A DNA stretch of 39,795 bases, from positions 1 through 39,795 of the IMG/VR virus record IMGVR_UViG_3300024333_000010. One strand, given 5' to 3'. The notes below the pieces were generated by a model, which was not told the DNA's origin, did not search any database, and saw nothing but the letters and a program-made list of their open reading frames with translations. Both the position numbers and the translations under genes were made by a program. Every line of letters starts with the position of its first letter. The stretch's first letter is position 1. Source of the stretch: a virus. Below, in pieces: positions 1-39,795 of this stretch.

Positions 1-586
1 CTCTTTGTTCTATAGTTACATGTGGGTTGTTACTTGTATCTCGTAAACTATAAATAATTATTTGTTCACTAATTACATAATCACAGTATCCACCAACACA
101 GTGTCCCATTAGTTTACCTTCACGTTCTAGAGCTTGTTTAGTTAATAGTCTTACCCAGAACATACCATTGGGATATTTTTTAATTAGTTTAACGTCACTA
201 CTATCTTCATTATTACTAGCTTTCTTAATTAGTTGTCTAGTCCATTCTTCACTCTTACTAATAGCATCCAGTACTGATATTCTAGATATATCACCAGGTA
301 ATGTTCTTAAGTAATCTACTACATGGTGTATTTTGTCTTTGAATTCTCTAGTAATAGTTATTTGGTACAATTCTGTTGATTTCTTGGCCCATAGTGGTGC
401 ATTTTTAGGCAACTGTGTTACTAGTTGTACATTATCATACTTGTTTATTAAGTAGTTCTTAAGATTAGATTTTAACCATTTTACTACATTGGGGTTATTA
501 ACTGTCTGGGACAAATCTACTATAAATTGGTCTATAGTATCTAAATTATAGATATTACGTTCTAGTAGGTAGTTTAGTAGTCTCAT
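1..586 (-). CDS. PcfJ-like protein with capsid-targeting-like N-terminus (partial)
   Basis: About 195 residues are visible; the C-terminus lies beyond the window start. The ATG at 586 overlaps the stop of the large fibre gene as ATGA, so translation is probably coupled. Residues about 160-195 carry a histidine-cysteine signature (MGHCVGGYCDYV, then IYSLRD and PHVTIE), which I recognise as typical of PcfJ-like proteins found on phages and conjugative elements. Their biochemical role is not established. The first nine residues, MRLLNYLLE, match the peptide that starts several other proteins here and end in an LxE site of the kind cut by T4 gp21. This suggests a packaged protein (inference). Family assignment is fairly confident; function is unknown. 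Confidence 0.72.
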   Translation of the reverse strand, partial: MRLLNYLLERNIYNLDTIDQFIVDLSQTVNNPNVVKWLKSNLKNYLINKYDNVQLVTQLPKNAPLWAKKSTELYQITITREFKDKIHHVVDYLRTLPGDISRISVLDAISKSEEWTRQLIKKASNNEDSSDVKLIKKYPNGMFWVRLLTKQALEREGKLMGHCVGGYCDYVISEQIIIYSLRDTSNNPHVTIEQR

Positions 587-3500
587 AACTTATTTATCCT
601 GTATAATATTGTTAAATCGGTTCTATCAGACTTATATAGTTCACTATCTGGTTTAACATATGTATAAAAAGCCAAATCATTATTAGCTGTAAATAATCCC
701 ATTTCTGTTATTGATTTTGCTGTGAAATGTTCTCGTACATTACCTTTTATGTAATAATGTCCACCATCTTCTGTCACACTTAAATTATTTCCCAATAGAG
801 GTGTTATATCAACTATACTGTTATTAGCCTCTGCATCCCAAGTATCTGTATTTTCACCATCACCCACTTTTATATAACCACCATTAGCAAAGGAATCTAC
901 TAGATATTGTGTTGTAAATGGGCTGCCAACATCTGTCACTATAGCATAACCACTTAGTGACTCACTAAAAGTTATTGTACATTTCTTCTCGTGATTATAA
1001 AGTTTTATATTAAGTGGTAATATTCTATTATGGTCTCCGTCAAAACAATCAACAAATACACCATAATGTTCTAGATTATGTTCCACTTCCCAGGTATCTG
1101 CCGAAACAGACTGAACGTGTAAGTATTCATAATCTCTTATATTACAATATCCCAATGTTGGTACATACCAATTAGTGCTGATAATATTAGCTGTATCGGC
1201 ACGAACTGTATCGGGTAAAATTTGTTTATAGTTATAGAAATAATGATCGGCAAATACCAACACCTTATTAAGATTGTGTGGCATTACCCAATTATCATTG
1301 TCGCCAAAAAAACTCCCACCATATTCTATTTCACCATATTCGGGAAGTATGTCGCCGGCCTCATCAAGATTTACGAAATTATATTGTGACTTTTTAATAA
1401 AAACCCTGCCGGCTTGATTGGAATAGAATTCTATATTCACTTCATTTTCATTTATTATTATTACATTGGCTGGATAAAGCAAATCATTATTCATATCATA
1501 ACATTGTACCAATATATTTCTAGTATTTAAATTATGAATTATATTCCATTTCATAGTTGGATCAAGTCTGGTATATACGTAACCAGCACTTGATGTGGTT
1601 GTGTCCAGACAACATCTTGTATATATGCCCGAATAATCATATTGATTATCATATAAGTCAATTTCATTACCAGAAAAATCTGTTTTGGGCGATACAAGAA
1701 TATTATAATGTGAAAATTTACTTACCGGTCTAGCAAGCTCCCAATTATCTAATAATATTTCTAGTGTATCACTTTTAAGTATATCTGGATTGGATAATGG
1801 TTCACAATTTACATCTATTTCAACTTTATAATGTGGTGACTGTATAAGATTTCCGCCATATGTCAGTTGTCCTATTTCTTTAACAACCGCATAGCCATCT
1901 GCGCTTGTTGAAAAAGTTGCAATATTTGTATCTTGGTCATATATTATTACATTGTCTGGTTCTGCTCTATATATGTGTTTTGCTGTAGTATCGGCAATAC
2001 TTACTAAAGCATAGCCTATATTTCCCGATGTGGCAAATGTAGCAACAAAATCTGCTGATGATGTAAGAGACATAGTATTTGGTCTTTCTTTTGTTACTGG
2101 TGTAATAATAAGATCGTCTGCTATTTTAACAGATACATAGCCATTAATTGGTTTATCATGTATAATTTCCAACCAATTTTTATTGTATAATCTACAATGT
2201 GGGGGATCAATCTCAAATAGTGTTGGATATATTCCCTTAACTGATAAATATCCCGATACGGGATAACTGAAAACCGCTCTACAGCTTATATCATCTATAA
2301 TTTCAACTGAATCTGGTTCCATTACAACAAAACTATTATTGAACGCCTGGGTTATAATACCGGGTTTACCAAGATTATGTGTAATATTCCAAGCACTAGT
2401 GGGTATGGATTGAACATGTAGATAATCCGGTGGAACACAAATACATTTGCCCGCCACCGGAGTTATAAACGATGCTTGTAGATTATTATGGTTTATTAGT
2501 TGTATCGCAGACGGCGATATCATGTTATTATTATCATCATAATATTGTGATATTGAGAGTTTATTGCCTATATTATGCGCCACATTCCAAGTTGATGCCG
2601 TCACTGCTTGGGTCACTGTTGTTCCTGGCTGAATACACACAAAACCACTTGTACTACTAATAAAATCTATAGTTATAGTATTGCCATCATTGTTAATATT
2701 GTTTGGTGTTAGTTTATTTCTATTATAATCATAGCAAGCTACTAGTGTATTTTCTATATTATGTCTAAGCAACCAGCTATTACCCTCAATTAAATGTGAA
2801 TATACCGAATATATAATCTCATATGTATCCAAATTATGTTCAACCCACCATTTTGTGCTATATTCTTCCTGGTGATGTAAATAATTTCCCCTAATTATCA
2901 TCCCATATCCGGCATCCGGCGATGATAAAGTAACTATTAGTGTTTCTCCACCCTCTCTTATTTCAATATTCTCTGGTATAAATACACTTTTTGGTGAATA
3001 TGTTTGGTATTGGCTAATAACATCGTTTCTCACTTTAATTATAGGCGTAGTGTTTATATCCCACCGTGCTGATGGCGATACAGACTCAAAAACTTGATCT
3101 GCCCTACAAATAACCATAAACCCCGATACATTTTCAGGAAAAGAAAGATAATATTTTTCATGTTGGCAACTAAAATTATCTGGATATATTTGGTATCTGT
3201 CCGAATCAAAGCATTTCACTATACTATTATCATACAAATCTCCTATTTCCCAAATATTATTACTGTCGGATATATAAAATTGTGCTATGACTTCTTTTTG
3301 GCCAAGATTATGTTCTATATTCCAGATATTGGATTTTTCTATTATTTTCTGTGTATAATCAGGAATTTTACCATTAAAAACGCCACTTATAGGCATTGAA
3401 GTTGTAACTTTTATATTACCAGCTCCACCATATGAATCTTCGGTGAGATAGTCTAATATTACATTTTCGCCATGATATATATAGTTGCTAAGGTAATGTC

Positions 3501-5436
3501 CAGACAATGCAGTACTAAAGAACCAAGTTGATGATGCGGGTAAAGAAATTGTTTCATTTGTAACTAATAGTGAAACAAACCCCTTTTCTGGTCTAGCAAA
3601 TTTTATCACCAACATTTTGCTATTAACTATTATTATAGCTATTGGATAGATAATGTTTCCATTACTATCAAATGTTTGTACGATTAAGCTTTCTGTATCA
3701 AGATTATGTGATATTCTCCATTCATCAACTGGTCTGGTGCAATAAAAATCTAGTGCGACTGCACGAGAATCAAGATTGTGTTCTATTGTCCAATGTGTAT
3801 CGGGATATTTCTGTGTATGTAAATAATTACCACTAACCGCTATCACCATCATATCATCAAGATAAGCTGTGCCAAATAACATTCCACCAAAACCACTTGG
3901 TGATATCGAATAGTTTAGTAAATTTATAGCGGTATAATCAACAGTATCATAAGCTCCGACTATAGGTGTTAATGTATCAAGATCATGCTCTATAAAATTA
4001 TTTAAAGTTTCTTCCGATACAAACCACCCTGGATCAACTAACCATCCGGGGGAATCAAACCAGCCCGCATACGTTGCCGATACTGGGTCCGATTCTACAG
4101 TTGAACTTTCTGGTAAAATAAGTAGGGCGGTGCCCTTATAGTTAGAATTGAAAGTTATTCTTACTAGATAGTTTTGTAAGCTTTCTATATTAGTTGGTAT
4201 AATAAGATTAAAATTTTCATCATAACACCTTATAAGAGGAAATCTGGTTTCCAAATTATGCATTATCAGCCACGATGAATTGGGAAGTCTTTGTGTGTGA
4301 ATATAACAATTTGATAATGGAACTGGGTATCCACCCGCATTTATTAAAGAATGATAACCCGCAGATACACAAGTATTAGGTGTATCACCATAATAATTTA
4401 AATAATTTATATCTACGAAATGATTAAGTGGTACCTGTGGTAATGCATTGGGATTTTCTGGATATCCATTGCAAATATCTTCGTTGTGCCACCTTTCATA
4501 GATACTAATTTTATCAGTAGTGTTCCAAAAGAAATTCTTAAATATAGTATATAATGAAGAATATGTTCCTTTTTTCTTTAAAAAATTTGGTAGTTCTCTT
4601 ACATATTCCCGCATTCGTCTTTCTTTTAGTCTGGTTTCTTGTGAATTTTGGTCAACAAACAGACTGTCTAAGTATTCCTTATTAAGTTCTATATTATACA
4701 ACCCAGCTAGGTAAGTAATAAAATTTAGGTCTATTTCTAGTGCATCTAATAATGTTATAACATTTTTTTTCTTATTGTAAATCTTATTGTGTATTTTATC
4801 AAAATAAATATCAAAAAATTCTTTAATATTATCTGTTTGTAGATGTATTGGCAAACAATTTAAAACATATCTATCCATACCATAGTATTCTATACGATAG
4901 TTATTACTACGGCCGAACCAGTATGTTCCATAATGGAAGGTTCCATAAGTGGTGTATGGGCAGTCTTCAGAGTAAATTTTGCCAAGATACAAAAATGGTT
5001 TTTCTGTATTTACAAAATCCAAAGTATCTGGTTCTATATCAGACCTTATTCTAAGATATGAATCGAATGATATGGCGTTATAACTATTATTACCATCTGT
5101 TCTAGTTTCGTCATATATAGAACTTTTTCTAAGATAGACTGTGCTTTCATCGTCTATTTCTATTGCACTTGTGGCCGAAGTTTCTAGTGTATTTAATCTA
5201 TTTACATAGAAGAAATTATCATTATAAGATGGATTAATAGGTGCAAATGGAATTGAATACAGCTCGGTATAAGTTGTATTGTTTTCGTATTTCTTTTCTA
5301 CTACTAAATCGAAATATGATGCCGATAATGCTTCTATATCATCAAGAAAATCACTATCGTTTATATATAACACACCATTTAACACATCAAAAAATTCTTG
5401 TAATAGAAATCTAGGCGATTCTGTGAATTTTGGCAA
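583..5436 (-). CDS. Giant baseplate/tail-fibre protein with tandem W-x-x-x-HNL repeats
   Basis: This 1617-residue protein follows the gp6 homologue in the order J then I seen in contractile tails. Residues about 200-320 (helical, rich in Leu/Lys, with RRMREYVRELPNFLKKKGT) resemble the protein I/gp7-type wedge region that joins fibres to the baseplate. From about residue 380 to the end are roughly eleven repeats built on W-x-(I/V)-x-H-N-(L/I), followed by a D-x-N turn, a (Y/I)P step and a G-(F/Y/R)-(V/A) strand. This pattern is common in phage adhesins and suggests beta-sandwich modules. It probably acts as wedge linker plus host-binding fibre. The repeat reading is direct; the gp7/protein I link is inferred from position and weak similarity. 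Confidence 0.78.
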   Translation of the reverse strand: MPKFTESPRFLLQEFFDVLNGVLYINDSDFLDDIEALSASYFDLVVEKKYENNTTYTELYSIPFAPINPSYNDNFFYVNRLNTLETSATSAIEIDDESTVYLRKSSIYDETRTDGNNSYNAISFDSYLRIRSDIEPDTLDFVNTEKPFLYLGKIYSEDCPYTTYGTFHYGTYWFGRSNNYRIEYYGMDRYVLNCLPIHLQTDNIKEFFDIYFDKIHNKIYNKKKNVITLLDALEIDLNFITYLAGLYNIELNKEYLDSLFVDQNSQETRLKERRMREYVRELPNFLKKKGTYSSLYTIFKNFFWNTTDKISIYERWHNEDICNGYPENPNALPQVPLNHFVDINYLNYYGDTPNTCVSAGYHSLINAGGYPVPLSNCYIHTQRLPNSSWLIMHNLETRFPLIRCYDENFNLIIPTNIESLQNYLVRITFNSNYKGTALLILPESSTVESDPVSATYAGWFDSPGWLVDPGWFVSEETLNNFIEHDLDTLTPIVGAYDTVDYTAINLLNYSISPSGFGGMLFGTAYLDDMMVIAVSGNYLHTQKYPDTHWTIEHNLDSRAVALDFYCTRPVDEWRISHNLDTESLIVQTFDSNGNIIYPIAIIIVNSKMLVIKFARPEKGFVSLLVTNETISLPASSTWFFSTALSGHYLSNYIYHGENVILDYLTEDSYGGAGNIKVTTSMPISGVFNGKIPDYTQKIIEKSNIWNIEHNLGQKEVIAQFYISDSNNIWEIGDLYDNSIVKCFDSDRYQIYPDNFSCQHEKYYLSFPENVSGFMVICRADQVFESVSPSARWDINTTPIIKVRNDVISQYQTYSPKSVFIPENIEIREGGETLIVTLSSPDAGYGMIIRGNYLHHQEEYSTKWWVEHNLDTYEIIYSVYSHLIEGNSWLLRHNIENTLVACYDYNRNKLTPNNINNDGNTITIDFISSTSGFVCIQPGTTVTQAVTASTWNVAHNIGNKLSISQYYDDNNNMISPSAIQLINHNNLQASFITPVAGKCICVPPDYLHVQSIPTSAWNITHNLGKPGIITQAFNNSFVVMEPDSVEIIDDISCRAVFSYPVSGYLSVKGIYPTLFEIDPPHCRLYNKNWLEIIHDKPINGYVSVKIADDLIITPVTKERPNTMSLTSSADFVATFATSGNIGYALVSIADTTAKHIYRAEPDNVIIYDQDTNIATFSTSADGYAVVKEIGQLTYGGNLIQSPHYKVEIDVNCEPLSNPDILKSDTLEILLDNWELARPVSKFSHYNILVSPKTDFSGNEIDLYDNQYDYSGIYTRCCLDTTTSSAGYVYTRLDPTMKWNIIHNLNTRNILVQCYDMNNDLLYPANVIIINENEVNIEFYSNQAGRVFIKKSQYNFVNLDEAGDILPEYGEIEYGGSFFGDNDNWVMPHNLNKVLVFADHYFYNYKQILPDTVRADTANIISTNWYVPTLGYCNIRDYEYLHVQSVSADTWEVEHNLEHYGVFVDCFDGDHNRILPLNIKLYNHEKKCTITFSESLSGYAIVTDVGSPFTTQYLVDSFANGGYIKVGDGENTDTWDAEANNSIVDITPLLGNNLSVTEDGGHYYIKGNVREHFTAKSITEMGLFTANNDLAFYTYVKPDSELYKSDRTDLTILYRINKL

Positions 5437-5459
5437 ACTATTAACCTCTTATAATGATT

Positions 5460-6221
5460 TTATTTTATTACAACTTTGTATTTATTATCATATTTCTTGA
5501 ATATTTCATATTGTCTTTTATTAATAAGCAAACTACCACCAATAATTATATCATTTGGTATTTCTTCTAGTGATGTATTATATAAATCTAAATTGCCATT
5601 TATTACAGTTTTATTATTTATTTTTTCAATATTACTAACACATAAATAACAATTGCCTTTTACTACCAGTCCTTTACCTATTTTTTTAATATTACTAAAA
5701 GATAAATCTAAATCACCACCAATACTAACATTATCTAGTAGTTCTTCTATTGGTGTATCAGATAAATCACAATTGCCCTTTACTACTAAATTCTTACCTA
5801 TTTTCTTAATATTACTACCAGTTAAATCCAAACTACCACCAAAAGTCATATTATTTGGTATTTCAATTATTGGCGTATTATGTAAATCACAATCACCTTT
5901 TACTATTAATTTACTACTTATTTTCTTAATTTTACTATCAGACAAATCTAAATCGCCGCTAATTATCATACTATATAGTATTTCTTCAATTGGTGTATTA
6001 AACATGTTACAATCACCTTTTACTATTAGGTTGTTGCCTATTTTTTTAATATCACTAAAAGATAGATCTAGATTACCATTAATAGTTACATTATCTGGTA
6101 TTTTAGTTGTATTACTAAAAGATAAATCTAAATTACTATCTACTATCATACCACTTACTAGTTTAATATTATGTTCAGATTCAGTTGTTGATGTCTCTGT
6201 TAAATAACTTAATAACTTCAT
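5460..6221 (-). CDS. 20-residue-repeat (LRR-like) protein with capsid-targeting-like N-terminus
   Basis: The start chosen is ATG 6221 (MKLLSYLTE), which has a GGGGG Shine-Dalgarno at 6226-6230; an upstream ATG at 6245 lacks one. After about 30 residues come ten 20-residue repeats alternating two forms, GGDLDLSFSNIKKIGKxLVV and KGNCDLSDTPIEELPDNxxI, ending in a cap (QYEIFKKYDNKYKVVIK). They form a solenoid of LRR type; no catalytic motif is visible. The repeats are visible in the DNA as a 60-bp period. A close paralogue with the same cap lies at the other end of the window (39420 onward). The gene interrupts the otherwise standard gp6-to-fibre order, which suggests insertion. Function unknown; it is possibly packaged cargo. 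Confidence 0.75.
   Translation of the reverse strand: MKLLSYLTETSTTESEHNIKLVSGMIVDSNLDLSFSNTTKIPDNVTINGNLDLSFSDIKKIGNNLIVKGDCNMFNTPIEEILYSMIISGDLDLSDSKIKKISSKLIVKGDCDLHNTPIIEIPNNMTFGGSLDLTGSNIKKIGKNLVVKGNCDLSDTPIEELLDNVSIGGDLDLSFSNIKKIGKGLVVKGNCYLCVSNIEKINNKTVINGNLDLYNTSLEEIPNDIIIGGSLLINKRQYEIFKKYDNKYKVVIK
5533..6180 (-). repeat. 60-bp tandem coding repeats of the LRR-like gene
   Basis: Units of about 60 bp repeat about ten times and encode the 20-residue solenoid. The related block at 39480-39795 has the same unit, and single stretches of about 60 bp are roughly 90% identical between the two genes. The two blocks lie in the same orientation about 34 kb apart, so recombination between them would delete or exchange the intervening region. 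Confidence 0.75.
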
Positions 6222-6241
6222 TATACCCCCAAAAAATACAA

Positions 6242-6325
6242 TCACCCAAACTTAACATTGGGTAATGGCCAAATAGAAAAAATTAGTAACATGAATATTG
6301 GTGATAAGTGATCTGATAATTTCAT
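6242..6325 (-). CDS. Possible 27-aa hydrophobic peptide after gp6
   Basis: The ATG at 6325 overlaps the gp6 stop as TAATG, the coupling arrangement used by several neighbours. It encodes MKLSDHLSPIF followed by a hydrophobic stretch (MLLIFSIWPLP) that could be a single short membrane helix. The 3' part is a copy of the gp6 gene end, so the frame may be a by-product of a duplication rather than a selected gene. No family is recognised. Confidence 0.25.
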   Translation of the reverse strand: MKLSDHLSPIFMLLIFSIWPLPNVKFG

Positions 6326-8052
6326 TATGTTTCTTCAAAAAAATTACAATTAACCAGACTTAACATTGGGTACTGATTAAAATCAAGTAATATTGTTTTA
6401 AGTGAATTTTCTTCCCAATATTGAGTAATAGCAGAAGTATATTCAGAATATTGTGGATAATGCATACTACCATTACTATATGGATTAGACCAATCGCCTG
6501 TTATTGGGTCATAAAAGTCTATATCTCTTATATTTATATTATATATACCTTTTACATTGCTAAATGTATTAGTTGAAGATGTTTTGCTTGAATCCAATAA
6601 ATAATTTATAATTTCCATAAATGATATGGTTTCGCCGAATTCACGTTCATCCAAAGAAAAATAATAATTAAGTTTACTTTTTATATCTTCCCTTACATTA
6701 GCAAATCTATAATTTCGTTTTATTCTAATACCCATATTAAACCTAAAATAAATAAAGTCGGGCACAAGAAATACCTCATAGGCACATAACATTTTTCTTG
6801 GTTCTAGATATTCCGCTATAGTTTCCATGAAAGATGTTGTATAAGAACCAGCTATTACTATACCATCTTCATTGGTTGTATAATTTAAATTACCATTCCA
6901 TGTTTCTGGTACAAGTGATAGATATACTTTATTGTAATCTAAAATATTGCCACTTGGAGATATTTCCTTTTCTCCCCAAGCATTAGCTGTTTTCACCAAA
7001 CTATGATTCTCCAAATAAGTAACATAATCGTTCCTGGTTACACAACGATATTGTGCATTAGTCATGCTTTCAATACCATCTTTTATCTCGTCGTTTGTTT
7101 CGGCGTCGACACCACCAGTAGATGCGTTTGTATTAGTTATGTTGTACCAAGATGTGCCCAGGTTAAATTCTAATCCAGCACTAGGAGTTACAGTAATAAA
7201 GTTACTTGAGCTTACATTTACTATAGTATTTGACCCCACATTACCATTAGCTCCAAGTGTTTCTATAAGAGTTATGGAAATTTCATCATTGAGACCTGGT
7301 ATATTTCTAGCATCGGAAAATCTTACTATATATTGCCCATATTTATTGGAACGTAATACATAAATATTGTCATCATCATTGAGACCGGATAAATCTTCAT
7401 AGAAATTTTCAACTCTATTCCATAAAGTACCATTCACTGACAATTCTACTGACGGATAGTTATCATCTTGATTATCATCATAACCAAATGCTAAGGTTGG
7501 TAAATATAATGTGTTGTCTAATAAATCTCTACCATGATAAGTATATTGTTTTACTCTACCTTGTGATATTGGTACTGATAAAATTACTGGAAAAGAATCT
7601 ATAGTTTCAAATACATCATTAGTAATAGTAAAATAAATAGATTCACCATCATAGGTTGCATTGTTGTTGGTATATACTTCTGTCCATGCGTTTGCTCTAA
7701 TAGTATCACCAATATTACATCCATAAGATGGATAAGTACCTGCTGATGGTATCGTAACAGTAAGAGTAGTTCTTGATGATAATGGCCCTTTAGGATAATA
7801 ACCAACTAAATAACCTAATCTTATAATATTTTCTCTTAAATCTGCTGTATCAACATAGACATTTTTAGCTATTTTATTTAGGTAATATCCAGTAAGTTCA
7901 CCTAAGTAAGCCATTAGTTCAATTAAAATAGTAATATTACTGGCATCTGTATTATAGTCTTGGAAAACTGCCGATTCGGACATTTTTTCCTTTAAATCAG
8001 CTTTTATCGTATCAAAATTTAGGTCTAAATACGATGGAGTAAGTTCTGTCAT
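6325..8052 (-). CDS. 6: Baseplate wedge protein, gp6/J-like
   Basis: The 575-residue protein (T4 gp6 is 660) begins with a helical region in which SYLDLNFDTIKADLKEKM and ELMAYLGELTGYYLNKIAKN fit the N-terminus of gp6/protein J. A beta-rich centre and a TGGVDAETNDEI segment near residue 310, typical of baseplate J-like proteins, follow. Such proteins dimerise to form the ring joining neighbouring wedges around the hub and change shape on contraction. It sits directly after gp25, 3 nt downstream, with AAAGGA ahead of the ATG. The order hub, spike, gp25, gp6, fibre supports the call independently of sequence. Confidence 0.88.
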   Translation of the reverse strand: MTELTPSYLDLNFDTIKADLKEKMSESAVFQDYNTDASNITILIELMAYLGELTGYYLNKIAKNVYVDTADLRENIIRLGYLVGYYPKGPLSSRTTLTVTIPSAGTYPSYGCNIGDTIRANAWTEVYTNNNATYDGESIYFTITNDVFETIDSFPVILSVPISQGRVKQYTYHGRDLLDNTLYLPTLAFGYDDNQDDNYPSVELSVNGTLWNRVENFYEDLSGLNDDDNIYVLRSNKYGQYIVRFSDARNIPGLNDEISITLIETLGANGNVGSNTIVNVSSSNFITVTPSAGLEFNLGTSWYNITNTNASTGGVDAETNDEIKDGIESMTNAQYRCVTRNDYVTYLENHSLVKTANAWGEKEISPSGNILDYNKVYLSLVPETWNGNLNYTTNEDGIVIAGSYTTSFMETIAEYLEPRKMLCAYEVFLVPDFIYFRFNMGIRIKRNYRFANVREDIKSKLNYYFSLDEREFGETISFMEIINYLLDSSKTSSTNTFSNVKGIYNINIRDIDFYDPITGDWSNPYSNGSMHYPQYSEYTSAITQYWEENSLKTILLDFNQYPMLSLVNCNFFEET

Positions 8053-8054
8053 GT

Positions 8055-8432
8055 TTAAATCCTTTTAAGTATGAAATCAATAGTTTGTATTACATCTACA
8101 CGTGGTAATATATAGAAACTTATTTTTGTTCTATATTCATTATTACCTGTATCATAAGCAACATGAACATTAGTAACTTCTATTCTGTTTTCATATTCGG
8201 TTATAGCATTTGTAATAGTATTACCTAATCTTATAGCGTTAATTTCATTTATTGGTTCAAATAGAAAATTATGTGGCCCATAAACAAAATCTGGCCTCAT
8301 TCTTCTCGAACCTTGTATGGTTTTAACTATATTTTCTAAAGCGTTGAATATGGCCTGCACATCTTCATCTTTTTTTATGTCACCATCAGTTTGTTTTGAT
8401 AAAGTAATATCTATATCACTATATACAGCCAT
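8055..8432 (-). CDS. 25: Baseplate wedge protein gp25
   Basis: Start MAVYSDIDITL at 8432 is chosen because it overlaps the spike gene stop as TAATG and begins at the usual gp25 N-terminus; an in-frame ATG 36 nt upstream would add unlike residues. The 125-residue product (T4 gp25 is 132) has the family core: DEDVQAIFNALENIV, then TIQGSRRMRPDFVYG and LFEPIN, with the glycine-arginine-containing loop conserved in the gpW/gp25 family. gp25-type proteins staple the sheath to the inner baseplate and nucleate sheath assembly. Strong call. Confidence 0.92.
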   Translation of the reverse strand: MAVYSDIDITLSKQTDGDIKKDEDVQAIFNALENIVKTIQGSRRMRPDFVYGPHNFLFEPINEINAIRLGNTITNAITEYENRIEVTNVHVAYDTGNNEYRTKISFYILPRVDVIQTIDFILKRI

Positions 8433-10756
8433 TATGGACTCCCAGATGGTGGCCAAGTATGTTCCCAATCATCAAACTTACCATTCCAAGTTATTTTGTC
8501 GTAATCAATATTACTTGTTATATCTTTTATATCATTTTCCAAATCTATTAATTTATTGAATACTTCTTTTATTTGTTCTCGTATTATATATGATACTGAC
8601 CCAGAATAAGATGGTATTCTAATATATTTAGTATTTTCTAGTATATTTCTTGCGTCCAATGATATTCCTGAATCGGCCAATACTTCGTCTACAGTTAAGT
8701 CTAATTGTGATGCACTAAGTTCTATAGTAATCATACTATCAACAAAATAACCACTACAAGCTTCATTCAAAGTATCATTATCTATTATTGAACCACTTAC
8801 TTCTGGTAAAGTCATGCCGGAAGGGTTAAGTAAATCATTTATACTAAAACTTAATAAAGTATTTTCAATATAATCTGATTGTTGGTCAAATATAGAATTC
8901 AGTGCATTTTCTACTAAGAAATCTCCTTCAGATGATATGAAACTAGCTGATAATGCATCAGAAACAAATTGCTGCATTTCTTCTAATTCATCGGCCATAC
9001 TACCAGATGTTGTTACACTAGATGTATTACCATAGTAATCAAGATAGTCTCTAGTATTATAGGTTGTACCATCATAACTTGCTAATCCAGACCTGCCAAG
9101 TATATTAAGATCAAATTGAGTATATTTTGTAATATCAGACATGTATTGATTTAGGTCTAATAGATTCGGTTTAAGTTGAAAACCAAAATCATTGGCAGAT
9201 GAATATAATCTATTTACAGCTTTAAGTAAATTAAGGTTTCTAACGGAACTATTTAATTTACCTATAGTGGTATATATAATAGTTCCTGGTATAGATGTTA
9301 TAGAATTTACATGATTTACCAATGCTCTTACTACTGTGTATGGTAAATTTTGTACTGTTTGTACAAGTTGTCTGGCATAATTATATTCTTGTTTAACGTA
9401 ATCAACTACATTGTTAATATCATTTACAATATCTGTTACTGGTGTTACTACACTATTTACGAAATTTACCGCATCAGTTATTACACTATCAATAGTTTTT
9501 TGTAAGGCATTAACTGTATCAAATATAGGTTGCATTTGTTCTCTTATAGCACCCATTATTCCACCTACGGCGGAGTTTACTACATTAAGTGCTGTGCCAG
9601 TAGGAGTAAATCCTAAGTGCGTTTTTACTGGACTACCAATAAAATTCATTCCCCAAGAATTTTCTACTTTTATTGCCTTTACCTGTCTGGTATAAAATCC
9701 ACCTACATTTTCATCAAACCAACCTAGTACATTATTAGTTAACCAGCCCTTATTGCTTTTAGTTTCGTTACCATAGCATGAATCGGTTCTGTTTCCCTTA
9801 CAATCAAGTTTTTGATTTACCCATGAAGCAATATTTTGCAAACCAGTACATAAGAAATTTTGTGAATTTTCTCCTTCGGCAGCTAAAGTTTGTGAACCCT
9901 TCACATAAATTTTTTGATCATCTCTAATAAATACATCTTGGCCCGCATTTACTATAACTTTTTCATCATCACTTACTAATCTACTTGATTTACCACCTAC
10001 TGTTATATTTCTATCATTTTCTACATAACTATTATAATCTTGCATAGATATATCATATCTATCTTGTGCATTTCTTATAATAAGATCGCCATCCTGATTG
10101 AACTCCAAATAAGAATGTGATGGATGATAATAATGTAATCTCTCCCCACCTTCTGTATTATCAATTTCTATCACATGTCCACCATGTGTTGCTATAACAA
10201 TATTGTTGGGATACTTATCTTCTGGTAAATATTCTGGCTCATCCCAATATTCACCATCGGCTTTAGGTATATCTTCCAGTAAATTATTTTTTTTAGTATC
10301 TATTATAGTTCCGTCAGTAACATCACGAGCTAGTTTATGCCAATCAGCTTCTCCAAGCAATTCGTCTATCGGATATTCATTATCTGGGTCTGAAAATCCT
10401 TTATTTGGATCTGGTTTTGTTTTAGGAACACCTGGTGATGTAGCAAAATAACGTGGTTGTAATATATTACCATTTTCAAAAAATAAAAATACATGGCTAC
10501 CTTGAACTGGTACTGCCCATACACCATAACCACTTATGGAACCTTCCATTATGGAACATACTGGTTCGGCCCAGGATAAATGCTCAGTAGGAATTCCCAT
10601 AGTTTCATGTTGTTGTCTTTCCTGAGTATGAATACCGAATATTCTTACTCTTACTCTACCACGTTTTTCAGGATCTTTATTATCTTCAACAACACCACGA
10701 TAAATTCGATTTAGTTTGCCCGTAGATGGTAATAAATTATCTAATGTTACTTTCAT
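8432..10756 (-). CDS. 5: Central spike protein, gp5/VgrG-like, without lysozyme domain
   Basis: The 774-residue protein opens with an OB-fold region (RIYRGVVEDNKDPEKRGRVR at residues 18-37, then WAVPVQGSHVFLFF), the N-terminal domain shared by T4 gp5, VgrG and P2 gpV. Around residues 220-310 are repeated short strands (DLIIRNAQ, ITVGGKSS, VIVNAGQDVFIRDDQKIYVKG) resembling the start of the spike beta-helix. The long C-terminus is helical and low in similarity. No lysozyme domain is present, unlike T4 gp5; a transglycosylase sits in the tape measure instead. Its ATG overlaps the hub gene stop by 4 nt. Confidence 0.85.
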   Translation of the reverse strand: MKVTLDNLLPSTGKLNRIYRGVVEDNKDPEKRGRVRVRIFGIHTQERQQHETMGIPTEHLSWAEPVCSIMEGSISGYGVWAVPVQGSHVFLFFENGNILQPRYFATSPGVPKTKPDPNKGFSDPDNEYPIDELLGEADWHKLARDVTDGTIIDTKKNNLLEDIPKADGEYWDEPEYLPEDKYPNNIVIATHGGHVIEIDNTEGGERLHYYHPSHSYLEFNQDGDLIIRNAQDRYDISMQDYNSYVENDRNITVGGKSSRLVSDDEKVIVNAGQDVFIRDDQKIYVKGSQTLAAEGENSQNFLCTGLQNIASWVNQKLDCKGNRTDSCYGNETKSNKGWLTNNVLGWFDENVGGFYTRQVKAIKVENSWGMNFIGSPVKTHLGFTPTGTALNVVNSAVGGIMGAIREQMQPIFDTVNALQKTIDSVITDAVNFVNSVVTPVTDIVNDINNVVDYVKQEYNYARQLVQTVQNLPYTVVRALVNHVNSITSIPGTIIYTTIGKLNSSVRNLNLLKAVNRLYSSANDFGFQLKPNLLDLNQYMSDITKYTQFDLNILGRSGLASYDGTTYNTRDYLDYYGNTSSVTTSGSMADELEEMQQFVSDALSASFISSEGDFLVENALNSIFDQQSDYIENTLLSFSINDLLNPSGMTLPEVSGSIIDNDTLNEACSGYFVDSMITIELSASQLDLTVDEVLADSGISLDARNILENTKYIRIPSYSGSVSYIIREQIKEVFNKLIDLENDIKDITSNIDYDKITWNGKFDDWEHTWPPSGSP

Positions 10757-12027
10757 GTTGAAAATTTACCTAAATTAAGATTAAATGGTGTATAACCAGC
10801 AGTTTTAGTATTACCAATTATTTTAGAAGAATTATAAGCATTTTTTATAAGCACTATAGTTTGTGTATATAATGGTGTAGTTAATGGACTGAACTGATGA
10901 GTTATTGATTTTATTAAATATTCTCCACTATCTAAAGCATTGTATATTTCTTTTCTATTAGCCGATGGCCACATTATTTCTATTTTTTGTCCTGCATATC
11001 TTTTATCATGTCCTAATAACATAAGTTTTACTGTATTATGCAATGAATATCTTCTGATAAAGTCATTATAAAATATATTTTTTAGAACTTTTTTATCCGA
11101 ATCACCATCAACTTTATACATATAGTTAAATTTGCTGTTATCATTATCTATATAATTACCATCAAATAACGAAGCATTACCAAGAGAAGTTATTTTGTTT
11201 ATTGCTTTGGAATAAATGAATTCTTCATCCTTTTCTATACCAAGAAATGTTTTGCTACTAGTATCAAAGCCTAGTACTTGACCACCACCAATTTCTTTCA
11301 CTCCAATATGGTCAACACCCGATGCCTGCCAAGCCATAATAGTATTTTCATAATTTATATTAGAAGTATCAAATATATATATATCTGGGTCTTTCTCTGC
11401 CAACTTCAGCATACCATCTAATGTAACATAATTTAATAAATTTTTAGAATTACTGAATAACATATACCCATATTTACCTCTTGTACCAGTAATACGATTT
11501 GAAATCCATCTTATACTATCGGCTGTATTCCAAAATGGCACATAAAAATTTATTCCCAAATTACCATCAGATGGTTCTAAATCAACTGTATTCATATCCA
11601 GTTCTAACATGTCATCTATCATATCTGCAACAATATCAGACCCAGACATATCTATTCCCCAAGATTTACTAAATTTTTTCATAGTAAGATTATTAAAAAA
11701 GGTATCGGCAAAATATATTTCTATGGCAGATTTTGCTGCTTTTTTAAACTCGGTTATACCTTCTATCTTGGGTATTCTATATATACCAAATTCTTTTTCT
11801 ATTATACCATCACTACCATAAGTAACAATTATACGTTCATCACCAGTTAATGGTCCATATTCTTTTATACCATATTTGTCATATAGGGTTATTTTGCCCA
11901 ACATACTCATAGAATAAATATCTTCTATAAAATAACATTCCATAATATCTTCATTATCTATCTTAATATTTGATAGATAATCAAAATTTATAAAAACACC
12001 AAATGAACTATTATCTGTTGGTCTCAT
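10753..12027 (-). CDS. 27: Baseplate hub protein, gp27-like
   Basis: The 424-residue protein (T4 gp27 is 391) immediately precedes the spike gene, with ATGA overlaps at both ends. The N-terminal half has strand-rich segments (MECYFIEDIYSMSMLGKITL, ERIIVTYG) and a later WNTADSIRWISNRI motif, which fits gp27/gpD hub proteins that form the trimeric ring adapting the tube to the spike. Near the C-terminus, PLTTPLYTQTIVLIKNAY resembles the end of such hubs. Assignment rests on these patterns and on gene order more than on any single diagnostic residue. Confidence 0.72.
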   Translation of the reverse strand: MRPTDNSSFGVFINFDYLSNIKIDNEDIMECYFIEDIYSMSMLGKITLYDKYGIKEYGPLTGDERIIVTYGSDGIIEKEFGIYRIPKIEGITEFKKAAKSAIEIYFADTFFNNLTMKKFSKSWGIDMSGSDIVADMIDDMLELDMNTVDLEPSDGNLGINFYVPFWNTADSIRWISNRITGTRGKYGYMLFSNSKNLLNYVTLDGMLKLAEKDPDIYIFDTSNINYENTIMAWQASGVDHIGVKEIGGGQVLGFDTSSKTFLGIEKDEEFIYSKAINKITSLGNASLFDGNYIDNDNSKFNYMYKVDGDSDKKVLKNIFYNDFIRRYSLHNTVKLMLLGHDKRYAGQKIEIMWPSANRKEIYNALDSGEYLIKSITHQFSPLTTPLYTQTIVLIKNAYNSSKIIGNTKTAGYTPFNLNLGKFST

Positions 12028-12395
12028 AAACTAGCAATTATTCCAATTTCTTTAAGTAGTTGATAGAGATATTCTTGTTTTAATATTTTTAGATTAGTTC
12101 CTGGTAATAACTCTTCAAAGGGATTATTAATATTGTTCATTAAAGCAACTACCCACCATAAGTAAGGTGTATCATAATATTGTTGTGATATAGAATCTAA
12201 CCAGTCTGTATCACTAACTTCATAAGTAAGATAATATAAAATACTATTTTGTACATTTTCGTTAATTATGTATGTCCTAAAAATATTTAAAAAATATTCA
12301 TTATTATCAACCATAATAGGAAATAAATTAAGTTCAGTTAAATTTGATAGATAATGTGATGTAATTTCATAAAATGTTTTAGTAGATTTTTCCAT
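12024..12395 (-). CDS. 53: LysM-type baseplate protein, gp53-like
   Basis: This 123-residue protein has a C-terminal LysM-like part: the DTDWLDSISQQYYDTPYLWW block followed by VVALMNNINNP and PGTNLKIL, the pattern of T4 gp53 and of P2 gpX-type proteins. The N-terminal residues 1-60 form strands and helices with YEITSHYLSN. gp53 helps bring the six wedges together around the hub. It overlaps the hub gene by 4 nt and lies 3 nt after the tube-cap gene. T4 gp53 is 196 residues, so this is a short version. Confidence 0.7.
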   Translation of the reverse strand: MEKSTKTFYEITSHYLSNLTELNLFPIMVDNNEYFLNIFRTYIINENVQNSILYYLTYEVSDTDWLDSISQQYYDTPYLWWVVALMNNINNPFEELLPGTNLKILKQEYLYQLLKEIGIIASL

Positions 12396-12398
12396 GTA

Positions 12399-13295
12399 TT
12401 ATCCTGCCGGTTCAAATTTTGCAGCTTCTGGTGATTTTTGTGGTGTACTAACTACTGCTTCAGTAGTGACACTTGTGCCTGTAATGAATGTTTCATCAAA
12501 CAATGGTGTAACATCTACAAATGTTAGTGTTAATGATGTTGCCATTGGTCTTCCATTTATATATGGAGCTTTAAATTCTGGTTGAACAGTTGTTAATGCG
12601 GCATATTCTATATTTAACATGGGCGGTCTTTTCTTTGATGAATCTTCAGATGTATTATCTGATAAATCTGATGAACATATAGTTTTAACGCTAAATAGAT
12701 GTGGTGGCTCTATTATATAATACCATTTAGGATTTTTTCTTGGACTAGAAAGTTTCATTAATTCTCTTATCATATCATTTATATGTTCTGCATCTCCACT
12801 TTGTCTAACTACAAATTCAAACACAATATTATATTCTAATGGTTGTGATGATTTATAAACTAAAGGTGAATCTGCCCTAGTAAAAACAATATTTTCACTA
12901 TTAGCGATATTAGAGAACGAACTTGCCAATATATTTGACATATTAGATCCTTGTCCTGCTAAAGTTTTGGCAATATCTTGTAATGTTAATGATCCAGTTT
13001 TATAAAGTGCGCTGCCAATACCACCTATTGTTCGTATTGTTTTGTATAATCTTGAAAGTGTTTCCGCCAATCTGGATGTAACACTATCATATACTTCCCA
13101 ATTGTGACTTAATGAAATATTAAAGTTATCTGGCATTAGTAGTTGAAAACTATGTTCGCCTGGTGTTGTAGGAATTTTTACTCTTGGATGTGCTGATACA
13201 TTTTCACTTATGTTTATTTTACGAGAATCTATTTTTAACCACACCATATTCTTAAATGTCTCTGCTTCTATAGTTCTAGGAAAAACATAGTCCAT
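12399..13295 (-). CDS. Tail-tube cap/baseplate junction protein, gp48/gp54-like
   Basis: A 298-residue protein between the tape measure and the LysM protein, where tube-initiation proteins lie. The segment SQPLEYNIVFEFVVRQSGDA and the late GRPMATSLTLTFVDVTPLFD resemble the tube-like fold ends of gp48/gp54 proteins, which cap the hub and start tube polymerisation. T4 has two such proteins; only one is seen here. The C-terminal 25 residues are low-complexity Thr/Pro/Ala. The role is supported by order and pattern, so which T4 counterpart it matches is uncertain. Confidence 0.6.
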   Translation of the reverse strand: MDYVFPRTIEAETFKNMVWLKIDSRKINISENVSAHPRVKIPTTPGEHSFQLLMPDNFNISLSHNWEVYDSVTSRLAETLSRLYKTIRTIGGIGSALYKTGSLTLQDIAKTLAGQGSNMSNILASSFSNIANSENIVFTRADSPLVYKSSQPLEYNIVFEFVVRQSGDAEHINDMIRELMKLSSPRKNPKWYYIIEPPHLFSVKTICSSDLSDNTSEDSSKKRPPMLNIEYAALTTVQPEFKAPYINGRPMATSLTLTFVDVTPLFDETFITGTSVTTEAVVSTPQKSPEAAKFEPAG

Positions 13296-13296
13296 A

Positions 13297-15774
13297 TTAT
13301 GCTACTCCTGTTACATAGTTAAGAATACCAACAGCTAATGTTGCTATTGAATCTTGATGTATTGTTGGTCCAAAACTTTTACTTGTTTGATCTCCTTGTT
13401 GTTGACCAATACTTTGGTTATTTAATTGTAAGTTATTTTGTGGTAATGTTTCTAATTGTAATTTACCTCCCATACCACGCAAGAAATCATTATTATTTTT
13501 CATCATGTCTATCTGTTCTTTTTTAAATATTGATTCCTCTTTATTTTTTGCTGCTTCTATTGAACTAAGTTGTGTTCCTTTTTCTGTAGCTTTCCAATTT
13601 TCTAATAATCCATCTTTTTTTAAATAGTTTAATGTTCCCATAATATTTTCTACAAATTTTAATGTCTCTTCATTACGTGGAATTCCGCCGGCTCTTTTTA
13701 CACTTCCCGGCCCGGCATTATAACCAGCAGCAACTAATGCAGGATCATTTCCTATGTATGGTAGGGACTGTAAATATTTGATATATTTTATACCACCAAT
13801 AATATTCTGGTCTAAATTACGGGGATCAACTCCCATATCTTTAGCAGTATCTGGCATCAGTTGCATTACCCCCATTGCCCCTTTGGAACTATCTTTGATA
13901 TTAGGATTAAAATTTGATTCATGCCGCGCAATAGCATGTGCTAATTTTGGATCAACACCATATTCTTGAGCATATTTAGTTATCCTATCCATAACAGTTT
14001 GTCTATCAACAGAATATTTACTCGGATCAATACCAAACGATGTTGCAAGGCCGCCCCCAAAACTACCTGTTGATAAAAAATTTGATGTAAAACTTTTATC
14101 ACCTATAATATTCATGAATCCTTCCCACAACTTGCCCCAAAATCCTTTGTCATCTGTGTTTTTGATAGCTTCAACAACATTACTTGTTTTTTCATCTGGA
14201 TGTTTACTAAAATAGTCCTCTTGTGATTTTAAATAGCTTTTACCTATTAAATTGGCAAATATATTACCTTTTTCATCGGCAAATAAAAAAGTACGTTTTA
14301 ATAAATTACTAAGTTTTAGTTCTTCTTTACTTTCACCCTCATCTTGAATTTGTGAAGTTGCGGACTCGGCAGAACCATATTCTTGCATTTGTTTAGCAAA
14401 TTCTGGATTTTTAAGAAGATAATCAGTAGTATAATATGCTAAACCGGCTTGTGTTACTAATAATGCTGCAATAGCTGCAATAGGTAAAGCAGATAGTAAA
14501 CTTAGAAGTATAGTTGGTGACCATGCGGCCGCAATACTTGCTCCCAATCCTGTTAGAAATGGTTGTATATATTCCCACATTGGATATACGATACGATTCA
14601 TAAATGATTCGCCAATTTTGGTCATTATGCCCCTTAGGAAACCACCACTGATTTTATTATTACTAATACCGAGATATTTAAAAAATTCATTTTTAAAACC
14701 CGTAATATAATCTCCAATTTTACTTAAACTTTTTATTGCAATAAATATGTTTTTCATTATATTAGAAAAAAAACCAAATATATTTTTTATTCTCTCAAAG
14801 AAATCTTTTATTTGAATTTTCATTATGGACTTTAAACTACTAGACAGTTTTTCCATTTTTATTTTTATTGTTTCTATAAATGTAACAGTTTTTTCACTAA
14901 CTGGTTTAATAAATTCACTTTCAATTTTTTTATAGATTGGTGTTTCTGTTACAGCATCTTTAATTTCTTCTACAATTGGTTTTATTTTTTCTTCATAATA
15001 TTTCTTAGTAGGTTTTATTGTTTGTTTATAAAAACCCGATGCAACAACAAAATCACTTATAGATTGTGTAAAATTTTCTACAGATTCGGAAAATTTCTTT
15101 ATTGGTTCTATGAAATATACTTTAAATGTCTCTGAAAATTTCTCCGATAAAAATGCATAAGTTTCCTTTGGATGTATGGCTGCTGCTATTAGAGTTTTGG
15201 AAATAGCACCTGTAGTTTCAACAATGGGTTTGGCTATACCCAACATCCATTTTATTGATTTCCATATTTGACCAAAAATTAAAAATACCCAGGTTCTTAG
15301 TTTAGTCCATTTGTCTATTTGTTTCTCTGTCATAGGTGTAAAGGTTCTCAAAAAACTTTTAACTAAGTATTTACCTAATATAAGAAGAAATATATCTCTG
15401 GCCACTTTTCCTATAGTACGAATAATACCAACACCCATATCTTTCATCCATATTATTTCTTCACCAAAAACTTGTCTTAAATCACTTCTTACTTTATCTA
15501 AAAATACTTTCACATGTTCTTTAAGTGTTTTGAATGTATTAACAATAATAATACCAAGTTTGGTATCCATTAACATAGCCTCGGCCCATTTTTTTACTGG
15601 TACTTTTTTCTCAAATACACCTTCGTTATATTTTTTATGTAGTTTAATTCCCGAAACAATACCAAGTCCAACTGCTGTTGTACTTGCAACAATTGTGGCT
15701 GTTTTTTTAATAAATTTTAACATTCCGGCATCAATTTTAAATTTATAATCTTTTTGTTTTTTTTCTTCTCTCAT
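13297..15774 (-). CDS. Tape measure protein with C-terminal lytic transglycosylase domain
   Basis: The 825-residue protein is mostly helical and rich in Lys, Phe and Ile. It has hydrophobic stretches near residues 22-42 and 405-445 (LLSLLSALPIAAIAALLV), as expected for a tape measure that later contacts the host membrane. Residues about 590-735 form an SLT/goose-type transglycosylase: HAIARHESNFNP with catalytic Glu near residue 617, then GAMGVMQLMPDTAKDMGV and AAGYNAGPGSVKRAGG. It should set tail length and locally open peptidoglycan, taking over the lysozyme role missing from the spike. GGGGAA precedes the ATG, and a strong hairpin lies just upstream. Confidence 0.9.
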   Translation of the reverse strand: MREEKKQKDYKFKIDAGMLKFIKKTATIVASTTAVGLGIVSGIKLHKKYNEGVFEKKVPVKKWAEAMLMDTKLGIIIVNTFKTLKEHVKVFLDKVRSDLRQVFGEEIIWMKDMGVGIIRTIGKVARDIFLLILGKYLVKSFLRTFTPMTEKQIDKWTKLRTWVFLIFGQIWKSIKWMLGIAKPIVETTGAISKTLIAAAIHPKETYAFLSEKFSETFKVYFIEPIKKFSESVENFTQSISDFVVASGFYKQTIKPTKKYYEEKIKPIVEEIKDAVTETPIYKKIESEFIKPVSEKTVTFIETIKIKMEKLSSSLKSIMKIQIKDFFERIKNIFGFFSNIMKNIFIAIKSLSKIGDYITGFKNEFFKYLGISNNKISGGFLRGIMTKIGESFMNRIVYPMWEYIQPFLTGLGASIAAAWSPTILLSLLSALPIAAIAALLVTQAGLAYYTTDYLLKNPEFAKQMQEYGSAESATSQIQDEGESKEELKLSNLLKRTFLFADEKGNIFANLIGKSYLKSQEDYFSKHPDEKTSNVVEAIKNTDDKGFWGKLWEGFMNIIGDKSFTSNFLSTGSFGGGLATSFGIDPSKYSVDRQTVMDRITKYAQEYGVDPKLAHAIARHESNFNPNIKDSSKGAMGVMQLMPDTAKDMGVDPRNLDQNIIGGIKYIKYLQSLPYIGNDPALVAAGYNAGPGSVKRAGGIPRNEETLKFVENIMGTLNYLKKDGLLENWKATEKGTQLSSIEAAKNKEESIFKKEQIDMMKNNNDFLRGMGGKLQLETLPQNNLQLNNQSIGQQQGDQTSKSFGPTIHQDSIATLAVGILNYVTGVA

Positions 15775-15784
15775 ATATTCCCCA

Positions 15785-15826
15785 ATAAAAATAGGGTCTT
15801 AAGGTTATTTCTCCTTAAGACCCTAT
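15785..15826 (-). terminator. Intrinsic terminator between chaperone and tape measure genes
   Basis: Perfect 14-bp arms, ATAGGGTCTTAAGG (15791-15804) and its complement (15813-15826), with an 8-nt loop, are followed on the minus strand by a TTTTTATT run. It lies only about 17 nt before the tape measure ATG and no promoter is visible between them, so it is probably a partial terminator that lowers tape measure expression. Confidence 0.85.
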
Positions 15827-15842
15827 AAGTCCATTAGATATT

Positions 15843-16046
15843 CTAAGTGGAGATACCAGATTTTTCTTTTAGACTTTTTATAGCTAAATGTGTATATGCT
15901 ATCCTTTCAAAATCCGGTAACAACGAACTTTCGGTTATACTTATACCACATATATATGATAGGTAGTATTGTTCTTCTACTATATTCTCAATAGTAGCAC
16001 CACCCGTAACAATTTCTCTTAGTTGAAAAAATTTTCTACTGGAACC
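15843..16046 (-). CDS. -1 frameshift extension of the gp26-like tail chaperone
   Basis: This frame is open for 67 codons after a TGA at 16049-16047 and has no ATG, GTG or TTG near its beginning; the first candidate is a TTG far inside. It overlaps the end of the gp26-like gene at the slippery run AAATTTTTTC (16034-16025), which contains A-AAT-TTT and T-TTT-TTC heptamers in the right phase. A -1 slip adds 60 residues beginning QLREIVTGGATIENIVEEQY and ending in KSLKEKSGIST, giving a fusion of about 301 residues. The extension has sensible amino acid composition and may correspond to the separate gp51 of T4 (weak resemblance). The position just before the tape measure gene matches lambda gpG-T-type chaperones. 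Confidence 0.65.
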   Translation of the reverse strand, partial: GSSRKFFQLREIVTGGATIENIVEEQYYLSYICGISITESSLLPDFERIAYTHLAIKSLKEKSGIST

Positions 16047-16747
16047 TCAATTTTTCGTTCTGCACCACAATGAGGACACTTAATATCAAAGTTGAAATCA
16101 ACACCAAATTCTAAATCATCATACCACTTTACTAGATTGTCATAGAAGAAGCTAGGCCCTTCTTTAAATAATATTGTTTTATCTTCTAGTAATGGATTTT
16201 CTACTTGTTCTTCTGGTGTTATTATTTTTTTTATGCCAGATATATAAGTAAGAATATTTTCTTCTAAGACTTTATCCTTTTCTTTCACATTACCATTTTT
16301 TATTTCTTTTGCAACAATACCTTTAACTATTTTTTGATGATTTCTAGTAAGAAGTTCAACTTCTACTGATATATTATCATCTAGTTTAACCACATAATCA
16401 AGTTTCTTAAGTTTCTTGACCTTAAGTTTACCTAGATCAAGTTTATCTATGACTTGAGATTTACAATTATCACAGTCGTAGGTTATCTCGTTCGTACTGC
16501 CCTTACTTTTTTTTCTAACTTCTATTAATAGAAAAAACCTATCTTGTAGTGGAATATCTTCTACTTTAAAATCTTCGGTAATGACACAAGAATTTATAAG
16601 ATTATCCAATCCATCTTCTTCATCACCATCAAATGAAAGCAGTTCTTTCATTTGATATGTAGTAATTGGTCTAAATTTTACCTCTTTTCCACAACCAGGT
16701 AAAACCGTGGTAAACTGATAAACATTTAAATACTTCTTTAATTCCAT
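16019..16747 (-). CDS. 26: Tail/baseplate assembly chaperone, gp26-like
   Basis: The 242-residue protein begins LKKYLNVYQFTTVLPGCGKE and PITTYQMKELLSF, matching the T4 gp26-type baseplate family; T4 gp26 has 208 residues. It contains four cysteines in two CxxC pairs (CDNC near residue 90 and CPHC near residue 225), suggesting a zinc ribbon that closes the fold. It lies between the tube and tape measure genes, where tape measure chaperones are encoded. The stop codon follows a slippery run that opens a -1 extension, so a minor longer product is likely. It starts 3 nt after the tube gene. Confidence 0.78.
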   Translation of the reverse strand: MELKKYLNVYQFTTVLPGCGKEVKFRPITTYQMKELLSFDGDEEDGLDNLINSCVITEDFKVEDIPLQDRFFLLIEVRKKSKGSTNEITYDCDNCKSQVIDKLDLGKLKVKKLKKLDYVVKLDDNISVEVELLTRNHQKIVKGIVAKEIKNGNVKEKDKVLEENILTYISGIKKIITPEEQVENPLLEDKTILFKEGPSFFYDNLVKWYDDLEFGVDFNFDIKCPHCGAERKIEVPVENFFN

Positions 16748-16750
16748 TTA

Positions 16751-17311
16751 TTATCCTCTTAATGCTTGAGATGGTGTATTTGCTGCTAATGTTTTGAAAT
16801 ATACATATGAATATGTTACATCAAACATAGCAAAGTCACTATTGGCATAATCTAATGATACTTCACCAACACTACTTGGCCAAGCATAATATAGATTATA
16901 GGCCATTAAATCGGTTAAATCTAAACCAATAAGTGTTACTGTTTGCACAGGAACCATATATTCATCTGGATAAGCATGTCGATTTGTAAGTGGATCCAAA
17001 ATTAAATCCATCCAGTTAGCAAAGGCGGCTCTAATTTTAGCATCTTTATCTACAGTAAAACTTACTGTCCATTGGTCATAATTCCTTTTACCGGCTGTTT
17101 TGAAATCAAATCCTTGCCACGAAGTTATCATTTCGTCAAAATTAGAACTTGGTAAACTAGAAGATCTTACAAGAAATTTTGCATCTTCTTGTACATTTTG
17201 TGTTAGTCCAGCAGGAAATGATGGTACTATATAAAATAGATAACTTCTGGCACCAGTTTTGAATTTATCTTTAAAGACATCAATATTTAATCCTTGAAGA
17301 GTTTGGGCCAT
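16751..17311 (-). CDS. 19: Tail tube protein, gp19-like
   Basis: 186 residues (T4 gp19 is 163). The signature block YDQWTVSFTVDKDAKIRAAF followed by NWMDLILDP and a late SSVGEVSLDYANSDFAMFDV is the tube-protein pattern of antiparallel strands that stack as hexameric rings. N-terminal residues set the protein against the sheath and hub. A second protein with the same pattern is encoded upstream of the sheath (19599-20096). The presence of a strong SD and its neighbours (sheath, chaperone, tape measure) support it as the major tube subunit. Confidence 0.88.
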   Translation of the reverse strand: MAQTLQGLNIDVFKDKFKTGARSYLFYIVPSFPAGLTQNVQEDAKFLVRSSSLPSSNFDEMITSWQGFDFKTAGKRNYDQWTVSFTVDKDAKIRAAFANWMDLILDPLTNRHAYPDEYMVPVQTVTLIGLDLTDLMAYNLYYAWPSSVGEVSLDYANSDFAMFDVTYSYVYFKTLAANTPSQALRG

Positions 17312-17323
17312 TTTTTACTCCTT

Positions 17324-17623
17324 TTATTTCTGTATCTGAGATTTTTTGTCAATAGACATCTCTAGATCTTCTTCGGCATCTTTCATAACTAATTTTTTAG
17401 CATATTGTAAAAAAGTTGTTTCTTTAAATTGTGGATTGGTCTGTACAAAATCTTTTACTAAAATATTGATCATATCTAGTAACATTATTCTACGCATACC
17501 AACTTTTTTTGCCGCCTCAACAAATATTTCTAGAAACCACACATAATGTTTTCTTGTAAACATAACCGCCTCGTCAACTCTTTTATCTGCCATATATTTT
17601 TCTATTCTTGCCACTACTGTCAT
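17324..17623 (-). CDS. Conserved-position small protein between sheath and tube genes
   Basis: About 99 residues from ATG 17623 (MTVVARIEKYMADKR), chosen because GGAGG lies 5 nt upstream; a TTG at 17635 would overlap that site. The protein is helical, lysine-rich, with several hydrophobic faces (FLEIFVEAAKKVGMRRIMLL) and no signal peptide or catalytic motif. No family is recognised. It is translated between sheath and tube and behind a hairpin, so a low-level structural or assembly role is likely but unproven. Confidence 0.7.
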   Translation of the reverse strand: MTVVARIEKYMADKRVDEAVMFTRKHYVWFLEIFVEAAKKVGMRRIMLLDMINILVKDFVQTNPQFKETTFLQYAKKLVMKDAEEDLEMSIDKKSQIQK

Positions 17624-17641
17624 ATTTTCCTCCAATATTAT

Positions 17642-17675
17642 ATAACCCGGTCACTAATATTAGTGACCGGGTTAT
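17642..17675 (-). terminator. Perfect 34-bp palindrome after the sheath gene
   Basis: The arms ATAACCCGGTCACTAAT (17642-17658) and their complement (17659-17675) make a very stable GC-rich hairpin in an AT-rich region, 3 nt after the sheath stop codon. No U-run follows on the minus strand, so it may be a weak terminator, an RNA-end stabiliser for the abundant sheath message, or a processing site. Confidence 0.6.
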
Positions 17676-17678
17676 CTG

Positions 17679-19451
17679 TTATACACTTTCACTAAAATCT
17701 GTCGTGTCTTTAGTTGCTACAAAAGTTATGATAATATAATCTGCCGCATAAGTTGGCTTGACATAAATATCAACCCACATTTCATTGCGGGCAATGCGTT
17801 CCGGGGTATTGTTGGTTGTATCACAGATTATTTTATAATCATCTATACCATCATTTGCTTTAGCATAGTTTAATACTGGCCTGATCTCACTTACTATAGC
17901 ATTACGATGAAAAGTGTTATTGGACTCAAACAGATAGTTACGCGCTATGGAAGCAATATCTGTTTCTATACTAATAAATAAACGTCTTACGTTTACTCTA
18001 TTAAACGCACTATATTTATCTAACAGTGTTTTATGGCCATATACTACTTTACCCTGATTAGCAAATGATACAATAGGATTCCAGCTATATTTGTAAATGG
18101 CATCACGTTGTGTCTGTGTCGGATTCCAAGCCAAACGCCTAACATTATTTATTTTGCCACGAATGAAACCGGCCGGCGTGCTCCAATATTGTGCCTGATT
18201 CTGGCATCTGGCATATATTGCGGCTACATAACCACTAGCGGGTATCCATCTATATTTATTGTTATACTTATCATAAATATCAAGCCAATTAGCATATATT
18301 GCACCATAACTTGTATTTACTTCACTGTTTCCGCCGCGCCAAGAAATCATCCAGTCTCTTAGATTAGTTTCTTCTGAACCAGATTGATTAATCACATGTG
18401 TAGATAAGCAATCTAGCACGGCCATACAATCTTTTCTGGTTTTGGCCACTGTTACTATTTCTGTTTTTACTGCTTCTGGTTTGTCACTATCAATAATAAC
18501 ATCTAGATTTATTTCTTCGGCATTATTATATAAATCCACAGCAGCAATTATTGTTGCATCCGGCACAGTAGCATTTGTAACAGCATTAGTTAAATTGGTA
18601 GCTGTATTGTTATTACTTCCACCACTTAATCTCTGCCATGCAGATGTAACAAAATTTACAATATTGGTGTTATTATAACTACCATTAAACGATACTCTAA
18701 TATATTGCGAATTTGTATTTATAACATTTTCTACATACATGGGCTGTCCAACATCATCATATTTATTTTCATCTGTAGATACATTCCACCATTCTACAGT
18801 TGACCAGTTGGACTCGGTATCGGCATCATATCCCTGGGTGCATTCTTGTACTATTACAATAAACTCTTTATTAGAATCCAATGGTGCATCTACAGCATAT
18901 AATGATGAGTATGTATCCCATGCAGTATAATTTTTTTGTCTGATTAAATCATAATGTGTTTTATCGCATACTGCAATTCTTAGCATGTTGCCGCAGTAAC
19001 CACGATCTTTACAAATAACCTTCATCATATCAGTACCAGATACAACAGCATAATCTGGATATTCATCTGGGTCTACTACTTGTCCTACACCACTACTTAA
19101 AATGGGCGCATTATTGAAGGTGAATGCGGTAAATGTTGCACTAGTTCCACTTGTAGCTGTAGTGCCAGCAAAAGTAGCACTTATCGGCATTGTTCTAGTA
19201 CAATAAAGATTGTTAGACTCCTTTAGGAAAGCGATAGCCGAAAATATATCTCTATAACAGTCGGCATTTGAAGATGGGCTTCCAAATTTAGTTACCAATT
19301 CTGTTTCAGTCGCAATCAAAATTTTGTCATTTTCTCTACCTTTATAGGTATTTCTCAAAACAACGGCACCTACTGGCCCGGATGCTTCACCCACAAAAGT
19401 AGTTTTGTCAACTTCCTCAAAATATACTTGAGGACTAACTAATGTTGGCAT
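17679..19451 (-). CDS. 18: Tail sheath protein, gp18-like
   Basis: The 590-residue protein (T4 gp18 is 659) begins MPTLVSPQVYFEEVDKTTFV and continues SGPVGAVVLRNTYKGRENDK, the conserved sheath N-terminus. Its C-terminal third contains the handshake and core region (ARCQNQAQYWSTPAG, KINNVRRLAWNPTQTQRD, LFISIETDIASIARNYLFE) typical of contractile sheaths. The sheath surrounds the tube and contracts to drive it through the envelope. It is preceded by TGGAGGAGA. Composition is slightly richer in GC than neighbours, as often seen for highly expressed structural genes. Confidence 0.93.
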   Translation of the reverse strand: MPTLVSPQVYFEEVDKTTFVGEASGPVGAVVLRNTYKGRENDKILIATETELVTKFGSPSSNADCYRDIFSAIAFLKESNNLYCTRTMPISATFAGTTATSGTSATFTAFTFNNAPILSSGVGQVVDPDEYPDYAVVSGTDMMKVICKDRGYCGNMLRIAVCDKTHYDLIRQKNYTAWDTYSSLYAVDAPLDSNKEFIVIVQECTQGYDADTESNWSTVEWWNVSTDENKYDDVGQPMYVENVINTNSQYIRVSFNGSYNNTNIVNFVTSAWQRLSGGSNNNTATNLTNAVTNATVPDATIIAAVDLYNNAEEINLDVIIDSDKPEAVKTEIVTVAKTRKDCMAVLDCLSTHVINQSGSEETNLRDWMISWRGGNSEVNTSYGAIYANWLDIYDKYNNKYRWIPASGYVAAIYARCQNQAQYWSTPAGFIRGKINNVRRLAWNPTQTQRDAIYKYSWNPIVSFANQGKVVYGHKTLLDKYSAFNRVNVRRLFISIETDIASIARNYLFESNNTFHRNAIVSEIRPVLNYAKANDGIDDYKIICDTTNNTPERIARNEMWVDIYVKPTYAADYIIITFVATKDTTDFSESV

Positions 19452-19598
19452 ATATCTCCTCCATTTTAAGGGAAAGTATTTTTTCCCTGACTAAGTTATT
19501 CACAGATAACATTATAAATTGTTATTTTTGTTTTTTTGGTTTGTTCTTTTTTTAGTAGAAAATTTTTTAGTAGCATTTCTTATAGATGCTAATACTAT
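19452..19598. other. Short gene-free leader before the sheath gene
   Basis: The 147 bp between the tube-paralogue stop and the sheath start hold a small hairpin (AGGGAAA at 19469-19475 paired with TTTCCCT at 19482-19488) next to the sheath ribosome site, and a weak TAGCAT/ATGCTA stem-loop at about 19572-19592 followed by an A/T-rich run. A CATAAATA sequence at 19597-19604 (minus) differs by one base from the late promoter core and could start sheath transcription. Confidence 0.4.
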
Positions 19599-20096
19599 TT
19601 ATGAAATTTCTTCAGTTGATCCATAAACATCAAATCGACTATATTCAAATGTGGCAGTGCATTGTAAAAATTCTTCACCTGATTGATAAGTAAGTCTTAC
19701 TTCCCCTATATTCTTAATCCAGACATTTTCGAAAAATATTCTAATAACTTCTTCATTGAAGTTATTTCTTATACTAAGTGTCGCACCTACATTATGTTCT
19801 GATGGTATAGTATGTTGTTCTGCTGCGTATTTAAGCCAATCATGTAAGGTGCGCCAATTATCAAAATTTCTATCTACAAAAAAGCTAACTGTCCAATCTT
19901 GAAATGATACACCACCAGAGTTATCACGTCTGGCTACAACGCCCATCCAATTTGCATCTATAGTGGTTACGTCCATAGATGGTATGACGGTTTCAAACAA
20001 ATTAAGAATTACGTTCTTAGTTTGTGATACTGTTTTGTTGGGTATTTTTCCAATAATCAACTCAAAATTAGTTGCATTAGCTTTATCAACAATCAT
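19599..20096 (-). CDS. Second tail tube-like protein (gp19 paralogue)
   Basis: 165 residues. The block FQDWTVSFFVDRNFDNWRTL matches the tube protein's DQWTVSFTVDKDAKIRAAF, and the end has the same GEVRLTYQSGEEFLQCTATF strand pair. It is therefore a gp19-fold protein and a paralogue of the tube subunit, of closer size to T4 gp19. Its gene lies before the sheath and 1 nt overlaps the composite head-module gene. It might form a special ring of the tube (first, last or terminator), or be an alternative tube subunit; the sequence does not decide. Confidence 0.75.
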   Translation of the reverse strand: MIVDKANATNFELIIGKIPNKTVSQTKNVILNLFETVIPSMDVTTIDANWMGVVARRDNSGGVSFQDWTVSFFVDRNFDNWRTLHDWLKYAAEQHTIPSEHNVGATLSIRNNFNEEVIRIFFENVWIKNIGEVRLTYQSGEEFLQCTATFEYSRFDVYGSTEEIS

Positions 20097-20713
20097 TATT
20101 CTCTACCATAATAATAACTAAATGGTTTTCCCGTCCTTTTTTCGTATTTATCCTTTGCTTGTCTAATTTGATCCATTATACGTCTTTTCCTTTCTGGATC
20201 TTTTTCATATTTTTTTGCTTTTATCAGAGTTTTTATATTAGTAGCCAACCTAATCTCTGCTCTATCATCTTGATTTAATTTGGAATTAATACTAAATTCT
20301 TTTTTTATACGTTGTGGATCATATTTCAACTTAAAAACATTAACAATACCTATAGTTTTTGGTTTTTCGTCCAATTGCCTTTCAATATACTTATTTCTAG
20401 CTTGTGCTATTTCTTGCCTAAGTATTTCCTTAGCACCAACAAAATCATCATTTATAAATTTATCAAACGCTTCTTTGATATTTTCAATGTTCATATTTCT
20501 CTTCTTAATTTGGATTATTTGAAAGTTGTCCTTTTTGTTCCCAAAATAATTTTTTATTCTATAGCTTGAAATATTAAGCTTTTTTTCAAGTTGTGATATG
20601 AAATTAATTTTGGCTTTTTTTTCTGAATCAGCTTGAGTATATAAAGTTATGGTTTCACCATACCAATTAAAATCTCCTTTATATTTAGATTCTAGTAGAT
20701 GTCTCTGCTTCAT
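20096..20713 (-). CDS. Composite protein carrying a gp67-like head-core module
   Basis: 205 residues in three parts. Residues 1-73 start MKQRHLLE (an LxE end like other capsid-targeting-like peptides here) and contain GDFNWYGETITLYTQADSEK, a segment I associate with uncharacterised T4-like phage proteins. Residues 74-106 are identical to the first 33 residues of the 45-aa gp67-like peptide at 36473-36610. Residues 107-205 are basic and helical (RKRRIMDQIRQAKDKYEKRT). The module begins at an internal Met with GAAGAG upstream, so a shorter 132-residue product from that start is possible. It probably belongs to the head interior although it lies in the tail operon (inference). Confidence 0.65.
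   Translation of the reverse strand: MKQRHLLESKYKGDFNWYGETITLYTQADSEKKAKINFISQLEKKLNISSYRIKNYFGNKKDNFQIIQIKKRNMNIENIKEAFDKFINDDFVGAKEILRQEIAQARNKYIERQLDEKPKTIGIVNVFKLKYDPQRIKKEFSINSKLNQDDRAEIRLATNIKTLIKAKKYEKDPERKRRIMDQIRQAKDKYEKRTGKPFSYYYGRE
20396..20494 (-). repeat. 99-bp near-identical duplicate of the gp67-like module (copy A)
   Basis: This stretch matches 36512-36610 over 99 bp with four differences by my count, and all four are synonymous, so 33 residues are identical. That points to a duplication held under protein-level selection or kept alike by gene conversion. Confidence 0.9.
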
Positions 20714-21203
20714 ATTTTTCCATCATATTACCAGCTTTAGCTTTAATACGTTCTAAATAATTTTTAACTGTCTCATTTTTACTAGATAATATACAAACAA
20801 AGAATATACACAAATACACCAAACCAATAAGTATAGCTCTTTTAATTTCCATATTACTTAAAATAACAATAGCTTCTATAATATTAGATAAAATTATACA
20901 TATAATTGGTAAATTATTCATTACAAAACCAACCATAGTAGCAAATTCAATGGATTCGTCTGTTTTGGATAAAATCTCATCCAATTGTCTTGATGTGATG
21001 CCAAACATTTCTTGAAGAACTTTAGATAAAGTTTCCTCATCACTACTTTTTTTAATTTCCGTCCAATGTCTTAAGGTTCTACTCTTAAATACATTATAAC
21101 CAATATCTTTTAGCGATTGTAGTACATCTTTTACGTACTCTTTGCCACTACTATAGAATTTTTTAATATATTTTTTTTCTATTAAATATTCTTCAAATCG
21201 CAT
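20685..21203 (-). CDS. Two-helix membrane protein with capsid-targeting-like N-terminus
   Basis: 172 residues starting MRFEEYLIE, which ends in an LIE site like other members of the shared N-terminal family. Residues about 93-118 (FVMNNLPIICIILSNIIEAI) and 124-141 (ILIGLVYLCIFFVCIL) are two membrane segments. The rest is charged and helical. It overlaps the composite gene by 29 nt. If the first nine residues are removed in the head, this would be a packaged membrane-active protein that could act during genome entry (inference). No family recognised. Confidence 0.65.
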   Translation of the reverse strand: MRFEEYLIEKKYIKKFYSSGKEYVKDVLQSLKDIGYNVFKSRTLRHWTEIKKSSDEETLSKVLQEMFGITSRQLDEILSKTDESIEFATMVGFVMNNLPIICIILSNIIEAIVILSNMEIKRAILIGLVYLCIFFVCILSSKNETVKNYLERIKAKAGNMMEKYEAETSTRI

Positions 21204-21206
21204 TTT

Positions 21207-21965
21207 TTATGCCTTATATTCTACTACTGTTATACAACTATAACATACACCACCAAATAGACGGCCACCAGCATTGCCATTCAGATAGATACTAGCACCA
21301 CCAGGTTCGCCTATACGCACTTTAAAAGTTATTTCGCTTACTGTGCCGGCATCCATAACATGTTCAAAGTTAAGTAGTGCCATAACCTCGGCATGTGGAT
21401 AATATTTTGTTCTGGCCGATAGTGCATTACTTGTGCCGGTTTTAAATAGCGCCGATATTACTTGTAGTGCATCTGCATATACCGATAAATTTACAGTGAT
21501 ATGTAATTTATTGGTTGCGCTTGTTGGTGTAATCGCAACAGATAATACTTCCGCACCTTCGGTTATCTGGGGGATTGTATCATCAAACGGTATGGCAACG
21601 GCAGTGGTTACATGGTCAGATCTACTGTAGGTGGCTATTTGAACACTGTCGCCAGATTGTTTGGCCAAAGCAGTATTAAGTTGTGTTTGTATAGCCGAAT
21701 TTACACCATTCAAATATCCAAACTCGGTATTATTTACGACACCAGTACCTACTTTAGCAGCATCTATACCACTTGGTATTACAGATTCCCCTAATGTGCC
21801 GCTAGCTGCAATTGTCCCCGTGCCATCTGCGAACAAATAACCCGATGTATGAGAAGAAAATTGCACTGTCCCGGCAACTACTAAATCATCAAGCTGCATT
21901 TCTGGACCGGTTACTATATCAACATCTGTAAACCCTTGAATCTCATCAACTCTTATTAAACTCAT
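21207..21965 (-). CDS. Tail fibre/adhesin protein
   Basis: 252 residues. The N-terminal half reads like fibre shafts: GYLFADGTGTIAASGTLGES, then IDAAKVGTGVVNNTEFGYLN, a motif common in fibre proteins just before a coiled region (AIQTQLNTALAKQ). Residues about 105-252 form a beta-rich tip with small residues (GEPGGASIYLNGNAGGRLFG). Base composition is noticeably less AT-rich than the neighbouring genes, which suggests a module exchanged with other phages. It follows another fibre-related gene and stands at the start of the tail operon. Confidence 0.7.
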   Translation of the reverse strand: MSLIRVDEIQGFTDVDIVTGPEMQLDDLVVAGTVQFSSHTSGYLFADGTGTIAASGTLGESVIPSGIDAAKVGTGVVNNTEFGYLNGVNSAIQTQLNTALAKQSGDSVQIATYSRSDHVTTAVAIPFDDTIPQITEGAEVLSVAITPTSATNKLHITVNLSVYADALQVISALFKTGTSNALSARTKYYPHAEVMALLNFEHVMDAGTVSEITFKVRIGEPGGASIYLNGNAGGRLFGGVCYSCITVVEYKA

Positions 21966-21974
21966 TTGTACTCC

Positions 21975-22364
21975 CTAAATTATAGCCCAACTACCAGATG
22001 TTGCTACTGTTACATTACTACTAATGGTAAGAGGGCCTATACTAAGTGCATTTTTGGGTATTGTAATATCATAATCTATAATATTATCTTGCATAAAAAT
22101 TTGCGGAGTCATGAATGCCCCCCGTTGTGTTATTGAACGATTTATTGAAGTTTGATAGTCAAATGATGGAGTCCCAGATAGATTTATATATTCTAATATA
22201 TTATGCCATATAGCATTATTAATTGTGTTATCTATACATATAAACACTTCTTTAGTATTTATGTTACACCACAATCCACCCACTATAAAACCATGATTAA
22301 CATCACTTGCACTAGTTGGTGGTAAACTATCAAAATGTAATTTCGGAATGTAATATCTAGTCAT
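21975..22364 (-). CDS. Small fibre-associated structural protein
   Basis: 129 residues beginning MTRYYIPKLHFDSLPPTSAS, with GGLWCNINTKEVFICIDNT near residue 30 and a C-terminus of short strands (LTISSNVTVATSGSWAII). These patterns occur in short fibre or virion decoration proteins, for example the signal-like Gly-Leu-Trp-Cys turn followed by a Trp-containing strand. It is the first gene after a TATAAATA late promoter and 9 nt before the fibre gene. Exact family not recognised. Confidence 0.55.
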   Translation of the reverse strand: MTRYYIPKLHFDSLPPTSASDVNHGFIVGGLWCNINTKEVFICIDNTINNAIWHNILEYINLSGTPSFDYQTSINRSITQRGAFMTPQIFMQDNIIDYDITIPKNALSIGPLTISSNVTVATSGSWAII

Positions 22365-22380
22365 TTTGTTTTCCTATAAT

Positions 22381-22388
22381 TATTTATA
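22381..22388 (-). promoter_or_regulatory. T4-type late promoter for the tail operon
   Basis: Perfect TATAAATA on the minus strand, 17 nt upstream of the ATG at 22364 with TAGGA as ribosome site between. In T4 this core is read by the late sigma gp55 with gp33 and the sliding clamp. It would drive the long fibre-sheath-tape measure-baseplate operon. Confidence 0.75.
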
Positions 22389-22405
22389 ATAAAAAGTATA
22401 ACAAT

Positions 22406-22807
22406 TCAGCCGAATCTATCATCACCACGAGTAACAGTTCTAACATTAACTATTTCACCCTCAAAAAATTCTGATATGAGAGTTAATGGCACATCTATAT
22501 CGAAATGGTAACATGAGAATACATCAAAGTCGGCATTATTATATTCTGGCCATAAATGGCCGGAAAGATGCGACTCGAACAACAAAGAAAATACAGAATA
22601 TCCCCAATTATCAGGATTTTTATTATTTTTACAGTTAAAAATTATAGGATTTGTGTTTATTTTATCAGGCGGAACTAGAGTCATGCCAATTTTAGCCGGC
22701 AACATGCTAAATAGATTTAGTATGCCATCTCTATCACACAATTTTGACATACTACATCCAACCAGAGTAAACATTAGATGTAATCCCAAACCACGACCCT
22801 TCTGCAT
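22406..22807 (-). CDS. speD: S-adenosylmethionine decarboxylase proenzyme
   Basis: 133 residues of the prokaryotic AdoMetDC class. LLFESHLSGHLWPEYNNADF followed by DVFSCY carries the self-cleavage pair Glu78-Ser79, where Ser79 becomes the pyruvoyl group, then His84 and Cys99. The spacings of 5 and 15 residues equal those of the Thermotoga maritima enzyme (Ser63, His68, Cys83). The N-terminal GLGLHLMFTLVGC and the TRGDDRFG end also fit. The enzyme removes CO2 from SAM to give the aminopropyl donor for spermidine; in a phage this could supply polyamines for DNA packaging. Start MQKGRG is chosen: the ATG 5 nt upstream gives only a short frame. Its own late promoters and terminator-bounded unit suggest high late expression. 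Confidence 0.9.
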   Translation of the reverse strand: MQKGRGLGLHLMFTLVGCSMSKLCDRDGILNLFSMLPAKIGMTLVPPDKINTNPIIFNCKNNKNPDNWGYSVFSLLFESHLSGHLWPEYNNADFDVFSCYHFDIDVPLTLISEFFEGEIVNVRTVTRGDDRFG

Positions 22808-22840
22808 CCATATATCCTCCCACCAATTAACTTATTATAA

Positions 22841-22848
22841 TATTTATA
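22841..22848 (-). promoter_or_regulatory. T4-type late promoter for speD (proximal)
   Basis: TATAAATA on the minus strand 34 nt before the speD start; GGGAGGA lies between. A second copy lies 15 nt further upstream. Confidence 0.75.
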
Positions 22849-22862
22849 AAATACTTCTATGT

Positions 22863-22870
22863 TATTTATA
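22863..22870 (-). promoter_or_regulatory. T4-type late promoter for speD (distal)
   Basis: TATAAATA on the minus strand directly abutting the U-run of the gp32 terminator. Transcription from gp32 is thus stopped exactly where late transcription of speD begins. Confidence 0.7.
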
Positions 22871-22909
22871 AAAAAAATCCCCGGATAGATTATATCTATC
22901 CGGGGATTT
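22871..22909 (-). terminator. Strong terminator after gp32
   Basis: Arms AAATCCCCGGATAGAT (22875-22890) and complement (22894-22909) form a perfect 16-bp stem with a 3-nt loop; the minus strand continues in a run of seven T. A T-rich run also follows on the plus strand, so it could work in both directions. Confidence 0.9.
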
Positions 22910-22939
22910 AGTTGGTTTTTTAGATTGTATTATTTACAA

Positions 22940-23851
22940 TTACAAATTAGCCAGCTCTTTATCTAGATCATCGAACTCCTCTTCATCTTTTGATATATAA
23001 GTATCGCTTTCGTTTTTAGTAGGTTGAGTCGGTTTGCCAAAATTTTTATCCCATTCTGATTTAACAATGTCCCATAACATTTCTTGCTCAAGAAGTGTCT
23101 TTATTTCTTCTGGCGACTTCCTCAAGCTGTCTAAATATTCTTGTAAATCATGGCAAGAATCTAGAATTTCCCTGATTCTTTTATCGTTGCCTAATGAACT
23201 TGGACGCCTATCAAATTTAGAGTCCGCATAATCATGATAAACACGACCCAATTTATCAGCTTTCGTGCTTTTCACAATAATGTTGAAATTATATCCTTCT
23301 TCTGGGTCATAAACCAACTCACCCAAACCTTTTTTATCATCTTCCACTTCGATCTTTACCTTTGATTCTAGCTTGTCAGCCATCTCAAAGATTTTTACCT
23401 TGCCGGACATGATTTTTTCGTCCCGGTTTTCAATCTCCCCCGGAACATCGGCATCACGCGGATCATTTACAACAAAAAAGTTGATGACGTGCTTTCTTTT
23501 TTTGCTATACTTTCCGGCCAGAGCTTTATCCGACTGTGATCCTAACCAAAGTCTGCTGACAGCATGGCAAAAACCACAAAAATTATTTTTACCATAGGTT
23601 TTCTCACAAAGAATGAACTGCCACAAACCTTCGCCTTTATCATACATATGATAATAGTATGTTTTGTACGTTGGTACTCCATTTTTATCTGGTAAAAACC
23701 GACCCTCATAAAGCATCGGCTTATCTATCGTTCCCCTAGCTAACGACGTCCAACGTCTATTGTCGTACACTAAGTTTTTCTTTTCTTCCTCCCTGTTTAT
23801 AATTTCTTCTCTTGCCTTTTGAAATAATTCTTTTTTAATCCATTTACTCAT
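22940..23851 (-). CDS. 32: Single-stranded DNA-binding protein gp32
   Basis: 303 residues from ATG 23851 (MSKWIKK), preferred over ATG 23857 because AGGAG directly abuts the earlier one. The N-terminal basic helix, an OB-fold with KKRKHVINFFVVNDPRDADV, and the zinc-binding insert CEKTYGKNNFCGFCH near residue 90 match T4 gp32 (301 residues). The C-terminus is acidic (DEEEFDDLDKELANL), the tail through which gp32 contacts helicase loader, UvsY and polymerase. It coats single-stranded DNA in replication and recombination. The gene has its own promoter and terminator, as expected for a product needed in stoichiometric amounts. Confidence 0.93.
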   Translation of the reverse strand: MSKWIKKELFQKAREEIINREEEKKNLVYDNRRWTSLARGTIDKPMLYEGRFLPDKNGVPTYKTYYYHMYDKGEGLWQFILCEKTYGKNNFCGFCHAVSRLWLGSQSDKALAGKYSKKRKHVINFFVVNDPRDADVPGEIENRDEKIMSGKVKIFEMADKLESKVKIEVEDDKKGLGELVYDPEEGYNFNIIVKSTKADKLGRVYHDYADSKFDRRPSSLGNDKRIREILDSCHDLQEYLDSLRKSPEEIKTLLEQEMLWDIVKSEWDKNFGKPTQPTKNESDTYISKDEEEFDDLDKELANL

Positions 23852-23873
23852 GAACATCTCCTGTTTTATTTTT

Positions 23874-23901
23874 AAAATATCATATAATATAGATTTGTCA
23901 A
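23874..23901 (-). promoter_or_regulatory. Sigma-70-like promoter for gp32
   Basis: TTGACA (23901-23896), 16-nt spacer, then TGA-TATTTT (-10 at 23879-23874). The -10 is weak but has the TGA extension shared with the other early promoters here. The leader then holds AGGAG before the gp32 ATG. Confidence 0.55.
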
Positions 23902-23906
23902 CTATA

Positions 23907-24113
23907 TTAATTTTTATCTATTACACAATATCTAATTTTCTGATGTATCATCCCAAGTAATTCTGGGGTTGTCTTTTCATGTGGTAGTCTCCAATCTCCA
24001 CGAGAATAATTCTACCTCAATACAATACCTAATTTTTCTGATATTTCATTTTCTCATAAATTATCATTGTGATTGATCGAATCAATTCTGATTGCCCCAC
24101 AATATATGACCAT
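23907..24113 (-). pseudogene. Decayed coding remnant between gp32 and the phosphoesterase
   Basis: One frame of 68 codons is interrupted only by TGA and TAG. It reads MVIYCGAIRIDSINHNDNL, stop, ENEISEKLGIVLR, stop, then NYSRGDWRLPHEKTTPEL and LGMIHQKIRYCVIDKN to a TAA. The last 30 residues look like normal protein. The paired SEKLGIV and SEN-LDIV stretches suggest an internal duplication. This may be a broken small gene; readthrough is less likely. No family recognised. Confidence 0.35.
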
Positions 24114-24121
24114 CTGCTCAT
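24029..24121 (-). CDS. Small 30-aa protein coupled to the phosphoesterase gene
   Basis: The ATG at 24121 overlaps the phosphoesterase stop as ATGA, and AAGGAG lies about 9 nt upstream inside that gene. It encodes MSRWSYIVGQSELIRSITMI and ten more residues, then stops at TAG. It lies over the beginning of the decayed remnant in another frame, so it could be the surviving start of the former gene. Function unknown. Confidence 0.4.
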   Translation of the reverse strand: MSRWSYIVGQSELIRSITMIIYEKMKYQKN

Positions 24122-24615
24122 TTTAGAATCTCCTTTATCTCTTTAAACGATACAGGTTTATATTTGTTACAATCTACTCCAATATCTAATGATAAACCAT
24201 ATGGTTGTAATGTACCATGTGAATGACCAAATAAATGCCAGGCGCCATATTTTTGTTGTTGCCAGGTTCTTAAAGCATAATGACACAAAACTATAAGTTG
24301 TTTATTATACTTAATAGTTTCTATATTTCCAAAGTATTCTACCTTGTAATGTTTTTTAATGATATTACTATATTTGGCATCATGCCCTCCAAATATAAAA
24401 TGAATTCTACCGTTCATTTTATTAAGAACATCAATTACATTATGTTTACCAAAAGCCAAATCACCTATAAACCATACATCGTCATTGTTATCAACAATTT
24501 TATTATGGTTGTCCAATAAAACTTGGTTCATTTCTTCTACAGAAGAAAATGGCCTATTGCAATATTGAATAATATTTTTATGACCATAATGCCAGTCAGA
24601 AGTAAAGTAAATCAT
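24118..24615 (-). CDS. Calcineurin-like metallophosphoesterase
   Basis: 165 residues with the metallophosphoesterase motifs in order: SDWHYGH (Asp7, His9), WFIGDLAFG (Asp near 52), GGHD near residue 77, LCHYALRTW (His near 111) and GHSHG near 130. These ligands normally hold two metal ions to cut phosphodiester or phosphomonoester bonds. The third motif is usually GNHD; the Asn here is Gly, which could lower activity or reflect a subfamily. Small stand-alone members of this size occur in many phages. It overlaps the zinc-ribbon gene by 4 nt. Substrate unknown. Confidence 0.85.
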   Translation of the reverse strand: MIYFTSDWHYGHKNIIQYCNRPFSSVEEMNQVLLDNHNKIVDNNDDVWFIGDLAFGKHNVIDVLNKMNGRIHFIFGGHDAKYSNIIKKHYKVEYFGNIETIKYNKQLIVLCHYALRTWQQQKYGAWHLFGHSHGTLQPYGLSLDIGVDCNKYKPVSFKEIKEILK

Positions 24616-24842
24616 AATAGAAACTTTTCAAGTTCTTCCTCAAAGTCGATAACATCAAAATTCAAATCATATCTCATGTGATGTTTATCAACATAACGAA
24701 TACTCTTAATAATTTCTAATGACTTTGAAAGAAGAATAAAACACTGTTTCTTTAAACAGTGGTCTGTTTGAACAGAATCAGTGCTGCCACATTTATATTG
24801 ATTTTTTGTATGTGATGGTGATCCACATTTTGGACAGGTCAT
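24612..24842 (-). CDS. Small zinc-ribbon protein
   Basis: 76 residues opening MTCPKCGSPSHTKNQYKCGS, followed by two more cysteines in DHCLKKQC. The first CxxC and later Cys/His residues suggest one zinc ribbon at the N-terminus; the rest is an acidic helix ending EEELEKFLL. It overlaps both neighbours by 4 nt, so it is translated as part of a three-gene unit. Function unknown; such mini zinc ribbons often bind nucleic acid or protein partners. Confidence 0.65.
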   Translation of the reverse strand: MTCPKCGSPSHTKNQYKCGSTDSVQTDHCLKKQCFILLSKSLEIIKSIRYVDKHHMRYDLNFDVIDFEEELEKFLL

Positions 24843-25444
24843 AGTATGCTCCTACACAATGATAATATATTGCTGTCAAATTTTGTTACTATATTATTAT
24901 AATGTGCCAAGACGTAAGGTATTTTAGCCTTTTCGTCATCAGACGGAAAGAATAAACCATATTTGATAAGTAAAACTATGAAAGCTTTACTTATTTTATT
25001 GTCTAAATAGTGGATTACTGGTAATGCCAAATATCCATCTTTCATACTACAGTATCTTAAAAGTTTAGATATCTTACTACTTTCAGTTACAAATTTGTCA
25101 ACAAATTTGACAGATTCTTTAATATCATCTGTTATCTCACCAATTTCTCTTTTTTCTAACTTATCACGTTGGATATAGTGCAAAATGATTTTACGATCAA
25201 TAAATTTTCTATATGAAAATCTATTACCATAAAGCTCAAACCCTATAGTAAAGTATTTCTCTGGATCTATATCTTTCCATTTAGTATTAAAATAACCAGT
25301 AAGAATTTGGAGCATATTTTTATTTTCTTTGATCATTTTAGTTTCAAAATGTGTATCCCAATCTTTAGGAAGTCGATAACCCGAATTCCTAAATCTTCCC
25401 TGGCAACGTCTATATATCAGGTAAATATCAAATGGTAAAAACAT
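24839..25444 (-). CDS. Conserved phage protein of unknown function
   Basis: 201 residues beginning MFLPFDIYLIYRRCQGRFRN and SGYRLPKDWDTHFE. The rest is alpha-helical with alternating charged and aromatic residues (YFTIGFELYGNRFSYRKF) and no catalytic motif. I have an impression of similar proteins in other T4-like phages but cannot name a family. The start codon has no clear Shine-Dalgarno; a TATAGA sequence about 10 nt upstream might give a very short leader. It lies just downstream of tRNA-Thr and overlaps the zinc-ribbon gene by 4 nt. Confidence 0.65.
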   Translation of the reverse strand: MFLPFDIYLIYRRCQGRFRNSGYRLPKDWDTHFETKMIKENKNMLQILTGYFNTKWKDIDPEKYFTIGFELYGNRFSYRKFIDRKIILHYIQRDKLEKREIGEITDDIKESVKFVDKFVTESSKISKLLRYCSMKDGYLALPVIHYLDNKISKAFIVLLIKYGLFFPSDDEKAKIPYVLAHYNNIVTKFDSNILSLCRSIL

Positions 25445-25509
25445 ATATGTCTATAAAAAAGTGGTTTCTTGACATCACCTAAAGCTAGTTTTAGTTATCC
25501 TATTTTACC

Positions 25510-25585
25510 TGGAGCCACTAGAGGGAATCGAACCCCCGACATATCGCTTACAAGGCGATTGCTCTGCCTGCTGAGCTATAGTGGC
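25510..25585 (-). tRNA. tRNA-Thr(TGT)
   Basis: Full cloverleaf with acceptor GCCACTA/TAGTGGC, anticodon loop CTTGTAA, T-loop TTCGATT and encoded CCA (25512-25510). It reads ACA codons, which are common in this AT-rich genome. Its own promoter lies directly upstream. Confidence 0.95.
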
Positions 25586-25594
25586 CCTTTCTTT

Positions 25595-25623
25595 ATTATA
25601 TCATACCAATTTCCAAAAGACAA
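25595..25623 (-). promoter_or_regulatory. Promoter for tRNA-Thr, extended -10
   Basis: TTGTCT (25623-25618), 17-nt spacer, TGA then TATAAT (25600-25595); the tRNA begins about 10 nt later. An inverted repeat ACCAATTT/AAATTGGT surrounds the -35 and spacer and could be an operator. The element TTTGTTGTCTTT is shared with the promoter at 29476. Confidence 0.75.
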
Positions 25624-25683
25624 CAAATTGGTATTTGTGAGGGAATTTGATCCCATAGCTTCATCCGTCATTTTTTCATAATT

Positions 25684-25760
25684 TGGCAAGCCAGGTAGGA
25701 TTTGAACCTACAACCTATGGTTTTGGAGACCATTGCTCTAGCCGTTGGAGCTACTGACTC
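25684..25760 (-). tRNA. tRNA-Trp(CCA)
   Basis: Cloverleaf with acceptor GAGTCAG/CTGGCTT (first pair G-T), anticodon loop CTCCAAA, T-loop TTCAAAT, discriminator G and encoded CCA. Confidence 0.93.
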
Positions 25761-25763
25761 GTG

Positions 25764-25922
25764 TTATCCTTTTCGTGATATTATTTCTAAACTTTCTGCT
25801 ATACGATATAATTCATACCAGATTTTTTCTATTAAACATTCTTTATTATATTCCAAACCACAAGGCAATTTATCTTCTTTGCCAACATTACAAATATTAT
25901 TACTAAACGGACAATTCTTCAA
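25764..25922 (-). CDS. Small cysteine-containing protein with TTG start
   Basis: 52 residues starting at TTG 25922, with GTGGAG 7 nt upstream inside the preceding gene; there is no ATG in a suitable place. It reads (M)KNCPFSNNICNVGKEDKLPC and continues GLEYNKECLIEKIWYELYRI. The four cysteines in about 30 residues suggest a small metal-binding fold. It overlaps the end of the 66-aa gene in another frame and ends 4 nt before tRNA-Trp. Family unknown. Confidence 0.45.
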   Translation of the reverse strand: MKNCPFSNNICNVGKEDKLPCGLEYNKECLIEKIWYELYRIAESLEIISRKG

Positions 25923-26103
25923 TTTGTTTCTCCACAATGTTTTTTATTTTTTTTATAATTTCATAACAATCATTAAAAAGTTCTTTTCTCTGTTGAAAGG
26001 AAAGATAGACCGGATGCATCCATGATGGATCAGTCATACTACCTTGCAAAGACCTATGTAATCTTTCTTCCAATTCTTCAATATAATACAATAGTTCAAC
26101 CAT
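25903..26103 (-). CDS. Small helical protein of unknown function
   Basis: 66 residues: MVELLYYIEELEERLHRSLQ, then PSWMHPVYLSFQQRKELFND and a lysine-rich helix. AAGG lies about 4 nt before the ATG. It is predicted to be a helical pair or coiled coil. It sits between tRNA-Lys and the small cysteine protein. No family recognised; the good ribosome site and helical composition support a real gene. Confidence 0.55.
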   Translation of the reverse strand: MVELLYYIEELEERLHRSLQGSMTDPSWMHPVYLSFQQRKELFNDCYEIIKKIKNIVEKQIEELSV

Positions 26104-26152
26104 ATAACCTTCTTATGCTTACTTTTCTAATTATTCGATAATATCGAATAGT

Positions 26153-26228
26153 TGGTAGGGCCGAAGGGAATTGAACCCATAGCTTACTGATTAAAAGTCA
26201 GTTACTCTACCAATTGAGTTACGGCCCT
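26153..26228 (-). tRNA. tRNA-Lys(TTT)
   Basis: Acceptor AGGGCCG/CGGCCCT, anticodon loop CTTTTAA, discriminator A and encoded CCA. One T-T mismatch is present in the T stem. The 5' end overlaps the stop codon of the helicase gene by two bases. Confidence 0.93.
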
Positions 26229-27543
26229 ATCGTTCTTTTATATTTCTTTTATCTTCACTTTCTTTGGCATCTTCTATCCACAAATCTAATTCAGTTGAAT
26301 CATACATTTTTAAACTTCTAGAATCGTGGTAAAATTTGTCTACATTACCAACTCTACCACCCAGTCTATTTTTTACAATTTTATAATATATCTCATTTTC
26401 ATATACCGAAGAATCTTCGTCATTACCCAATAGTATTACACAATCACTTGTTGCTGGTATTGCAGATGATTCTTGCAATGCATATAATGTTATATCATTC
26501 ATATTTTTTTGTTTAGCTGATTGTGTATTGACTTGACTAAGTGTAACTACAGGTAACTTAAATTCAAAACTTAGACCTCTCATTTCCTCGGCTATCTTTT
26601 TACCTCTACTATACATTGTACCATCTAGAATTTTGGCTGATGGTTTCATAAGCTGTAAATAATCAACCATAATAATAGATGGCTGTATCTGTCTTATCGT
26701 TAGTTCCCTAAGATATATTCTAAACTCTTGAACACTAATTGTACCAGCAGGAAATTGTTTAATAAACAAAGTTCCTAAACCCTGAGTATCTTTTATCTCT
26801 TTAAGTTTTTTGATTAAATGTGTTGTTACTTCTTTTATTGTATATATTCTGTTTATATCCTTGTTAGCAAACAAAGCATCAAATCTTTGAGCAAAAGCAT
26901 CTTCACTCATTTCAAGGGTCAATAAAACAACATTATGACCATTCAACACTTGTCTTGCGGCCATATTACATAATAATTGAGATTTTCCGCCATGAATAGC
27001 CGCACCAAATGTACTAAGTGTATATGGCGGAAACCCGCCGGCCAAATACTCATCTAGTTGGGTAAAATAAGTAGGTATTCTGACATGTGAACCAGATAAT
27101 ATCCGCTTTAGTCTCTCTCCTAAAGTATCAAAATAGTTTAAACCAATATCAATTCTAAGGTCTTTACATAAGGCCGATTCAACAATATCTCTAATTGTTG
27201 TTATATTCTCACCAGAATTTATAATATCAACACTGTCAAGAATAGCTTGTTTTATAGCCTGATTTTTTAAATGTTTGTTTGTTTCATCTAGAAAATAATC
27301 ATAATGTTTAACAAAGTCGAAATCAATAGAGTTTATATCATCCAGTAAACTATTATTTATGTTTGATTCTGGTGGAATATTGTGATATTTGTTATAGTGT
27401 TCATTAATTTGTTCAACAGTAGCGCCAATATCTCTGTTGTCAAAATACTCTTTCTTAAATGTTGATATTATAGTAACCAGATAGTTCTGGTCTTGCAACA
27501 TAAATTTAAGAATGAGTTTTTCTAGATAATCTTGTGCTATCAT
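26227..27543 (-). CDS. 41: Replicative DNA helicase, gp41/DnaB-like
   Basis: 438 residues (T4 gp41 is 475). The N-terminal helical domain (LEKLILKFMLQDQNYLVTII) precedes a RecA-like core with Walker A FGAAIHGGKSQLL near residue 185, LLTLEMSEDAFAQRFDAL, Walker B IIMVDYLQLM near 285 and PVVTLSQVN near 325, all typical of the DnaB family. It unwinds DNA at the fork together with the primase. The ATG lies only 5 nt after the CCA of tRNA-Arg, with no Shine-Dalgarno, and the stop overlaps tRNA-Lys, so tRNA processing may define its mRNA ends. Confidence 0.93.
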   Translation of the reverse strand: MIAQDYLEKLILKFMLQDQNYLVTIISTFKKEYFDNRDIGATVEQINEHYNKYHNIPPESNINNSLLDDINSIDFDFVKHYDYFLDETNKHLKNQAIKQAILDSVDIINSGENITTIRDIVESALCKDLRIDIGLNYFDTLGERLKRILSGSHVRIPTYFTQLDEYLAGGFPPYTLSTFGAAIHGGKSQLLCNMAARQVLNGHNVVLLTLEMSEDAFAQRFDALFANKDINRIYTIKEVTTHLIKKLKEIKDTQGLGTLFIKQFPAGTISVQEFRIYLRELTIRQIQPSIIMVDYLQLMKPSAKILDGTMYSRGKKIAEEMRGLSFEFKLPVVTLSQVNTQSAKQKNMNDITLYALQESSAIPATSDCVILLGNDEDSSVYENEIYYKIVKNRLGGRVGNVDKFYHDSRSLKMYDSTELDLWIEDAKESEDKRNIKER

Positions 27544-27548
27544 TTTAT

Positions 27549-27625
<77 letters not shown>

Positions 27626-27637
27626 ATCTATATTTCG

Positions 27638-27859
27638 TTATGATAACGAATTTAAATGGTATGGCAATGATAGTAATTCTACTATATTTTCATTGGAATA
27701 ATGTGTTTTGAAAAAATCACAAATTTTCGAGAAAATTTCAAGATTTTTCTCAACATAAATATTCATATCAAACATATCCAAAAAAACTTCTCTAGCTTCA
27801 GCAAGAAGACCTAAAGCCTTTTTATGTTGCCTTAACAATTCTATCATATTATCATTCAT
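27638..27859 (-). CDS. Small helical protein of unknown function
   Basis: 73 residues: MNDNMIELLRQHKKALGLLA, EAREVFLDMFDMN and a further helix ending LLSLPYHLNSLS. It lies between the atypical tRNA-Leu and tRNA-Arg with only 12-17 nt on either side. The AAAGAAATGAAAT leader is a weak ribosome site, and a second in-frame Met at residue 5 is also possible. No family recognised. Confidence 0.55.
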   Translation of the reverse strand: MNDNMIELLRQHKKALGLLAEAREVFLDMFDMNIYVEKNLEIFSKICDFFKTHYSNENIVELLSLPYHLNSLS

Positions 27860-27875
27860 ATTTCATTTCTTTTTT

Positions 27876-27952
27876 TGGTGGGGGTAGTAGGATTTGAACC
27901 TACACTATACGGATTTTAAGTCCGTTGACTCTACCTGTTGGTCTATACTTCC
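27876..27952 (-). tRNA. Atypical tRNA-Leu(TAA), class I shape with acceptor mismatches
   Basis: Anticodon loop CTTAAAA between ACGGA/TCCGT stems, T-arm GTAGG-TTCAAAT-CCTAC, discriminator A and CCA are clear. The variable loop is only about 5 nt, unlike the long arm of normal Leu tRNAs, and acceptor GGAAGTA against TACCCCC has two adjacent A-C mismatches. The 5' half overlaps the end of a coding frame. It may be degenerate or need editing. Confidence 0.7.
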
Positions 27953-28111
27953 ATTAAATTCTATATTTGATAGACAAACCAAGAGATTGTCACCAAATCT
28001 AACATCCGGCTTAGTTTTGTATTCATGGAATACATATTTCAATTCTTCATGTGTCAAATTATCAAGTTTAGCCCTAACCTTGATTACCGATTCATCATTT
28101 AAATTTATCAT
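27905..28111 (-). CDS. Small protein whose 3' end overlaps a tRNA
   Basis: 68 residues: MINLNDESVIKVRAKLDNLT, HEELKYVFHEYKTKPDVRFG and a tail (STDLKSV) encoded inside the atypical tRNA-Leu. ATG 28111 is chosen because a longer frame would run into tRNA-Leu(TAG); however, this ATG sits inside a possible -10 box, so the true start may differ. Composition is protein-like. No family recognised. Confidence 0.5.
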   Translation of the reverse strand: MINLNDESVIKVRAKLDNLTHEELKYVFHEYKTKPDVRFGDNLLVCLSNIEFNGSIDQQVESTDLKSV

Positions 28112-28135
28112 ATCATATTTCTCAAAATTAGTCAA
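28107..28135 (-). promoter_or_regulatory. Possible promoter after tRNA-Leu(TAG)
   Basis: TTGACT (28135-28130), 17-nt spacer ending in TGA, then TATGAT (28112-28107). It fits the early promoter pattern, but its -10 overlaps the start codon of the following small gene. Confidence 0.45.
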
Positions 28136-28137
28136 CT

Positions 28138-28225
28138 TGGTGCCTGAAGAGAGATTTGAACTCCCAAGCCCACTATTGGGCAATAGGTTCTAAACCTATC
28201 GTGTATGCCATTCCACCATTCAGGC
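28138..28225 (-). tRNA. tRNA-Leu(TAG)
   Basis: 85 nt plus CCA, with acceptor GCCTGAA/TTCAGGC, anticodon loop TTTAGAA and a normal long variable arm (GCCCAATAGTGGGC). It reads CTA and other CTN codons. It is clearly class II, unlike the neighbouring Leu gene. Confidence 0.95.
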
Positions 28226-28242
28226 AGATTAAATCGTTTTTT

Positions 28243-28318
28243 TGGTGGGCCCGGCAGGGTTTGAACCTGCAACCAGTCGATTATGAGCCGAATGCTCTAC
28301 CACTTGAGCTACAGGCCC
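28243..28318 (-). tRNA. tRNA-Met(CAT), elongator-type
   Basis: Acceptor GGGCCTG/CGGGCCC fully paired including position 1-72, so it is not an initiator; anticodon loop CTCATAA, T-arm GCAGG-TTCAAAC-CCTGC, encoded CCA. A CAT anticodon can also belong to tRNA-Ile modified to read ATA, which is frequent here; sequence alone does not separate these. Confidence 0.9.
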
Positions 28319-28328
28319 CTTTTCCATT

Positions 28329-28405
28329 TGGTCAGACCAGCAGGACTTGAACCGGCAACCTCTGGTTCCCAAAACCAGTGCTCTACCAAATTGAGCTATG
28401 ATCTG
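28329..28405 (-). tRNA. tRNA-Pro(TGG)
   Basis: Acceptor CAGATCA/TGGTCTG, anticodon loop TTTGGGA, discriminator A and encoded CCA. The T stem GCCGG/CCTGC has one C-T mismatch. First tRNA of the group in transcription order. Confidence 0.9.
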
Positions 28406-28464
28406 ATTGATTATTCGGATAAAACAAAATATGTCATGGTGCCAAATTCATTAATATCATAATA

Positions 28465-28629
28465 TCATAATTGGTCATCAAAGACAGTAAATTCATCATC
28501 AATTTCTTCGATAGTTTCCCTTTTTGCCCGATTACGGTCATATTTTTTTTTATTAATGATAAATATACCACGTTTAAGTTTCTCTACAGCATTTAAAGGT
28601 AAACGCGGAATAATACGAGGTTTGTCCAT
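28465..28629 (-). CDS. Small basic-acidic protein upstream of the tRNA group
   Basis: 54 residues: MDKPRIIPRLPLNAVEKLKR, GIFIINKKKYDRNRAKRETI and EEIDDEFTVFDDQL. A basic N-terminal two-thirds is followed by an acidic tail. AAGGGAAAT precedes the ATG, and the gene lies 2 nt after the AT-hook gene. No family recognised; it resembles small nucleic-acid-associated phage proteins only in charge distribution. Confidence 0.6.
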   Translation of the reverse strand: MDKPRIIPRLPLNAVEKLKRGIFIINKKKYDRNRAKRETIEEIDDEFTVFDDQL

Positions 28630-28631
28630 TT

Positions 28632-29174
28632 TTATTTCCCTTTTCTAAATCTTTCTTTCTTAGGACAATAAATACTTAACATGAAATTTGGTTGTTTACA
28701 TTCGTGTTTACATCCCAAACAATATTTATGAAATTCAGAGTTTTCCAAATTTTCTATTTTTCTAGGGCGACCTCTTTTTTTGACTATTGTCTGCTCTGTT
28801 TTTACTTCTTGCTCTATTTCTATTTCTATTTTTCTAGGGCGACCTCTTTTTTTGACTATCTTCTTTTCTGTTTCCAATTCTTGTTCTATTTTTATATAAC
28901 GATTTTTCTCAATTTTCTTAATAAACTTATTATTAAATTTTGGCAAATCTTCAATAGAAACAAAACAACGCTGGACATTCCACTGTTTCATTAAATCACG
29001 TGCGCTATACTCCAATTTGGCTTTTATAAAAAAAGACCATAATGGAATATAACCTTGTGGCGCATTAATAGTTGCATTTATATTTTTGGTTCTTACCACC
29101 CTGTTTTTATCATCAATAGTGGCATAAAACCATTTGCCACTACGTTTGACTGCTAAATTTAAACCTTGTGGCAA
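28632..29174 (-). CDS. AT-hook protein with C-terminal cysteines
   Basis: 180 residues. Residues 1-95 form a globular domain (KRSGKWFYATIDDKNRVVRT, WSFFIKAKLEYSARDLMKQW). Two copies of KKRGRPRKIE follow, near residues 108 and 133. These are AT-hooks, which bind the minor groove of AT-rich DNA. The end has cysteines (YCLGCKHECKQ and IYCPKK) that may form a zinc finger. It would bind the AT-rich phage or host DNA. Expressed in the early block; it may be a transcription or nucleoid-modifying factor (inference). Confidence 0.75.
   Translation of the reverse strand: MPQGLNLAVKRSGKWFYATIDDKNRVVRTKNINATINAPQGYIPLWSFFIKAKLEYSARDLMKQWNVQRCFVSIEDLPKFNNKFIKKIEKNRYIKIEQELETEKKIVKKRGRPRKIEIEIEQEVKTEQTIVKKRGRPRKIENLENSEFHKYCLGCKHECKQPNFMLSIYCPKKERFRKGK
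28757..28860 (-). repeat. Tandem duplication of the AT-hook coding unit
   Basis: About 30 nt coding for KKRGRPRKIE appears twice (near 28757-28787 and 28829-28860) nearly unchanged, separated by a Glu-rich linker, indicating a recent tandem duplication of the hook and linker. Confidence 0.7.
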
Positions 29175-29175
29175 T

Positions 29176-29475
29176 TTAATCTCCCAAATAAAGGCTTTTA
29201 TCTACCTTAGTTAATTCAAACAATATCGTTTCTGGTAGTGGAGAATCTTCAGTAAATGGTTCACACCATCTATTACCATTTATAAGAGATATGAAGGTAT
29301 AATAGTATTGAATACCATCATACTTTACTAAAGACAAGATATAATAATTATTGTTAATTTGGAATATATCACCTATTTTTAATTTTTCCCCATGAACAAT
29401 AACTTGATGATTTATATGGGAATTACCCAATTTTAATTTTTCTGCCATATCAATAAACTTTCTGTATTTTTTCAT
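29176..29475 (-). CDS. Small protein of unknown function (possible leaderless start)
   Basis: 99 residues: MKKYRKFIDMAEKLKLGNSH, KIGDIFQINNNYYILSLVKY and a mixed C-terminus with WCEPFTEDSPLPETI. KLKIGDIFQINNNYYILS looks like a small beta-barrel or SH3-like fold. The ATG at 29475 touches the -10 box of the promoter, so the transcript would start inside the gene; the Met at residue 10 (29448) is a credible alternative start. It ends 1 nt before the AT-hook gene. No family recognised. Confidence 0.6.
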   Translation of the reverse strand: MKKYRKFIDMAEKLKLGNSHINHQVIVHGEKLKIGDIFQINNNYYILSLVKYDGIQYYYTFISLINGNRWCEPFTEDSPLPETILFELTKVDKSLYLGD

Positions 29476-29504
29476 AGTATATCATATTGATTTGTGAAAG
29501 ACAA
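29476..29504 (-). promoter_or_regulatory. Leftward promoter of the divergent early region
   Basis: TTGTCT (29504-29499), 17-nt spacer ending TGA, TATACT (29481-29476). It shares TTTGTTGTCTTT, a central AAAT and TATGATATA with the tRNA-Thr promoter. It is back-to-back with the uvsY promoter. Confidence 0.65.
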
Positions 29505-29509
29505 CAAAG

Positions 29510-29537
29510 TTGACAAAAAATTTTTTTGTGATATAAA
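29510..29537 (+). promoter_or_regulatory. Rightward sigma-70-like promoter for uvsY-uvsW
   Basis: TTGACA (29510-29515), 16-nt AT-rich spacer ending TGA, TATAAA (29532-29537), then AAGAGG before the uvsY ATG. Confidence 0.75.
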
Positions 29538-29553
29538 TTTATAAGAGGAAATT

Positions 29554-29973
29554 ATGAAGGCAGAAGAAGTTAATCAACTACTTGAAAGTTTACATAAGAT
29601 TTGGAATATCGAAGAACTGGTATCTTTTAATGAGTTTAATATACAAGATAGACTACAAAATCTTCAATATCAAATTATTCTATATAGTGAAGAATTTATC
29701 AGAGTCAAAGCAGAACTTAACAGATTAATCATTTTGCGGGATAGATTATCTGGTAAAAAATATGACCAATTAAGATTTAAATCTGATAAAAATCTTACTA
29801 AATATGAGATAGAAAAATATTATTTAGTCAATGATCCAGATATTATAAAAATAAACAATACTATAGCTAAACAAACTATCATAGTAGAGTTTTTTGAAAC
29901 ATGTATAAAAGCATTGGATAAACAAAATTGGGCCATAAAATTATTTTTAGATGATAGAAAATACCTTGGTTAA
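29554..29973 (+). CDS. uvsY: Recombination mediator UvsY
   Basis: 139 residues, against 137 for T4 UvsY, all helical with coiled-coil character (IILYSEEFIRVKAELNRLII). The C-terminal CIKALDKQNWAIKLFLDDRK aligns in form with the end of T4 UvsY (ALDAIKSRGFAIKHIQDMRA), and YEIEKYYLVNDPDIIKINN fits its middle. UvsY loads the recombinase UvsX on gp32-coated single strands. It is followed by an overlapping uvsW, the same pair as in T4. It is the first plus-strand gene, with a good promoter and AGAGG ribosome site. Confidence 0.85.
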   Translation: MKAEEVNQLLESLHKIWNIEELVSFNEFNIQDRLQNLQYQIILYSEEFIRVKAELNRLIILRDRLSGKKYDQLRFKSDKNLTKYEIEKYYLVNDPDIIKINNTIAKQTIIVEFFETCIKALDKQNWAIKLFLDDRKYLG

Positions 29974-31390
29974 AGTTTCTCTTATATCCCCTCTTGATAT
30001 GAAAATAGAATCAAGTGATAAAGATTACATGAATGACATCAAATATCGCTTTACCTTTCCTGTTCCTGGTTATCAATATATGCCGGCGTTTAAAAAGGGT
30101 AGATGGTCTGGTAAAACAAGTTTATTTACTAAAGATACACTACCATACGGCTTGTTATTTGATTTTGTTAAAATACATAAAAAGTTTTATGAAAATGTAA
30201 TATTGGAAGTATCTGATGAAGTCAAAAATCTATTTATGGGTAAAAAATTAGAACCCATATATGATTTAAAACATTATCCTTATGATTATCAAGATGACTG
30301 TATCGTAACAGCACTTAAACATAAAAGATGTATTCTTCATGTAAGTGTTGCTAGTGGTAAATCTCTTATTGTTACTATGTTTATTAAAACATTACTAGAA
30401 AATTTCAATAAACAATATCTTGTTATAGTTCCTACAGTAAATTTAGTTGAACAATTATATAGTGATATGATAGATTATGGTATAGATAGTAATATAATAG
30501 GTAGAGTTCATGCCAATATACAGGAACCAGACAAAAGTATAGTTATATCAACCTGGCAATCTTTATCTAAAAGACATAAATGGCTACCAAGATTTCATGG
30601 TGTTGTAGTTGATGAATGCCATACTACTGGTGGTTCATTGGAAATAAGAAAAATACTATCAAAAGCCATAAATGCTGATTATAGATTAGGAGTTACTGGT
30701 ACTCTTCCTGGCGAAAAACTTAATTTATTTAATATAAAAAGCTATCTTGGGCCAGTAGTGAAAAAATATTCTACTGCACAACTTAGTAAAGCTGGTTATG
30801 TAAGTAAATGCAACGTGTTAGCACATGTGATTAAACATAATATAAACTATCAGGGTGAATATTTTGATGTAAGATGTAAAGTAGTTAATAATATAGCAAG
30901 AATGGGGTATATCAAAGATATTATAAACAATATTCAAGACAATGTACTTATCTTAGTTAATCTAGTAGAAAAAGAAGGTAAGATATTAGAAGAATATCTT
31001 ATAAAAAATTTACCAGATAGAGAAGTTGTTTTTATCTATGGTGAAACAGATGTAAAAACCAGGGAACAACATAGATTAGATTTTGACAATAGGAAAAACA
31101 AAGTAGTTATAGCTACATATCCCATTCTCAAAATAGGAGTTAATATCCCCTCACTTAAATATATTATATTTGGTAGTCCTCTCAAATCTAAAATTAGTGT
31201 GCTCCAATCAGTAGGTAGAACACTGAGAAAATATATGACTAAAACAGAAGGATCATATATTATAGACCTCATAGATGATGTGACATATCTCAGAAATCAT
31301 GGGGATATTAGACTAGAATACTATGAAAGGGAAAAATTTTCAATAAAAAAATTGACTGGTTTATTGTCTTTGGGAATTAATATGATGTAA
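29951..31390 (+). CDS. uvsW: Recombination DNA-RNA helicase UvsW
   Basis: 479 residues (T4 UvsW about 500). The N-terminal region (PGYQYMPAFKKGRWSGKTSL) is the small UvsW-specific domain that binds nucleic acid. The SF2 helicase motifs follow: Walker A VSVASGKSL near 133, motif Ia VIVPTVNLVEQL, DECH motif II near 212, TGTL motif III, and QSVGRTLRKY motif VI near 418. UvsW unwinds branched recombination intermediates and R-loops and helps the switch of replication mode. It overlaps uvsY by 23 nt with no clear SD, suggesting coupled translation. Confidence 0.93.
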   Translation: MIENTLVKVSLISPLDMKIESSDKDYMNDIKYRFTFPVPGYQYMPAFKKGRWSGKTSLFTKDTLPYGLLFDFVKIHKKFYENVILEVSDEVKNLFMGKKLEPIYDLKHYPYDYQDDCIVTALKHKRCILHVSVASGKSLIVTMFIKTLLENFNKQYLVIVPTVNLVEQLYSDMIDYGIDSNIIGRVHANIQEPDKSIVISTWQSLSKRHKWLPRFHGVVVDECHTTGGSLEIRKILSKAINADYRLGVTGTLPGEKLNLFNIKSYLGPVVKKYSTAQLSKAGYVSKCNVLAHVIKHNINYQGEYFDVRCKVVNNIARMGYIKDIINNIQDNVLILVNLVEKEGKILEEYLIKNLPDREVVFIYGETDVKTREQHRLDFDNRKNKVVIATYPILKIGVNIPSLKYIIFGSPLKSKISVLQSVGRTLRKYMTKTEGSYIIDLIDDVTYLRNHGDIRLEYYEREKFSIKKLTGLLSLGINMM

Positions 31391-31643
31391 TAAAAGAAAT
31401 GTGATTATGATAAAATGAAAAGGAAAAAAACAATTTATTGCTTTTCCAAATATATTAAGCTTAGTTATTGTATATTCCTAAATATAGCTATTTGCGCCAT
31501 GAAAAATGCTTGAATACATTTAAGCCCGAACAAGAATAATTTAATATATGAAAGATATATATTGTGATTTGTGTGATAGTTTTATAATGCTCAGGAAACA
31601 TAAACTAGAGTGTAAAAGTTGTTTTGGGAATTAATATTATAAG
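31391..31643. other. Intergenic region between convergent uvsW and endonuclease genes
   Basis: About 250 bp of AT-rich DNA. It contains a weak GGAAAA/TTTTCC stem-loop at about 31421-31446 that could end uvsW transcripts, and one small CxxC-containing frame on the plus strand. No promoter or strong terminator is evident. Confidence 0.4.
31548..31634 (+). CDS. Possible 28-aa CxxC peptide
   Basis: MKDIYCDLCDSFIMLRKHKL followed by ECKSCFGN, with a CxxC pair at each end, the form of a minimal zinc knuckle. No clear ribosome site precedes it. It may be a remnant of zinc-finger sequence from endonuclease insertion, or a real mini-protein. Length gives little statistical support. Confidence 0.25.
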   Translation: MKDIYCDLCDSFIMLRKHKLECKSCFGN

Positions 31644-33281
31644 TTAATAATTAGTTAGTTTGAACTTAAAACTACCACAATCCCATATTCTATTATAACC
31701 ATTTTTTTGCATGATTTCCAATTCTGTGCCATCACCTTCTAATTTGTTTCGTCTAAATTTGAATCTATGGTGGCGTTTTTTATTCATGGTGTACCAATAA
31801 TTTGGTTTTGTTATTGATATTAATTTAAATCCCAATTTTTTATATAAATTACCAGTGTTCCATCTTCTATCAGCATAAGATATTATCTCTTTCCAATTAT
31901 AATGTTTTTTAAAATACGATATTAATTTAGATGCAATGCCTATTACCGGAACACTAGAGCAGAAACGATTAAGCTCCCATATACCATCTTTATTTTTTTG
32001 TCCCTTTGCTATAGATAATTTGGAAAATGTCATAACAGACACAAGTTTATCATTATAAAATGCGCCAAGTTTTATCGCCGATTTTGAGTACCCCTGAATA
32101 TGATACTTTTCACAAAATTCCGATGATGTTTTACTATCTATAATTTCTATCTTACATTGTCTGGCATATATTTTACCATCTACAATATTTAAAATATGTT
32201 TTATTCTGTTCTTTACAATATCTTCTTTGTATGTCCATTCATCTTCAAAAATTTGAATAAGTCTTATTCCAACAGAATTACATTTTTCAAATTTTCTTGA
32301 ATGATAATATCTATCCTTTCCGAGTGCTTCACTATGCCAATATAATCCATTATATTCTATTGCTATATTATGTGACGGTATAAATATATCCAATTCTTCT
32401 GGGTGTATTAAACTTCTATTATTTGTTTCTATGTTTATACCCAAAGATGTTATGAAATTGGCTATTTTACGTTCTTCATAAAAATCTTTATTATCTCCAC
32501 ATGTTTTGCACCTTCTGCCAGACAAAATATGAGCAAGAGTTACAATAGATTCGTGGTTTTTATCACATATTAGTTTTATTACATCATTTCTTTCTATAAT
32601 ATCTTTATTATATTCTATTATATACGATTTTCCCAATATATCTATTACATTTTCTTTACTAATTTTTATTTTAGCGTTGCCTGCACATTGTGAACAGCCA
32701 TGTCCTTTATTAGCAAAATTATCATATGTTATATTACCAATATGTTCATTGGGACATTCATAATAGATTGGTGTTCTAGTATTTTTAATATTTTCTGATA
32801 ATAGCTTAAAACCGCGTTTCTCAAATTCAAGTTTAGCTTTGGTGTAATCTATTCTATTACATAAATTACATCTTTTACCTTTTTTAAAATTTGAATATTT
32901 GATTTTATATATGTGATTATTAGGACATTTAAATTCAACAATTCTTTTATCATGAACCCGAATAACTTCATATCCTACATTCTTGAAGATTGAGAGGTCT
33001 AAGTTTTGTTTTTTTCCAATTTTTGATTCGGATATTTTTTTACCTATTACAGCATGGTCTATTTTAGACCATCTTTTTTTCTGTGCTATACTATTTTTAT
33101 CTCTATTAATTTTGTTTATAATTTTAGATTTACATGACAAACATCTTTTTTCACTTTTCATATAAATATTATACTGCCTTAATACACCACAACCGCAAAT
33201 ATTACAAATAAACCATACTTTTTTGTGATTAGTAGGTCTTAATTCCGATACCGGCCCAAAATCTTCTCTTCTTACTATCAT
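31644..33281 (-). CDS. EDxHD-type homing endonuclease with repeated zinc fingers
   Basis: 545 residues. Residues 1-265 hold about four treble-clef-like zinc units with paired CxxC or C-x-N-H patterns (CNICGCG with CLSC, CPNNHIYKI with CNLC, CPNEH with CSQC, CDKNHES with CKTC). Residues 268-350 are a Vsr/PD-(D/E)XK-like nuclease: EERKIANFITSLGI, PEELDIFIPSHNIAIEYNGL, YWHSE and IRLIQIFEDEW, with Asp, Glu and His in the EDxHD order. The C-terminal 190 residues are a further DNA-contacting domain (ISYADRRWNTGNLYKKLGFK). It is free-standing, beside the capsid gene, and has its own promoter; the nearby conserved gene 23 or uvsW is the likely target. Confidence 0.82.
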   Translation of the reverse strand: MIVRREDFGPVSELRPTNHKKVWFICNICGCGVLRQYNIYMKSEKRCLSCKSKIINKINRDKNSIAQKKRWSKIDHAVIGKKISESKIGKKQNLDLSIFKNVGYEVIRVHDKRIVEFKCPNNHIYKIKYSNFKKGKRCNLCNRIDYTKAKLEFEKRGFKLLSENIKNTRTPIYYECPNEHIGNITYDNFANKGHGCSQCAGNAKIKISKENVIDILGKSYIIEYNKDIIERNDVIKLICDKNHESIVTLAHILSGRRCKTCGDNKDFYEERKIANFITSLGINIETNNRSLIHPEELDIFIPSHNIAIEYNGLYWHSEALGKDRYYHSRKFEKCNSVGIRLIQIFEDEWTYKEDIVKNRIKHILNIVDGKIYARQCKIEIIDSKTSSEFCEKYHIQGYSKSAIKLGAFYNDKLVSVMTFSKLSIAKGQKNKDGIWELNRFCSSVPVIGIASKLISYFKKHYNWKEIISYADRRWNTGNLYKKLGFKLISITKPNYWYTMNKKRHHRFKFRRNKLEGDGTELEIMQKNGYNRIWDCGSFKFKLTNY

Positions 33282-33288
33282 ATGATAT

Positions 33289-33318
33289 ATTATATCATTT
33301 TTTTGATTAGAATGTCAA
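33289..33318 (-). promoter_or_regulatory. Consensus sigma-70 promoter for the homing endonuclease
   Basis: TTGACA (33318-33313), 18-nt spacer, TGA, TATAAT (33294-33289). The ATG at 33281 lies where transcription would start, so the message may be leaderless. Confidence 0.75.
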
Positions 33319-33320
33319 TT

Positions 33321-33357
33321 AAAAAACCCATTTGGTAAACTTACCAAATGGGTTTTT
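33321..33357 (-). terminator. Terminator after the capsid gene
   Basis: Arms AAAAACCCATTTGGTAA (33322-33338) and complement (33341-33357) with a tight loop; both strands continue into T-rich sequence, so it can stop the head operon. It lies just outside the endonuclease promoter. Confidence 0.9.
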
Positions 33358-33378
33358 GTGATTATATTAAGTTATATG

Positions 33379-34593
33379 TTAGTTTGGCATATTTTGACAG
33401 ATAATATATCTGTAGAAAAGTGCACTGCCAAATAGATGATCAACTAAACCGTATCTACTCATAAGACCAACAGTTGGGTTAAACGAATCTTCAAATGTTG
33501 CTTTACTTGACATTAGTTGAATGTATGGTAAATAAATAACACCTGCATCATATTCACTGGCACCCTTAAATCCTATAACAACATCTGTACTATTTGCAAA
33601 TGTATCTCTATATACAGCCATTCTACCATCCAAACTACCTAGTTTGGCTACTCCAGTTAGTGCAGTATTTACATCATTAGCTACTGGATGAATAGTAAAG
33701 GCACTTAAACATTCCAGAGCAGCACATGGTGTTGGATGACATACAACCCAGTTACCAGAACCACGTCTAGTTGTTACGGCAATTTCATTGGCTTTTCTTA
33801 CGATTTTATTATACAAGCATCTATATTTTTCTGTTTCCCATTGACCGCTGGCTGACGAATAATCAAAAGCAGATGATGTTGAAACAGAAGCAGTAGCAGA
33901 TGTTCTAATCGTGGTTACGATTTGGCGATCAATTTCGGCCGTAATTTCGTAACTCAGAATATCCATCATTTCGTCTTCCATATTTAGTCCATGCATGGCC
34001 TGCAAGTCTTGAGCAACTTCTAATGACCATCTGGCTCTTAGTTTACGAGTCTCGGCAGTTACTTGTGTTTTCTCTAAAGTCATTGTAACTTCTTTGATAT
34101 GAGTTCCTGCGCCAATACCAATACCAAAATCATTACCCACACCAGAACCGGCTTTTGATCCCAAAGCTTCGGCGGCCGATACACTGGCTGATTGAGTAAA
34201 GGTATAATCCAATGTAGTATATCCTAGCTCTTGCCCATGTGCTACACCGCTATAAGTTTGTCCGGCTCTAAAACGTAAACCAAATGCCAACCCTACTGGA
34301 CCGGTCATTGGTTGTACGCCCACTAAGTCATGAGCGATAAGTTCTGGGAATGTGCGTCTTACCATGGGAATAGCAATTTTATAGAAATCGCCATTGCTTG
34401 AATAAGAACCAGCACGGTTAAAAGTGCCTTCAATATGAGAACCGCTTTCGTCTACACGTCCACCAAATAAGTGATTATATTCATTTTCAATCATTAAAGC
34501 AGTCGAAGCTAGAACTCTATTATTGGTAATTTTTTTGCCAGTATCTAGAACTTCTTGCCACTTTTCTACTAGCATTTTAGCTTTATTGTTCAT
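33379..34593 (-). CDS. 23: Major capsid protein gp23
   Basis: 404 residues from ATG 34593 (MNNKAKMLVEKW), with TGGAGGAGA just upstream. T4 gp23 has 521 residues, so this is a compact version. The conserved MVRRTFPELIAHDLVGVQPM followed by TGPVGLAFGLRFR and EAEIDRQ-like stretch (YEITAEIDRQIVTTIRTSA) are typical of gp23, with a HK97 fold. A prohead protease site may be present in ASTALMIE|NEYNHL, in the position of the T4 propeptide end. It is the last gene of the head operon and is followed by a strong terminator. Confidence 0.95.
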   Translation of the reverse strand: MNNKAKMLVEKWQEVLDTGKKITNNRVLASTALMIENEYNHLFGGRVDESGSHIEGTFNRAGSYSSNGDFYKIAIPMVRRTFPELIAHDLVGVQPMTGPVGLAFGLRFRAGQTYSGVAHGQELGYTTLDYTFTQSASVSAAEALGSKAGSGVGNDFGIGIGAGTHIKEVTMTLEKTQVTAETRKLRARWSLEVAQDLQAMHGLNMEDEMMDILSYEITAEIDRQIVTTIRTSATASVSTSSAFDYSSASGQWETEKYRCLYNKIVRKANEIAVTTRRGSGNWVVCHPTPCAALECLSAFTIHPVANDVNTALTGVAKLGSLDGRMAVYRDTFANSTDVVIGFKGASEYDAGVIYLPYIQLMSSKATFEDSFNPTVGLMSRYGLVDHLFGSALFYRYIICQNMPN

Positions 34594-34605
34594 TATCTCC
34601 TCCAA

Positions 34606-35445
34606 TTAAAACTTGTTTTCTGTTAGAACTTTTACAACGCTCCTTTTGTACTCTTCAAAAGGGTTGCTGGTTTTCTTTACTGTTCTGTCTTTAACTTCAC
34701 TGTGTCCCTCGGACACTTCCTTTTCCTCTAAGGCCACGTTGCAATCGTCACATTCATTCATCGAACATGCACCCCTTACTACATAAGTTTTGCCACAATC
34801 TGGACAACTACAATCTGTAGTTTCGTCATTCTGTTCTTTTAGATAATGTGAAGTAATTACACTATATTTTCGATCAATCTCATCTTGACTGACAATATTC
34901 TCAAGTAATCTCATAACATTTTTGCGTTGAAGTTCTGTTAATCCATCACATTTTTTTCTTTTATATAATTCGGCAGCAAAATCCCTAGCATCTTTCTTGA
35001 TTTCTAGATTTTCATTTACCATATCATTAATTTCACCACGTAATCTAGTAATCTCATCCCTGGCTTCTTCTAGAAGTTCCCTAACTTCCTCATCTAAAAT
35101 ACCCTCGTCAATACCAATACGACTTTTAATTTCCTGAATTACATCATGATATAATTCGCCCACTCTGGCATATTCCCTAATATTATCGGGGATTTCCATC
35201 ATACCTTCTTCTTCTAAAACTGTATCAACAAAATCTGAGAATTTTGACATTACTTCATTTTTGTAATCTTCAAATTTTTCCTCATAAAGCGCCACTAAGT
35301 GCTCTTTTTCTGTTTCTATAGCTTCATTTAGTTTTTCCTGAACTTTAATATCAATAATGTCATTTAATTTTTGTTCAACATCTTTTTGTTGTTCTTCAGT
35401 TAGAAGACTGGTTTTTAACATTTCTAAAATTTCTTTAATTTCCAT
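34606..35445 (-). CDS. 22: Prohead scaffold gp22 with zinc-ribbon insertion
   Basis: 279 residues from ATG 35445 (MEIKEILEML), with GGGGGAAA upstream. It is highly charged and helical, with a long coiled-coil part (residues 20-190) as in T4 gp22 (269 residues), the scaffold around which gp23 assembles. Several (L/I)xE sites (for example VLEEE, LLEEA, LLENIV) would let gp21 digest it. Unusually, residues about 215-240 hold CSCPDCGKTYVVRGACSMNE and CDDC, a zinc ribbon not known to me in T4 gp22. It lies between the core protein and gp23, as in T4. Confidence 0.85.
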   Translation of the reverse strand: MEIKEILEMLKTSLLTEEQQKDVEQKLNDIIDIKVQEKLNEAIETEKEHLVALYEEKFEDYKNEVMSKFSDFVDTVLEEEGMMEIPDNIREYARVGELYHDVIQEIKSRIGIDEGILDEEVRELLEEARDEITRLRGEINDMVNENLEIKKDARDFAAELYKRKKCDGLTELQRKNVMRLLENIVSQDEIDRKYSVITSHYLKEQNDETTDCSCPDCGKTYVVRGACSMNECDDCNVALEEKEVSEGHSEVKDRTVKKTSNPFEEYKRSVVKVLTENKF

Positions 35446-35458
35446 TATATTTCCCCCA

Positions 35459-35848
35459 TTAGACATATTTCTTTTTACGGGTTCTACCCATTTTTACCAT
35501 TCTTTTATGTTTTTTCTGCCAAGTTCTATATGCGGCAGTTCTTCTATATCTTTTGCCAGCCATTTTAAGTTTACTACGTTTCATTCTGTAGGCTTTACGA
35601 GATTTCACATGTGCCCTACGAGAAACTCTCATTATTCTACGTTCTGAAAGTTCATCTTCGGCCTCTTCATCTTCAAGATCAAGAGCACCTAATGATTCTA
35701 GAATATCACCTAATATTTCGGCTTGTTCATCATCAAGTGAATCAGCATCCAATGATGATATCAAGTCTATCATCATTTCTAGAACACCATCATTATCTTC
35801 TTCTTGCTCTGTCATCAAATATGAATCAATTCTATTTTTTATATCCAT
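35459..35848 (-). CDS. Bipolar prohead core protein, gp68-like
   Basis: 129 residues with sharp charge separation: residues 12-67 are acidic (LDADSLDDEQAEILGDIL, LDLEDEEAEDELSE) and residues 68-129 extremely basic (RRIMRVSRRAHVKSRKAYRM, KRYRRTAAYR). A DELSE|RR junction is a gp21-type LxE site exactly at the change of charge. The basic part could bind DNA in the mature head, as T4 core proteins do. It lies between the gp21 and gp22 genes, the location of head-core genes in T4-like phages. Assignment to gp68 rests on position and composition only. Confidence 0.65.
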   Translation of the reverse strand: MDIKNRIDSYLMTEQEEDNDGVLEMMIDLISSLDADSLDDEQAEILGDILESLGALDLEDEEAEDELSERRIMRVSRRAHVKSRKAYRMKRSKLKMAGKRYRRTAAYRTWQKKHKRMVKMGRTRKKKYV

Positions 35849-35879
35849 ATTATATCCTCATCATTAATATTTAGAAAAA

Positions 35880-36473
35880 TTATTTAAATTTTTCCAACAA
35901 TTTAATTATTTTCTTATAATAGTTATTTCTTGTTTTTGATAATTCTACCAAAGTATCTTCAACATTATATCCTTCATAGATACCCTTTACCCAAGCACCA
36001 CTACAAGAAGGATTGCCGACTATATCCCAAGTAATAAGCTTATATGATTCATCCTTCACATAGCCGTCTTCTGATACTTCGCCCAAACCACGACTAGAAA
36101 TACCAATCCTTTTGGATTCTTTGAGTAACGCGGCAGCTATTGCACCATTGGGTGTATCGGTAAGAATTTTGGCCTTGCCATACAAATCATTACCGCGCCA
36201 TTCCAGAGCAAGTGTTCTAATAGCAACTTTTTCCATACTAGAGTCTGCTGATGTAGGATGGTCAAGTTGTCCCCAAAGTGGAACACCTGTTTTAAAAAAT
36301 TCTTCATTAATTCGTTTAAATTCTCTATCTAAAGTATCTTTTTTATATACTCTACCATTGGCATTTTTTTGTTCCGCCGAGCTAAAAATACCAACTATAT
36401 ACATGTCACCACTACCTTTAGATTCGTTTAACTCAATATCATATGAAGTTTCTGTAATAAGTTTTAGAGACAT
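35880..36473 (-). CDS. 21: Prohead core protease gp21
   Basis: 197 residues (T4 gp21 is 212). NANGRVYKKDTLDREFKRIN is the conserved start of the family; the serine protease residues are His72 in GQLDHPTSADSS and the Ser in GISSRGLG near residue 126. T4 gp21 matures the head by cutting after (L/I)xE; its own N-terminus has LITE at residues 5-8, a likely self-cleavage site. The ATG overlaps the gp67-like gene stop as TAATG. Neighbours gp22 and gp23 confirm the context. Confidence 0.93.
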   Translation of the reverse strand: MSLKLITETSYDIELNESKGSGDMYIVGIFSSAEQKNANGRVYKKDTLDREFKRINEEFFKTGVPLWGQLDHPTSADSSMEKVAIRTLALEWRGNDLYGKAKILTDTPNGAIAAALLKESKRIGISSRGLGEVSEDGYVKDESYKLITWDIVGNPSCSGAWVKGIYEGYNVEDTLVELSKTRNNYYKKIIKLLEKFK

Positions 36474-36610
36474 TATTTCTTATAACCTAACTTTCTTTCT
36501 ATATAATCATCTCTAGCTTGTGCTATTTCTTGTCTAAGTATTTCCTTAGCACCAACAAAATCATCATTTATAAATTTATCAAATGCCTCTTTGATATTTT
36601 CTATGTTCAT
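36473..36610 (-). CDS. Small prohead core peptide, gp67-like
   Basis: 45 residues: MNIENIKEAFDKFINDDFVG and AKEILRQEIAQARDDYIERK, then LGYKK. An AAGGAGAAATAAATTT leader precedes the ATG. The helical IKEAF-ND-AKEIL pattern resembles the beginning of T4 gp67 and of small core peptides in related phages, and the location directly before gp21 is where gene 67/68 lies in T4. Its first 33 residues are repeated exactly inside the 205-residue protein at 20096-20713. Confidence 0.7.
   Translation of the reverse strand: MNIENIKEAFDKFINDDFVGAKEILRQEIAQARDDYIERKLGYKK
36512..36610 (-). repeat. 99-bp near-identical duplicate of the gp67-like module (copy B)
   Basis: Partner of 20396-20494; four synonymous differences in 99 bp. 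The encoded 33 residues are the same in both. Confidence 0.9.
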
Positions 36611-36614
36611 AAAT

Positions 36615-36902
36615 TTATTTCTCCTTTACTATTTCCGCAAATTTATTATAATCCACCTTTTTAAAAATACTCTCTCTAATTTTATTAAGCTTATAGAGCA
36701 TTTTTCCAATATCATTATATTCTTTTTCCAAATTGTAAGTTTTTACTAGAGTTTGTGACATATTTCCCGGCAAATGACCTAGAATAAGCTCTATTTCTGA
36801 TAAATGGTTCACTGCTTTAGTCAAACCGTCAAAGAATTTTTCGCCCAACTTCATAGTATAATTATACTCTTCATTAAGATATTTTTGTAATCTTCTGTTC
36901 AC
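36615..36902 (-). CDS. Small head-operon protein with capsid-targeting-like N-terminus
   Basis: 95 residues starting at GTG 36902, with AAGGAG 10 nt upstream; the leader matches the one before the next gene, which supports this start. The N-terminus MNRRLQKYLNE ends in an LNE site. The rest is helical (LGEKFFDGLTKAVNHLSEIE, LYKLNKIRESIFKKVDYNKF). It is the first gene after the head late promoter and is probably an internal head protein (inference). No family recognised. Confidence 0.6.
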   Translation of the reverse strand: MNRRLQKYLNEEYNYTMKLGEKFFDGLTKAVNHLSEIELILGHLPGNMSQTLVKTYNLEKEYNDIGKMLYKLNKIRESIFKKVDYNKFAEIVKEK

Positions 36903-36925
36903 AAATTTATTTCTCCTTCTTTATA

Positions 36926-36933
36926 TATTTATA
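36926..36933 (-). promoter_or_regulatory. T4-type late promoter for the head operon
   Basis: Perfect TATAAATA, 24 nt before the GTG start of the first head-operon gene. It would drive gp67-like, gp21, core, gp22 and gp23. Confidence 0.8.
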
Positions 36934-36937
36934 ATTT

Positions 36938-38119
36938 CTACCATTTCTTTTTACTATAGAACGCAACATCAAGTCCAGCTTCTATATCTCTAGGGTAATA
37001 TTTTTCCAATAATGAAATGATACTTTTGGAAAGGGGTTCTCTAAAATATTTAGTAGACCAACTATCATCTATTTCTTGTAATTGTTTGTATATTCCCACA
37101 TATTCCGACAATGAATCAGTCTGGATATTTGTTAATTTGCCATTCTTATACCATCCATACCCATATAATATAAGTTGCTTCTTAAGTTCTCCTACTATAT
37201 TAGTACCAAATTGATTATAAAGTTTACTTCTAAGTGCCAGAGCATGAATAACATCTGCTGACCATACATAAAAATCTTTATTTTTTAAATCTACTATAAA
37301 CCTTAAACAACCATCTTCTTCACCCTTTGCTAATAGACCAAGTTCCAAATATGATGGATTTTCATAAACTTCATAATGTTTACCCCGATATACTAAACTA
37401 TCAATATATTTTTCATTAACAAATTTATCTGGATAATTTTCCTTGAGTATCAAATCTATATCTTTTACATTATACTCAACACCACCTTTGTTCCATTTAA
37501 CAACAACAAAAGCATTAGTGTTATCATTGTGAAATGACTTATGAATATCATTTAATAATCTAATTTCTTTTACTTTACCAACCATACCAGTTTCTTTATG
37601 TACTACTTTAGCTCCTTTTTGTATTTCTACTGGTTTAAATTTATCATATACAACTTTTATTTTGGATGGGTCAAATACTATTCCTTGTCTATATGATTCA
37701 CCATAAAAACCATATCTACCACGACATACAACTATACCATCATATCCTTCTTCTTTAAGTTTTTTTAAGTCAAGTTGACGCATAGTATATATATCACCTG
37801 TATGTATTACATATGGTTTATTAAGTTTTACCTCAACTTCTAGTGGTGTACCATAGTTTGACGCTATTTTTTTACTATCGGTAAAATATATACCCCGGCC
37901 TAGAAAACCTTCACGGTCTTCTGGATCACGTTTGGTAAATTTATTCTGTATTGTAGGAACGAGTGGATTTATTTCACTTTTAGGTAATCTAAATCCTTCT
38001 TTCTTTATATAATAACTAGAATTTGTACCATGATAACATCTAATGGTTATGGGTTTGCTATGTTCAACTTCATCAAATGTTATTGTAGTTTTTTCTTGTA
38101 GATATTGTAGTAATTTCAT
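36938..38119 (-). CDS. ADP-ribosyltransferase-like protein with capsid-targeting-like N-terminus
   Basis: 393 residues in three parts. Residues 1-9 are MKLLQYLQE, the shared peptide. Residues 25-160 read like an ADP-ribosyltransferase fold: RCYHGTNSSYY (His30), GRGIYFTDSKKIASNYG at 75-90, EGYDGIVV and SYRQGIVFDPSKIKVV. The usual Glu of the last motif appears as Gln145, so activity is uncertain. Residues about 255-393 form a C-terminal module shared with the metallopeptidase (RFIVDLKNKDFYVWSADVIH). T4 Alt is a packaged ADP-ribosyltransferase that modifies host RNA polymerase and carries a similar targeting peptide; an equivalent role is plausible. Confidence 0.72.
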   Translation of the reverse strand: MKLLQYLQEKTTITFDEVEHSKPITIRCYHGTNSSYYIKKEGFRLPKSEINPLVPTIQNKFTKRDPEDREGFLGRGIYFTDSKKIASNYGTPLEVEVKLNKPYVIHTGDIYTMRQLDLKKLKEEGYDGIVVCRGRYGFYGESYRQGIVFDPSKIKVVYDKFKPVEIQKGAKVVHKETGMVGKVKEIRLLNDIHKSFHNDNTNAFVVVKWNKGGVEYNVKDIDLILKENYPDKFVNEKYIDSLVYRGKHYEVYENPSYLELGLLAKGEEDGCLRFIVDLKNKDFYVWSADVIHALALRSKLYNQFGTNIVGELKKQLILYGYGWYKNGKLTNIQTDSLSEYVGIYKQLQEIDDSWSTKYFREPLSKSIISLLEKYYPRDIEAGLDVAFYSKKKW

Positions 38120-38175
38120 ATATTATATTTGTTTTTTGTAAAATCTGATAGTGTCCTGGTAAACTATCTATTTGA

Positions 38176-39423
38176 TCATGATAAATCTTTAGTTAAATAA
38201 TATGTTTGTATAAATTTCTTTTCTTCTGTAATAATGTTCAAATAACGCAATTCTTTCATAATTAAATCCATCAGGGACATCTCAAACCATTTATTTGTCC
38301 ATTTTTGGTCGGATTTAATCCAACCTCCCAAATATCCAAATTCTATATTCTCCAAATCTAATGTTCCATAAGCTTCTTGTATTTTGTTATTGATTACACG
38401 TCCACTACCACCATAGTAATATTTCCAGAATGTTTTTGAATTCATATCCGATGTTTTGAGTAATTTTTTCTTATATAGAAGACTCATTATTTCTTCATGA
38501 AGAATATTAGCATTCCAAACATAAAATTTCTTGTTGTTAAAATCTATAATAAACCTTACTGCGTCCCCTAGACTTCTCATTTCTTTTGGTGTAGGATTTA
38601 CAAATATTTCAGTATATGCCGTATTAACTTCGCGTTTAATTGACATACTATCAACATAGTCTTCTTTAAGAACATTATACCTTTCAAAATAACCCTTTAG
38701 TTTTTTATATGTATTAAGTAAATTTTTATAAAATGCATCAAATAATTTTTTTAATCTATCTATAGTTGTTTTATCTATATGATGTTTTAAATGTTTAAAT
38801 CCCAAAATATTAGCAGCTATAGTTATATATTCTAATACACTAGTGTTATAATTACTTAAAAAAAATCTATTAATTTCCATAATATATTCATTTTCATTAT
38901 CAAATTTATTAACTATATCTTTTATTTTGTTGGTTATATCAACAATATTCAAATCCGAAATAAGGAATCCCATTGCCACATAAAAAGCATTTGGGCTTCT
39001 TTCCCAATTCTGCAGAAAGTATTCCATACCCAATAATATATTATTGCTAAATTTTTTATATTTTTCAAAATCAAAATTGGAATTTGTTGGTTTTAATTGT
39101 CTTACATGAGCAATTTCATGGAACAAAACAGATAAAAACTCTAACCTATCTTTGTAAGTTATTTCTGTTTGTATATTTGGCAATTCAATAGTAATTGTTA
39201 TGGGTGATAGTGATACTTTACCAGTTATGTATTTTTTATCATTACCAACATATACTTCTATTGAGACATCAAAAATATCTTCAAATGAATTAAGTAAACG
39301 TCCTAAATAATTTCCAGAAATAATATCCTTAAATGGTATATTATGTTGTTGCATAAAATTATCAATAATATAAAATAATTTATCTTCAAATGATTCTGTT
39401 AAATAGTTTAGTAGTCTACTCAT
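38176..39423 (-). CDS. HExxH zinc metallopeptidase with capsid-targeting-like N-terminus
   Basis: 415 residues. MSRLLNYLTE is the shared N-terminal peptide. VLFHEIAHVRQL supplies His102, Glu103 and His106 of a gluzincin-type site, and Glu141 in NWERSPNAFYVAM is a good third ligand at the expected distance. Residues about 272-415 form the module also found in the ADP-ribosyltransferase-like protein (RFIIDFNNKKFYVWNANILH). No signal peptide is present. The ATG overlaps the LRR-like gene stop (ATGA). It may be packaged and act on host proteins after ejection (inference); a role in head maturation is an alternative. Confidence 0.72.
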   Translation of the reverse strand: MSRLLNYLTESFEDKLFYIIDNFMQQHNIPFKDIISGNYLGRLLNSFEDIFDVSIEVYVGNDKKYITGKVSLSPITITIELPNIQTEITYKDRLEFLSVLFHEIAHVRQLKPTNSNFDFEKYKKFSNNILLGMEYFLQNWERSPNAFYVAMGFLISDLNIVDITNKIKDIVNKFDNENEYIMEINRFFLSNYNTSVLEYITIAANILGFKHLKHHIDKTTIDRLKKLFDAFYKNLLNTYKKLKGYFERYNVLKEDYVDSMSIKREVNTAYTEIFVNPTPKEMRSLGDAVRFIIDFNNKKFYVWNANILHEEIMSLLYKKKLLKTSDMNSKTFWKYYYGGSGRVINNKIQEAYGTLDLENIEFGYLGGWIKSDQKWTNKWFEMSLMDLIMKELRYLNIITEEKKFIQTYYLTKDLS

Positions 39424-39795
39424 AGTATTACTATCTTGTACTTATTCTCGTATTTTTTAAATGCTTCGTATTGGTTTTTAGTAATATACAAATTGCCACC
39501 AATACTAACATCATCTGGTAGTTCTTCTATTGGTGTATTAGATAAATTACAATTACCCTTTACTATTAAATTCTTACCTATTTTTCTTATTTTACTATAA
39601 GATAAATATAAATTATCACCAAATGTCATATTATCTGGTAGTTCTTCTATTGGTGTATCAGATAAATCACAATTACCCTTTACTATTAAATTCTTACCTA
39701 TTTTTCTTATTTTACTAAAATGTAAATCCAAATCGCCACTAATATTAACATTATCTAGTAGTTCTTCTATTGGTGTATAAGATAAATAACAATTA
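39420..39795 (-). CDS. 20-residue-repeat (LRR-like) protein, 5' part outside the window
   Basis: The last 125 residues are visible; the frame is open to the edge (NCYLSYTPIEELLDNVNISG and on), so the start lies beyond. Six solenoid repeats alternate GDLDLHFSKIRKIGKNLIV and KGNCDLSDTPIEELPDNMTF, with the same cap (QYEAFKKYENKYKIVIL) as the paralogue at 5460-6221. It is coupled to the metallopeptidase gene. I expect, but cannot see, the same N-terminal peptide. Function unknown; repeat solenoids usually bind other proteins. Confidence 0.75.
   Translation of the reverse strand, partial: NCYLSYTPIEELLDNVNISGDLDLHFSKIRKIGKNLIVKGNCDLSDTPIEELPDNMTFGDNLYLSYSKIRKIGKNLIVKGNCNLSNTPIEELPDDVSIGGNLYITKNQYEAFKKYENKYKIVIL

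Follow-up and report, generated by a model that had tools for sequence, protein, structure and literature searches.

The locus studied here raises the question of why several otherwise differing viral proteins begin with nearly the same short peptide. The window, the whole stretch of 39,795 nucleotides of a T4-like bacterial virus that was analysed (IMG/VR virus record IMGVR_UViG_3300024333_000010), contains six such starts, all on the minus strand (586, 6221, 21203, 36902, 38119 and 39423), and a check of the sequence found each of the six where an earlier note had placed it. The tag, 9–11 residues long, is located at the extreme N-terminus of proteins that otherwise differ. Counted from its closing glutamate, it has F, L, I or Y at -6, Y or F at -3, L or I at -2 and E at 0. 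A narrow pattern, M-x(1-4)-[LF]-x-x-Y-L-x-E, which was derived from the six window peptides themselves, matches 6 of the 43 window genes, compared to a mean of 0.05 and a maximum of 2 matches in 2000 trials with shuffled N-termini, a frequency well above random expectation. A wider pattern, referred to as strict, matches 7/43 genes against 0.06 expected from internal pseudo-starts of the same proteins (P = 3e-13). The seventh match, MVELLYYIEE at 26103, opens a 66-aa reading frame within a tRNA cluster and is probably due to chance. The start MKQRHLLE at 20713, previously listed as a weaker match, has neither a hydrophobic residue at -6 nor an aromatic one at -3 and falls outside the motif.

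Table 1. Tagged genes, prohead genes and a related module in the window
Feature	Positions	Strand	N-terminal peptide (positions)	Evidence or remark
PcfJ-like protein, gene cut by window end	2–586	-	MRLLNYLLE (560–586)	PcfJ PF14284, E 1.1e-6, above cut-off
Repeat protein, 253 aa	5460–6221	-	MKLLSYLTE (6195–6221)	DUF5649-type repeats, PF18886, E 6.6e-6
205-aa protein	20096–20713	-	MKQRHLLE	bears copy of gp67-like module
172-aa protein, hydrophobic segment	20685–21203	-	MRFEEYLIE (21177–21203)	
gp23 major capsid protein	33379–34593	-		relatives 53–57% identical; tree
gp22-like scaffolding core protein	34606–35466	-		PF25623 T4_CASP, E 2.6e-6; PHROG 237, E 3.9e-6
129-aa protein, gp21–gp22 interval, MDIKNRIDSYLMTE	35459–35848	-		
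gp21-like prohead protease (S77)	35880–36473	-		PF03420, E 2.8e-21; PHROG 207, E 5.8e-47
gp67-like small prohead core protein, 45 aa	36473–36610	-		position; homologues upstream of gp21
95-aa helical protein, GTG start	36615–36902	-	MNRRLQKYLNE (36870–36902)	
ADP-ribosyltransferase (ART)-like protein, 393 aa	36938–38119	-	MKLLQYLQE (38093–38119)	C-terminal shared domain at about 37007–37426
Metallopeptidase-like protein, 415 aa	38176–39423	-	MSRLLNYLTE (39394–39423)	C-terminal shared domain at about 38242–38679

The view that the rest of these proteins is unrelated holds for most of them (Table 1), with the exception of the ART-like and metallopeptidase-like proteins, the two largest, which have a common C-terminal domain (E 1e-7; E 1e-33). 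Elsewhere this domain forms stand-alone tagged proteins (L064, G006), and it has no match in the bacterial genomes searched. A search of viral contigs and cultured phages with the two whole proteins found no homologues of either. The ART-like protein matches PF18760 ART-PolyVal with an E-value of 1e-6 and 30.0 bits, below the 31.2 cut-off; the family has no match in 13 relatives, and a single-sequence fold model of the protein (pLDDT 33) gave no usable fold. The metallopeptidase-like protein has HEIAH at residues 102–106 and no Pfam peptidase match. In each cargo protein of the window, a single recognised domain is accompanied by no more than one shared domain. The 253-aa protein, labelled LRR-like before, matches DUF5649 repeats rather than LRR models and has a partial paralogue at 39420–39794. 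The 172-aa gene lies two genes upstream of a gp19-like tube gene, and residues 3–76 of its product give a marginal, not significant match to PHROG 2667 'internal head protein' (E 0.07). The 95-aa helical protein has no family match at E 0.01 in Pfam and PHROG profiles. The PcfJ-like protein has a homologue in G006 (E 2e-20), where the DNA upstream resembles a tag and reads MRF-TGA-QYLIEA.

Three of the tagged genes adjoin the genes for the gp21 (S77) protease, gp22, gp23 and the gp67-like core protein. The gp21 homologue named in the earlier note is recovered by both Pfam and PHROG profiles, and its alignment with T4 gp21 reveals conserved GQLDHP and SSRGLG motifs; it is presumed to be the processing enzyme of the tags. 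Some 20 related loci have a homologue of the gp67-like protein immediately upstream of gp21, and 117 nt of the 205-aa protein gene are 93% identical to the gp67-like gene. The 129-aa protein, which has no significant family match in Pfam or PHROG, is probably a core protein, and its N-terminus is related.

Peptide-only DNA scans recovered other T4-like contigs with tag clusters, in which 9/95, 9/42, 6/80, 13/310 and 9/209 genes are tagged, and in a 381-kb jumbo contig the tag is present on 38 of 540 genes (P = 5e-45). Such blind searches recover genomes with an S77 protease (G003, G006; G030–G033). A 63-aa HTH family starting MKLLDYLKET, the bulk of the first blind scan, was classed as false positives. 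Several tag-rich fragments have no PF03420 match, which may be due to incomplete records. In all, 262 distinct tagged proteins were collected from 86 records or loci. Cultured phages that bear the tag include the Campylobacter CP220 group. The nearest gp21/gp23 relatives (L002–L039) have two strict tags in 430 genes, the loci sampled being mostly structural blocks, and both Pelagibacter phage HTVC008M and cyanophage S-PM2 possess the S77 protease and no strict tags. At the nucleotide level, window positions 30000–39795 have no match in the phage collection searched. Late promoters precede 17 of 96 tagged genes compared to 143 of 1427 others, a weak excess (P 0.024). The strict tag is present on only one of 144 T4-core orthologues (the G030 portal) versus 95 of 1381 other genes (P 1e-3). 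An equal frequency on gp41, UvsW and other non-virion proteins, named earlier as an argument against packaging, is not what we observe: gp41, UvsW, polymerase, tail, replication and recombination orthologues all lack the strict tag.

The residue following the glutamate was outside the search pattern. It is A, G or S in 50 of 96 tags (52%), compared to 215 of 1427 untagged starts (15%, P 7.5e-16) and to 55 of 443 internal matches (P 5e-16). In T4, IPII and IPIII start with MKTYQEFIAE (read from AF158101), in the same register as the window motif. Mutations in T4 IPIII have shown that residues 4 and 7 are needed for targeting and residues 8 and 10 for cleavage (PMC9026906). The four fixed positions of the tag, counted from the glutamate, coincide with these IPIII residues, which bears out the likeness to the T4 capsid-targeting sequence (CTS) drawn in the earlier note. 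An aspartate at position 10 stops cutting in T4 and leaves targeting (PMC9026906); two G006 variants, MKFQQYLTD and MKFEQYLLD, end in Asp. When applied to T4, the strict pattern selects 3 of 252 genes (ipII, ipIII and 61.1), and a loose pattern also picks up mobB along with alt and gp24, two substrates of gp21 (PMC9026906). Taken together, the fixed glutamate, the [LI] at -2, the small-residue bias after the glutamate, the register in common with T4 and the positive controls in T4 favour a cleavage site.

The cargo includes ART-PolyVal, a metallopeptidase (HExxH), a zeta-like kinase, an amidoligase, a tRNA nucleotidyltransferase, PcfJ and a large family named 'RG' after its motif; a PADLOC search of the cargo yielded no convincing match. 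RG is the largest tagged family. Its fold is modelled confidently, with residues 1–14 disordered and a confident body, and has no PDB match. An assignment of RG as an ART, based on a weak DRAT match of a fragment (E 3e-4), was rejected, being unsupported by PDB sequence or fold search. A BFVD search returned homologues from phages, and none of these comes with a demonstrated role of the RG domain. Phage Atu_ph07 has a cluster of 10 RG-family paralogues (gp53–gp62 by our own count), with the start MRWxQL(T/N)E, within CDS 31–76, a range from which 29 proteins were detected in virions by MS (PMC6102473).

The reading that we favour, with a probability of roughly 0.87, is that the peptide is a T4-type CTS borne by a varied group of proteins that are predicted to be ejected. 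Alternatively, the peptide might target the prohead core and be cut, with most tagged proteins being assembly or scaffold components and not ejected effectors. T4 gp24 and the G030 portal do begin with motif-like peptides, and some of the small tagged proteins, as well as the 95-aa helical one, may belong to the core. However, a scaffold role is hard to explain for cargo much of which, where recognisable, is enzyme-like (ART-PolyVal, zeta-like kinase, amidoligase, tRNA nucleotidyltransferase, HExxH), and the cargo families differ between phages, as do the injected T4 internal proteins (PMC12373910). We therefore regard this alternative as unlikely. Less likely still is another N-terminal sorting signal unrelated to heads, one that directs proteins to a replication compartment or a membrane, for instance. 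Amphipathic helices at the N-terminus are able to bind membranes, and a hydrophobic segment is present in one of the tagged proteins, but the features that favour a cleavage site argue against such a signal, as does the lack of strict tags on replication and recombination orthologues.

The similarity could also stem from gene duplication or from a copied start cassette (promoter, ribosome site and first codons) with no targeting role. For some tagged genes in G030, and to a lesser degree in G031 and G003, the DNA of the upstream region and tag is alike, and paralogy links several of the tagged families. In the window, however, the tag codons are identical at a fraction of 0.527, compared to 0.514 expected from codon usage; as they are as divergent as codon usage predicts, it is the peptide and not the DNA that is conserved. 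Moreover, the 96 tagged proteins of eight records fall into 74 sequence clusters that have the peptide in common, and the pattern is found again in T4 and in branches of the gp23 tree that lie far apart. Such an origin, by duplication or copying and with no targeting role, is very improbable.

Under the favoured CTS reading, we infer targeting, cleavage, packaging, ejection and anti-host action of the tagged proteins. Late in infection, the amphipathic N-terminal peptide would hold the tagged protein in the prohead core (gp22, gp67-like), and targeting would depend on its residues at -6 and -3, which are hydrophobic or aromatic. The S77 protease gp21 would then cut after [LI]-x-E, where a small residue usually follows, leaving the cargo free inside the head, from where it would exit with the DNA and act at once in the host. 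We further lean, with less confidence, to the view that one short head address, common to T4 and several deep T4-like and jumbo branches, defines large, fast-changing predicted injected sets, with RG as a new effector family.

In T4-like phages, proteins injected with the DNA are known for a few cases only. T4 Ip1–Ip3 are specific blockers of GmrSD restriction enzymes (PMC12373910). Related uncultured viruses have the same label on as many as 38 proteins, and injected proteins would thus be predictable from sequence. If the tag is a head address, the host-takeover and counter-defence proteins injected by uncultured phages could be listed in this way and tested singly. The open-access papers searched contain no survey that uses the CTS to list injected proteins of phages other than T-even ones. 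The peptides would also provide natural variants of a tag already used for loading foreign proteins into T4 heads.

We have compared the tags to three known systems. As in the T4 CTS of IPI–IPIII and Alt, which is processed by gp21, a peptide of about 10 residues is located at the N-terminus of unrelated proteins, with hydrophobic or aromatic residues at 4 and 7, [LI] at 8 and Glu at 10, and an S77 protease and gp22/gp67-type core are encoded in the same phage. In contrast to T4, the consensus here is MKFxxYLNE or M(R/K)LLxYLxE rather than MKTYQEFIAE, the tags number six on a 40-kb fragment and 38 on a 381-kb record against three strict ones, and the cargo is mostly unrelated to T4 internal proteins. 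The polyvalent proteins (Iyer et al. 2017, PMC5512222) likewise include ART-PolyVal and metallopeptidase cargo for which delivery with the DNA was proposed; PcfJ and amidoligase are not mentioned there. Those proteins are giant and multidomain, with 2–15 conflict domains per polypeptide, a range that the window cargo does not reach, whereas the proteins here are short, with one or two domains and a targeting peptide each. The ejection proteins of phiKZ, 201phi2-1 and SPN3US are cut by a distant gp21 homologue, and N-terminal propeptides of their head proteins are removed after Glu. The SPN3US cleavage sites favour Ser at P1' (PMC10052503), similar to the small-residue bias observed here, but the propeptides are mostly 111–254 residues long, with two short ones of 20 and 24 (PMC10052503), compared to about 9–11 for the tags described above.

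The window, an IMG/VR virus record (39,795 bases, 31% G+C), comes from a divergent T4-like myovirus. Its head genes and other located features are collected in the table; the tail genes gp6, gp25, gp5, gp53, gp18 and gp19 and the replication genes gp32, gp41 and UvsW lie elsewhere in the window.

Located features of the window
Feature	Position	Strand
205-aa protein	20096-20713	
Eight tRNA genes	25510-28405	
545-aa ORF, immediately downstream of gp23	31644-33281	
gp23	33379-34593	-
gp22	34606-35466	-
129-aa probable core protein	35459-35848	-
gp21 protease	35880-36473	-
45-aa gp67-like protein	36473-36610	-
Three tagged genes, directly upstream of the gp67-like gene	36615-36902, 36938-38119, 38176-39423	-

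An earlier note had proposed that at least six genes, starting at 586, 6221, 21203, 36902, 38119 and 39423, share an N-terminal capsid-targeting-like peptide (the tag). All six peptides were found, on the minus strand. A narrow pattern drawn from that list only, M-x(1-4)-[LF]-x-x-Y-L-x-E, matches 6 of 43 window genes, against a mean of 0.05 and a maximum of 2 in 2000 shuffles of every N-terminus. The pattern was then broadened, after relatives had been seen and with the T4 peptide also considered, to a strict form, M-x(1-4)-[LFIY]-xx-[YF][LI]-x-E; this matches 7/43 genes, where internal positions of these proteins would give 0.06 (P = 3e-13). The seventh match, at 26103, is probably due to chance; this short ORF and another at 28292, both inside the tRNA stretch, are doubtful. 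MKQRHLLE (20713), listed earlier as a weaker match, falls outside the motif. The codons of the window tags resemble one another no more than codon usage would lead one to expect, and selection therefore acts on the peptide.

Two side observations concern other genes of the window. The gp67-like core protein recurs as a copy in the middle of the 205-aa protein (93% identity across 117 nt), and such a fusion could provide another route into the head. The 545-aa ORF has zinc-finger-like CxxC pairs and is possibly a homing endonuclease.

The tagged proteins had been described as otherwise unrelated, which does not hold for the ADP-ribosyltransferase-like and metallopeptidase-like proteins, since a C-terminal domain is common to both. 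This domain also exists alone behind a tag (MKFLNYLQE in locus L064, MKFLKYLQE in contig G006). In fusions that place another domain ahead of it, the tag is found at the new N-terminus, as should be the case for a targeting peptide rather than for part of a fold.

The tag was sought in 2.9 million viral contigs by a DNA scan that combined a ribosome site with the back-translated peptide and used no protein body. Most matches of the first peptide scan belonged to a small HTH family and were rejected as false positives. The remaining ones, and most of the second-scan matches examined, are contigs with several tagged genes, amounting to 12/33, 7/24, 6/20, 6/16 and 6/11 genes in single loci. Among whole records, tags are carried by 9/95 genes of G001, 9/42 of G003, 6/80 of G006, 13/310 of G031, 9/209 of G032, 5/204 of G033 and 5/197 of Campylobacter phage CP220, and by 38/540 genes of the 381-kb contig G030 (1.1 expected, P = 5e-45). 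KVP40 and Aeh1 have 2 tags, and the strict-pattern count is zero in Pelagibacter HTVC008M and cyanophage S-PM2. In the gp23 tree, the window, G003, G006, G031 and G032 form one supported clade, with G030 outside it and G033 grouping with CP220. Because the tag-bearing phages scatter on this tree, the tag occurs across several deep branches, T4 among them. It is noted that some tagged genes of G030 (L212-L231) have upstream DNA as well as the tag in common, as if the start region were a copied cassette. Three adjacent genes of G001 (L078, 14179-15325) start with MEFN(Y/H), possibly a further kind of leader, and one of the three is homologous to a tagged DUF5661 protein from G003.

The S77 prohead protease (PF03420) was found in G003, in G006 and, of six tag-bearing records longer than 100 kb, in five; the remaining one, G054, has a single 59-aa match. 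Among 39 contig records, PF03420 scored above cut-off in 12/28 with a tagged-gene locus and in 0/11 with a chance pattern match only (P 0.009), one of the latter having a sub-threshold match (E 2.7e-6).

Two features independent of the search pattern, the residue after Glu and residue 2, were then compared. A/G/S directly follows Glu in 50/96 tags, against 215/1427 untagged proteins at the same position (P = 7.5e-16) and 55/443 internal pattern matches (P = 5e-16), and residue 2 is K/R in 61/96 against 303/1427. These sequence biases, and the scarcity of tags among core proteins shown next, lend independent support to the predicted cleavage and head role. The refuting case named in the note was a tag just as frequent on proteins outside the virion, such as gp41 and UvsW. 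The orthologues of 41 T4 core proteins in eight records (144 genes) include one strictly tagged member, the portal of G030, itself a head protein, against 95/1381 other genes (P = 0.001), and that case is thus not borne out. Late promoters (TATAAATA) are weakly enriched before tagged genes (P 0.024).

The 96 strictly tagged proteins of the eight records fall into 74 sequence clusters, and the count over all sequence examined is 262 distinct proteins from 86 records or loci. Their domains include ART-PolyVal (window; G030, E 2e-16), PcfJ (window, with a homologue in G006), amidoligase (three paralogues in G001; L123), zeta-like P-loop kinases (G006, G031, G032), a tRNA nucleotidyltransferase (G031), DUF5661 and HExxH proteins (window, G006, others). 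Upstream of the PcfJ homologue of G006 (L084, ~7590-7640), the frame reads M-R-F-TGA-Q-Y-L-I-E-A, a tag interrupted at codon 4 by an in-frame TGA; either the gene is broken, the codon is reassigned or the sequence contains an error.

The largest tagged family, with a [YW]RG motif, has 16 tagged members in G001, G006, G030 and G031. Eight further homologues lie outside the strict pattern, several having a leader that is one residue longer (FLLKES, FILNES, YILSEG) or lacks Glu. In an AlphaFold model of a tagged member, residues 1-14 have pLDDT <50 against a whole-protein mean of 88, the profile that a detachable leader should show. The fold gave zero PDB matches at E 0.001 and matches jumbo-phage proteins, e.g. 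of Agrobacterium phage Atu_ph07, where ten RG-family genes stand in a row (L339, 11783-21806). All ten start with M(R/K)WxQL(T/N)E or a close variant, a leader that differs from the window-type tag but also ends in Glu after Leu. Numbered by reference to the helicase-primase gp70, they correspond to gp53-gp62, within a block (CDS 31-76) for which 29 virion proteins are reported by mass spectrometry, a count for the block as a whole (PMC6102473).

The comparison with T4, whose gp21 protease has a counterpart gene in the window, supports the earlier proposal. Counted back from Glu, the fixed tag positions -6, -3, -2 and 0 correspond to residues 4, 7, 8 and 10 of T4 IPIII (MKTYQEFIAE), an identical register. 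Mutations of the T4 capsid-targeting sequence place targeting chiefly in its N-terminal part, above all residues 4 and 7, and processing in residues 8 and 10; Asp at residue 10 blocks processing and keeps targeting (PMC9026906). Two gene starts in G006 (L084, 2953-3776), MKFQQYLTD and MKFEQYLLD, have Asp instead of Glu and may be set beside this targeted, uncut form. On T4, the strict pattern matches 3/252 called genes (ipII, ipIII and the uncharacterised 61.1), and the loose pattern also picks up alt, gp24 and mobB, a homing endonuclease. Since Alt and gp24 are gp21 substrates (PMC9026906), the pattern retrieves known head cargo with few false matches, with IpI (MKTFKEFTS) escaping it. Gene 61.1 (AF158101 18966-19130, L087), a 54-aa ORF adjoining the anti-toxin genes 61.2 and 61.4, starts with MKTFKEFIKE, which would make a good targeting sequence.

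A lineage-specific form of the T4-type capsid-targeting sequence, on a large and varied protein set, is the best explanation of these sequence data. The tag agrees with the T4 peptide in every sequence feature tested and is predicted to work like it; we infer that the tagged proteins are packaged, cut and ejected. The novelty lies in the scale, in the cargo and in using the tag as a predictor of injected proteins; the mechanism, of which this system would be a variant, is already known from T4.
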